Virus record (IMG/VR): IMGVR_UViG_3300017720_000014
Coordinates: 1-43,440 of that record
Strand: one strand, 5' to 3'
From: a virus
Length of the DNA: 43,440 bases
Shown in pieces: positions 1 through 43,440 of the stretch; positions within the stretch are counted from its first letter, which is position 1, and every line of letters begins with the position of its first letter. Made by a program: the position numbers and the translations under genes. The notes under the pieces are model-generated. The model had not been told where the DNA came from. It did not search any database and worked only from the letters and a program-made list of their open reading frames with translations.

Positions 1-367
1 AGAGTAGTTCTCTGGCAGTTGCTGCTTTGTTAGCAAGTATGCCAATGTTTACGCTATCATTGAATACAGCATAATGTAGTAAATATGAAACGCATGTAGT
101 AGACTTACCAGTCTGCCGAGGCATCTTGCATATATTAAATCTTTTCTCGTGGAAGTTCATGATTAACTTCTCTTGGAAGTCCCACATTTTAAATGGCACA
201 AGACCTTCATCCAAAGAAACTATTTTTACATAGTTCTTTGTGAAATAGATAGGATCGCTTTTGCATTTGATCCATTCTTTTATTTGTTCTTGTGTAAATT
301 GTATCTCAGTATTCGCCTTTTTTAAATTGGGATTACCTAGATAAATCTCTTCCGTTTTTCCTGCCAT
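1..367 (-). CDS. 17: Terminase large subunit gp17, N-terminal part (cut by window edge)
   Basis: This is the first 122 codons of the DNA-packaging motor ATPase/nuclease; the rest lies left of the window. Translated from the ATG at 367, it has a polar N-terminus and then a segment with DPIYFTKNYVKI and FQEKLIMNFHEKRF. A Walker A motif, PRQTGKST, follows at residues 83-90, where the T4-type terminase ATPase domain has its P-loop. In the family, gp17 hydrolyses ATP to pump DNA into the prohead at the portal and its C-terminal domain cuts the concatemer. Its start overlaps the nuclease stop as TAATG, so translation is probably coupled. The small subunit gp16 lies 1.8 kb upstream with small genes between, whereas T4 has 16 and 17 adjacent. 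Identification is firm from the P-loop context and neighbours; the nuclease domain is not visible. Confidence 0.93.
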   Translation of the reverse strand, partial: MAGKTEEIYLGNPNLKKANTEIQFTQEQIKEWIKCKSDPIYFTKNYVKIVSLDEGLVPFKMWDFQEKLIMNFHEKRFNICKMPRQTGKSTTCVSYLLHYAVFNDSVNIGILANKAATARELL

Positions 368-831
368 TATCCTGCGTCTAGAGTACCATGTGCCCTACGA
401 ATTTCTCTTAGTTCCTCAAAGTTCTTTTGCTTCGTGCCACCATCATATGCCCAAGCATATCCTTCAGTAATCATAATTTCATTTAAGGATAAATCGCTCT
501 CGCCAACATATAACCAACCAAGAAGCCTACCGTACTTACCCATACCACCAACAAGTTCTGTTCTAATAGTGAGTTCGTCGTCTCCTGCAATGGTGTCCTC
601 CAAATTCTTTTTCATCCAATTGGTAGCATCAATACCAAGTGCTTTCTCTTCTAAGTTTCTAGTCCTCTTCTCAGGAGTATCAATACCAGCTATCCTTACT
701 CTTTCCTTTTTTATAAGATCAAAACCCAAGTCTATTGATACATCGATTGTATCACCATCAACTACCCTGTCTATCGACACTACTCGGAAGTTGTAGCAAC
801 TCTTCCGACTCGGTGGAACCATCGCTCCCAT
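367..831 (-). CDS. Staphylococcal-type thermonuclease (SNase family)
   Basis: A 154-residue calcium-dependent nuclease of the SNase/OB-fold family, which cleaves DNA and RNA. The visible signature is VVDGDT (residues 23-28), RIAGIDTPE (46-54) and KYGRLLG (99-105). By alignment with the Staphylococcus enzyme the catalytic set Arg35, Asp40, Glu43, Arg87 corresponds to Arg46, Asp51, Glu54, Arg102, all present. No signal peptide is seen, so it should act in the host cytoplasm. The start at 831 is preceded by AAGGAG seven bases upstream; Met4 is an alternative. The gene overlaps a small upstream membrane-protein ORF by 74 bases in another frame and overlaps gp17 by one base. Position beside the terminase suggests a role in host DNA breakdown or genome processing, but that is inference. 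Confidence 0.93.
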   Translation of the reverse strand: MGAMVPPSRKSCYNFRVVSIDRVVDGDTIDVSIDLGFDLIKKERVRIAGIDTPEKRTRNLEEKALGIDATNWMKKNLEDTIAGDDELTIRTELVGGMGKYGRLLGWLYVGESDLSLNEIMITEGYAWAYDGGTKQKNFEELREIRRAHGTLDAG

Positions 832-931
832 CGTCCATCTCCTTATAGGCCATACGAAGTATATAGTAAATATACCAAGATACCACTACGATTAATATTG
901 CAATCATCCAGATAACTCCCCAGACAACCAT
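758..931 (-). CDS. Small single-span membrane protein, 57 aa
   Basis: A short ORF starting at ATG 931 and ending in TGA at 758-760. Residues 2-26 are very hydrophobic (WGVIWMIAILIVVVSWYIYY), followed by a polar, Ser/Glu/Asp-rich tail, so a single N-terminal membrane span is predicted. It begins only six bases after the stop of the 34-aa gene and its last 74 bases lie inside the nuclease gene in another frame. I see no strong Shine-Dalgarno sequence, so translation probably depends on coupling to the gene before it. Function unknown. A product is plausible because the ORF fills an otherwise empty gap in a tightly packed operon and has a coherent membrane topology, but the family is not recognised. 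Confidence 0.6.
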   Translation of the reverse strand: MVVWGVIWMIAILIVVVSWYIYYILRMAYKEMDDGSDGSTESEELLQLPSSVDRQGS

Positions 932-937
932 TTGTTT

Positions 938-1042
938 TTATACCATTATAGGAATTGCCCATGCATTTGGTACTAGGAACCATGCTGTAGCAATGATGGA
1001 TCCAAATATAACACAAGAAGATGTGATTGGTAAATTATTCAT
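938..1042 (-). CDS. Very small hydrophobic protein, 34 aa
   Basis: A 34-codon ORF starting at ATG 1042 and ending in TAA at 938-940. The ATG is preceded by AAGGAG with a seven-base spacer, one of the best ribosome-binding sites in the window, which is the main reason to accept so short a gene. Residues 10-33 are largely hydrophobic (VIFGSIIATAWFLVPNAWAI), consistent with one membrane segment or a signal-like peptide ending in an Ala-Trp-Ala pattern. It lies one base after the 55-aa gene and six bases before the 57-aa membrane ORF. Function unknown; a role in the host envelope is possible but not shown. Confidence 0.62.
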   Translation of the reverse strand: MNNLPITSSCVIFGSIIATAWFLVPNAWAIPIMV

Positions 1043-1043
1043 A

Positions 1044-1211
1044 TCAATTCTCCTTAATGCAATACTCTGCTGCATGAGGATTGTCGAAACCTCTTAGATC
1101 TTCACTCGCTTGCTTTATAGCATTGTATGCATCTTCTGCATACTCGCAAATTTCAGATGTGTGATTTTGATTATCGTGATAACCAACCGTGTAATGTCCA
1201 GTGAGGGGCAT
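1044..1211 (-). CDS. Conserved small cyanophage-type protein, 55 aa
   Basis: A 55-residue acidic protein running from ATG 1211 to TGA 1044-1046. It begins MPLTGHYTVGYHDN and has a helical middle, ICEYAEDAYNAIKQASEDL, then a Cys near the C-terminus. I recall similar short proteins from cyanophage genomes, always unnamed, but I cannot check this here. A T4-type late promoter (TATAAATA) sits 27-34 bases upstream of the start, so this is probably the first gene of a late unit that continues through the 34-aa, 57-aa, nuclease and gp17 genes. No clear Shine-Dalgarno sequence is visible. Function unknown; no membrane segment. Confidence 0.75.
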   Translation of the reverse strand: MPLTGHYTVGYHDNQNHTSEICEYAEDAYNAIKQASEDLRGFDNPHAAEYCIKEN

Positions 1212-1237
1212 GATTGTTTCAATCCCATACTACACCA

Positions 1238-1245
1238 TATTTATA
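1238..1245 (-). promoter_or_regulatory. T4-type late promoter
   Basis: The minus strand reads CTATAAATATGG, an exact match to the T4 late -10 octamer TATAAATA, in an 83-base gap between two genes and 27 bases before the start of the 55-aa gene. In T4-like phages this element is used by the phage sigma gp55 with the sliding clamp. It would drive the unit leading through the nuclease into gp17. Confidence 0.8.
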
Positions 1246-1294
1246 GCACGAACTGAGTAATTCTGCTTATTTTAGTGTGGGAATCACCACTAGG

Positions 1295-1459
1295 TCAGAG
1301 TATCAAAGCACCAATAATAAATCCTTTACCAAATGCAATACAAAGCATCTGATAGTCTGTTAAATTAAATTTTTCCTGTATCTTTTTTGCCAACTTCTTA
1401 TCGAGTTCTTTTACCTTTGTAGCGAAACTAGTAATTTTTTTAATATTAAAATTCCACAT
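1295..1459 (-). CDS. Small membrane-anchored protein, 54 aa
   Basis: A 54-codon ORF from ATG 1459 to TGA 1295-1297. It starts MWNFNIKKITSF, continues with a strongly basic, Lys-rich helix (residues 15-30), and ends in a hydrophobic stretch (CIAFGKGFIIGALIL, residues 40-54). This suggests an amphipathic, membrane-associated protein with a C-terminal span. Its start overlaps the stop of the 74-aa gene as TAATG, which supports translation by coupling. I recall proteins with an MWNF start and KKLAKKI-like segment as common small ORFs near this site in cyanophages. Function unknown. Transcription probably continues from the upstream genes; a late promoter lies downstream. Confidence 0.72.
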   Translation of the reverse strand: MWNFNIKKITSFATKVKELDKKLAKKIQEKFNLTDYQMLCIAFGKGFIIGALIL

Positions 1460-1683
1460 TAGGTAAGAACCTCCCTTTTTGATGTTTTAAAGTACTTGTT
1501 TATTACATCTATTTGATCTTGATACTTAGCAATGATATTCAATTCAGTTTCTATTGCCTCTGTAATATCGGAGTGTTCTCCAATACCTGCAGGGTTAGTT
1601 AGATAGACTTCTACATTAGCAACATGCTTTTGGATGTCTCCTTGTGCATGTGCTAGTAAAGCTTTAATTAATGTCTCTCTCAT
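1459..1683 (-). CDS. Conserved hypothetical protein, 74 aa
   Basis: A 74-residue soluble, mainly helical protein. Recognisable parts are MRETLIKALLAHAQGDIQKH, then NPAGIGEHSDITEAIE, then a helix with IAKYQDQIDVI. Proteins with the phrase PAGIGEHSDI are, from memory, common and unnamed in cyanophages and related myoviruses. The start codon forms part of a hairpin (arms 1682-1690 and 1699-1707), and no Shine-Dalgarno sequence lies in front, so initiation may be controlled. The stop overlaps the next ATG as TAATG. It lies between the small and large terminase genes, which is a hint of a packaging-related role but no proof. Confidence 0.82.
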   Translation of the reverse strand: MRETLIKALLAHAQGDIQKHVANVEVYLTNPAGIGEHSDITEAIETELNIIAKYQDQIDVINKYFKTSKREVLT

Positions 1684-1707
1684 ATACAGTGTGATTCTAC
1701 TGTATAT
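1682..1707 (-). promoter_or_regulatory. Hairpin that covers the start codon of the 74-aa gene
   Basis: Two perfect 9-base complementary arms (ATATACAGT at 1699-1707 and ACTGTATAT at 1682-1690, minus-strand reading) flank an 8-base loop. The first two bases of the ATG at 1683-1681 are in the 3' arm. In mRNA this could hide the start codon or mark a processing site. There is no U-run, so it does not look like an intrinsic terminator. Confidence 0.5.
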
Positions 1708-1713
1708 ATTATA

Positions 1714-2109
1714 CTACATCTTGTAATTTTCTGTCTTCTTAGGTGACTCAGCAATAATTTTTAATGGTGCTTGTTCTATGATAATAGTCTGTGTAGGACC
1801 ACCAGTCTTACCACCACCATTACCGTTACCGTTCATTTTCATGGTACCGTCACCCTTTTTAGATGCTGTCTGAATCCCAAAACTCGCCAAAACTCCTGTG
1901 AAGACAGAAGCTATGAAAGTTGGATCAATTTTCTGTTGTGGTACACCTGGTATAGCAACATAATTTAGTGTTAATATTCCACCACTCCAAACCAACACAC
2001 CAAGTCTCACAAAAGTAGATATGATTGCGGCTTGTTCGTCTTCATCTGGTAATATTTTATCCTTTATCTTACCAATAATACCTTTAGGTGCTTCTTTCTT
2101 TTCTGTCAT
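1714..2109 (-). CDS. Two-span membrane protein, holin-like candidate, 131 aa
   Basis: A 131-residue protein with a charged N-terminus (residues 1-26, Lys/Glu/Asp-rich) and two hydrophobic segments, about 27-55 (AAIISTFVRLGVLVWSGGIL) and 63-82 (PTFIASVFTGVLASFGIQTA). A Gly/Asn/Lys-rich linker (about 86-106) and a polar C-terminal tail follow. The topology suits an inner-membrane protein of holin or membrane-scaffold type, but no family motif is visible and I do not assign a function. GAGAG stands a few bases before the ATG. It follows gp16 after a 21-base gap that holds a TCTAAATA sequence resembling a weak late promoter. The next gene starts 30 bases downstream behind a hairpin. Confidence 0.82.
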   Translation of the reverse strand: MTEKKEAPKGIIGKIKDKILPDEDEQAAIISTFVRLGVLVWSGGILTLNYVAIPGVPQQKIDPTFIASVFTGVLASFGIQTASKKGDGTMKMNGNGNGGGKTGGPTQTIIIEQAPLKIIAESPKKTENYKM

Positions 2110-2130
2110 GTTTCTCTCTAGAAGGCACTT

Positions 2131-2553
2131 TTATTTAGAACTTCCCATATCTTTAAGCATTTTTTGCAACTCTGCAGTGCTACCAACGAACATAGCATTG
2201 TTTGTCACATTAGTTGTTGATGAAGATTTTGTTTCGTCAATATCTTTTAATTTCTTTTGTAAGTCTAATAGTTTGTCAGTGGTATCAGCAACACTCTTAA
2301 TAACCTGTCCAGCAACTTCATACGCTCTTGGAGATTGTGTTTCGTCTGCCAACTCCATAATTCCATTAAGAGTCTCCTGTCCCTTCTCAATTAGAGAATA
2401 GAGATTTCCTCTAGTATATTCGTAATCCTTATCTAGTTCTTTACTAATATCTCTTGTTGGAGGTTCTGGTTTCACTTCAGGTGTAGCAGTAACTTCAACA
2501 TCAATACTATTAGTATTTAATGCTTTGTCTATAGATCCAAAATCTTTTTTCAT
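2131..2553 (-). CDS. 16: Terminase small subunit gp16
   Basis: A 140-residue DNA-packaging protein that in T4-like phages forms a ring, recognises concatemeric DNA and stimulates gp17. The central helical part (residues about 45-105, including NLYSLIEKGQETLNGIMELA and AYEVAGQVIKS) matches T4 gp16, which has a similar EKGQEAL pattern and a helical hairpin. The N-terminus is Pro/Glu-rich and the C-terminus carries a polar linker and a last helix (AELQKMLKDMG). At 140 residues it is a little shorter than T4 gp16 (164). It starts one base after the DUF6321-like gene ends and is separated from gp17 by seven small ORFs including the nuclease. Confidence 0.9.
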   Translation of the reverse strand: MKKDFGSIDKALNTNSIDVEVTATPEVKPEPPTRDISKELDKDYEYTRGNLYSLIEKGQETLNGIMELADETQSPRAYEVAGQVIKSVADTTDKLLDLQKKLKDIDETKSSSTTNVTNNAMFVGSTAELQKMLKDMGSSK

Positions 2554-2554
2554 G

Positions 2555-2818
2555 TCAACACTTCCACTTTCTAAGTGCTAATGCCTTACGAGTTGGTTTA
2601 CCGTTAGGTTTTTTCATTGGTCCTTTCACACCTCCCATACGAGCACAGAAAGATCTCTTTCTAGGTCCGCCTTCAGGTTGTGGTGCTTTTAAATCAGAAC
2701 CAGGATTTTCTCTTTCATATGATTTTCTACCTTTTTCATTTAAACCACCTTCTTTGTTCTTACCTTCTTTCCTCTGCCATGCAGCAGATGCTTCAGTAAC
2801 AAATTGGTCGAAAGTCAT
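2555..2818 (-). CDS. DUF6321-like basic protein, 87 aa
   Basis: A very basic 87-residue protein. The N-terminus is MTFDQFVTEASAAW; then come NEKGRKSYE, then NPGSDLKAPQPEGGPRKRSF, then CARMGGV, and the C-terminus reads RKALALRKWKC. This combination, with the conserved Cys residues and RKWKC end, matches my memory of the phage DUF6321 family; its function is unknown. The basic charge and paired cysteines would suit nucleic-acid or metal binding, which is inference. The start overlaps the stop of the 64-aa gene as ATGA, and the gp16 start follows one base after its stop. Confidence 0.82.
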   Translation of the reverse strand: MTFDQFVTEASAAWQRKEGKNKEGGLNEKGRKSYERENPGSDLKAPQPEGGPRKRSFCARMGGVKGPMKKPNGKPTRKALALRKWKC

Positions 2819-3009
2819 TTCTTTTCTCCAAGGGATTCTGATCCACCAACAGCAAAAGGATTGTATTTTGCTCTGGCTAACCTATACATCTTCTCATGTA
2901 TAGTTATATCATCTTCTTCGTCTACACCAGGAGGTTGATAATCACATGGCATAGTATCGATGGGGTCATCAGTTGCAATAGGCATAAGATCTAATGGGTT
3001 AATTGTCAT
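2815..3009 (-). CDS. Hypothetical protein, 64 aa
   Basis: A 64-residue acidic protein between gp15 and the DUF6321-like gene. The N-terminal half is rich in Asp, Pro and Met (PLDLMPIATDDPIDTMP), followed by VDEEDDITIHEKMYRLARAKYNPF, a likely helix. No family recognised. Both ends are joined to neighbours by ATGA overlaps (with gp15 upstream and the 87-aa gene downstream), which is good evidence for translation. No membrane segment. Confidence 0.75.
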   Translation of the reverse strand: MTINPLDLMPIATDDPIDTMPCDYQPPGVDEEDDITIHEKMYRLARAKYNPFAVGGSESLGEKK

Positions 3010-3806
3010 ACATCTTCTCTTCTTGTTGGACTATACTGTTTACCATCAAAGAACATAGTAGAATTTTCACTAAATCCAAAGTCATCATCTGGTTCTGCGT
3101 TAACAGGATCTGGAGTAGCAGTGTACCTCATTTCACGCTTCGCATTTTGTTTGTCAGTATTTGTATAGTAATCAACTTGAACCTTACGGATGATTCCATC
3201 TGTAGATTCTGCAATAGGACCAAATAGATAGGTCTTTGCATTAAATGTCATAGTATACATCAATACTCTACGAGTACTGAAATCTCCCTCATATTCATCA
3301 CTAAAAGTAATGTTCTCTAGAACAACTGGTATATCTCGTTTCTCACCAATAGATGATATCAAATCTACTGTGATATTAAAAGATGGTTGAAAGAAAGGAA
3401 GAATTTGTTCTACGATCTGCAATGCATCATCATTCAACTTAGTCATAATATTAAGTTCAAAACCTATGTTATATGGAACAGGAAGATAAACTTTCTTTAC
3501 CTTATCATTGCTATCAATTGCTTTATAAGTTTTGGTAACAGAAGTTTTTCTTGTTGCATCATATTGTAAGTTTGTCATTTCAAATGACATTCTTGGTAAT
3601 GATATTGCAGTTGGTTTGTTTAATTCCTGTAACTGTTCTAATCGTGCAAGAAACTTTCCTCTAGGACCATATGCTAAAGGTACATTAATATCACTAATTA
3701 CTTTACCATCCTTGTCCTGTTTTTGAACATGAATTTCATTAAAAAGTGTTCCAAAGGACACTACAGTCCTTCTTAATATTTCGTGATAAAAGTAAGTACC
3801 TAACAT
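3006..3806 (-). CDS. 15: Tail sheath stabiliser and completion protein gp15
   Basis: A 266-residue protein close in size to T4 gp15 (272). It shares the start pattern YFYHEILRRTVVSFGTLFNEI, the central phrase DALQIVEQILPFFQPSFN (T4 has a nearly identical QIVEQILPYFQPHFN), and the RRVLMYTMTF segment. In T4 gp15 forms a hexameric ring that caps the completed tail and links it to the neck. Here the C-terminal 50 residues are acidic and disordered (DPVNAEPDDDFGF) and end RREDV. The start overlaps the gp14 stop as TAATG, and the gene sits in the order gp13-gp14-gp15 as in T4. Confidence 0.94.
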   Translation of the reverse strand: MLGTYFYHEILRRTVVSFGTLFNEIHVQKQDKDGKVISDINVPLAYGPRGKFLARLEQLQELNKPTAISLPRMSFEMTNLQYDATRKTSVTKTYKAIDSNDKVKKVYLPVPYNIGFELNIMTKLNDDALQIVEQILPFFQPSFNITVDLISSIGEKRDIPVVLENITFSDEYEGDFSTRRVLMYTMTFNAKTYLFGPIAESTDGIIRKVQVDYYTNTDKQNAKREMRYTATPDPVNAEPDDDFGFSENSTMFFDGKQYSPTRREDV

Positions 3807-5233
3807 TAATAATTACCAAATGGATTAGTCTCTGCAAAATCAATGATAGAATCTGCCTCAAATTCAAACTCATCATTAGATGTATAAGCACTAGTGGTAT
3901 CAACACCAGTGTGGGATAGAACTTGATATCTAGCGGAAGAAGCAGTTCCAGTTATGTACTCACCAGGAGTGAATACACCATTATTTATTGACAACTTCAA
4001 TTTTCTCTCTAATGAATTCCATTCTTTAACATATGCTTCAGTTCCAGAAATAGATCCAAGAACTCTTTCGTTATAGAAATATGTTCCAATACCAGTAGAA
4101 ACTGGAGCACCAATTGTGATGATAGGAGTACCTTCATAACCACTACCAGCATTGCTAAGATATATTCTACTTAACTTATCATTTTCAAGAGTAGCAACTG
4201 CTGTTGCCTGTACTTGACCAACTTTACTACCTACAGTTCCTGTAGTTCCAATAGCAACATTTTCTGGATGCTGAATGCTAATAATAGGAGGTTGAATATA
4301 ATTATTACCAATAGAAGTAATACGAATAGAAGTTATACCACTGCTTGTAAGAGATGCAGTTGCAGCAGCACCTACGCCAGGAGTACCAAATCCAATAGCT
4401 GGTGCTTCAGTATATGCAAAACCTGGGTTTTGTATTACTACAGAATCCACAGAATAGAGACCTGACCTTGATGTGGTGAATGCAAACGCACCAGCTCTAC
4501 TTGAAGTAACACCAGCAGGAGAGGGTGCGATTGTGACAGGGGGTGTGGAAGTATAGTTATATCCGTCATCATTCAGCGTGATAAATTGTAGGGCACCTTG
4601 AGATGCAAATGAGTCAACTATTGCAACAGCAGTTGAACCAATACCTGCCAAAGCAACTGTAGTTACTTCTCCTTCATCATCAACTCTTTGATCTATTACA
4701 GCAACATTAGTATCAATGTACTCATCCTCATAACGGAATAATTCACAGTTAAGTTCGTAGATATAATTCTTACCAAGTTGATAGAATGGATTCTCAAACT
4801 CTACATGTTTGATTTCAAAAAGTCTTTCTCCCAATGGAAAATATATTAAATCACCTTCTTTAGGTCTCTCACCAAACATGATCTCAGTTCCAGCATTCTT
4901 TGGATCATGAGTAACAACAAAGGGTGCTATAAAATCTTCATATCTTTCTCTTGATACTGTTAGTGTAATTTCATTTTCTAAATTAACACCAAACTTAGTC
5001 ATGATATCACTACCTTTAGCATACCCTTCGTAGTTGTTTAAGTATGCCTCAAGAACATATGCATCATTAAATTTAGATGATTGCACTTCTCCAAGTACAT
5101 CATCAGTTTCTATCATTTTTCTGGGTAGATAATAAACATCTATCCCGAATATTTTTAAGTGTTCGTCAATTAATTCTTGAACAAGTCTTTGTTCACTTGG
5201 CGAACCTTGAAGAAAGAATGGATTAAGTGCCAT
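3806..5233 (-). CDS. 14: Neck protein gp14 with a large inserted repeat domain
   Basis: A 475-residue head-completion/neck protein, almost twice T4 gp14 (256). Residues 1-183 match gp14: IDVYYLPRKM, LEAYLNNYEGY, FGVNLENEITLTVS, RPKEGDLIYFPLGERLFEI and NPFYQLGKNYIYEL. The last 20 residues (FAETNPFGNY) resemble the T4 C-terminus. Between them, about 200-395, is a glycine-rich inserted domain of at least four repeats of the form 'GxGY/GYNYxxxPPVTI' (GYNYTSTPPV, GFAYTEAPAI, NNYIQPPIISI, GSGYEGTPIITI). In T4, gp13 and gp14 form the connector between portal and tail. The insertion could decorate the neck; the same repeat type occurs in the giant baseplate gene. Starts one base after gp13 ends. Confidence 0.92.
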   Translation of the reverse strand: MALNPFFLQGSPSEQRLVQELIDEHLKIFGIDVYYLPRKMIETDDVLGEVQSSKFNDAYVLEAYLNNYEGYAKGSDIMTKFGVNLENEITLTVSRERYEDFIAPFVVTHDPKNAGTEIMFGERPKEGDLIYFPLGERLFEIKHVEFENPFYQLGKNYIYELNCELFRYEDEYIDTNVAVIDQRVDDEGEVTTVALAGIGSTAVAIVDSFASQGALQFITLNDDGYNYTSTPPVTIAPSPAGVTSSRAGAFAFTTSRSGLYSVDSVVIQNPGFAYTEAPAIGFGTPGVGAAATASLTSSGITSIRITSIGNNYIQPPIISIQHPENVAIGTTGTVGSKVGQVQATAVATLENDKLSRIYLSNAGSGYEGTPIITIGAPVSTGIGTYFYNERVLGSISGTEAYVKEWNSLERKLKLSINNGVFTPGEYITGTASSARYQVLSHTGVDTTSAYTSNDEFEFEADSIIDFAETNPFGNY

Positions 5234-5234
5234 A

Positions 5235-6086
5235 TCATCCTATCATATCAAGTGGAGGCATTTCGTAATCTGTCATCATTTTGTCTTCTATTCTTTGTAT
5301 TTCCATAACAGCATCTTCGTATATTTGTCTACCATTTAATTCAATTCCACCTGGAAGTTTAACTCCTTGAAATTTGGTTAAATTAGTACCCCATTGCTTT
5401 TTGACTGCTTGGGTAAAATATCTTTTGATGAAGTAATCATTATAGACTCCACTATAATTAGCAGGATCCATAATTCTATAACAATTTAAAATTATGTATG
5501 TACCTTCCGTCATTGATCCCCAATCAATATCAAGATATAACTTTCCATTTCTCTTATTAAATCTAGTTGGTTTTTCTGTAGACAGTAAAAAATCAATGTC
5601 CTCTAGATAGGTCTTAGTCATTGCATAACTTAAAAGTCCACTGTATCCAAGATTAAATGCAACATCATTTAGGAACAATTGATATTTGAAACTGAACATA
5701 TTGTTTGATATAAAACTTGCATCAAAAACAAATACTCTTTCTATACCAATAATTGAATCTGGTAATGGAAATTCACTTTGGTTTTCTTCCCAATTAAAAG
5801 TAGTTGTAGTAGCAGCACCTACAATATTAGTAGTTGTACTTGTTGTAGTAATACCCAAAGTATTTGAAGCACCTCTTGCTCTACCACGCTTTATGTCATC
5901 AGCAGTAATTTTATATTTTAAATAAACCCTCTCTACACCATCAAAGTGGCGTTCATAAAAGAGTTGTAAAGTATCGTCAAGTGCGTCTTCAACTTGCTCA
6001 TCAGCGACATTAATTTCTAATACAGGAGCACCAAGTTGTCTGAGAGCATAGTCTTTCAACTGCTCTCTTGTGGTTGGTTTTGCCAT
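5235..6086 (-). CDS. 13: Neck protein gp13
   Basis: A 283-residue head-completion protein (T4 gp13 is 309). The start MAKPTTREQLKDYALRQLG, the following DEQVEDALDDTLQLFYERHF, and the end segment with QWGTNLTKF and GGIELNGRQIYEDA are typical of gp13. In T4-like phages gp13 with gp14 binds below the portal after packaging and provides the tail docking site. Residues about 70-95 hold a Thr/Ala-rich low-complexity stretch (TTTSTTTNIVGAATTTT). The ATG overlaps the fiber stop as TGATG, so the neck genes are probably translated from the same late message as the fiber. Confidence 0.93.
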   Translation of the reverse strand: MAKPTTREQLKDYALRQLGAPVLEINVADEQVEDALDDTLQLFYERHFDGVERVYLKYKITADDIKRGRARGASNTLGITTTSTTTNIVGAATTTTFNWEENQSEFPLPDSIIGIERVFVFDASFISNNMFSFKYQLFLNDVAFNLGYSGLLSYAMTKTYLEDIDFLLSTEKPTRFNKRNGKLYLDIDWGSMTEGTYIILNCYRIMDPANYSGVYNDYFIKRYFTQAVKKQWGTNLTKFQGVKLPGGIELNGRQIYEDAVMEIQRIEDKMMTDYEMPPLDMIG

Positions 6087-9000
6087 CAGAATGTTCCTCC
6101 ATCAATCGAATTAGACCATATTGGATTTCCAGAAGCATTCGTGGTAAGAACATACTCGGAAACAGTCAAGAATCCAACAGTACTTAGGCCACTAACAATC
6201 TTACCTGTTGCGTCAAAGTATGCGATTCCATTAGGACCACTATATCCAATACCATTTGCGGAATCTGGATAATATAAACCATCTCTAAATGTACCATATC
6301 CTACGACCTGTAGGTTATCATTAACATCTACTTGATCCTCAAAAGATTCAAGAACTAATTTTCCACTTGTAGTAGTAATCTTAGTAGTAGAAGTAGCAGT
6401 ACCAATCTGAATATTCTTGGAAGTTGTTACTCCAGTGATGATCATAGCAGCAATTGTTGCTATACCACTAACATTAAGATTTCTAGAATTTGTTTCATCG
6501 TATATAAGATCACCGATGACATTTAAGTTTCCTGCAATGAATACATCATCGTTGAAAGTTGTGATTCCAACAACAGTCATTCCTGCACTAACAACAGCAT
6601 CAGTAGAAACTAATAATGTTCCAGTTTGTAATTCACCACTAACACTAACACCAGCACCTAAAGTTTCTAGTCTAGGACCGTTATTATGGAATAATTTAAC
6701 TGAACCATCAGCAGTGAAGTTGGCGAGAGTTTCACCAGTATACTTCTGTAACTGAATCTCATTAGAACGAATTGCAAGAGCACCAGTTCCCGAATCGTCA
6801 ATGTAAGATCCGAAAGATGGATTATGATAGATCTTAAGATCTCCACCATCTCCAAAGTGTGCAGCAGCATTATCTGCATAAGTTACAATACCACTAACCT
6901 GACTGTCTGTTAGAGTAAGAGAAGTTATAACACCAGCATTTATTTTGGCGTTAAGTATGTCACCCTCTGTAACATCAATAGTGGTAATAGTTGCAGCAGT
7001 ACCAACTAAGTCGGTTGCAATACCAGATGTTATCTTAACAGTTTTAAGATCCGCAGTCTCTGTATCGAAAGTTGCAATAGTACCAACACCTGATACATTA
7101 AGATCATCTAATTCTGTATGTCCATCTACATCAACATCACCATTAAAGTCAGCAGCACCAGCAAAGGTTGAAACTCCAGTAACATTAATTCTTTCAAATC
7201 TAGCAGTGTCTAGAACATCTAACCTATCTCTAACTGCAGCAGTACCAATACCAATCTTCTGATTAGCATCAACACGCATTGCTTCTACATTGTCTGTAGA
7301 AAGACGGATTGTTCCATCACTACCACTGTCGGAAAGAGCAACAGATGTATCACCTTTTTGGAATGCATCCAACTGAATAGTTGTAGCAGTTAAGATACCT
7401 AAGACATTGACATCACCAGTAATGTTGATGTCTCCTGAACCAGCAGGATCAATGTTAATATCTCCTGAAGTTGATTCAATGTTATTTCCAGCTATCTGGA
7501 TATTACCAAATGTACCACTTGTAGGTGTTACTGTACTACTATCAGTGCCATCAGTTATGACTAGTGAAGATAGTGCCTGAAGACTGGTTACTTGTTGTGA
7601 GAATGATACTGTACCATTTTCTTGGTCAACATAGAACGCTTCACCAACTCTGAAGTCTCCTTTTTGGTCAATACTTACATAAGAAACATCACCGCCATTA
7701 ACTTCAGTAACTTCGTTTGCTTGTATCGCTAAGTTAGGATCGTTAGTAATATCACCACCAGCACCAACATGGTTGAAGTTGAGTGCGAACATTCTTAGTG
7801 AAACACCGTCACCATCAGCAACTACACCTTTCTGTCCATACTCAACAGCACAACCAACTGAACGCATGTCAGCACCAAACTGACTGTAATCAGCAAGGAT
7901 GACCTTTGTTGCAGTTCCTACTCCACTATTAGGTTGAGTAATTCTGATGTCCTGATTACGAATTACATCATCAGTTGTAGTTTTAATACCAGTAGAACCA
8001 TCAAAGTGAAGAAGTAGAACTGTGTCCTTATCTCCTGTTGGTGCAGTAGTAGGAGCAGTAAAGTTTGCTGTATACTTAGCAACACCTCTTTCGATTCTTA
8101 CTTCATCAATCCAACCTGTTACATTATTGCTTGCTCCATCAAAATCAGCACCAAATACAATACCCTTAGATGCACCGTAATCGGTAGTATCAGAAGTCTT
8201 GATACCTCTCTGTGTACCATCAACAAATAGTCTTGTGTTTGTACCACCTCTTGCAACTGCATAGTGTTTCCAAACTCCAGTAGCAATACCAGCACCAGAT
8301 CCAGTGATAGCAGTAGTTGTACCAACTCTTAGATCAACTTCACCAGCAGCACGATATGCAAGACTTAGACCGTTAGTATCAGATCCATTATCTCTTAAGT
8401 CAAAGAGAGTTGCACTAGAGAGTCCAGTTGTATTTGAGTATGCCCAGAATTCAATTGTGAAGTCTGTGTTAGTTCCAAATCCAATATCTCCACTAGAAGG
8501 AACACTAATAGAATCATTACTACCATCTAACTTAAGTGCAGCACTACCAAATTTCTTAACAGTAGTATCTAACTGAGCACCATCATTAAATGTTATCGAC
8601 TTAGCAGTCCTAGCATTAAGAACTTCAAATCCAGTTTGCTTGCCAGTTACGCCTAAGTAAGTTCCATCATAAGATGCAACAACAGCAGTACCTAATCCAG
8701 TAGATCCATCAGTGTCAAAGACGGTGATTGTATTACCAACACCAACTGTTGTGATGCCCGACAATCTCAATCTAGTCTGACCAGTAGATGAAATACCAGC
8801 AGTTCCAGATATACCCTTAATCGCTTCGGATGAGAAATATGTAAATGCGTTTAGATACTCAACACGAGCACCGTTGGTCATTACAACACCTTGACTGTTA
8901 GGAACAATGAATGTACATTCATTGAACAACATTGCTGCTTCTAGAGATCCTGACTGTACTTCAGATCCATCAATAAACGCACCACCACCAGAGATATATG

Positions 9001-12000
9001 ATGAAGGTGGTGAATCAGCAGATGCATAACCATATGGGTCAGTTGCAGTTACATTACTACCTTTGTTTAATACCGTTACACGCTGTACATATGGTGATCT
9101 TGATGTAATAGCAATACCAGGTTCATACTTGAACGCAAATCCTTCATTAGTTGCTGTATTGAAGAACATATCAGCGATAGTCATGTCTTCAACGACTGAT
9201 CTATCATTCAATAAGAATGCGTCTTTTTGTTTAGTAGCAGTTGTCGGTACAACCTTAGTAGCACGAAGACCGTTACCTTTAACTGTAACACCTGCAGGAA
9301 CATATAATGGGAATATCTCTTCATAGACACCACCACCAATATTCAATGTCTCATTTTCTCCTGTAACTAATGGAGAAACACCTACATTTAAACTAAATGA
9401 TGTGGAATTTATTACAGTAACAGCAGTTGTTACTCCTGCAATAGGATCACCTACACGAGGGTAAGTATGCGAAGTTGCATTATTATCCTTTGTACATGTA
9501 AATGATATTGAATTGTTATCAAGAGTGATAGTATCAGCAGTTGATAATCCATGAGCACTACCAAATGATAATATTAATTCTCCAGTATGCTCGTTATAAG
9601 TTGCTCCGTTGGGAGACTTTTGATTACCAGACTCAGCACCACTCTGAACATTAACTGCATCAGTAGCAGTACCTCCATTGTAAGTATGTGGATACTTATT
9701 AGAAATTCTTGATAGAGCATACTTGATAGATTTGAATGGTCTATCATCTGTACGACCACGAGAAGGTTCGTTATCATCAACACCATGTGTGTCAACAAAC
9801 CATACATCAGCACCAGGATTGACAGTAGCAATACCAATCTGTGCAGGTTCACGCCAAGTGATAGTTCCATCAGGATTGGTGCTCAGAATGTGCTGAGTAT
9901 TGATACCAACAACTCCTGTGGAATCATATAGTGAAGTTACATAACCAGCATTTATTTTTGCATTAACTGCATCAAAGTTAGTAGCATCAATCGTAGTGAT
10001 TGTAGCAGCAGTACCAACAATGTCTGTGATAATACCAGAGGTAATCTTGACATCTTTAAGATCAGCAGTCTCTGTGTCAAAGACTGTAATGGTTGCATAA
10101 GTACCAACTATTGATGTTACAACACCTGCTGTTATCTTAGCATTTACAATGTCACCTTCTGTGGCATCTATTATTGTAATTGTAGCAGCAGTACCAACAA
10201 TATCGGTAACTGCTAATCCAGTAATATTTGTATTCTTAGCATCAAGAGTCTCTGTGTCAAAGACTGTAATGGTTGCATAAGTACCAACCAATGATGTGAC
10301 AACACCAGCAGTAATCTTAGCATTTACTATATCTCCTTCAGTTGCATCAATCGTTGCGATTGTAGCAGCAGTACCAACAATGTCAGTAATGATACCAACA
10401 GTAATCTTGGCATTAACTGCATCAAGATTCTGTGCATCGATAGTTGTTATAGTCGCTGCAGTACCAACAATGTCAGTTACAGCAACTCCAGTAATGCTTA
10501 TATTCTGAGCATCTAATGTCTCTACATCAAGAGTAGTGATTGTACCATAAGTACCAACCAATGATGTGATAATACCAGAAGTAATCTTAGCATTTCTAAT
10601 ATCCGCATTAAAGAGATCAGAAGTTAATATCGTAGCAGCAGCAGAAACATTAATATCGGTTACAATACCAGATTGAATCGTAGCAGTAACTATATCTGCT
10701 TGTTCAAAATCAGCAACAGTAATAGTTGCATGAGTACCAACAAGATCAGTTACAACACCAGCAGTGATCTTAGCATCTAAAATGTCTGCAGCATCTAAAT
10801 GTGCAGTGCCATCAATGTAAATATCTCTCCACTGTACAGTAGGTTCACCTATATCAAGAGTATCATCAACAGTAGGATTCCACTTAAGATTAGACTCCCA
10901 TGCCTCTCTTGATGTATTGTATTGAATAGTTTTGTCGGTAGTACCCTTAAGAATAATACCCCCATTATCGGCAGTCGCATCTGCATGGTTGCCAGTGGAA
11001 CTAAAACCAAGTTCAATATTCTTATCAGTAACTTGAATTACAGAACTCTGAACAAAACTTGTATTACCCTGAACTGTAAGATCGCCAACAACAGTAAGAG
11101 CACCACCAACACGAACATCGTCTTGGAAGTCAGCATCTTGGAAGGTTACATATGTACCAACTAAAGATGTTACTAAACCAGTTGTAATCTTGATATCAGA
11201 AGCATCAACAAACTCAAAGTCTGCTGTATTATAAGTTACACCAAAACCAGTAATCGATGTTACAACACCAGTTACAGTCTTTAGTACATTAATATCTGCA
11301 TCATCAGCATCGAATGTAGTGATAGTTGCATATGTACCAACTATAGATGTGATAACACCAGAAGTTATTTTTACATCAGAAAGATCAGCAGTCTCAGTAT
11401 CAAGTATCGCTATTGTAGCACCAGTACCAACAAGATCCGTTACGATACCTGCTGTTATCTTAGCTGCTAAAATATCTGCATTTACAAAATCTACATTAGT
11501 AATCGTTGCAGCAGTACCAACAGTATCTGTGATAATACCAGACTGAATCTTAGCATTTGTAATTGCAAAATCAGTTGCTAAACCAGCAGTTACTTTGATG
11601 TCTTCTATACCAAGATTATCTACATCAAGAGTTGGTACAGTTGTAACACCAGAAATAACTGTATTACCAGTACCCTTATCGACAATCAATACACCACCGA
11701 CATCGAGCAATCCGAATGGTCGAGTAGTTCCTATTCCAACATAACCTAATTGATTTCCATCAATCCAGTTTCCAAGTGAACTACCGATAGTAAGTTGATT
11801 ATCACTCTTAGCAATTGCAACATCTCTTTCATATCCAATTATGACATTACCACTACCAGTTGTTACATCACCAGCAGAATAACCAATCGCAATATTTCTA
11901 CTACCATCTACACTGAATAATGAATATGGACCTATGGCAATGTTTTTGCTTTGTTGCCTTGCACCAGTACCACCACTTAGGAAACGACCATTGATACTAC

Positions 12001-13207
12001 TTACAGTACCAGTAAGAGTTTGGAATCCAAATGGTATAGTAAATGTGTCATTTAAAACATATCCGTCACCTGGAGATATTACATCAATTCCTGTGACCAG
12101 ACCAGTAGCACCAGTCTGAAGTCTTACTATTAAACCTTCACCAGATCCACTTGTTTCTGTTACATCAGTAGATTCATCATGATTAGCAATAGCAGTTTGC
12201 TGACCAATTGAAATGCTTAAAGTAACACCATCCACAACAGGGAAAGTGTCACCATACATTGCTTGATTACCAAGAGCAATGTTTTCATCGTTACCACTAG
12301 ATGATAAAGCAAAACCTACCTTATCACCAACCATTAAGTTCTTGGTACCTTGTAGTCTATAACCTGCAAAGTTACCAACAACAATATTAGATTCTAATTC
12401 ATCAGCGTTATTCCCAGTACCTGCATTTTGTAATGCACTGGCACCAATCGCTATATTTCGTCTGTTAGCAGTCGATTGACCCATACCAGTGGCAGCATAG
12501 TCACCGATGAATATTGATCCATCAGCACTACTAATACCAGATGCAGTCTCACGACCAATCTTAATTAAATTTCTAGAGAAGTCAAGATTATTGGTAAGCG
12601 TAGTTATACCAGTAATCTCTACATTATTAGCAGTAAGAGCATGTCCTACATTGACCTGAACATAGTTAGCACTTGTTCCTGTTAAGGTAGTAACAAGTCC
12701 TGATACTGTATACAGATTATCAATCGCACCATCAACAATGGTTGCTTTAGTATTGAAGATGGTGGCAATTGTACCAACACCTGTTATATTAATATTTCTA
12801 CCAGTTACTTCATCATATACTAAATCTCCAGTAACATTTAAGTTACCACCAACATAAAAATCTCCTTGGTTAGTACCAACTCCAGCGTTATGGAAATCAG
12901 TTATTACAGACCAAGATTTTACCTTAGCATTAGCATCTAAGATAAGTGCTTTAGATGCTTCCCTGTTACCGTAGTTAGCAGGACTTTCTGGTATTAGACT
13001 AGTATAATATTCACCACCGATTACAATCGGAGCTGCTGTAGGACCTGCAGGGTTACCAATATATAATTTCTTATAGGATTTACCAGCACCAACATCACTG
13101 GTATCGTAAGTATAAACAAGTTCACCAAAAGATACACCAGTACCGACTGGTGCAATATTAGGAGGCGAAGTTCCTAGAGTTCTTTTTAATAGTAGGGTAG
13201 CTGACAC
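6086..13207 (-). CDS. Very large multi-domain fiber/adhesin protein, 2373 aa, GTG start
   Basis: A 2,373-residue fiber-like virion protein at the fibritin (wac) position between the baseplate and neck genes. Order from the N-terminus: an attachment part; YadA-like head repeats with NIAIG/NIALG motifs (about 230-490); a long region of 30-residue repeats (about 520-1100, interrupted at about 696-802); a pectin-lyase-like start (WFVDTHGVDDNEPSRGRTDD, from about 1130) holding one 'FTCTKDNN...YPR' module; a LamG/concanavalin-like lectin domain (about 1540-1740; FTIEFWAYS, WKHYAVARGG, WIDEVRI); and a C-terminal shaft with GDGGDLKIYHNPS and a terminal IDGGTF. These suit a trimeric shaft with receptor-binding domains, probably for host-cell glycans. 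The start is GTG, overlapping the preceding TAG as TAGTG. Which structure it forms is not provable here. Confidence 0.88.
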   Translation of the reverse strand: MSATLLLKRTLGTSPPNIAPVGTGVSFGELVYTYDTSDVGAGKSYKKLYIGNPAGPTAAPIVIGGEYYTSLIPESPANYGNREASKALILDANAKVKSWSVITDFHNAGVGTNQGDFYVGGNLNVTGDLVYDEVTGRNINITGVGTIATIFNTKATIVDGAIDNLYTVSGLVTTLTGTSANYVQVNVGHALTANNVEITGITTLTNNLDFSRNLIKIGRETASGISSADGSIFIGDYAATGMGQSTANRRNIAIGASALQNAGTGNNADELESNIVVGNFAGYRLQGTKNLMVGDKVGFALSSSGNDENIALGNQAMYGDTFPVVDGVTLSISIGQQTAIANHDESTDVTETSGSGEGLIVRLQTGATGLVTGIDVISPGDGYVLNDTFTIPFGFQTLTGTVSSINGRFLSGGTGARQQSKNIAIGPYSLFSVDGSRNIAIGYSAGDVTTGSGNVIIGYERDVAIAKSDNQLTIGSSLGNWIDGNQLGYVGIGTTRPFGLLDVGGVLIVDKGTGNTVISGVTTVPTLDVDNLGIEDIKVTAGLATDFAITNAKIQSGIITDTVGTAATITNVDFVNADILAAKITAGIVTDLVGTGATIAILDTETADLSDVKITSGVITSIVGTYATITTFDADDADINVLKTVTGVVTSITGFGVTYNTADFEFVDASDIKITTGLVTSLVGTYVTFQDADFQDDVRVGGALTVVGDLTVQGNTSFVQSSVIQVTDKNIELGFSSTGNHADATADNGGIILKGTTDKTIQYNTSREAWESNLKWNPTVDDTLDIGEPTVQWRDIYIDGTAHLDAADILDAKITAGVVTDLVGTHATITVADFEQADIVTATIQSGIVTDINVSAAATILTSDLFNADIRNAKITSGIITSLVGTYGTITTLDVETLDAQNISITGVAVTDIVGTAATITTIDAQNLDAVNAKITVGIITDIVGTAATIATIDATEGDIVNAKITAGVVTSLVGTYATITVFDTETLDAKNTNITGLAVTDIVGTAATITIIDATEGDIVNAKITAGVVTSIVGTYATITVFDTETADLKDVKITSGIITDIVGTAATITTIDATNFDAVNAKINAGYVTSLYDSTGVVGINTQHILSTNPDGTITWREPAQIGIATVNPGADVWFVDTHGVDDNEPSRGRTDDRPFKSIKYALSRISNKYPHTYNGGTATDAVNVQSGAESGNQKSPNGATYNEHTGELILSFGSAHGLSTADTITLDNNSISFTCTKDNNATSHTYPRVGDPIAGVTTAVTVINSTSFSLNVGVSPLVTGENETLNIGGGVYEEIFPLYVPAGVTVKGNGLRATKVVPTTATKQKDAFLLNDRSVVEDMTIADMFFNTATNEGFAFKYEPGIAITSRSPYVQRVTVLNKGSNVTATDPYGYASADSPPSSYISGGGAFIDGSEVQSGSLEAAMLFNECTFIVPNSQGVVMTNGARVEYLNAFTYFSSEAIKGISGTAGISSTGQTRLRLSGITTVGVGNTITVFDTDGSTGLGTAVVASYDGTYLGVTGKQTGFEVLNARTAKSITFNDGAQLDTTVKKFGSAALKLDGSNDSISVPSSGDIGFGTNTDFTIEFWAYSNTTGLSSATLFDLRDNGSDTNGLSLAYRAAGEVDLRVGTTTAITGSGAGIATGVWKHYAVARGGTNTRLFVDGTQRGIKTSDTTDYGASKGIVFGADFDGASNNVTGWIDEVRIERGVAKYTANFTAPTTAPTGDKDTVLLLHFDGSTGIKTTTDDVIRNQDIRITQPNSGVGTATKVILADYSQFGADMRSVGCAVEYGQKGVVADGDGVSLRMFALNFNHVGAGGDITNDPNLAIQANEVTEVNGGDVSYVSIDQKGDFRVGEAFYVDQENGTVSFSQQVTSLQALSSLVITDGTDSSTVTPTSGTFGNIQIAGNNIESTSGDINIDPAGSGDINITGDVNVLGILTATTIQLDAFQKGDTSVALSDSGSDGTIRLSTDNVEAMRVDANQKIGIGTAAVRDRLDVLDTARFERINVTGVSTFAGAADFNGDVDVDGHTELDDLNVSGVGTIATFDTETADLKTVKITSGIATDLVGTAATITTIDVTEGDILNAKINAGVITSLTLTDSQVSGIVTYADNAAAHFGDGGDLKIYHNPSFGSYIDDSGTGALAIRSNEIQLQKYTGETLANFTADGSVKLFHNNGPRLETLGAGVSVSGELQTGTLLVSTDAVVSAGMTVVGITTFNDDVFIAGNLNVIGDLIYDETNSRNLNVSGIATIAAMIITGVTTSKNIQIGTATSTTKITTTSGKLVLESFEDQVDVNDNLQVVGYGTFRDGLYYPDSANGIGYSGPNGIAYFDATGKIVSGLSTVGFLTVSEYVLTTNASGNPIWSNSIDGGTF
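9915..10800 (-). repeat. 90-bp coding repeats in the fiber, block A
   Basis: About ten copies of a 30-residue unit of the form 'DAxNAKITxGVVTxLVGTxATITxxDxxT'. The plus-strand marker gtaccaac falls at 10011, 10101, 10191, 10281, 10371, 10461 and 10551, exactly 90 bp apart; further copies to the right are degenerate. The regular spacing fits a repeated beta-shaft unit. Boundaries are approximate. Confidence 0.88.
11130..11620 (-). repeat. 90-bp coding repeats in the fiber, block B
   Basis: About six more copies of the same 30-residue unit, with the marker sequence or its degenerate form at about 11154, 11244, 11334, 11424 and 11514, again 90 bp apart. A non-repeat domain of roughly 105 residues (with DKNIELGFSSTGNHAD and DTLDIGEPTVQWRDIYIDG) separates it from block A. 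Two isolated copies recur near 6900-7080. Boundaries are approximate. Confidence 0.83.
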
Positions 13208-13419
13208 TAGTAGATACCCCCATCAATGATTGCTGCAGGGAAACTTTTCGTAGTGATAAAGTTGCTTGTTGCAGCATCGTATACAAGCAAACTTCCGTCT
13301 TCGAGATTGCTTGAGTTAACATCAGACAGCAAAGATAATCGTCCACCTGAACCTCCACCAAGAGATCCACTGGCGATTACTTTTACCTGATTGCCTGTAC
13401 CTATTCTGAGAGATGGCAT
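13207..13419 (-). CDS. Small structural protein, 70 aa
   Basis: A 70-residue protein starting MPSLRIGTGNQVKVIASGS with a Gly/Ser-rich middle and ending AAIIDGGIY. The end resembles the IDGGTF terminus of the adjacent giant fiber, and the phrase LLVYDAATSNFI resembles a part found near fiber C-termini, so it may be a small relative or cap of the fiber. It lies one to two bases after the 112-aa gene; its TAG overlaps the fiber GTG as TAGTG. Probably a virion protein, unproven. Confidence 0.75.
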   Translation of the reverse strand: MPSLRIGTGNQVKVIASGSLGGGSGGRLSLLSDVNSSNLEDGSLLVYDAATSNFITTKSFPAAIIDGGIY

Positions 13420-13421
13420 GG

Positions 13422-13760
13422 TTACCTTGTGACTCCTACTCTAACTAGGATCATACCCTCAACGACCTTATATTTGTAACCAGATGCGTCGCTCAAAAGA
13501 ACATCATATACATAACGGCCAGGTTTTATTTCAACTGTTTCAGTCGAACCCAAAGAAATTTGAATTTGACCTTCATCAGGGTCGGTAATTGTAGATGCAA
13601 AGGAAACAGATGTGGTTGATCCAGCCCACTTTCTCATTTGGGATGTACAAGTGTAGTTATTCAGGTTCAAAAATGTTCCTGTGTCACTATCACCCAAGCT
13701 AAAACCGTGCTGAAAATCTACACCAGCTTCTATTTGAAGATTTGCAATGTAGACGGCCAT
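13422..13760 (-). CDS. Small beta-rich virion protein, 112 aa
   Basis: A 112-residue protein of beta-strand character. After the N-terminal MAVYIANLQIEAGVDF it has the pattern LNLNNYTCTSQMRKWAGS, then DPDEGQIQISL, then PGRYVYDVLLSD. The order 'x-L-x-x-Y-x-x-x-x-Q-hydrophobic-R' followed by 'G.i.i.l' and 'G.Y.YDv...d' resembles phage baseplate-associated beta-sandwich proteins of the BppU N-terminal kind. This is a pattern resemblance only. It stands between two coiled-coil genes and the fiber, suggesting an accessory fiber or baseplate part. The ATG at 13760 follows a short gap after the 55-aa gene. Confidence 0.8.
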   Translation of the reverse strand: MAVYIANLQIEAGVDFQHGFSLGDSDTGTFLNLNNYTCTSQMRKWAGSTTSVSFASTITDPDEGQIQISLGSTETVEIKPGRYVYDVLLSDASGYKYKVVEGMILVRVGVTR

Positions 13761-13789
13761 CTGTTAACAACATTCGAGATTATCCTATA

Positions 13790-13957
13790 CTATGTATTTA
13801 GTTTCCTCAATTCCTGCAGCACCTGAAGTAGCGTCATTTTTATCTCTGCCATTTCAGATTTTAATGATTGCATGTCACTTTCCTGTTTAGTTGGGGTATC
13901 AACCTCAGTGAAACCGTGGTATTTCAGGAATTCAGAATGCGGACTTCTACCATTCAT
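13790..13957 (-). CDS. Small coiled-coil protein, 55 aa
   Basis: A short ORF from ATG 13957 to TAG 13790-13792. The N-terminal part (MNGRSPHSEFLKYHGFTEVD) is polar; residues about 27-53 form a probable coiled coil with regular Leu/Met positions (SLKSEMAEIKMTLLQVLQEL). Its ATG overlaps the stop of the preceding 70-aa gene as ATGA. Both short genes share a layout of polar N-terminus plus C-terminal coiled coil, so they may be paired structural or chaperone proteins for the fiber. Function unknown. Confidence 0.7.
   Translation of the reverse strand: MNGRSPHSEFLKYHGFTEVDTPTKQESDMQSLKSEMAEIKMTLLQVLQELRKLNT
13795..13801 (-). promoter_or_regulatory. Possible degenerate late promoter
   Basis: The minus strand reads ACTAAATACA here, 34 bases before the 112-aa gene. 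It shares TAAATACA with the perfect late promoter ahead of gp8 but lacks the leading TA. It lies at the end of the 55-aa gene. Weak candidate for driving the fiber and neck genes. Confidence 0.3.
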
Positions 13958-14166
13958 AATTTACTTGCTATTTTTGATAACATATCTTTTATGTCAGATA
14001 TGTCTTTCTTCATATTATCTATCTCTAATCTTTCCATCTTTTTTTGGGAGTTTCTTTGCTGGTAAGCAGCGAAAGAGGAACTATCAGTATTAATGATAGC
14101 TCCTGTGTTTTTATCTCGACAAAAATTAGGATGTCCTTCAACTGGGATTAACGATGATTTGGTCAT
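13954..14166 (-). CDS. Small coiled-coil protein, 70 aa
   Basis: A 70-residue protein. The N-terminus (LIPVEGHPNFCRDKNTGAII) looks like a short structured segment with one Cys; residues about 40-70 form a coiled coil (RLEIDNMKKDISDIKDMLSKI). The start overlaps the stop of the 2,443-residue gene as ATGA, and its own stop overlaps the next ATG the same way, so this small gene is inside a coupled series. I recall the phrase VEGHPNFCRDKNTGAI from cyanophage small proteins, unnamed. Virion or assembly role by context only. Confidence 0.8.
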   Translation of the reverse strand: MTKSSLIPVEGHPNFCRDKNTGAIINTDSSSFAAYQQRNSQKKMERLEIDNMKKDISDIKDMLSKIASKL

Positions 14167-17100
14167 GCTACTGCGATCACTCTTAGGTTTTTAATCACAG
14201 GATATTTAGATTGGTTAGTCCCTGTAAAGACTATCTTAATCTGGAATCCAGTGAAACTAGGGAGATTGTCTACTGTATACTGATATTCACGATAAACAGT
14301 ATCATCAGGTGGAATAAAGAGATCTGGTAGACCGCTATTATTCTTGGGATCAATAATTTGATCACCAACACCATCTCCATCTATATCTACGAGGTTTAAG
14401 AAGCCAGGAAATAATTCAAATCCTGGTGTAACTTCGCTAGAATCTGCTCTTAGAGTACTATGTAGAACTCTGAAATCAGTTGTTGGTGGTCTACGACTAT
14501 CGAAGATCACTTTTAATGATGTAGCAGGATTCTTAATGTAGATAGGATTAGACATGTAGTAAGAAGCATGTGGATCGTTAAATCTTTGCTTCGCTCTAGG
14601 GTCAGTTAGATAATCTGTTATTGGGGCATTTAGTCTGTTCTCATAGAATAGAGAAGAGGCACCCTCAAGATCAACAGTAGGTGAGTTGTAATCATCTCCA
14701 CCGTTATCTAATTCAACAGTAATTGTATGCGATTTAGATCTAGTAATAGAACCTAATTTATTAGATTCATTAACTCTAGCAGCAATAATTCTTGTTGATT
14801 CTAACTGATTAATTCTATTCAGTCCTATGTTTTCAAAACCAGCATCTACAAATGATGCTTCACCACCATCAACAGATGTACCCGAAATACTCCTCAATTG
14901 GAGCGAAAGGAAATCTGTAGATCCAAAGGTGGTTGCTTGTAATAAAGGTCTTACAGCGTCATACTGAATGTTCTTAGAAGCATAAACAGAGTTACCACCA
15001 CCAGATGCTTCTTCAGCAACCGAGAGTTGTGGAATATTGTTAGTATTGTCATCAGTGCCTCTGCTAGTTCCTCTATCGATTTTGATGTAATATTCATCAA
15101 TACCAACTTGAGAAGTTTCGACACTATGCTCTGTATTAATTCTTGTTAAAGAAATACCATTTAACTCATACTTGGTGACAACATCACCTTTAATATGATT
15201 TAAAGCATTGGTTCCATTAGAACCTCTGACTACACCACCAAGACTAGAAATACCAACACTAGTGTAAGATATAATCTCACTATTCATGAAAGCATACCCA
15301 GTATTAGCAGCACTAACTACAGCACCTTCAAACTCAGCAAACTGACTTGTTGATGCAATAGAAATACTAGTTTCATTAGAAGCAACATCTACACTCAATT
15401 CTGTAGGAAGAACATCAGATTTGGCATCAGAAATGATAACCTTATTACCTGTTCCATACATTCCATGATTTCTATGATCTACCTTAAGGTACTCACCTGT
15501 GTAGTTTCCTCCTTGCTCGTCATATTGCCATATGTCAAGTCCAGAATCTATAACTGAACCAGTGCTATGAACATAAGTTAAATCATTAGAAGTTACATCG
15601 AATTCCTGTGCCTGAACATTTGTTAGATACAGAGTATCAACTCCCGATATAGAACTAATAGCAACACGAGCACCAGAACCAGCATTACCTGTACCTGCAG
15701 TTGCAAGTCCAATAATATCACCAACTTTGTAACCATTACCATCATTTACTACAGTAGCAGCAGTGATAGCAGATAGTCCAGCTGAAACAGTGACATTTAA
15801 AGTTAGTCCAGAACCATCTCCAGTAATATTGTAAGTACTGACTGGGTTTGTAGGAGTTCCATGTCCTGTACCACCAGTTAGAATACCAATAGTACCATCA
15901 ACTGGTCCTCCTTGATCATCAACAAATGCATAGCGATGAGACTGATTACTCTCACTAATCTTTCTTCCCTGAGTAAATACAGTTCCAATTAATCCAGCAT
16001 TAGTTGTGGTAGTAATACCAATCTTAGCTTTCTTAGGAAGACCTGTAATAGGGTTGAAGTTTAGAGGAGGAACTTGACTATTATTTGGTTCAATAGGTGG
16101 ATTAAAGAATGTTAATAATCCTCTATTTGCTGTATACTTTGCTCTATAAAGTTTGAATGTCAAATCTTCAAACTGAGATGGAGTCCAAGTAGATCCGTTC
16201 TGAGATTTAAAGAGTGAACCCATAGCAAATTGCTGTGAGTAAATCTTACCTTGAGCAGAAGGAAGAGTCTGTTGGTTCAGAGCTTTCTGACCCATTTCAC
16301 CACAGAATACTTCATACTCATCACTATCTGATAATAGAACAATAGCAAATTGTGAACTAGGTTCTAAGTAAACAGGCGATGGGAAAACAATAGTTGTTGC
16401 TACACTACCATCAGTAGATGTTGTTATGTCAGATGGACGCAATGTTACCATTGCATTTCTATGAATAATATTAAGTGTAGGTAAACCTAACTCAACTGTT
16501 CTAATCTGAATATTTACTGGAGTTGTACCAGAAGTAACTTGGGAAAAGAAAACATCAAGTTTAGTAATCCATGCACCTTCAGGTCCAGTGATAATAGATT
16601 GTGCAAGAGGGTCTCTATCTCTCTCACGAATAATTGTATTAGTACGCTGAATAACCCTTGTTATGTTATTAACAACAGTTCTAGTTCTGTCAATAACTCT
16701 AGTGTTATTGATAATAACAGGGGGTGGTGGAGGTGGAGGTGGTGGGGGTAAGGGGTCGGATCTTTGTATATCAATCGTCGATAGATTAGTTACTGTGGTA
16801 GTTTCTAGAGTTGTAATTCTAACATCAGTCTGAACAAGTCGTGTAGTACCAGTTGCTAAGAATCTACCAATACCACTAGAAATTAATGTGCTGCCTGGTA
16901 AAGGAGTGGCATTTGTTTCACTGGAAGTTAATTTAAAGTCTCTGTTACCAGATCTAATTCTTACCTGAGGTATAGGAGTTGCATTGGGATCTCTAATCCA
17001 CATTGCACCAATTAAATCACCAAAGTTATCAGAAACTAATCTTACTCTTGCTACACTTGCTTGAGCACCACTGGTCAATCCTCTAAGAACCATATTAGTT

Positions 17101-20100
17101 GGTGCAAATCCAAAGAACGCTCCTTGTGCTTGCTCACAGAGTCCAACAGTATCAATATTTAAAACTGTTGATGCTTGTGAATATCCATTTGGTAATGTAG
17201 AACTTGGGTCATATGGATTAATGTCATATGTTTCTGTAGGATTAGAGAATGGTCCTTTCTTATGATTTGGAGCAGCTAGTCTAAATTCAAAGGCAGTTGC
17301 ACCAATAGTTCCTCTAATCGTTTCTCCAATCTGGAATGATCCTGTAACATTAAATACTTCTAAAAGTTTAGGTATAACATCTATACCGCCAATGTTGTCA
17401 AAGAATGGATAGAAATTAGTAAGTGCTTTAAGACCTACTGCAGAAAACTCTACATTTCTAGAACGACAGAATGGATCAAAATTTTCTTCTGCAATAAATG
17501 TATTTTCAGAACGAATATCATCTCTTTGTACAGTTCTACCAACTTCAGCAGTTGTTACCGTTGCAGATCCACCACCATTACCTTCACGAGTTACTGTAAA
17601 GTTAGCAGCAACTTGGTTGTTAAAGACAGTAATACCAATAGTATTTCTGATAACATTTTGTGTTCTTCTAGTATTGATCCAATTATCAACAGATGGAGTT
17701 AAACGAACTTCTCCAGTGTATGCAACAACATGGAATGGGTTGATGTTGTTTGTTTTAGTAGCAAAATTCTGCTCAATATAAACTTCATCCTCATATTTTA
17801 GAGTAAGAAGATTACCAGTTTTTTGTGTATTTGTGTCATCAAGTAAATCAAAATCAGTACTGTAATCTAATTGCTGCACTGATACATCTGTCTTAGGAGC
17901 AACTTGTAAGTTAACAGACTCAAATTCTCTCATTGGTCTAAGTTCTTTGAGATCTACATCAATCTCAGCAGGAGAACTTGCTGACATGAAATCGTAACTA
18001 CTAAATGAATCTACAAAAAATCCTGATTTGAATCTATCAAAACCTTGAGCATCTCTAATTTGGAGAGCTTCTGCACTCTTTTCCAAAAGATTCAATGTAG
18101 TTATCTCTTCTAAATTCTTAACCCTATCAGCAATTTTGCCGATATCTTTCATAGTATATCTACGATTCTGTTTTAAAAATACTCTTGCATCTTCTATATT
18201 CTTAAGATATGCAGGAAGAAGAAGCGTAGCAATTTCAATACATTTATCTTGTGATTCTGGGGGTAATGGTTGTCTAGAAGGTGTACCTCTCAACAATAAG
18301 AACTCACCGTTTTGATGTAAAACTAATTTGTCTATTCTAGGAAGATAATAATTATAGTCAAATACAACTGACTCATTAGGTGTTAAAAGTCTATCTGGTT
18401 TTCCAGTAAAATCTCTAGAAGTATAGAAGAATGGAGATACTGTAGCAGACGCTGGATCGTATACGGAAACCTGTGGTCTAAAATCTAATACATCATGTGC
18501 AGGAGTTCTTGATGGTCCTATTGATGGAATATCATTTTTATATCTTTCTGCACCGTAACTATTAACAGTAAATATATCTCCAGTATCACCACTAGGAACA
18601 TCATATCTGTTGTATATGATTAATACTTTTCTATGAGGAACAAATGCTCCAGAGTTTCTAACAATTCTAGAATAATCATAGTACTGATTCTTTTGTCCTT
18701 TGTCTAGCATGTAACTGCTAGTAATATCATTATACTTACCAGGTGTTGTTGCTTGAACTGTAGCAACAGCAGTTGATTCTTCAAATTCTAATAATTCTAA
18801 TAATGTAAATTTGTTATCGGTAAGATATACAATATTAATCTGATTATTACCAGAATCAATAGAGACTACTCTAGCGATTGCTTTACTAACCTTTCCTGCA
18901 ATTTTTTCACCAATAATTGCTTCAGTAAAAATATCATCAGTAGATGTGAATGTTATTTTATCAAGTACAGGTGTGTTAGTGTCTAAAGACTCATAGACTG
19001 CAACAATATCAGTAGCATCTGGATAGTTTAAACAAATTTCTTTATCTTGAACTCTAACACCATATAGAGCACTATGATTCAATCCATCGTTAATACTAGT
19101 TCCAGCATTAGTTCCAGATCTTTTATTTGCAGATCTTGTAATTTCTGTTTGTTGACATCTCTTAAATTCTTTAACTTTGTTTTTAATATTTGATTTTTGA
19201 ACAGTAACATTTACTCTAATATTACTCTGACTTGGATTCAATCCATATAATGTAATACTAGTTCCAGTTATTATGATTTGATCTTCAGTAATAGATTGTA
19301 TAGTTCCATTTGAATATGCCACAGAATATCTTTCTTGATCAAAAGCAACAAAAGTTACATCATCAAGATTGACTGAGGTTATTGGAAGAACTAATTGACC
19401 CAATGAATTACTACTTTCATTAGTTACTTGAGAACTAAGGAATAGAGTAGAATCACCAAAATCTACATTAGAAACTCCTATATCTGGAATTCTAGAAATT
19501 AAAGATGAATTCTGTAATGAAACATCCTGTACACCTCTATATCCAATACCATCAAATGCTTTTACTCCACCATCAAACACATCGGTAACAGTTGTCATTG
19601 TACCGACTTTCATTGTTTGTCCATCAGCAGCAACTTCTAGAACAACATTACGAGTAGGAACATCCAGAGCAGCACCTGCTGTATTTGCAGCAGCACCGTA
19701 AGTAAATATATCACCTGGTTTCCATACTAGGAAACTGTCTGCCCTTGGAGAAGTAACTGTACCATCAGAAGCAACATTAAATTGACCGTTTCCAAAACCA
19801 GTAGGAATTACTTGATTTAATTTTTTAGTAGCAGTGAAACTATTTCCGCTTTGAGCAAAATCATATACATCATTAATACCATAAGCAGTTATTTTCTCAA
19901 TAGTTCTTGATACAGTTTCGTCACCATTAATACTAATTTTTTCACCTTGTCTAAAAGTTCCTGAAGTTTGAGTAACTTGTATGCTGCTAGATCCAGCACC
20001 TGCAATAACAGCATATCCTTCAGCACCACTTTCTTTACCAACAATATATCCAGATTGATTAAGTTCTGATGCACTTACATTATCATTTAATTTTAATGAT

Positions 20101-21494
20101 GTATATGTTTGGATATCATAAAGATATAAGTTCCAATCAGTTGAATTATTTTCATATGCAGCATCTCTTAATGAGAATCCATATACCTTTGCATCACCAA
20201 TTTTCTCAGCAGTACCAGCAGCAGTTGCACTCCCACCAAGAGGACCTCCCATTAATTCTATTCTATTGGTAAGTGTAGTAATACCACTTACATTGTTGAC
20301 GAGGAACTTATTCCCCATTTCAAAATTAAATGATTGATTCTCAATTTTTTGAGTTTCTCTTGGTTTATCAAAATCAATTATACTAGGAGCAGTTTTATCA
20401 ATATCATATCCATAAACATATGCTTTACCAGCAGTTACTTTTAAACACGCAAGATCATCATCTGGTTCGTTGCCATCAAATGTAGTTTGTCCTTGATAGT
20501 ATATACCATCATTACCAAGACGATCATTGAGACATTCAGCCATGTTAACCATGAATGGATTAACAACATAGTTTCCAGACTCATCATAAGTCCTTTTAGC
20601 AAAATAATCTCTGATCTTATTATATTCAGTATCTCTTTTTAGTGAATATATTGCACCTTCTTTAACTCTAAGTACCTCTACAAAATCAGTATCATCAAAA
20701 TCTGTAATTGTTTTCTTGGCTAATGTAAGTTTTATTTGCAGTCTATCAGCACCTGGTGCTGCAAAGTTAGAAAATCCTTTTGCATTATCATATAAACTCT
20801 CATCTCCCTTCGCACTAACAGCAGTTTCTATAACCTGTAGACCAACCCTAAATGATGGAGACTGATTGTATTGATCTAATATAATTGTTTGCTTATTTAC
20901 TTTTACAAATGATCCTCTAATAAAATAAACACCATCGTCAATAGAAGCTGCAGAACCTGTAGTACATGCATTTAATGCTATTGTAGATGCAAGAGTTCCA
21001 CCAGCATTAATTGTTGTATTACCATAAGTTACTGATTCTTCTGCAACAAGAATTTCACCATCTGTGAAGAATGAAAAATCTCCAGTAGAAGATGAATTAA
21101 TATATTTTACATAAAAAGTATCGTAATCTCTATCTGATTGTGTAGCAGTAATATAATTAATTACTTTTGCAGTAACTCCGCTATTTTGTCCCTTAAATCT
21201 TTTTCCTATTACATTATTAGCATAGACAGAAACATCAGTACCTAAATGTGTTGGATTAACTTGAACAGCATAATATTGTCCGTCAAATGTTGTTGAACCA
21301 GGAATGACTAATGCACCCTCTTTAAACATATGACTACCATAAGTCTCTATCTGATTTTGCAGAATAGATTGCAAAGTAGATAGTTCCCTAGCCTGAACTG
21401 GAAAACCAGGTTTGAATAGGACACGATGATAACCTTTACTAGGATCAAAATCGTCGTAATAGGGACTTACATTAAGATTAGTCTGTTGTGGCAT
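14163..21494 (-). CDS. DUF4815-type baseplate/tail structural protein, 2443 aa
   Basis: A 2,443-residue structural protein at the T4 gp9-gp12 position. The N-terminus (NLNVSPYYDDFDPSKGYHRV, then KPGFPVQARELSTLQSILQN) is the DUF4815 signature of myovirus baseplate-associated proteins. At about residues 1583-1592 there are ten consecutive prolines, followed by an Asn/Arg/Thr-rich segment (NNTRVIDRTRTVV) likely to form a trimeric stalk, and then the phrase RDPLAQSI found in many phage fiber-attachment proteins. Later parts hold GxGY repeats and a C-terminal beta domain with DGDGVGDQI, a possible calcium-binding loop. It probably connects the baseplate with side fibers. It starts four bases after gp8 ends and ends in an ATGA overlap. 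Confidence 0.88.
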   Translation of the reverse strand: MPQQTNLNVSPYYDDFDPSKGYHRVLFKPGFPVQARELSTLQSILQNQIETYGSHMFKEGALVIPGSTTFDGQYYAVQVNPTHLGTDVSVYANNVIGKRFKGQNSGVTAKVINYITATQSDRDYDTFYVKYINSSSTGDFSFFTDGEILVAEESVTYGNTTINAGGTLASTIALNACTTGSAASIDDGVYFIRGSFVKVNKQTIILDQYNQSPSFRVGLQVIETAVSAKGDESLYDNAKGFSNFAAPGADRLQIKLTLAKKTITDFDDTDFVEVLRVKEGAIYSLKRDTEYNKIRDYFAKRTYDESGNYVVNPFMVNMAECLNDRLGNDGIYYQGQTTFDGNEPDDDLACLKVTAGKAYVYGYDIDKTAPSIIDFDKPRETQKIENQSFNFEMGNKFLVNNVSGITTLTNRIELMGGPLGGSATAAGTAEKIGDAKVYGFSLRDAAYENNSTDWNLYLYDIQTYTSLKLNDNVSASELNQSGYIVGKESGAEGYAVIAGAGSSSIQVTQTSGTFRQGEKISINGDETVSRTIEKITAYGINDVYDFAQSGNSFTATKKLNQVIPTGFGNGQFNVASDGTVTSPRADSFLVWKPGDIFTYGAAANTAGAALDVPTRNVVLEVAADGQTMKVGTMTTVTDVFDGGVKAFDGIGYRGVQDVSLQNSSLISRIPDIGVSNVDFGDSTLFLSSQVTNESSNSLGQLVLPITSVNLDDVTFVAFDQERYSVAYSNGTIQSITEDQIIITGTSITLYGLNPSQSNIRVNVTVQKSNIKNKVKEFKRCQQTEITRSANKRSGTNAGTSINDGLNHSALYGVRVQDKEICLNYPDATDIVAVYESLDTNTPVLDKITFTSTDDIFTEAIIGEKIAGKVSKAIARVVSIDSGNNQINIVYLTDNKFTLLELLEFEESTAVATVQATTPGKYNDITSSYMLDKGQKNQYYDYSRIVRNSGAFVPHRKVLIIYNRYDVPSGDTGDIFTVNSYGAERYKNDIPSIGPSRTPAHDVLDFRPQVSVYDPASATVSPFFYTSRDFTGKPDRLLTPNESVVFDYNYYLPRIDKLVLHQNGEFLLLRGTPSRQPLPPESQDKCIEIATLLLPAYLKNIEDARVFLKQNRRYTMKDIGKIADRVKNLEEITTLNLLEKSAEALQIRDAQGFDRFKSGFFVDSFSSYDFMSASSPAEIDVDLKELRPMREFESVNLQVAPKTDVSVQQLDYSTDFDLLDDTNTQKTGNLLTLKYEDEVYIEQNFATKTNNINPFHVVAYTGEVRLTPSVDNWINTRRTQNVIRNTIGITVFNNQVAANFTVTREGNGGGSATVTTAEVGRTVQRDDIRSENTFIAEENFDPFCRSRNVEFSAVGLKALTNFYPFFDNIGGIDVIPKLLEVFNVTGSFQIGETIRGTIGATAFEFRLAAPNHKKGPFSNPTETYDINPYDPSSTLPNGYSQASTVLNIDTVGLCEQAQGAFFGFAPTNMVLRGLTSGAQASVARVRLVSDNFGDLIGAMWIRDPNATPIPQVRIRSGNRDFKLTSSETNATPLPGSTLISSGIGRFLATGTTRLVQTDVRITTLETTTVTNLSTIDIQRSDPLPPPPPPPPPPVIINNTRVIDRTRTVVNNITRVIQRTNTIIRERDRDPLAQSIITGPEGAWITKLDVFFSQVTSGTTPVNIQIRTVELGLPTLNIIHRNAMVTLRPSDITTSTDGSVATTIVFPSPVYLEPSSQFAIVLLSDSDEYEVFCGEMGQKALNQQTLPSAQGKIYSQQFAMGSLFKSQNGSTWTPSQFEDLTFKLYRAKYTANRGLLTFFNPPIEPNNSQVPPLNFNPITGLPKKAKIGITTTTNAGLIGTVFTQGRKISESNQSHRYAFVDDQGGPVDGTIGILTGGTGHGTPTNPVSTYNITGDGSGLTLNVTVSAGLSAITAATVVNDGNGYKVGDIIGLATAGTGNAGSGARVAISSISGVDTLYLTNVQAQEFDVTSNDLTYVHSTGSVIDSGLDIWQYDEQGGNYTGEYLKVDHRNHGMYGTGNKVIISDAKSDVLPTELSVDVASNETSISIASTSQFAEFEGAVVSAANTGYAFMNSEIISYTSVGISSLGGVVRGSNGTNALNHIKGDVVTKYELNGISLTRINTEHSVETSQVGIDEYYIKIDRGTSRGTDDNTNNIPQLSVAEEASGGGNSVYASKNIQYDAVRPLLQATTFGSTDFLSLQLRSISGTSVDGGEASFVDAGFENIGLNRINQLESTRIIAARVNESNKLGSITRSKSHTITVELDNGGDDYNSPTVDLEGASSLFYENRLNAPITDYLTDPRAKQRFNDPHASYYMSNPIYIKNPATSLKVIFDSRRPPTTDFRVLHSTLRADSSEVTPGFELFPGFLNLVDIDGDGVGDQIIDPKNNSGLPDLFIPPDDTVYREYQYTVDNLPSFTGFQIKIVFTGTNQSKYPVIKNLRVIAVA

Positions 21495-21498
21495 CTTC

Positions 21499-23070
21499 TT
21501 AGAATTCTAATACGATTTTGATGTCTTCTTTTTGGCGTTCATTTCTTGTAATAGATGGTCTATTATCAAGGTAAATAATTTCACCTGTTCTTTTATTTAT
21601 CTCAGGTCCAGCAAGACCACTTGTAAACTGTACGCCAAGGTCTACAACTTTACCAGATGGTGTAGTTGTTGAGATTCCAGAGAAACCTCCATCTATGTTT
21701 ACACTGAATCCACTAGAGATGACAGCATCACCAGCAGCAGTAAAATCAACAACTTTTGCATCTCCACCAACACCTATGTTATCAGTTTGATCATATAATG
21801 AAGGGTGAAGATAAAGATTCCTATCTTGGAAATACTTGATTACTGTTGTATTCACATCATATGAAGCAACATAACCTCTGGCAGTTCCAACACCAGGTAT
21901 ATTTTGTGTGATTTCTGAACCGACTGCAAGAGTCTGTGTAAGATCACCAGAAAATTTCAAAGCATTAGCTGCGGAATATTCTGATGTGTTAAGAACAGAA
22001 GTAGATCCAGCACCAGCAGCAACTGGATTCTTAACAACTCCTACTTGAGAGAATGTTGTGTCCGAAATAAAATCATATGTAGAATTATCAAACCTAGTAT
22101 AAATCAAAACTTTATCAGTTCCTAATTCCTTATAAAGATCAAATCCATGACCATTAGAAGGAGGAATAATCGGTGTTAATTTAGCAAACTTTGTAGCACT
22201 ACCATTAATAGAAGAAAGATCAACCCTACCATAACTGTAACCTTGTCCTCCTGCAGTCACTTTTGCATAAATTAATTGACCATTGGTATTGGTCTGAACT
22301 CGGACTTTACCCCCAGTTCCATCACCTAGTATATCAACTTCTATCGGAGATGCAAGGAAGGAATAACCCTCACCTTGAGCATCAATAGAAACAACTTTAA
22401 TTTGATTGTTATTTACCGTAGAATCTCCGTTATCTCGAACCACTTTGACTTCATTCTCAGTGCTTGATGACCATTCGTTAGGAACAGCAACATACTCAGT
22501 AGAGTCAAATTTTACAATATCAGCAGGAGGAACCGTAAATAGATACTTCCACAAATAACCGTCGCCACTGACACCAGCAGCAGATGGTTCAAGATCAGTA
22601 AATGTAGGTTCATCAAGAGATGCACCAGCAGTAGATGTAATACCTGCAGATCCGTTATCAATGCAAATATAGACTCTAAAGTCTTTATTGATTATGTAAA
22701 AGTTTGCAGAATAGAGTCTACTAGAGTTAGAAACTAGTGATCTATTAGTTACATCATAATCATGACGGTACATATCATATGATGTACCTTTTGTCCATTG
22801 AACTTTTCTTACTAATCTACGAACATCACCTGGTAAAACTTTTCTACCAAACATCATCGTATCGTATACATGGTTTATGTAACTAATACTATCTGTTGGT
22901 GATGGTGGTTGAACAGTTGTACTATTCCATGTACTTGTTCTTCCATATCCAGTTTCTGTTGGATTAGCCAGACCCAAAAAAGTATAATAGGAGTTATTAC
23001 CACTAATTACCGATTCAACGAAATTATTAGCATTAATGATCCTAAACTGGTCTGTGATAATTGCGGCCAT
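21499..23070 (-). CDS. 8: Baseplate wedge protein gp8
   Basis: A 523-residue baseplate wedge protein (T4 gp8 is 334). The N-terminal half matches the gp8 family layout: ITDQFRIINANNFVESV, then a segment YYTFLGLANPT, then VYDTMMFGRKV, then VRRLVRKVQWTKGTSYDMYR, then FRVYICIDN and YLWKYLFTVPPADIVKF. In T4, gp8 joins gp6, gp7, gp10, gp25 and gp53 in the wedge. The extra length is a C-terminal beta region with GxGY-like repeats (GEGYSFLASPIEV, GQGYSYGRV). A perfect late promoter stands 34-41 bases upstream, inside the end of the giant gene, so gp8 can be expressed apart from it. No clear Shine-Dalgarno sequence. Confidence 0.9.
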   Translation of the reverse strand: MAAIITDQFRIINANNFVESVISGNNSYYTFLGLANPTETGYGRTSTWNSTTVQPPSPTDSISYINHVYDTMMFGRKVLPGDVRRLVRKVQWTKGTSYDMYRHDYDVTNRSLVSNSSRLYSANFYIINKDFRVYICIDNGSAGITSTAGASLDEPTFTDLEPSAAGVSGDGYLWKYLFTVPPADIVKFDSTEYVAVPNEWSSSTENEVKVVRDNGDSTVNNNQIKVVSIDAQGEGYSFLASPIEVDILGDGTGGKVRVQTNTNGQLIYAKVTAGGQGYSYGRVDLSSINGSATKFAKLTPIIPPSNGHGFDLYKELGTDKVLIYTRFDNSTYDFISDTTFSQVGVVKNPVAAGAGSTSVLNTSEYSAANALKFSGDLTQTLAVGSEITQNIPGVGTARGYVASYDVNTTVIKYFQDRNLYLHPSLYDQTDNIGVGGDAKVVDFTAAGDAVISSGFSVNIDGGFSGISTTTPSGKVVDLGVQFTSGLAGPEINKRTGEIIYLDNRPSITRNERQKEDIKIVLEF

Positions 23071-23103
23071 TACATCTGTAGAACTAAAGGTCTAACTTTT
23101 TTG

Positions 23104-23111
23104 TATTTATA
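23104..23111 (-). promoter_or_regulatory. T4-type late promoter overlapping a stop codon
   Basis: The minus strand reads CTATAAATAC, an exact TATAAATA octamer 34 bases ahead of the gp8 start. The TAA stop of the giant gene (23107-23109) lies inside the octamer. It would start late transcription of gp8, the DUF4815 protein and the downstream fiber and neck genes. Confidence 0.83.
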
Positions 23112-26100
23112 GAAGTTTGGGCAGAGCTCCTGTTCCCCTATGCCCAACACCCCTTCGTAAAACTAGAGGGAACTTGCTAAGTTCATTGTCATAAGACAAT
23201 CCCTTGACATCAAGAGCAATAGGAGATCCTGCTCTGTTTACATCGCCAAATCTTCCCCAAGTGAAGTGAGCGTAAGCAAATCCAGTGGATCCTACGCCAA
23301 CCATATCACTAGTGTCAGTGTATGATGCTATGTTAGCAGTAATGATGCCTTGACGACCACCATTACGGTAACTAATTGCACTTGCATAGTAAATATTATC
23401 TCCATAATATGTGCTGATAGAAACTATATCAGTGTCATGCGTATCAATACTTGTTATAGCAATTCCTGCTGTATTAATACCTGTTCCATATAATTTGAAT
23501 GGATAGTTTGTTGAGAATCCTGTTGCATCATTACCATTGTTAACATAATCTTGATTATCAATTAGAATCTCAAGTGCCAAATCAGTACCGATACCAGCAG
23601 TAGTTCCTATACCAGTAACCACACCTATGTATCCAGCAACATCAGCAACTAATGGTTCTATACCAGATAGATTTTCAAAATTAACACCAGTGGCAGCAGT
23701 TGTACCAAAACCAACAGGAGCAATAGCAAGTAAACCAAACGATTCTGTTAGTAAACCATCAGTATCTTTAAAGTTGCCAACAGTATCTACAAAAACTGCA
23801 GTATCTGTTGTAGAAAGAACTCCAATAATATTTCCAATAGGATTGATTTGAGCTTCATATGAATCTCTTGCTTTAGAAACTAAAGAACCATCAATAAACA
23901 AATCTCCCTTCTGCTTAATCCATGTCATAGGTTTGTAGTTATCGTTACTAACACCTGGACCTTGATAGAATGGAGTTTCTACCGTAGCAGCACTATCAAT
24001 TCTCTTGATAATTCTATCTTCAATTTGTGCAAAGTTTGACTGATCTTTAGTAACTTTATTGAACTGCATTTCAGCACTCTTATCTAATCTTAAAGCGTCA
24101 CCTTTCTTGATATTTTCATTAATATCAAATATGAAACTATCTTGTCCTATTGTTCCTCTGTAGAAGAAGATAACAACATTATCATTTACAGTTGGAGCAC
24201 TAGAGAATTCTATAATAGAACCACCAGTAAAGACATAGTTTAAATTTGGTTCTTGAAGTACTCCGTTAATGAATACTAATAGAACAGTAGATAAATCAAT
24301 TTCAGTAGAGTCTTGATCGTTTCTGTCAATTTCAAAACTGACCAACTGTGACTGATAGAATAGTGGGAATCTCATCTGATTTCCATCTTGATTTGGTTTG
24401 ATGTTATCAAGATAATCAATATTACCAAACTGCCAAGAAGCAACTGTATCAGTAAAGACTTCTATTACTTCTAGTTCAAAGTTTCTAAAGTTATCACCTG
24501 CTTTAGGATCTGTAGAAAGACCAGCAACAGTAAATACATCTCCACGCTTAAATCCATATCCTTTCTTACTAAACTCCCAGTTAGAAACTTCAGCAAGAGT
24601 TGATCCAATACCAGTGGCAGTTTGAATACCAGATATTTGAACACTAACAGAACAACCAACACCAGTTTCTGTTCCACCACCAATTCTTGATAATCCAACA
24701 ATAGGTAGATTTTCACCGTTTGGTTCAGGAGCAAAGACGGAATCATATTCACCAGTGTATCCAGTTCCACCAGCACCAATACTGAATATCAAAGATCCAC
24801 CAGCACCAACAAGAGCATTAATTTCTGCATTGACTCCTTTAGTTGGAGATGACAATGCAATACCAATAGTTCCTAATCCAGTTTGATATCCAGAACCAAA
24901 GGATAGAGGATACCATTGAGCGACAGTACCACCTTGAACATAAGTATGCCCAATTGTGTTAGGTCCGACATTTACTTCAAATGTGCGAGCAGAAACAATA
25001 CCAGAGATAGGATATGCCTCATCGAAACTTGGGAATAGATTGCTTGTAACACCAACTTGAACTACTCCACCACCAGTATAATCATGCTGTAAAGTAGAGA
25101 CTCCAACGAATGTTTCAAATGATGTTGTTGTTCCAACAGATCTAACTTTAAAGTGATAACCAAATTTTCCTGTTGGATATGTTTTAGTACCATATGCACA
25201 AGTAACACCTATACCTCTCAATTTTAAACTTTCGGGAGCAACTAATCCATGATTCTGAGCAGTAAATCTAACAATACCAGTCTCAGGATTATATACTGCA
25301 TTTGATACAGTTAAAGCAGCACCTGCCCAAGAATCGATATAAAGTGTGCTAGAAGCAGCACTTACAAATCTGTGTTCAAATCCACCACCAGTTCTAATCG
25401 CTCCAGTTGATGCATTGGCAAAAGTATGAGCATAGTTTCCACCACTAATAACTGCGTTTGATGCTTCATGACCTGCCATGATATCATAACGATGCTCACT
25501 AGTATCAGTTGAAATACCTGCTTGGAAAGTAACAGTTCCATTTTGTTTTCTAATACCATTTGCTACTGAACCAGCAAATCTATGAACATATTGATCACCA
25601 GTATTAGTCTTACCAACATCTATAGCAAATGAATTTACTGTTGTACTTGCAACCGCTACCCAATCACCGCTAATTGGATCGGTAATTCTTGGATATAAAT
25701 GAGGGGTAACATAGTTATCTTGTGAACACTCAAGTTTAATTGAATTATTCTCGATAAGAACATAATTGCCGTTCATCATTCCATGACCAGTAGCAGTTAC
25801 TGTCATAATACCTGCAACAGGATCATAAACAATATCTTCTGCAGTATCTAAAGTATATCCAGCAGTAATTTTAATTGGTTGGTCAAATGATCTATCACGC
25901 TTCTGATCCATACTACCAACACCAGCACTAACGAATGTATGGTTGTATGCACCGCCACCAACAATTACTGATCTAGTAATACTATTAGGTGTTCCTGATA
26001 CAAAAGTATGTGTGGCATTGTCATATGACTTCATGCCATTGGTTCTGAATGTATTAGTAGTTACATTAGAAACTTTAATCCATGTATTATGATAAGGATC

Positions 26101-29100
26101 TTTAGGTCTAGGATATCCACAAACTTTTTGATTATTATCTCTAGTACATGTGAAGTTAACTGATCCATCATCAAACTTGACATAATCACCATTTGAAAGT
26201 CCATGATTATTGACTGTAACAGTCATAATACCAACAACAGGATCATAAGATGCACTGATTGGTGTTAACTTATCATTTGGAACATGATGATGAGTTGATA
26301 CATTACTTGATGGTTGAGTTGGTAGTATCTGGAATGAAATAGTACCTACTGTAGTAGAAGCAATAGAGACTGCAGTATTATAACCAACAGTATCAGTTGA
26401 CCTTGGATAATAATGTATACTCTGGAAAGTATCAAGACCACATCTAAATGCTAATGATTCTGGAGATATTCTTATGCTAGTACCAGTCATGAATTCATGA
26501 TCAGGTATACTAACTGTCACAATACCAGCAGTGGGGTCATAGACAGCACTAGAGATAGCAAAAGGTTGTATAGGTGACTTACCTACATTAACAGCAAATG
26601 ATGTTGTTCCTATGCCTGTAATTGGTACCCACTTACCACTGTAAGGATCGGTTGATCTTGGATATGATTTGGTAGATGTTCCACCATCCATATCGCAAGT
26701 AAACCTTATAGAGTCGTTATCAAATTTTACAAAGTCTCCATCATGTATTAAACGACCACCAGGAATTACAGTAACTGTCATGATACCAGCAGTAGCATCA
26801 TACTGAGCACCATTAATAGTTTGTGTATCAATAATATTGCGTGGATATGTATGAGTTGAAATATAATTGTCTGTCTCACATCTAAAGATTAGAGAACCTT
26901 CTTTCAACTTAATAGAAGTTCCATCTTTAAGAGGATGTTGTCCGATAGTAGCAGTTACAATACCTGTTGATGGATTGTAAGTTGCAGTAGTAATACTATA
27001 ATTAACAATAGGAGAAGTTCCTACAGTTATGGCAATACCTGTTGCAGTAGTAGATGCAACGGAAATTGCTCTGTCAAAATATGGATCAGTTGTTCTAGGA
27101 TATGACTTAGTAGTGGAAAGACCATCCATCGCACACTGGAAATTGATTGATTCTTGATCAATCTTGATACTAGTTCCAGACATAATATTATGTGACCCAA
27201 TAGTCACTGTCATGATACCAGCAACTGCGTCATAAACAGCATCTACTGGTGTATATCTTACCTGAGTTGATATACCAACATTTACATCAAATTCATCTCT
27301 GGTTACATTCCTAACTTCTAAGAACTTATTGTTTGCAGGATCAGTAGATCTTGGATATGTATGATTGGTTCTATAACCATCCATATCACAAGTAAAGGTC
27401 AATCCATCAGTTACTATACCTACTAAATTTGGATCAGTAAATCCATGTGTAGAGTCTGTAATTATTGTAGCAATACCAACAAGATGATCATATACAAATG
27501 ATGTTATACCGAGAGTTGTTATTCCTGAGATGTAGTCAGAACAAGTAAATTCTAAACCAACTAACTTAGAAAAATCTTCAACTCCAAATCTATGTACTTT
27601 TGCAGTAGATACAGTTGCAAGTCCAGTTGTCTTATCATAATCCACACTTTCGATATCTATGAAATCACTAGTTGTTGGTATACCAGTAAAACCAGTGATA
27701 GCACCATCTTTACCAGTAGTTACTTGAATCTTAGCACCTTTAAATGGAGCATATCCTTGACCTGGTGTGGATGCAACAGAAATTATGATGCCACCTCTAG
27801 GTAGTTGATTCTGGTTAATATCACCTTCATCTATTATTAGATCAGTAAATCCAAACGAACTAATACCTGTATAGTTAACACTAGCAATACCTCCAAGACT
27901 TTGTTCAATAATCTTGAAGTTTGCAACACCTTCATTGTTCTCACCAAATGGTGCTTGGAACATACTGTTAATAAACAGAACTCCGTTACCACCAGTTGAA
28001 CCAATACCAGTTACAGCAACACCTGTAGATGTTAGTGGGAATATATTTTCTAAACCATCAAAACCATCTGAGTTGTCATCAAATACTTGGTTAGTTGCAT
28101 AATCTTGTCTTAAGTAAGTTCTTCCACTAAATGTTGCTCTAGGAGTAAGAAGATTACCAGCATCAATAATACCCAAGTCACCACCAAGAGGTGCTTCTGT
28201 AAAATAGATATCACTATCAACAATCTGGAAAGCACCTCTATAAATTCTTGCAGTTGATCCAGCAGAATGCACTGTTGCTGCACTACCGACTGAACCTCTT
28301 TCTATTTCAACAAGACTCCAAGTTCCAATACCAGTAATAGGTCCTGTAGTTGTGCTACCAAAACCAACTGTTTGAACAATATTATATTCATCATCTATTT
28401 TAAGTAAATCGCCAGATGTTATTGTACTTAATCCACTTAAAGCAAAGCAAGTAACAAAACCGTTAACAGCAACATCTAAGTCGTATGTTACTGATGTATG
28501 TGATAGAGGTTTCTGTACTAATCCATTAAGAGTAATCATGGATTTAGAATCTCTCTTATCCATTGTAAACTTGTGAAGGTTACCTTGACCTTTATCTTGT
28601 GCAAAAGTAACTGCTTTACCAACTCTAGCATCAGTAATTGATGTGGAGATAAAGAATTGATTATTATTAGATTTTACAATAAAACATTCACTTGGAAGTA
28701 CAGTTGATCCATATCCAGTAGAATACTCTAAAGAACTGGCAGCAATTCCAATAATATTAGAATCTGGTAGATATGATACTTTTTCTGTATTAGAGAAGAA
28801 ATGTTTTAATGTAATAAGTCCTGTTTCTTTATTAATCTCATTAACATTTTGAGGGTTAAATGCTCTTTGGTAAATTGGAGTACTTTGATACTTTAATCCA
28901 AACTTTCTAAGGTTTCTATTGTTTATACCCAAGTAAGTATTTTGAGTTTGATTTTCAAATACTTGTCCATAGTTAAATGATCCAATACCAGCAAGAAGTC
29001 CATTAGGATCATTTTGTTGATATATTATCTCATTATAAGAGAAGATACTAACAATACCTGTTACTCCTGCATCTGGATAGAATTCTAGATTAACTTGGTC

Positions 29101-32100
29101 ACCACTAAACTCAGCACCAAATGTTCCAATACCAGTAGTCGTTCCAACTGCAGCAATAGGTCCTTGAGATAAGAATGTATCTACTTTAACTGGATCTGAT
29201 AAAACATATATTTGATGGAATGTTTGAGTACTTCCGTAACTTACAGAAACTGTAGATTTGAAAGATAGATCAGTAAATGATGTAATTCCACATACAGTTG
29301 CAATTCCTGTTGTTGCAGAGGAACCTACAACTATTCTTCCACTTCTTTCCGATCCTTCGGGTGTAAATGGAATGTTAAAGTGCTTCACTGATGTAGTTCC
29401 ATATCCAACAGGATTGAAATTTAAGAACTTACATCTAAGGTCTATGCTATTTGCCTCACTGTGAACATATTTAAGTTTTACAACTCCACCTGCACCAGTA
29501 TCAATAGAAGAAGTAAATGTTCCCATAAACTGTGGAGAAGATAATCCACCAAGACTTTGCCTATTATTAAATGCTCCTACCTCAGTCAAATAAGTATCAA
29601 CACCATCATGTTGTAAGACTACCTCATGATAATCTACTTTATTAGAGTTTTTATTAATGACTACGATATGTCCATGAACACCTGCCAAATTAACTGTATT
29701 GATTCCTACAATATCGGTTGTTGTGCCCGAACCTACTGAAATATTAACACTCCTAACTTCTGCATTACCTAATTCAGTTTGACCAGTACCAACAGCATCA
29801 GCAAAACCTTGCTGGAATGCTTTAATATCATAGTTTGTATCAAATGGTTCGTAAGGTTTAATTCTTACCTGTGTTTGTCCATTATTAATATTATATTGAG
29901 CAAAGAACTCACCATATCCAGTTGCTAAACCAACTTGGTTTGTATTGTTGAGAGCACTCTTTTGAACTAAGAAAGTATCATCATTACATGAAATAAGAAT
30001 TAATTCATTTAATTGAAAATGATTCTTAGCTGGATCTTGTGCTTCGTGTATTGTTTGTACAAGATATCTTGAGAAATATCTACCAGCAATAGTAGCAGCA
30101 ATAACTCTACTGTCACTTAAATCGTTTGATTCATTGCTAATGAATTGGGAACTAATGTCATCATGTAAGAGAACTCTATTTGTTTTACATAGAATAAAAT
30201 CTGCAAGTCTTGTTTGCTGAAGTTCTATAAACTTAGATAGATTATCAGCAGAATTTGCATCTCTAGCAATATCAAAATTGTAAATAGAATCTACTCTAAG
30301 TGGATCACTAACAAAGTCAAGAACTAATCCACCAGCATCTGCAGCAGGAATAAATGTATCACCAGCATTACCTTTTGCTAAAATTTGAGTGTTTGCAAAG
30401 TTTTTAAATCCTGCAGGGTGTACAATATCATTAACATATGTAATTAGTTCTTCATATGTCTTTTCACTCTCAATAGCATAAGACATATTCTGATAGTAAT
30501 CATTATCTGGTAAGAATTGATTATTATCACCAATTAGACCAATATTATCTGCCCAACCTACATTCGTATCAATTGTTGATGCAATTTCAAAATAACCATC
30601 AAATTCTGTAATTGCTTGAACTTCGCATACATCACCACTATTAGTTCCTAGTAATTTATCGTCAATTTGAAGATTTATAGATCCACTAACAACCATGATG
30701 CCTGTATTGACATCAATATCGGTCATTATCAAATCTGTGAATAAATCACTGTTTCTTCTTAATGGTTCATTAGTTCTAAATTCTGAGAATGTTTTAGTTG
30801 CATCAAATCTCGCAAGATCTCCAGATTTTACAATTTGACCAAAACCAGTAACCACAGTTGCACCAATACCAGGATTACTACTCAATCCAGTGTATGTAAA
30901 TGTAACCTGTCTTGGGTTTACTGCACTATTATAATCTGCTATCTGAAAATCAATAAATTTATAATCTCCAGAGTTGAATCCGTCTCCAGTACCAGCAGTA
31001 AAATCTATACCCTCAAGAAAAACAGATTCGCCAATAGTAAATGGTTCCGTGTCATATCCAAGAATAGGCGTAGTAATTTTACAAGTAAGAACTCCTACAT
31101 CTGAAAATGCCTCAATAATACTAATACCATTACTATTTCTTAAAGGTGCAATACCATAATCGTTACCTGTTAAACCTCTAGGTTCAACAATAACATTGAC
31201 TTTGTTTACAGCAGTATCACTCAATTCCGCAGTAAGAAGACCATTAGTAACTATTTCTCCAGTTGTCTTATCAAATACAGCAAGAGCAGGTGCATTAAGA
31301 TATGATCTACCACCAAATAGAACTGATGCGGAGAGAACCTTACTCGCATTCTTAATTAGTAGAATTCTAGGTAAGAATGCATCTGGGTTCAATGTACCAT
31401 CAGAAGGATATCCATAAACATCTGTAGGAACACTTACATCTCCTAGTAGGTTGATATCTGTTCCAAATAATTCTAATTCCGCACTAATACCACTAGATCC
31501 AACAGAAGTTACAGCAGGAAGTCTCTGATATCCAAATCCACCGTTAATAATTCTTATTTGCGATATACCGCCAGTTGCTGCAGCACCTGTATGACTATAA
31601 TATAATTCAGCACAATCTTCTTGAGTGTAATGATCTTTTTCTGGTTCTGCACCAATGTTAGCAGTAAATACAGTTCCAGCTACTCCAGTTGCAATATACT
31701 GCTTTGCATTATACCCACTGTCAGCATATTTTATCTCATTTCCGTATAATACATCAGTTTCGCTAGTTGTAATATATCCACCTTTCTCTATTGCATAATA
31801 AAGAGTGTTTTTAAGACTATCACTATAATTAATCTGCTTATATGGTAGATCAGGAGGATTTGTTGTTCCGATACCAACTGTACCCACTCCAACAACTTCT
31901 AGATTTGCAGTAGATCCTGTTCCGACATATTCGTTAAAATTATTTCTATCATAGAAGAATTTGAGTTTTGCTCCTAATAGACTAGGATCATTAAGGTCAA
32001 ATACAATATTATTTTCACGGAATACTGTAACTGGTGGATTGATAGGATTGATAGTTTGTCCACTATATCCTACAGATGTAAATCCAACAACTTCAGGTGG

Positions 32101-35100
32101 ATCCGCACGAAGTTGTTTTTCGGTATTTGCTAGTTGGAATTGATCTGCGTCAATCTTTAAAACATAATATGTTCTTTGTTCTAATCCAGCAGGAAGTTGA
32201 GATGGATCTCCACCAGAACCATACATTAAAACTTTAAATCCTGTATCTAAAGCATGATCCTCAACAGTAAATATACTAGTTGTGGTATTAACTCCGCTTG
32301 TAGGAATATCTAAAGGATTAATAACTGTATAACCGTCAATCAGTTTAACCGTTGCTCTTGTAGAAGTACCAATACCAGTAGTCAATCCTGTTTTGACTAT
32401 TAAATCAAATCTATCATTTTCTTCTAAACCATGATCTTCAGTTGTTTGAATAGTTACCTGACTTCTTCTAACAGTTGCAGTTTCTTGTTTATAGTTAGTT
32501 ACTACTGAATAATTTGCCTTATCATCACCTGTTGTAGTAAAGAACAGAGCAGGACCGTCTGTATTAGTTTTAAGACCAATAGTATCAGGTGATTTATTGA
32601 TAACATAAAAATCACCACTCAAAGCACTTGGAGCAGTATACGGACTTATGGAATCAGTAGCAAAAAGGTCAGTATTACCTCGTTTGTCGAAGGTGACCTT
32701 AGCATTAGTTTTAAGACCATGATTAGGTAAATGTATAGTTTGTGCAAGAATAGATCTTTGTTTAGTAACTCCGTTAAGAGATACATCAACACTAGTCGAG
32801 ATTCCAACCGTTGTTCCAACACCAACAGATTCTTTAGGGTTAAAATAGATTAAATTCTGAAAACTAGAGTCAAAAGGATTTGTCTCTACAGGAACTGTGA
32901 ACTCACTAGTAAAGTATGTAACAGCAGATCCTACTGCAGCAGTAGTAAAACCAGCATATCTTTCTATTCTAACAATTTTTTCATTAGGGAAGAAACCAAG
33001 AATACGAGCAGTTTCTGTACCAATACCAATAGAGTCACCTACTGCAACATTATCAGGAACAAAGTCAACTCTTAGATCTGTAATAATACCAGTATAACCA
33101 TTATCTGTCAAAGATGCGGAATAACTTGCAACTGCAATCTTTTTAAATCCTTCTAATCCTTTAATATAAGTTGATATGCCAGTTACTCTTACAGTATCTG
33201 ATCCTTTAAATTCATGATACGGAGTTGCTTTGAAAACAACACCCTGTCTGGTGTGTTTGATAGGAAGATTTGATAATGTAATTACAGAACTACTAATATT
33301 ATCAATTGGTTTTCCGTGAAGTTTCTTAACTTCTGCATCTAGACCAACACCATTTGTGCCTGTATTATCAAAAATTACTTTCTCACCAATACTGTATCCA
33401 GAACCTCTACTTAAGATATCAATGGTTTCTACAGCACCTTGCAATAGATTGCTTGGATTTGAAACCTGATTATTAGTTCTATATGGTTGGAACAGATAAT
33501 CATAACTAACACCATCTCCAAATAAGTTATATGGTTGTGTATTTCTTACAAGTTCTGAATTATTAAAGTCAAAAGTAACTTGATCTAGTAATTTACCTTT
33601 TACAGTATTTTCTTCAATAGCAAAAGATCTATATGTGTCACCAACAAAGAATGGGAATTGGGGATCATTTAAAAGATCTACTGTGGCAAAATACGCATAG
33701 ACTCCTTGAGGGAAATCGGGAGTTTTAGTAAACCTTCCATTATGTTCGTCTAAATCTCCGTTTCCAGTGTAGACATAATCGTCTATAAAATATCCATATG
33801 GGAATAATGATGAAGGAGGTCTATTTTCAATATTGGTCGCTGATATATCATAACTAGATACCATCTTCTTAACATCAGACTGAACACTATCAACATCAAC
33901 AGATCCATAAGCACCGTATATTGGATTTCCATCATATGCCCAACCAATGATAGGAGAATGCCCTGTTCCATCATCTGCAAAGAAATTTCTAATAGTATTA
34001 CCGTATCCAACAATGTTAAGTGCTAGACCGTCTCCAATTGGTTGTAGGAAGTCCATTTCGGACTGATTCAAGCGATATGCCTTATTAACAGTTAAACCCC
34101 TTACAGTCGCTTCTGCCTTAAACTCAGAACCAACAGGCACAACATTAACACTAGTATTAGTTGCTGCATATCCAACACCGCCAGATATAACTTTAACATC
34201 TGTGATTGAACCACTATCATTTACAATAGCTCTTAAGATTGCACCTTGAGATGTAGTTGCTACACTAACCACATTGAGATCAGGAGGTCCTACATAACCA
34301 CTTCCTCCATTCGCAACAAATGCATCAGTAACACTACCATTTGCAACAACGATACCAATCTGACCCAAATTTCCTGTAGGGACACTAATGATAGGTGGAT
34401 TTGGGAAATTTAAAATTGTGGATCCATAGTTTGAACCTTGGTTATACACTAAAATATCATCAATCTGTCCCTTAACAACTGGAGTCGCTGTAGGTTCTTT
34501 TTCTTGTTGATCTTTAGTTAATACTTTAACTTTACATACAATTGGCGGATATTTGAAAAGGTGATATCCAGAACCAGCACCCATAGAGTCTAGGTATACA
34601 TTCTGACGATTAACATAATTTGTTTCCGTTGCCTCTCTATCGCCTTTGTTACCTGCTTCCGCAAGTCTAAACTTATCGTCGTCTATCTTTAGTACTTGAT
34701 ACTGTTTCGTTGTACTGAGACCTGTTATGACAGCGTTTGTGCCATTTTCATACTCAACTACTTCTCCATCTGTAAGTCCATGATTAATAAACTCAACAGA
34801 ATCATTAAAAGTATTAATTCCAACTGGTTTTACTAAAATATTTCTATTTGCGTAACCTGAACCAGTATCTTCTAAACTAATTCTACTAATAGTGCGTTTT
34901 TTATCAAAAGTACGGAAAATATGAAGACCTGCGTTACTTGCAGCAGCATTTTCTTCAATTAATATTGTATTAATACCAATAATCGAATCTTGCTTATTAT
35001 TATGAAGAGTAAAGTCTTTTGAGTTAATAACATTAATATAATAATCTTGACCACCAAATAATGTTAAAGTATCATTAACTCCTCCTGTTGTAGCAACACC

Positions 35101-37761
35101 AATGTTGGTACCACCGTTATTATCGTATACAAGTCTATCTCCAGTTAAGAAGTTATGATCTTTATTAAGATTGAATGAATTATAAGTTGAACTAACATCA
35201 CCACCAAGATTAGTGCTAATACCATTAAAAAATACTTGTCTAAATCGTTCTTCAACTAATGCTCTACCAATAGCACCACTACCATTACCACCATAAATTT
35301 CTACGCTAATAACCTTATCAAGGTCATAGTCAAATGGGTCAATAAGAATACTTGATACAATTCCGCTTAAAACTGGAACTGCACCTGCAGTATTTCCGAT
35401 ACTAACAGTTTCGTCAGTAATAGTGATGTTTGGAGGTGCCTGAACATCATAACCTGCACCACTGTTTAAAACATTGAGTTTATTTACAGGACCGTAGAAG
35501 AGTGTATCCGCACCTTTATAGTTTAATATCTCAATACCATTCACAAGCATTCCTGTATTACCATCTACGGTAATTTCGGAAGTAGTTTGACCTTCTTTAC
35601 CGCTTTTGAGTTGCTGCTCTAAAACATATCTTTTTATAGGTCTTGCAGGGAAGATATTCCTTTTTCCTTGACTAGCAAGTATAAAATCATGTCTACCTGT
35701 GGGTAAAGTTGGTGCAACAAAGAATGATGGTAAATTTGCTTTAATAAAAGAACGAGATGGATATAATTTTATTTTATTTTTTGAACTTAGTACTTCTACA
35801 AAATAACTTGGAGAATCTAACGCACCAATAACCTGTGTTCCTGGTTCTGGTGCATATATGATTTCATCTCCAGTTTCAAATGGAACATCTGCTGCAAAAG
35901 AAATAATACTATATCTGTTTTCTACACTATCGTATCCTTCCCAGTTTCCAGAAGCAATAGAAGGATTTATCAACTCCGCATGAATTCTATCAGAATCTAT
36001 AGTGTAACTAGGAAGAGAACTAGAAGCAACATAACCTTCTCTCTTTGATGATGCTGATTTAGACTCATCTACGATATATGCATTATTAATATCTGTTAAT
36101 AACTGTTCTTGTCCACCTTTTACTGGAACAATTGAAGATTTTACTTTATTTTGCAATCTTCGCACATCATATAATAAAAGAGGGTCAAGAGTAGGAATAC
36201 TACCGTCAAGACTGATAGATGAAGCAGTTGTATCAATACTATCAACAATTAGAGAGCTAGCAACAAGAACTTCGCTGTTTCTACGCAAAATTTCAATTTT
36301 ATCACCAACTTTTAAACTGCTTTTTTCAATAGTACCAACAAGGGTAAATATAGATCCAGCAAAACTTAAAATTTCGTATCTAGTAGATGTATTGTAAACC
36401 CAACTATTAAAAAACACCTCTTCATAGGATTTACTGATAACTGGGTTGGCAATATAGCGTCCTAAGTTCTTTACCTTGATAGCCGAGGTAGATTTTAAAT
36501 TTCGGAGAGGTCTGCTAGTATTAAATTTAGAAAGTACACCAGTTAGACGCATTTCTACCTTTTTAGTAGAATCTCCACCCTCATACCCATAAACAATGTT
36601 AAAAGTAGATACTGTACTGTTGTTTGGTATCTCTATACTAACTGGAGGAGCAACATCAAAGAATTGATTGATGCTTTTTGAGTCATATGTAAATGTCTGA
36701 TAAAATGATGTGCCAATTTCACCAACTTTGATTGTACCAGTGCTAGAAAACCCAATTGTAGAATCTACGGTAATAACAGACGCACCAATACCAATTATTC
36801 CAATATTACTACTTCGTCCAGGTACTACGAAGGTACCATCAGTCAAACCTCGTTCATCAAAACCTGTAAAGAGAGAAAGTTTAAAATAATCGTCTCTAAT
36901 TAGCGATACTTCAGAAATAGGACCTGACGCTTCGTTTAATTGAGGGTTTGTTGGATCATTATCTTGGAAAAGTGTCTGACCAACTAATTCTTGAGGATTA
37001 CCAGATATTAATTGAACAGAAACAGTCTTTCTACGCAAATAATTCGCAAAAGATGGTTTTATTAGATATTTCTCTAAATCATTGATTTTTGGATCAACTC
37101 CAAACAGTGCTTTGAAAAGAATTTTAAAAGATGCACGAGTTCCCTTTGCTTCATATAAACTTCTTGCTTCTTTTATGAAATTATTAACATCTAACTGAGG
37201 TGAAAGCGTTACTCCCTCTAAACCAGGAGCATACATCGCTTTTAAATTCTTATAAAATTCTTTTAAGAATAAAGAACTAAGATTTACTACATTTGCACCA
37301 GTAGTATGAATTCCAGCAATAGTTTGTTGCCATACTAATTCATCTGGGTCGTTTTGTTTGGAAAATGTAGAGATTCCACTAAAACCACGCCAAACACCAG
37401 TAAAACTATTTGTAGTTACGCCACTATAACTGCATATTTCATTATCGATCTGAAAAAGACCATATTTTTGAGGATATCCATCAGTACTATCTACTGTAAC
37501 TGTAGTATCTGTTGATGAAATAGTACCAACAAGTGTAGTTGTACCTCTTATTACATCAGTAGTTAAATTATCAACTTTAATATACGCATCAATATTCTCC
37601 GCAATGTCTGCAGGTCCACCTTGGAAGTCTTGAGAGATATAATACTGTTCTAAGAATTTGGAGAACAGAGGATTCTCTGACTTAGCAAATTCTGGTATAA
37701 TTTCGCTAACGACTTGATAAGTTTTTACCCTAGGACTTAAGGGAGAATATGTTTCGATCAT
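23107..37761 (-). CDS. Giant baseplate wedge protein at the gp7 position, 4884 aa
   Basis: A single uninterrupted 4,884-codon gene between gp6 and gp8, where T4 has gp7 (1,032 aa). The first 265 residues (EFAKSENPLFSKFLEQYY, KEFYKNLKAMYAPG, ARSLYEAKGTRASFKILFKALFG) are compact and look like the conserved wedge part. Afterwards come many 'GxGYxxxP' repeats, several 'HGL..GD.V' modules, a YHYH-like domain (about 1265-1375; SPIIGWAYDGNPIYGAYG, DEHNGRF, GVYAYFAT), eight 'YDP..GIMTV...FxC..D...YPR' modules (about 3425-4235), and near the C-terminus an 'FINGVLQEPNLNYVFTGG' fiber-type domain. It starts one base after the gp6 stop. The gp7 assignment rests on position; the repeats suggest a large surface appendage fused to the wedge. 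Confidence 0.87.
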   Translation of the reverse strand: MIETYSPLSPRVKTYQVVSEIIPEFAKSENPLFSKFLEQYYISQDFQGGPADIAENIDAYIKVDNLTTDVIRGTTTLVGTISSTDTTVTVDSTDGYPQKYGLFQIDNEICSYSGVTTNSFTGVWRGFSGISTFSKQNDPDELVWQQTIAGIHTTGANVVNLSSLFLKEFYKNLKAMYAPGLEGVTLSPQLDVNNFIKEARSLYEAKGTRASFKILFKALFGVDPKINDLEKYLIKPSFANYLRRKTVSVQLISGNPQELVGQTLFQDNDPTNPQLNEASGPISEVSLIRDDYFKLSLFTGFDERGLTDGTFVVPGRSSNIGIIGIGASVITVDSTIGFSSTGTIKVGEIGTSFYQTFTYDSKSINQFFDVAPPVSIEIPNNSTVSTFNIVYGYEGGDSTKKVEMRLTGVLSKFNTSRPLRNLKSTSAIKVKNLGRYIANPVISKSYEEVFFNSWVYNTSTRYEILSFAGSIFTLVGTIEKSSLKVGDKIEILRRNSEVLVASSLIVDSIDTTASSISLDGSIPTLDPLLLYDVRRLQNKVKSSIVPVKGGQEQLLTDINNAYIVDESKSASSKREGYVASSSLPSYTIDSDRIHAELINPSIASGNWEGYDSVENRYSIISFAADVPFETGDEIIYAPEPGTQVIGALDSPSYFVEVLSSKNKIKLYPSRSFIKANLPSFFVAPTLPTGRHDFILASQGKRNIFPARPIKRYVLEQQLKSGKEGQTTSEITVDGNTGMLVNGIEILNYKGADTLFYGPVNKLNVLNSGAGYDVQAPPNITITDETVSIGNTAGAVPVLSGIVSSILIDPFDYDLDKVISVEIYGGNGSGAIGRALVEERFRQVFFNGISTNLGGDVSSTYNSFNLNKDHNFLTGDRLVYDNNGGTNIGVATTGGVNDTLTLFGGQDYYINVINSKDFTLHNNKQDSIIGINTILIEENAAASNAGLHIFRTFDKKRTISRISLEDTGSGYANRNILVKPVGINTFNDSVEFINHGLTDGEVVEYENGTNAVITGLSTTKQYQVLKIDDDKFRLAEAGNKGDREATETNYVNRQNVYLDSMGAGSGYHLFKYPPIVCKVKVLTKDQQEKEPTATPVVKGQIDDILVYNQGSNYGSTILNFPNPPIISVPTGNLGQIGIVVANGSVTDAFVANGGSGYVGPPDLNVVSVATTSQGAILRAIVNDSGSITDVKVISGGVGYAATNTSVNVVPVGSEFKAEATVRGLTVNKAYRLNQSEMDFLQPIGDGLALNIVGYGNTIRNFFADDGTGHSPIIGWAYDGNPIYGAYGSVDVDSVQSDVKKMVSSYDISATNIENRPPSSLFPYGYFIDDYVYTGNGDLDEHNGRFTKTPDFPQGVYAYFATVDLLNDPQFPFFVGDTYRSFAIEENTVKGKLLDQVTFDFNNSELVRNTQPYNLFGDGVSYDYLFQPYRTNNQVSNPSNLLQGAVETIDILSRGSGYSIGEKVIFDNTGTNGVGLDAEVKKLHGKPIDNISSSVITLSNLPIKHTRQGVVFKATPYHEFKGSDTVRVTGISTYIKGLEGFKKIAVASYSASLTDNGYTGIITDLRVDFVPDNVAVGDSIGIGTETARILGFFPNEKIVRIERYAGFTTAAVGSAVTYFTSEFTVPVETNPFDSSFQNLIYFNPKESVGVGTTVGISTSVDVSLNGVTKQRSILAQTIHLPNHGLKTNAKVTFDKRGNTDLFATDSISPYTAPSALSGDFYVINKSPDTIGLKTNTDGPALFFTTTGDDKANYSVVTNYKQETATVRRSQVTIQTTEDHGLEENDRFDLIVKTGLTTGIGTSTRATVKLIDGYTVINPLDIPTSGVNTTTSIFTVEDHALDTGFKVLMYGSGGDPSQLPAGLEQRTYYVLKIDADQFQLANTEKQLRADPPEVVGFTSVGYSGQTINPINPPVTVFRENNIVFDLNDPSLLGAKLKFFYDRNNFNEYVGTGSTANLEVVGVGTVGIGTTNPPDLPYKQINYSDSLKNTLYYAIEKGGYITTSETDVLYGNEIKYADSGYNAKQYIATGVAGTVFTANIGAEPEKDHYTQEDCAELYYSHTGAAATGGISQIRIINGGFGYQRLPAVTSVGSSGISAELELFGTDINLLGDVSVPTDVYGYPSDGTLNPDAFLPRILLIKNASKVLSASVLFGGRSYLNAPALAVFDKTTGEIVTNGLLTAELSDTAVNKVNVIVEPRGLTGNDYGIAPLRNSNGISIIEAFSDVGVLTCKITTPILGYDTEPFTIGESVFLEGIDFTAGTGDGFNSGDYKFIDFQIADYNSAVNPRQVTFTYTGLSSNPGIGATVVTGFGQIVKSGDLARFDATKTFSEFRTNEPLRRNSDLFTDLIMTDIDVNTGIMVVSGSINLQIDDKLLGTNSGDVCEVQAITEFDGYFEIASTIDTNVGWADNIGLIGDNNQFLPDNDYYQNMSYAIESEKTYEELITYVNDIVHPAGFKNFANTQILAKGNAGDTFIPAADAGGLVLDFVSDPLRVDSIYNFDIARDANSADNLSKFIELQQTRLADFILCKTNRVLLHDDISSQFISNESNDLSDSRVIAATIAGRYFSRYLVQTIHEAQDPAKNHFQLNELILISCNDDTFLVQKSALNNTNQVGLATGYGEFFAQYNINNGQTQVRIKPYEPFDTNYDIKAFQQGFADAVGTGQTELGNAEVRSVNISVGSGTTTDIVGINTVNLAGVHGHIVVINKNSNKVDYHEVVLQHDGVDTYLTEVGAFNNRQSLGGLSSPQFMGTFTSSIDTGAGGVVKLKYVHSEANSIDLRCKFLNFNPVGYGTTSVKHFNIPFTPEGSERSGRIVVGSSATTGIATVCGITSFTDLSFKSTVSVSYGSTQTFHQIYVLSDPVKVDTFLSQGPIAAVGTTTGIGTFGAEFSGDQVNLEFYPDAGVTGIVSIFSYNEIIYQQNDPNGLLAGIGSFNYGQVFENQTQNTYLGINNRNLRKFGLKYQSTPIYQRAFNPQNVNEINKETGLITLKHFFSNTEKVSYLPDSNIIGIAASSLEYSTGYGSTVLPSECFIVKSNNNQFFISTSITDARVGKAVTFAQDKGQGNLHKFTMDKRDSKSMITLNGLVQKPLSHTSVTYDLDVAVNGFVTCFALSGLSTITSGDLLKIDDEYNIVQTVGFGSTTTGPITGIGTWSLVEIERGSVGSAATVHSAGSTARIYRGAFQIVDSDIYFTEAPLGGDLGIIDAGNLLTPRATFSGRTYLRQDYATNQVFDDNSDGFDGLENIFPLTSTGVAVTGIGSTGGNGVLFINSMFQAPFGENNEGVANFKIIEQSLGGIASVNYTGISSFGFTDLIIDEGDINQNQLPRGGIIISVASTPGQGYAPFKGAKIQVTTGKDGAITGFTGIPTTSDFIDIESVDYDKTTGLATVSTAKVHRFGVEDFSKLVGLEFTCSDYISGITTLGITSFVYDHLVGIATIITDSTHGFTDPNLVGIVTDGLTFTCDMDGYRTNHTYPRSTDPANNKFLEVRNVTRDEFDVNVGISTQVRYTPVDAVYDAVAGIMTVTIGSHNIMSGTSIKIDQESINFQCAMDGLSTTKSYPRTTDPYFDRAISVASTTATGIAITVGTSPIVNYSITTATYNPSTGIVTATIGQHPLKDGTSIKLKEGSLIFRCETDNYISTHTYPRNIIDTQTINGAQYDATAGIMTVTVIPGGRLIHDGDFVKFDNDSIRFTCDMDGGTSTKSYPRSTDPYSGKWVPITGIGTTSFAVNVGKSPIQPFAISSAVYDPTAGIVTVSIPDHEFMTGTSIRISPESLAFRCGLDTFQSIHYYPRSTDTVGYNTAVSIASTTVGTISFQILPTQPSSNVSTHHHVPNDKLTPISASYDPVVGIMTVTVNNHGLSNGDYVKFDDGSVNFTCTRDNNQKVCGYPRPKDPYHNTWIKVSNVTTNTFRTNGMKSYDNATHTFVSGTPNSITRSVIVGGGAYNHTFVSAGVGSMDQKRDRSFDQPIKITAGYTLDTAEDIVYDPVAGIMTVTATGHGMMNGNYVLIENNSIKLECSQDNYVTPHLYPRITDPISGDWVAVASTTVNSFAIDVGKTNTGDQYVHRFAGSVANGIRKQNGTVTFQAGISTDTSEHRYDIMAGHEASNAVISGGNYAHTFANASTGAIRTGGGFEHRFVSAASSTLYIDSWAGAALTVSNAVYNPETGIVRFTAQNHGLVAPESLKLRGIGVTCAYGTKTYPTGKFGYHFKVRSVGTTTSFETFVGVSTLQHDYTGGGVVQVGVTSNLFPSFDEAYPISGIVSARTFEVNVGPNTIGHTYVQGGTVAQWYPLSFGSGYQTGLGTIGIALSSPTKGVNAEINALVGAGGSLIFSIGAGGTGYTGEYDSVFAPEPNGENLPIVGLSRIGGGTETGVGCSVSVQISGIQTATGIGSTLAEVSNWEFSKKGYGFKRGDVFTVAGLSTDPKAGDNFRNFELEVIEVFTDTVASWQFGNIDYLDNIKPNQDGNQMRFPLFYQSQLVSFEIDRNDQDSTEIDLSTVLLVFINGVLQEPNLNYVFTGGSIIEFSSAPTVNDNVVIFFYRGTIGQDSFIFDINENIKKGDALRLDKSAEMQFNKVTKDQSNFAQIEDRIIKRIDSAATVETPFYQGPGVSNDNYKPMTWIKQKGDLFIDGSLVSKARDSYEAQINPIGNIIGVLSTTDTAVFVDTVGNFKDTDGLLTESFGLLAIAPVGFGTTAATGVNFENLSGIEPLVADVAGYIGVVTGIGTTAGIGTDLALEILIDNQDYVNNGNDATGFSTNYPFKLYGTGINTAGIAITSIDTHDTDIVSISTYYGDNIYYASAISYRNGGRQGIITANIASYTDTSDMVGVGSTGFAYAHFTWGRFGDVNRAGSPIALDVKGLSYDNELSKFPLVLRRGVGHRGTGALPKLL
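25070..27480 (-). repeat. Eight coding modules of the YPR type in the giant gene
   Basis: Eight related segments of about 55-140 residues each: a first half 'VYDPxxGIMTVTxxxHxxxxGxxIK' and a second half 'SIxFxCxxDxxxTxxYPRxxDP'. YPR triplets are seen in seven of them; the last (near 25070-25310) is degenerate with YPT. Between copies 6-8 shorter 'HTFVSAG/HRFVSAA' segments also repeat. One further copy is in the fiber gene near 9350-9610. Boundaries are approximate. Confidence 0.87.
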
Positions 37762-37762
37762 T

Positions 37763-39682
37763 CTACTGTCTGATTAGCGATCCGTTAGAGTAACTAGAGG
37801 TGACTTTATATCCTATGCCAGAAATTTGCTGACCAGATGATATTGTGTCTCTTACGATATTTATCGTAGTATTTGACATGTCCAAACTTAAGTAAATGTC
37901 CTTTAATCCTATAACATCGTTAGATTCTGGATATGCCTGAATTTCAATGATGTCATTATCCTTAACTGTTGATGAAATGTTGATAGTATTGAGTATTACT
38001 TCACCTTTTACATAATCTACAGTACCAGCATTAGGAACAACAACAACTGCATCCTCTGATGCGGAAGTAGCAGGTTTAAATACAGCAATATCACCCATAA
38101 TACCATTAGATCTTGGTATATCAGTAAAATACACTTCACCTTCAACACCACTAATACCAAATCCAGTAGATTTGATAGTTCCACCACCTGTTTTTACATT
38201 AAATTGATTACCAAAGCATAATTCATATTGAGCAGACTGATTTATGAGTGCTTTTAGGTCTCTACGAATAGTAACCTTCGTAATATTGGAAGTAATTGCT
38301 GAATCTGTCTGATCAATGATTCGTTGAGACTCAGAATACTTAAATCTACCACCAAATGCGTTCAAATTAGCAGATCTTCCGTACTCAGTAAGAGATGTAC
38401 TGACTTCTGCCTTAAGTTGGTCTTTATCATCCATAATACTGTTGTTATAATAGACGAAAGAGTCCAACTCTACATACAAAATCTTTAAATCTTCAATTCG
38501 TTGGTTAATTCCTGCAATTGCATACTGTTTTAAGTCATTCAGTATGTTCTGCTTAGTAAAGTCAGATAAGAATGTACCATTTTTAGGTTTTATACTTAAA
38601 ACTACAGTTCCAAACTCAGGAGGATCCAATTCCTCACCACCAACAACAGAAACAGACTCTGTATTTGGATAAACAGACTGAACTATTGCTTCATAATCCC
38701 TAGGTGTAACCGCCCTGTTCTGTGCGGAGTACATTCTAGGTGCAAAATATCGTATAGAGTCAATTGCTTCGATATCAGTACCGTTTCTAGCGGTCTGACT
38801 AGCAATTACTGTTACATTGTTTGTAGATGAGAGTGAATTTCCTGCATCATCTACTATATTTCCTGAGAAAGTAAAGAATTTACCTTCATTCCCATCCTTA
38901 CCATCAGTTATAATGTAAGAAATATCAATTTCATCACCAATTTCTAGTTTTTTACCAAACAGACCATCTCCAAATAGTAATTCATATGTCTCATTCTTAA
39001 TTTCTTGTATTAGATATACATTTGAGACTGGAGTAACCTCAATAATATTGTCAATTCGTGAAAATGATAGTCCTGCAGACGATCCAGACTTCTTAACAGT
39101 TACTTTAAGTGAGTTTAAATCAATAAATGAGTTGTCGAGAATGAATCTTTGATCAGAACTACCATTTACAGTAAATTTTTTAGTTAAAAGTGTACCTTGA
39201 TAGACAGTTAATCCAGAAAATTTACCAGTTCTAGGAGAATTATTACCACCTATCCCTCCAGAGTCCAAAGGACTGGTTACAGTTACATCTTCTGGGACTG
39301 AAAAAGTATAACTTGTGTTGCTTACAGCACCAACTAGTGCCAAACCTTTCTTTAAAGTGACAGTATTACTATTTCCTGCAAATTTAAACTCAAAATCAAC
39401 CACTGCTTCAGCAGATCTTCGTGATCTTGGTACATATCCTATGTTTCTAGCTAAAGAAACAACATTTTCTCGTAGTGTTGCTGAATCCAAGAAGGACTCA
39501 TTAGCAACCATATTACTATTAAAGGCAGTTATATATGAATTATACGCTAATATATCGACAATGATCGACATATTTGACCCTTCAAAGTCAAAATCCTTAA
39601 AATCAGAGTTAGCTCTCAGGTAATCCTTTACAGATTCCTTGATTTCAGCAAAATTTAAGTTAGTAAATTTAGTAAATGGCAT
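37763..39682 (-). CDS. 6: Baseplate wedge protein gp6
   Basis: A 639-residue protein (T4 gp6 is 660) that forms the ring holding baseplate wedges together; it is related to the gpJ family of contractile tails. The visible signature is DFKDFDFEGSNMSIIVDILA, then YNSYITAFNSNMVANESFLD, then ARNIGYVPRSRRSAEA near the N-terminus, then APRMYSAQNRAVTPRDYEAI and VQSVYPNTESVSVVGGEE in the middle, all typical of gp6. C-terminal residues about 500-639 are beta-rich. It follows gp25 with a five-base gap (probable ribosome site AGGTAATAGGA), and the giant gene starts one base after its stop. Confidence 0.95.
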   Translation of the reverse strand: MPFTKFTNLNFAEIKESVKDYLRANSDFKDFDFEGSNMSIIVDILAYNSYITAFNSNMVANESFLDSATLRENVVSLARNIGYVPRSRRSAEAVVDFEFKFAGNSNTVTLKKGLALVGAVSNTSYTFSVPEDVTVTSPLDSGGIGGNNSPRTGKFSGLTVYQGTLLTKKFTVNGSSDQRFILDNSFIDLNSLKVTVKKSGSSAGLSFSRIDNIIEVTPVSNVYLIQEIKNETYELLFGDGLFGKKLEIGDEIDISYIITDGKDGNEGKFFTFSGNIVDDAGNSLSSTNNVTVIASQTARNGTDIEAIDSIRYFAPRMYSAQNRAVTPRDYEAIVQSVYPNTESVSVVGGEELDPPEFGTVVLSIKPKNGTFLSDFTKQNILNDLKQYAIAGINQRIEDLKILYVELDSFVYYNNSIMDDKDQLKAEVSTSLTEYGRSANLNAFGGRFKYSESQRIIDQTDSAITSNITKVTIRRDLKALINQSAQYELCFGNQFNVKTGGGTIKSTGFGISGVEGEVYFTDIPRSNGIMGDIAVFKPATSASEDAVVVVPNAGTVDYVKGEVILNTINISSTVKDNDIIEIQAYPESNDVIGLKDIYLSLDMSNTTINIVRDTISSGQQISGIGYKVTSSYSNGSLIRQ

Positions 39683-39687
39683 TCCTA

Positions 39688-40086
39688 TTACCTAGATGAT
39701 TCCAACATGAAGTCAAATTCTTGACTTGGGAAGTCCTGTCCTACAATATCATAAGCAACAAATACTTCAAATGTATTATCGTTGGGTTTGGGTTCCACTC
39801 TCACTGCAGTATTTGCAATACGACCCTCGAACCCCTTTAAAACATCAAAAATTTGCTGAGTTATGACACTTGCTGTACCATAATCAACAAAATCAAATAA
39901 AGATCTAGTCACATCTGTACCAAGATTAGACTGAAAAGGTCTTTCGCCACCTATAGTCTGGATTAAATTCCTTACAGCTCTCTTGATCGCATCCTCATTT
40001 TTAAGGACTCGTACATCTCCAGAAACAGGGTGGGGCGAAAAAGAAAGATCTATATCTTTAAATGCCTTGGAATTAGATTCAGCCAT
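39688..40086 (-). CDS. 25: Baseplate wedge protein gp25
   Basis: A 132-residue protein of the gp25/GPW family, the same length as T4 gp25 and related to TssE of type VI secretion. Visible motifs are DLSFSPHPVSGDVRVLKNED (N-terminal strand and helix), VRNLIQTIGGERPF (family core), LGTDVTRSLFDF and ANTAVRVEPKPND near the C-terminus (the family's conserved acid-Pro region). It sits at the wedge and helps start sheath assembly. A perfect late promoter lies 24 bases upstream, making it the first gene of the late baseplate unit with gp6 next. Confidence 0.95.
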   Translation of the reverse strand: MAESNSKAFKDIDLSFSPHPVSGDVRVLKNEDAIKRAVRNLIQTIGGERPFQSNLGTDVTRSLFDFVDYGTASVITQQIFDVLKGFEGRIANTAVRVEPKPNDNTFEVFVAYDIVGQDFPSQEFDFMLESSR

Positions 40087-40109
40087 ACAGCGGCTCTAGG
40101 TATCTCGAT

Positions 40110-40117
40110 TATTTATA
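40110..40117 (-). promoter_or_regulatory. T4-type late promoter for gp25
   Basis: The minus strand reads GGTATAAATAATCG, an exact TATAAATA octamer in the 53-base gap between a small gene and gp25, 24 bases before the gp25 start. It would drive gp25, gp6 and the giant gene. Confidence 0.85.
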
Positions 40118-40139
40118 CCAGTTTCCGTAAGATATAGAT

Positions 40140-40424
40140 TTAATCCCACTCCTTAGGATTATAAGCAGGGTCAGGTTCGTTAAAATTATTATCTTTTGTT
40201 ATCTCTCCTTCTAATAAATCTGACAACTTCTTACATCTATCTGCTGCTAATTGGTGATGTGAACCTCTACTTCTAATAGCATTCATTATACAGTTGTATA
40301 TGTCATACTCATCTGCGTCTGAAATGATAGCATCATAAATTGCGTCATCCAATACAGATAACGCATAGTCCTTATATTCAGTATCATCACTCACTAGGTG
40401 TAGATGATTTCTTTTCTCAGTCAT
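40140..40424 (-). CDS. Hypothetical protein, 94 aa
   Basis: A 94-residue acidic, mostly helical protein (TEYKDYALSVLDDAIYDAII, DADEYDIYNCIMNAIRSRGS) ending in a Pro/Asn-rich tail. I choose ATG 40424: GAGG stands six bases before it and it overlaps the stop of the 60-aa gene by eight bases. A longer form from GTG 40457 would add eleven residues and is less likely. No known family. It is the last gene before the late promoter of gp25, so it probably belongs to the upstream early or middle unit. Confidence 0.78.
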   Translation of the reverse strand: MTEKRNHLHLVSDDTEYKDYALSVLDDAIYDAIISDADEYDIYNCIMNAIRSRGSHHQLAADRCKKLSDLLEGEITKDNNFNEPDPAYNPKEWD

Positions 40425-40599
40425 TGTTTGCCTCAATGATTGCTTCTTTAATGACACTCTTAAGTTGCCTTAGTTTCTTTTTACCAAGACCTGCTCTAGT
40501 ATCGATCTTTACCTTTACCCAGTATACTCCTGCTAATACTAATAGGAAAGGAACTGCTTCTGCCCAAGAGATGTTGTTCCATGCTTCGACTACATTCAT
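40417..40599 (-). CDS. Small membrane protein, 60 aa
   Basis: A 60-residue protein with one hydrophobic span (about residues 15-32, AVPFLLVLAGVYWVKVKI) and a C-terminal basic, helical part (GLGKKKLRQLKSVIKEAIIE). The ATG overlaps the stop of the preceding 48-aa gene as ATGA, and its stop overlaps the next start. The topology suggests an inner-membrane peptide with a cytoplasmic amphipathic helix. Function unknown. Confidence 0.72.
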   Translation of the reverse strand: MNVVEAWNNISWAEAVPFLLVLAGVYWVKVKIDTRAGLGKKKLRQLKSVIKEAIIEANND

Positions 40600-40742
40600 T
40601 TGCCTTGCCCCCTGTATGCCTTACGAGCAGCGTTTCGGGCGGTGCTAGAAAATTTGGAGTGCTTACCTTGTCCTTGTCGAGTCTTTTTAGGTGTCTTTTC
40701 AATCCAACTGCCACCTGATAAGTTTGTGAATACTTTAGCCAT
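40596..40742 (-). CDS. Small basic conserved phage protein, 48 aa
   Basis: A 48-residue, strongly basic protein from ATG 40742 to TGA 40596-40598. It begins MAKVFTNLSGGSWIEKTPKK, then TRQGQGKHSKFSSTARNAAR, and ends KAYRGQGK. I recall short proteins with a TRQGxGxHSK core and a YRGQG end as a common cyanophage small gene; no function is known. High Lys/Arg and Gly content suggests a disordered nucleic-acid or ribosome-binding peptide, which is inference. It overlaps the gene before it by eight bases and the gene after it by ATGA. A competing frame over the same bases gives a product rich in unlikely Ser/Arg runs. Confidence 0.78.
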   Translation of the reverse strand: MAKVFTNLSGGSWIEKTPKKTRQGQGKHSKFSSTARNAARKAYRGQGK

Positions 40743-40902
40743 TAATTTCTTTCATAGTATGTGATATTGTTGATGGATCTGGGTAGGAAATCTCATAGAA
40801 AGATTGAGCATAGTCGCTCATCAGATCCAGAAAGTCAGTCTCACTTATATCGGTGTGCTTCTCAACTCCACCGATATAGATTGTGTAAACTGTCTTTGGC
40901 AT
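40735..40902 (-). CDS. Hypothetical protein, 55 aa
   Basis: A 55-residue acidic protein starting at ATG 40902 (MPKTVYTIYIGGVEKHTDIS) and ending in a short amphipathic region with SYPDPSTISH. The frame is open further upstream to 41007, but ATG 40902 overlaps the TAA of the glycosyltransferase gene as TAATG, and the upstream extension lies inside that gene, so the short form is correct. No family recognised. The N-terminal strand pattern (VYTIYIGGVE) suggests a small alpha/beta fold. Confidence 0.75.
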   Translation of the reverse strand: MPKTVYTIYIGGVEKHTDISETDFLDLMSDYAQSFYEISYPDPSTISHTMKEING

Positions 40903-41657
40903 TAGATAACTCTCATCTTCTCGTGACCTACTCTCACACGAGGATCGCACCATATCTCGAACCCTGCTTCTATAGCATCGAGACAGAAACTCACATCTTC
41001 TCCACACATATCTTGAACATCGCCTGATTCAAAGACTTGCATCTTAGGAGCAAACCAAGGATACTTAATGCCTTCGTTCTCAAATACTCCTTTCTTAATC
41101 AGTGTCCATCCGAAACCTGTATAGTCTACAGTGAATGGTTTCTTTCTCTTAGTCATTGTCTCACCTGTTTCGTGATTCATGACTCCACCATTGTTACGGA
41201 AGTCGCCCTCATCTAACCAATGAGCAACACTAGTAGTACGACCATCTTCAGTCATATACCAACCAGCAGCAATATCTTTGTCCATAAGAACAAGTTGTAA
41301 GAACTTCTCAGTTCCGTAGACGATATCACTATCAATCCATAGTTGGTAGTCGTAGTTTAACTTACCATCCCAAGGAATCTGGTCTGGTCCTCTTAAGACA
41401 TTTGCCCCAAGACACTTACATCTAGCAAAGTTAACCATACTAGAATAGTCTTGAGATATTTGAATACTCGCCCCATGCTGTACTAAGTCAAAGCAGAGTT
41501 GAACGAAACTCTTCAAGAACTGGAATGAACATCCTCTACCAGGCATACAGAATACTATTGCCTTTCCTTTTAACATCTCCCATGCCTTGTCGTAGTCCCA
41601 TTCGGGTTCGGCAGTTTTCTTTGGAGTTTTCGCCTTTACAGTAAATCCTTTAGCCAT
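40902..41657 (-). CDS. Putative GT-A-type glycosyltransferase, 251 aa
   Basis: A 251-residue protein with features of the GT-A nucleotide-sugar transferase fold. After the N-terminal linker there is a Rossmann-like strand (GKAIVFCMPGRG, 31-42), then a helix with SFQFLKSFVQL, a DxD motif in LWIDSDIV (D109, D111) for metal and sugar-nucleotide binding, and the C-terminal phrase CGEDVSFCLDAIEAGFEIWC (218-237) followed by DPRVRVGHEK, the usual GT2-type acceptor region with its late His. It could glycosylate virion proteins, DNA or host surface sugars; the substrate is not evident. A near-consensus sigma-70 promoter sits immediately upstream, suggesting expression by host polymerase. The 55-aa gene overlaps its stop as TAATG. 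Confidence 0.78.
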   Translation of the reverse strand: MAKGFTVKAKTPKKTAEPEWDYDKAWEMLKGKAIVFCMPGRGCSFQFLKSFVQLCFDLVQHGASIQISQDYSSMVNFARCKCLGANVLRGPDQIPWDGKLNYDYQLWIDSDIVYGTEKFLQLVLMDKDIAAGWYMTEDGRTTSVAHWLDEGDFRNNGGVMNHETGETMTKRKKPFTVDYTGFGWTLIKKGVFENEGIKYPWFAPKMQVFESGDVQDMCGEDVSFCLDAIEAGFEIWCDPRVRVGHEKMRVI

Positions 41658-41678
41658 AATGAATAATGTACTTCATAT

Positions 41679-41707
41679 ATTATAACAGATTATATAGTCA
41701 CAGTCAA
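41679..41707 (-). promoter_or_regulatory. Sigma-70-type promoter before the glycosyltransferase gene
   Basis: On the minus strand TTGACT (41707-41702) is followed by a 17-base spacer and TATAAT (41684-41679). Five of six -35 and six of six -10 bases match the bacterial consensus. It lies between the 53-aa gene and the glycosyltransferase start 22 bases downstream of the -10. Unlike the late promoters, it should be read by host RNA polymerase with its own sigma factor. Confidence 0.82.
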
Positions 41708-41718
41708 CGACTCTTGTT

Positions 41719-41880
41719 TTAATCTAGAAACACTCCGTCACTTTCTACAGTCATAGTTATTTCCCCATCCTCATACCAATCAAACTGGTTGCATACGCTC
41801 TCAGGCAGATCTAATACCAACTTATCCTCTGCATGGTCATACCTTATGGCGATTTTTATTTTTTCAATATTTTTTTTCAC
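41719..41880 (-). CDS. Small acidic protein with GTG start, 53 aa
   Basis: A 53-residue acidic protein read from GTG 41880 to TAA 41719-41721. After a Lys-rich start it has IKIAIRYDHAEDKLVLDLPE, then QFDWYEDGEITMTVES, and ends GVFLD. AGGA lies seven bases before the GTG, and the frame is closed by a stop about 40 bases upstream with no ATG between, so GTG is the only credible start. The coding start holds an eight-A run and a six-A run, so slippage or a sequencing error would shift it. Its stop is 12 bases before the -35 of the next promoter. Function unknown; the alternation of hydrophobic and acidic residues suggests a small beta fold. Confidence 0.6.
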   Translation of the reverse strand: MKKNIEKIKIAIRYDHAEDKLVLDLPESVCNQFDWYEDGEITMTVESDGVFLD

Positions 41881-42016
41881 TAACGAATCCTGTGGTTCGC
41901 TTTTATATATTGGATTATTTTTTTATAGAGAGATATAGCAAGGTCGATCTGGGTCGTTTATAGCTTACAAAGGTTCCTTCGATTTAAACGCATCACAAGG
42001 GGGCACGATAACATAT

Positions 42017-42046
42017 AACAACGAAACAACTGTGATTTTCGATGTT
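42017..42046 (-). terminator. Hairpin after the 45-aa gene, possible transcript end
   Basis: Ten-base arms at 42037-42046 and 42017-42026 pair with one mismatch around a ten-base loop, starting nine bases after the 45-aa gene stop. There is no long U-run behind it, so it may be an mRNA end-stabilising or processing structure rather than an intrinsic terminator. Confidence 0.4.
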
Positions 42047-42054
42047 ACTTAGTG

Positions 42055-42192
42055 TCAGTAATTACAATAGTAGTTATTACTTAGTGTCTCATAATAGCCT
42101 GTCCGTGGGTAATAATCAAGGTCATCATTATACTCTGAGTTGTTGTTAGTTTCTGCCTGGTAATCTTCATGCTCAAAGTAATAACCTGCCAT
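42055..42192 (-). CDS. Small Tyr/Asn-rich protein, 45 aa
   Basis: A 45-residue ORF from ATG 42192 to TGA 42055-42057. The composition is unusual: eleven Tyr and eight Asn (for example MAGYYFEHEDYQ, YNDDLDYYPRTGYY), strongly acidic. It stands directly behind a perfect TTGACA-17-TATAAT promoter (about 30 bases from -10 to start) and AAGGA lies eleven bases before the ATG. A hairpin follows the stop. This promoter-gene-hairpin arrangement suggests an independently transcribed small early gene. No family recognised. Confidence 0.66.
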   Translation of the reverse strand: MAGYYFEHEDYQAETNNNSEYNDDLDYYPRTGYYETLSNNYYCNY

Positions 42193-42223
42193 GTGATTGC
42201 AGTCCTTCAGTGTTAATAACTGT

Positions 42224-42252
42224 ATTATAGCAAAGTATCAGGCAGTTGTCAA
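42224..42252 (-). promoter_or_regulatory. Consensus sigma-70 promoter
   Basis: On the minus strand TTGACA (42252-42247), a 17-base spacer and TATAAT (42229-42224): a perfect match to the bacterial consensus with ideal spacing. It reads into the 45-aa gene. Such a strong host-type promoter is the mark of an early phage gene. Confidence 0.88.
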
Positions 42253-42487
42253 ATGTTCCTCTGTTAATTAATAAGAACTGTGAGCATATTGTGACCTGAT
42301 AGTTGACATTTTGTTCCATCCATAGTACACTCGCTTACCTAACAACAACTCCGCACTATTAATAGGTCTTAAATAACACTTAGTGAACACACAGTTATTA
42401 ACATATATTGAGAGAAAGATAAAACACACAGGTATATTTAAAAAGGTATTTAATAACTTTCCGTGTATACTTACTAACCCCTATGTA

Positions 42488-42514
42488 ACCCCTCTAAATG
42501 ACACTCAGAGAGGT
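42488..42514 (-). terminator. Hairpin just after the 79-aa gene
   Basis: Minus-strand arms ACCTCTCT (42514-42507) and AGAGGGGT (42495-42488) form eight pairs, one of them G-U, around an eleven-base loop, beginning one base after the 79-aa gene's stop. No U-run follows, so termination is uncertain. Confidence 0.35.
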
Positions 42515-42515
42515 G

Positions 42516-42755
42516 TTAATCTGTATTAGGTTTGTATATGTCTGCGAGGGTACTTGTCTCTCTAATTAACACTAACTGTTCTTGTTCTCTGGGATACACT
42601 AACAGGCAACATTTACTCATTGGTTGTAAAGAATGACCACACACATTTTTCTTTACACTAACACAAACTGTTATGTAAGTATCATCAACAAAATCTACTA
42701 TTCCTCGCATATTGTCGGGGAATTGTACATAGTTTCCTTTAGTGAATTTGTGCAT
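42516..42755 (-). CDS. Conserved small hypothetical protein, 79 aa
   Basis: A 79-residue protein beginning MHKFTKGNYVQFPDNMRGIV and continuing DFVDDTYITVCVSVKKN, with a pair of Cys (CGHS and KCC) and the C-terminal phrase VLIRETSTLADIY. The first 35 residues look like a small SH3-like beta barrel ('KG.yV..pd...GiV.fv.d.YIt'). I recall similar unnamed proteins in cyanophages. It overlaps the end of the 67-aa gene by 58 bases in another frame. No clear Shine-Dalgarno sequence. Followed at once by a hairpin. Confidence 0.8.
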   Translation of the reverse strand: MHKFTKGNYVQFPDNMRGIVDFVDDTYITVCVSVKKNVCGHSLQPMSKCCLLVYPREQEQLVLIRETSTLADIYKPNTD

Positions 42756-42901
42756 CTTAATTGATAATCAGTACTGTCTAATAAGTCTACTATATGTAAA
42801 GGAAGGGATGTATTATTTTTTGCCCACTTTACTCGATAGTTCATAATAAACACCCTAAGTAAACTTAACTGTTCATGACTAAGTTGTACATTGTGTATCA
42901 T
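42698..42901 (-). CDS. Hypothetical protein, 67 aa
   Basis: A 67-residue protein (MIHNVQLSHEQLSLLRVFIM, then NYRVKWAKNNTSLPLHIVDL) with a helical N-terminal half and a C-terminal tail with one Cys pair. It begins eight bases after the 103-aa gene ends and overlaps the 79-aa gene by 58 bases in another frame. A shorter start at Met20 is possible. No known family; the spacing fits an operon, but the long overlap lowers confidence in the C-terminal part. Confidence 0.55.
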   Translation of the reverse strand: MIHNVQLSHEQLSLLRVFIMNYRVKWAKNNTSLPLHIVDLLDSTDYQLRCTNSLKETMYNSPTICEE

Positions 42902-42909
42902 ATTAATAT

Positions 42910-43221
42910 TTAATTGTTGTTAGTTAGTGATTGAACATAGCACTCGTCAATGTCTATATCCTCCTCTATTATAGCACATATTCTATCAATATCCTTTGAT
43001 GAACTTGCTTCTACTGATAACAACCAACCATCCAAGTCTTCTTGATATGTATCATTTTTTAGGGCGATTCCCAACTCATCTTGATATTTAGTGAGAAAAT
43101 TAACAACTGAATAGTTATTATAACTGTCAGCAAATACGACCACTAAAGTAGCACTAACCCCTGTGAAATATGCTATCCCTGATGATAACTTATCCATAGA
43201 CAATTTAGTCTTCCTCGGCAT
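42910..43221 (-). CDS. Hypothetical protein, 103 aa
   Basis: A 103-residue protein. I choose ATG 43221 (MPRKTKLSMDKLSSG) because it overlaps the stop of the gene before it as TAATG; a five-residue longer form from ATG 43236 lies inside that gene. The N-terminal part is basic, the middle has a hydrophobic patch (IAYFTGVSATLVVVFAD), and the C-terminal half is very acidic (DIDRICAIIEEDIDIDECYV). No family recognised. The layout suggests an alpha/beta domain of regulatory or modulating type, which is a guess. Confidence 0.7.
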   Translation of the reverse strand: MPRKTKLSMDKLSSGIAYFTGVSATLVVVFADSYNNYSVVNFLTKYQDELGIALKNDTYQEDLDGWLLSVEASSSKDIDRICAIIEEDIDIDECYVQSLTNNN

Positions 43222-43440
43222 TACTTTAACCCCCATCTTATTTGTAGATAGTTACTATCATGATACCGTTCTAACTCATCTGGTTCACTCATAAATATGA
43301 ATTCTTCACAAAAGTATTGAACAGATATCATACCTAAATCTTCACATGCTCTAAGCATTTCACCTATCTGATTGTTACTTAGTTCGAGAAAGTCTATGCA
43401 GTAAGCAATATCTTTTTCTAATTGTGATGTGTGTTTCTTG
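43221..43440 (-). CDS. Hypothetical protein, C-terminal 72 residues (5' end outside the window)
   Basis: An open frame entering from the right edge and ending in TAA at 43221-43223. The visible part reads SQLEKDIAYCIDFLELSNNQ, then IGEMLRACEDLGMISVQYFC, then an acidic segment and an end with NYLQIRWGLK. It is helical and resembles nothing I know. Its stop overlaps the ATG of the next gene as TAATG. The true start and length cannot be seen. Confidence 0.68.
   Translation of the reverse strand, partial: KKHTSQLEKDIAYCIDFLELSNNQIGEMLRACEDLGMISVQYFCEEFIFMSEPDELERYHDSNYLQIRWGLK

Follow-up and report, generated by a model that had tools for sequence, protein, structure and literature searches.

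A T4-like cyanophage of the Kyanoviridae type encodes, in one open frame of 4,884 codons, a protein that profile and fold comparisons identify as the baseplate wedge protein gp7, and we propose that it joins a gp7 wedge core to a long peripheral arm whose length varies (probability about 0.7). The source is a virus contig of 43,440 bases, the whole of which is called here the window. By sequence and predicted fold, about the first 300 residues are the core of the wedge and homologous to T4 gp7 ~680-840. In the proposed arrangement six gp7 wedges would form the baseplate ring, and the remaining ~4,500 residues would project from it as small beta domains strung one after another. Close to the end of the protein, ~87-residue beta units form a cassette at a fixed site, with a copy number that differs between close relatives. 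The gene and its neighbors are as follows.

23107..37761, minus strand: giant gp7 gene, 4,884 aa, one open frame; PHROG 2885 (baseplate wedge subunit)
37763..39682, minus strand: gp6, baseplate wedge, 639 aa; PHROG 219 (E=1e-190), Pfam Gp6-like_1st (E=3e-17)
21499..23070, minus strand: gp8, baseplate wedge, 523 aa; PHROG 438 (E=3.5e-147), Pfam Phage-Gp8 (E=2.6e-16)
39688..40086, minus strand: gp25-like protein, 132 aa, upstream of gp6 as in P-SSM2 and S-SRM01; sequence read directly

The frame starts with ATG, has no internal stops and follows the end of gp6 after a gap of 1 nt; gp8 lies downstream. The order gp25-gp6-giant-gp8 is the same as in T4 and the cultured cyanophages. The length of the frame rules out a chance origin. 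The PHROG 2885 profile matches the protein with E=0 and 2952 bits, the best stretch running from residues 11-3638 to profile positions 9-3494 of 4179. Its 4,884 residues, against 1,032 in T4, bear out the initial annotation's figure of about five times the T4 size.

Independent sequences leave almost no probability to the reading that the frame is an assembly or frameshift artefact. Of 64 IMG/VR loci that begin at the same start, 63 show no stop before the available stretch ends. Joining the overlapping pair of loci from each contig gave a complete single frame of 4,046-5,456 aa in 27 of the 28 contigs that span the whole gene, and cultured phages likewise have one continuous frame. A separately assembled, near-identical 58.8-kb contig (L020/L418) encodes a gp7 of, again, exactly 4,884 aa. 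The one observation on the side of an artefact is locus L056 (1 of the 64), with a stop at codon 648 and an ambiguous residue in its translation. The artefact reading is thus refuted, and the single intact frame between gp6 and gp8 is upheld by the frame itself, by Pfam and PHROG and by the independent contigs. Upstream of the baseplate genes a 251-aa ORF (40902-41657, minus strand) looks by eye like a glycosyltransferase-like protein, and PSSM2_106, of similar length, lies near the same place in P-SSM2. A PADLOC search gave no matches.

A tblastn search with the first 300 residues returned 459 phage records under Synechococcus phage, cyanophage or Prochlorococcus phage names, five of them "marine virus". 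The closest relatives of gp6 are Synechococcus phages, at up to 57% identity, indicating that the window phage is of the Kyanoviridae type and not close to any cultured member. Giant gp7 proteins of cyanophages, which form the family PHROG 2885, have been annotated for years. In cultured phages they measure 3,895 aa (S-SRM01), 4,749 (S-T4), 4,878 (Sf-CH8), 5,172 (S-SCSM2R) and 5,195 (P-SSM2), with extremes of 7,312 (P-SSM4) and 1,454 (S-CRM01). The window protein is middle-sized in the family and unexceptional for the group; the claim that it would be among the largest phage structural proteins stands for phages in general and falls within the family, where P-SSM2, P-SSM4 and S-SZBM1 make its size ordinary. 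Two members have been reported from virions. S-SZBM1_208 (6,619 aa), a homologue of the window gp7 by sequence comparison, was detected by mass spectrometry in purified virions with 71 peptides and 13.5% coverage (PMC9146016). S-CREM2 ORF122 (1,937 aa), taken as the same-position gp7 by its place between annotated wedge protein genes, was found in virions with 91 peptides (PMC10665884). The gp7 region of S-SKS1 (L005, HQ633071.1) is largely unannotated, its frame split among three frames with the look of sequencing errors or a decayed gene. Extra structural genes of ~500-615 aa occur between the giant gp7 and gp8 in S-SZBM1 (L492 11260-16232) and RB11-B (L009 5447-7093).

The gp7 wedge core pairs with two gp6 chains in contractile tails, and a counterpart of this core was found near the N-terminus of the giant.

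36868..37299, minus strand: conserved gp7 core, residues 155-298 (YEAKGTRASFKILFKALFG...LVGQTLFQ), found by hhalign to T4 gp7; the most conserved part among relatives
36541..37047, minus strand: predicted fold like T4 gp7 domain V, residues 239-407, found by VIA-align
37552..37722, minus strand: predicted N-terminal helices, residues 14-70, from AF2 secondary structure of low confidence
37273..37542, minus strand: beta domain between helices, residues 74-163, in the AF2 model; matched with a Z of 10.3 by a small beta-barrel from Vibrio phage VP1

With a profile made from 48 N-termini (A2), hhalign aligned residues 155-267 to T4 gp7 680-789 at E 3.4e-6 and a score of 56; the controls (eleven further T4 proteins from baseplate, neck and tail, ten shuffles and reversed gp7) scored 24 or less, with a best E of 0.026. 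A second profile alignment placed the core on T4 gp7 728-813 (E 1.3e-5), and T4 gp7 as a query matched PHROG 2885 at positions 196-224, the same columns as the core. Residues 1-640 of T4 gp7 found no counterpart in the giant's N-terminal profile (hhalign E 0.7). The AF2 model of residues 1-560 is of moderate confidence (pTM 0.42). VIA-align matched its predicted residues 239-407 to 762-839 of 5iv5_BJ (T4 gp7; Z 7.8, rmsd 2.0, 75 aligned) and to 763-839 of 9f4a_A0 (Klebsiella T4-like gp7; Z 7.7). A Z of 7.8 alone is only middling, but the match is in register with the T4 gp7 sequence alignment, and domain V of T4 spans 766-861. Foldseek by itself gave nothing significant for the N-terminal model. 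PDB sequences searched by hmmsearch with the N-terminal profile yielded no relative, the homology being too remote for this approach. The helical domain PF21428 and domain VI, PF21456, were not listed by a Pfam search of the giant; helices are predicted at 14-70, with low confidence, as noted above. The first ~265 residues had been described as a compact wedge protein; they are wedge-like, but the region extends further, with the core at ~155-300 and an alignable family block reaching to about 550.

A published claim bears directly on this assignment: T4 gp7 was said to be absent from cyano- and pelagimyophages, with VrlC as its substitute (PMC7029224, 2020). The rival candidate is also encoded in the window.

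14163..21494, minus strand: DUF4815/"VrlC" protein, 2,443 aa, candidate gp7 of PMC7029224; Pfam PF16075 (E=3e-67); proline run in its second half; homologue in S-SZBM1 labelled "baseplate wedge tail fiber connector"

If the cyanophages had lost gp7 and DUF4815/VrlC had replaced it, the giant would be a separate tail fibre; the ACG-2014h record (NC_023587.1), in which the DUF4815 gene is labelled as gp7, fits this account as well. The VrlC profile, however, matched T4 gp7 with E 0.63, like shuffled sequences (10 sequences against the single T4 sequence), whereas the giant has both the N-terminal match and the gp7 fold match to 5IV5 and sits between gp6 and gp8, so we consider the replacement very improbable. 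The profile match with its controls, the in-register fold match and the lack of relation for VrlC lead us to conclude, on profile and model evidence, that the giant between gp6 and gp8 is gp7. The identity suggested at the outset has accordingly held up under profile alignment with controls and a structural match to 5IV5 chain BJ at the same place, and it argues against the published statement that cyanophages lack gp7.

Beyond the family block the chain includes a recognizable domain.

33676..33969, minus strand: YHYH domain (PF14240; Pfam E=1.1e-23), residues 1265-1362, motif degenerated to YAYF

All 42 homologues inspected keep the domain, and none of the 42 has both name-giving histidines. 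PMC7824862 predicts metal-dependent hydrolase activity for YHYH (PF14240); judged by sequence, such activity is doubtful for the domain in the giant.

Length variation among the complete metagenomic relatives follows a cassette close to the C-terminus.

24898..27696, minus strand: repeat cassette, residues 3356-4288, represented by ~12 residues in S-SRM01 (blastp)
25072..27507, minus strand: eight copies of a ~87-residue beta unit (..YDPTAGIMTVTV..HG...G..VKF...S..FTC..D......YPR.TDP..), residues 3419-4230 (HMM of units)
23110..24897, minus strand: conserved C-terminal block, residues 4289-4884, present with or without repeats; a separate gene in phage B23

By blastp, window residues 1-3355 are collinear with S-SRM01 1-3313 and residues 4289-4884 align to 3325-3895, so that 933 residues separate the two blocks in the window and 3313 is joined to 3325 in S-SRM01. 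The eight recognizable units make up 17% of the giant gp7. The description of everything beyond the wedge as adhesin-like repeats is therefore set aside: the copies fill 3419-4230 only, and residues 1-3355 are collinear with a protein that has no copies. Across relatives, the unit HMM detected 0-14 copies, with none in S-SRM01, ACG-2014f, S-CAM7, RB11-B and B23. Among 27 complete metagenomic relatives with 1-14 copies, protein length follows copy number with r = 0.995 and 111 aa per copy, the points not being phylogenetically independent. In pairs whose bodies are 94-98% identical, the counts are one or two units apart (12/14, 1/2, 2/3, 2/3). The repeated stretches within the window array are only about 60-79% alike in DNA, which makes collapse of this array in assembly unlikely.

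Comparison of the window protein with a second locus, L022, suggests how the array evolves. Amino acid identity is 97.8% for units 1-5 and 87.9% for the body, and third-position identity in unchanged codons is 0.83 for array and body alike. The array is thus more alike in amino acids at equal third-position divergence, indicating that the unit is under stronger purifying selection and that the change lies in how many units there are. The high amino acid identity also raised the possibility of recent array swapping by recombination, which was rejected because third-position identity equals that of the body. A limited open literature search found no publication on the repeat cassette or on the structure of a cyanomyovirus baseplate, and a copy-number-variable cassette as the source of length variation seems undescribed.

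One copy of the gp7 unit was found elsewhere in the window, in a protein of 2,373 aa (6086-13207, minus strand).

9374..9613, minus strand: one gp7 repeat unit, at residues 1199-1278 of the fibre-like protein 6086-13207 (unit HMM E=9.7e-19)

The fibre-like protein has a Laminin_G_3 lectin-like domain at residues 1561-1705 and many degenerate "AKITSGVVTSLVGTYATI" repeats. The shared unit, in a protein with a lectin-like domain, speaks for a reading of the same gp7 in which the C-terminal arm is chiefly an adhesin that binds receptors through its repeats, and the weak fold likeness of the unit to the small barrel of phage endosialidases (phi92 endosialidase, Z 7.9) points the same way. The array, however, has changed less than the body although synonymous divergence is the same in both, which is not the pattern typical of host-range determinants, and the YHYH domain is without its name-giving histidines; on balance we regard a mainly adhesive arm as unlikely, though less so than the other alternatives. 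The best structural matches of the unit also include E1 enzyme barrels and the T1 tail tube; a function read from such matches was set aside, as they show no more than the general resemblance among beta-barrels. A model of residues 3833-4884 (mean pLDDT 43) failed outside the repeat units, leaving the C-terminal block without a fold assignment.

The distal part need not always belong to the same chain. In phage B23 (L010 2409-14188) gp7 is encoded by two genes of 2,845 and 1,081 aa whose stop and start overlap by 4 bases, the second aligning to window residues 2950-3355 and 4289-4754, and S-CRM01 has its 1,454-aa gp7 followed by separate genes. The B23 split indicates that the C-terminal part is able to act as a chain of its own, and it keeps alive the reading that the giant is translated whole and then cut into a short gp7 wedge plus at least one separate fibre. 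Against this, the frame is intact in 27 of 28 complete relatives, the data suggest neither a protease nor a protease site, and the S-SZBM1 homologue was reported with 71 peptides, a count for the chain as a whole; we judge such processing improbable.

Genes 10, 11 and 12 are reportedly missing from cyanomyoviruses (PMC2984593), so that the peripheral arm may plausibly serve as a scaffold or in attachment, taking over the work of T4 gp10, gp11 and gp12. The cassette would act as a spacer, determining the length or valency of the arm, and would not be a hypervariable domain for receptor binding. More tentatively, and at less than even odds, the reach or valency of the six baseplate arms may be tuned by the number of repeats at a fixed site (0-14) and not by sequence change. 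The variable cassette offers a concrete and testable handle on the purpose of so much extra mass in a marine phage baseplate.

Set against T4 gp7 (1,032 aa; 5IV5), the giant shares the core motif, the domain-V-like fold and the position between gp6 and gp8. The core lies at ~640-860 in T4 and at the N-terminus in the giant, T4 residues 1-640 are absent from the giant, and its ~4,500 C-terminal residues are without a counterpart in T4 gp7. The placement of the core indicates that the extension is C-terminal and unrelated to the peripheral part of T4 gp7. That peripheral part (1-640) was not counted as defining gp7, because the T4 gp7 ortholog XM1 gp17 has only 242 residues; its core bundle is N-terminal, and it binds spikes via residues 80-106 and 201-242 (PMC10457771). 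The giant resembles this minimal gp7, which has no arm, in what would be an N-terminal core bundle with additions at an internal loop and the C-terminus. By analogy, helices 14-70 may stand where minimal gp7 has its core-bundle helices (XM1 gp17 residues 1-48), and the cyanophage protein may have grown at the two spike-binding places of XM1, as the beta domain 74-163 and the C-terminal part.

The gp7 proteins of P-SSM2, Sf-CH8, S-T4 and S-SRM01 ("baseplate wedge initiator") have gene order, N-terminal core and YHYH domain in common with the window and can be aligned over most of their length, at roughly 30-50% identity (33% over 5,073 columns for P-SSM2). The repeat cassette is common to the window protein, P-SSM2, Sf-CH8 and S-T4; eight copies are present in the window, 11 were detected in P-SSM2 and S-SRM01 has 0. 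S-SZBM1_208 and P-SSM4 gp7 occupy the same position and have a homologous core and YHYH region, but both carry ~500 extra residues within the core block, near residue 117 and the end of the 74-163 beta domain, and their C-terminal parts are largely different; unlike the window protein with its eight copies, S-SZBM1_208 has no detected repeat.

Follow-up and report, generated by a model that had tools for sequence, protein, structure and literature searches.

Two described protein families come closest to the repeated module analysed here. The End_beta_barrel family (PF12195), found in the endosialidases of phages K1F (EndoNF) and phi92, is likewise a small beta-barrel of a phage tail protein; it is also nested in a larger fold, and contributes a sialic-acid site. 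The E1_FCCH family (PF16190) is a single-copy part of a eukaryotic enzyme, in which the same fold serves protein contacts as well. The phage module differs from the former in occurring in long tandem arrays or as a fiber insert, with an added Cys/Asp/YPR hairpin, and from the latter in being arrayed in virus tails; its conserved cysteine is matched to no particular E1 cysteine. Few marine viruses are as abundant as the T4-like cyanophages, and most of their giant tail proteins lack annotation. The same module is contained in PHROGs 1276 (unknown function), 5342, 701, 18802 and 2885, which are whole-protein clusters with neither a domain description nor a function established by experiment. In the part of the literature covered, we found neither this module nor phage FCCH domains described; the module is absent from NCBIfam, and in Pfam it scores above no curated cut-off.

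The tail gene block and its module copies

The window, i.e. the whole 43,440-base viral record analysed here, carries a T4-like tail block on its minus strand (Table 1), which also encodes a head-tail adaptor, head-closure proteins and a tail sheath stabilizer. By gp6, the closest isolates are Synechococcus phages (55-57% identity). Head-closure, gp8 and gp7-like proteins in this block also share a second short repeat, GxGYxxxPPxVxI-like (P0006 aa 224, 309 and 363; P0001 aa 768 and others; P0004 aa 233). The giant gp7-like protein contains a YHYH domain, and the LamG/concanavalin-like part of the fiber also resembles module-bearing giants of other phages. From the names of their families, we infer that the module-bearing proteins are located in the virion. 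Proteomics of S-SM1 virions detected 41 structural proteins, 18 of them hypothetical (PMC3037559), which fits, as a general match from another phage, with such giants being virion parts.

Eight modules in the giant protein and one in the fiber had been proposed in a preliminary description, and HMM coordinates and scores bear this out: within 25084-27498, the giant has six full copies, one truncated copy and one degenerate copy. The preliminary description had also named beforehand the observation that would speak against a building block common to two virion proteins, namely a fiber copy without significant profile similarity to the others. Searched against the 301 ORFs of at least 40 aa, a profile of the eight giant copies, with the fiber copy left out, recovered the latter at E=4.5e-18 (59.4 bits), while 1000 shuffled fibers scored 10.5 bits at most. 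This result is not circular, since no fiber sequence entered the profile that was then applied to the fiber, and the sharing of the module between the two proteins is thereby upheld.

The six full giant copies are 30-49% identical to each other. The copies cluster with those at the same position in relatives with arrays of about two-thirds identity, and the giant array is therefore old. Copy number in the giant varies among relatives: g7 is absent from three of them (L018-L020), and another (L025) has an additional copy ahead of g1, placed near the fiber type.

Table 1. Tail genes, barrel modules and associated elements of the window.
Feature	Position	Strand	Evidence or remarks
gp25-like	39688-40086	-	
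gp6	37763-39682	-	
Giant gp7-like baseplate wedge protein, 4884 aa	23107-37761	-	PHROG 2885 baseplate wedge subunit
gp8	21499-23070	-	
2443-aa protein	14163-21494	-	function unassigned
Tail-fiber-assembly protein	13422-13760	-	
Fiber protein with LamG domain, 2373 aa	6086-13207	-	PHROG 13163/1469 baseplate wedge subunit, PF13385
Giant copy g1, H-type	27259-27498	-	HMM 106.5 bits
Giant copy g2, K-type	27004-27240	-	HMM 115.1 bits
Giant copy g3, stops after YPR	26836-26985	-	HMM 70.6 bits; 50/80 positions
Giant copy g4, K-type	26566-26808	-	HMM 110.0 bits; Arg at HGL His position
Giant copy g5, H-type	26311-26547	-	HMM 103.2 bits
Giant copy g6	26020-26253	-	HMM 117.9 bits; Cys at H/K position, giving two Cys across the hairpin
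Giant copy g7, H-type	25600-25833	-	HMM 116.1 bits
Giant copy g8, degenerate	25084-25299	-	HMM 68.4 bits
Possible half-length remnant ahead of g1	27538-27642	-	HMM 7.9 bits, weak
HTFVSA-like elements, five, between g6 and g8	25327-26019		giant aa 3915-4145
Cys-less FCCH-like HGL barrel in giant	34657-34797	-	HGL HMM E 5.6e-14
Other five Cys-less HGL barrels in giant	35761-35904, 34999-35175, 32566-32739, 32125-32271, 28642-28812	-	
YHYH domain in giant	33676-33969		PF14240, E 1.1e-23; giant aa 1265-1362
Fiber module copy	9368-9604	-	giant-copy HMM E=4.5e-18; AlphaFold2 model pLDDT 89
Inserted fiber cassette, ~114 aa	9356-9697	-	HTYNGGT element, AVNVQSGAESGNQKSPNG linker and barrel; empty site in homologues
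HTFVSA-like element ahead of fiber module	9638-9700		fiber aa 1170-1190
LamG/concanavalin-like domain in fiber	8093-8527		PF13385, E 7.8e-17; fiber aa 1561-1705

Predicted fold and known relatives

AlphaFold2, given 132 sequences, predicts a small all-beta barrel (pLDDT 89.3, pTM 0.75), in agreement with the defined fold for the module that had been suggested earlier; the ligand site suggested along with it is a candidate only. Its top match in the PDB is the FCCH of Uba1 (6dc6_C, residues 223-282; Z 5.8, 2.0 A over 57 residues), joined by the barrel of endosialidase NF (3ju4, residues 432-492; Z 5.8, 2.4 A over 60) and followed by phi92 endosialidase (Z 5.6); such values near 6 are middling, and a Z under 8 may reflect a common arrangement. 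We nevertheless trust them, because sub-threshold Pfam matches and the Cys-less HGL barrels described below indicate the same two families. Among sub-threshold Pfam families, these two, E1_FCCH and End_beta_barrel, occur most often over the 132 members, with best E values of 0.011 and 0.0092, respectively; the curated cut-offs of 29.5 and 35 bits are not reached by the Cys modules (g6 scores 15.8 and 14.7 bits, respectively). The sub-threshold E1_FCCH match runs through the hairpin HGLxxGDxV. A Foldseek search of the PDB with the module model gave no E below 0.3. An iota-carbonic anhydrase (7c5x) that appeared in a PDB profile search at E 8.9e-6 was rejected, this score being the sum of three stretches, each of them insignificant.

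Judged from the predicted structure, the module is thus very probably an all-beta barrel of about 80 residues with the E1-FCCH/phage-endosialidase-barrel fold. The preliminary description had known no name for it, and this holds at the level of the family, although the superfamily points to E1_FCCH and End_beta_barrel.

Barrels of the HGL type which lack the cysteine are also encoded in the giant gene (Table 1). For profile comparison, the cleaned HGL set of the second iteration was used, as iterations 3-4 picked up Cys modules. As a group these barrels match phi92 endosialidase by sequence (E 0.0022), and a member from Brevundimonas is the only domain to pass the Pfam cut-off for E1_FCCH (E 3.1e-11). 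Alignment of the Cys module with the HGL domains by hhalign gave a probability of 89% over 20 columns, mainly those of the first hairpin, HGLxxGDxV.

Conserved residues of the module

Over 153 non-redundant copies, the most conserved positions are Gly8 (99%), His17 (98%), Cys36 (99%), Asp39 (90%), His/Lys45 (91%, with Lys instead of His in 32%), Pro48 (100%), Arg49 (92%) and Asp52 (93%), and Tyr3, Phe34, Tyr47 and Val73-Gly74 are conserved as well. HMM matches and conservation together define an ordered signature of this Cys-barrel family, i.e. Tyr3, Gly8, His17, FxC..D, H/K-x-YPR, Asp52 and Val-Gly, from which g3, g4, g6 and g8 are exceptions within the window. The earlier statement that Cys, Asp and YPR are fixed needs to be narrowed: Cys is found in all nine copies of the window, and Asp and YPR are missing only from g8, which keeps His, Cys and Lys and has YPT in place of YPR. 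At position 45, His and Lys alternate along the window's array (H, K, H, K, H), but no such rule is seen over 28 non-redundant tandem pairs (HH 7, KH 6, HK 5, KK 2, the remainder incomplete or other).

His17 is common to the Cys-less HGL domains, in which no column has a conserved Cys (at most 9 of 59 rows). Since His is shared and Cys is not, we see Cys, Asp and YPR as additions to a known barrel; read from these alignments, the invariant His is a superfamily trait, and Cys, Asp and Tyr-Pro-Arg are the marks of this variant. One might alternatively see a metal or thiol module here, with His17, Cys36 and His/Lys45 as a metal site or with Cys cross-linking neighbouring modules or chains. Degenerate copies without Asp and YPR still keep His17, Cys36 and H/K45, and g6 has its second Cys at position 45, which would suit such a module. 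A metal ligand, however, would hardly be replaced by Lys in a third or so of copies, single-copy fibers offer no tandem partner for a disulfide, and His17, being present in Cys-less domains, may be only structural, so that we regard a metal or thiol role as improbable.

A cassette inserted in the fiber

The module of the fiber is part of an insert spanning K1171 to E1284, where close homologues have three residues. In fiber homologues whose flanks are 64-84% identical, ...RTIAYALSQISN runs almost straight into IGVNDILNIAAGVYEE.... At this site, 57 homologues are without the insert and 12 have it; 14 others were left unjudged, their contig or frame beginning too close. In a tree of the flanking domain, which is unrooted and includes seven distinct rows with the insert, these form one clade (95/96) nested among insert-free rows, which favours a single gain of the insert, at the same site, in one clade of fibers. 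Transfer between virion proteins is made explicit by the close homologues in which this site is empty. The transferred unit exceeds the module, as it includes a linker and an HTFVSA-like element besides the barrel, and it is almost certainly a mobile cassette. Copies of the HTFVSA-like element, about 21 residues long, also occur between g6 and g8 of the giant (Table 1), and 193 of 197 copies were found in module-bearing ORFs.

The giant array of contig 3300017902_000168 is 94% identical to that of the window and its fiber site is empty; the histories of giant and fiber are therefore separable among close relatives. The domain that received the insert may be a beta-helix, which is our reading of its sequence, and the pectin-lyase-like setting proposed earlier for the fiber copy is plausible. 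A Pfam scan of the fiber gave no match for a pectin-lyase-like or beta-helix domain around the module, and showed no propeller, the catalytic fold in which the barrel of endosialidase is nested.

Origin of the fiber cassette

The preliminary description had suggested duplication and transfer of a surface domain. Transfer is evident from the empty site, but the window's giant array does not qualify as the source: the fiber copy is 27-35% identical to the giant copies of the window, and 60-70% identical to its nearest kin, which are cassettes in gp7-like and tail-fiber proteins of other phages. Strings like AVNVQSGAESGNQKSPNG precede modules in 44 ORFs, including those of gp7-like giants and of tail fibers of about 700-930 aa, and this linker is absent beside the giant copies of the window. 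A cassette in the giant of another locus (L045) shares 71% identity with that of the fiber over 97 aa. In a tree of modules, fiber copies stand apart from the window's giant copies (support 94 for the wider group); with 80 columns, the deep forks of this tree are poorly supported, and our claim on origin therefore rests on identity and the shared linker. By these two measures, the donor is a distinct cassette lineage of other phages. That one of the window's own giant copies was duplicated into the fiber might be expected of members of one module family in the same genome, but in view of the lower identity, the missing linker and the tree position, weak as its deep forks are, we consider this very improbable.

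The DNA of the cassettes is about 70-73% identical, and the transfer is therefore not recent. No phage match to the fiber region was returned by Megablast. The exchange may have been an old one via the giant of a relative, as the extra copy of L025 falls near the fiber group.

Possible roles of the module

A combined explanation, to which we give an even chance, would be the following. A barrel of the FCCH type, elaborated by a hairpin and loop bearing Cys, Asp, His or Lys, and Tyr-Pro-Arg, would be used by cyanophages as an interchangeable bead of the virion. Gp7-like giants carry it in tandem arrays, and in fibers the cassette of HTFVSA-like element, linker and barrel would enter via a permissive loop of the receiving domain. 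Many such beads could provide multivalent, weak adhesion to a glycan of the host surface, with reach and rigidity as a by-product. Glycan binding is favoured because of the analogy to the endosialidase barrel and the lectin-type LamG domain of the fiber, and taken by itself it is a tentative candidate function, with somewhat less than an even chance. The protein contacts made through this fold in E1 speak against it.

Its main rival is a role as structural spacer, in which inert beads would lengthen or stiffen gp7 arms and fibers, like Ig-like decorations in other phages, with copy number setting length and sequence drifting freely outside the core. Relatives do differ in copy number (7 to 8, with or without an extra copy, as in L019 and L025), and in an AlphaFold2 model of a tandem pair both barrels fold (pLDDT 85, pTM 0.53) without fixed geometry, pair-level superpositions having an rmsd near 10 A; a structure search with this model returned only single-barrel matches. 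Conservation of Cys, Asp and YPR nevertheless goes beyond what a spacer seems to require, and a single copy in one fiber loop gives little extra length. A pure spacer thus appears rather unlikely, if clearly less so than a metal or thiol module.

Besides glycan adhesion, it is conceivable, at long odds, that the near-invariant Cys-Asp-His/Lys-Tyr-Pro-Arg hairpin is chemically active or specific for a ligand, at a site that each virion would carry many times. One example would be a bond to a group on the host surface that is reversible and covalent, or assisted by a metal. If so, cyanophage tails would bear many identical sites of a previously undescribed kind.

Distribution

The module was found 637 times in 103 ORFs, with up to 27 copies per protein, in IMG/VR loci and two contigs from metagenome bins; because eight of the loci derive from the window itself and some contigs almost duplicate each other, these are counts of sequences, not independent events. 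It is also present in 329 annotated phage records, all of them of cyanophages or marine single-cell viruses, in proteins annotated as gp7, tail fiber, short tail fiber or structural protein. The module thus constitutes a widespread cyanophage family without a name of its own, and its description offers a handle on hundreds of entries named "virion structural protein". Gp7-like proteins and fibers share one pool of domains, and the module shows how abundant ocean viruses assemble and remodel their tails. Closely related backgrounds on which the fiber either has or lacks the cassette represent a natural experiment on the effect of an added tail domain on host recognition.

The two binned contigs, assigned to Euryarchaeota (L100) and Dehalococcoidia (L101), carry giant tail genes of the cyanophage type with 27 and 8 modules, respectively; given these phage tail genes, the "archaeal" and "Chloroflexota" contigs are probably mis-binned. 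Loci of Tolypothrix and Brevundimonas have the Cys-less sister domain only, and one ORF of the cyanobacterium Tolypothrix (L104:4114-6876) encodes about ten Cys-less HGL/FCCH-like barrels in tandem.
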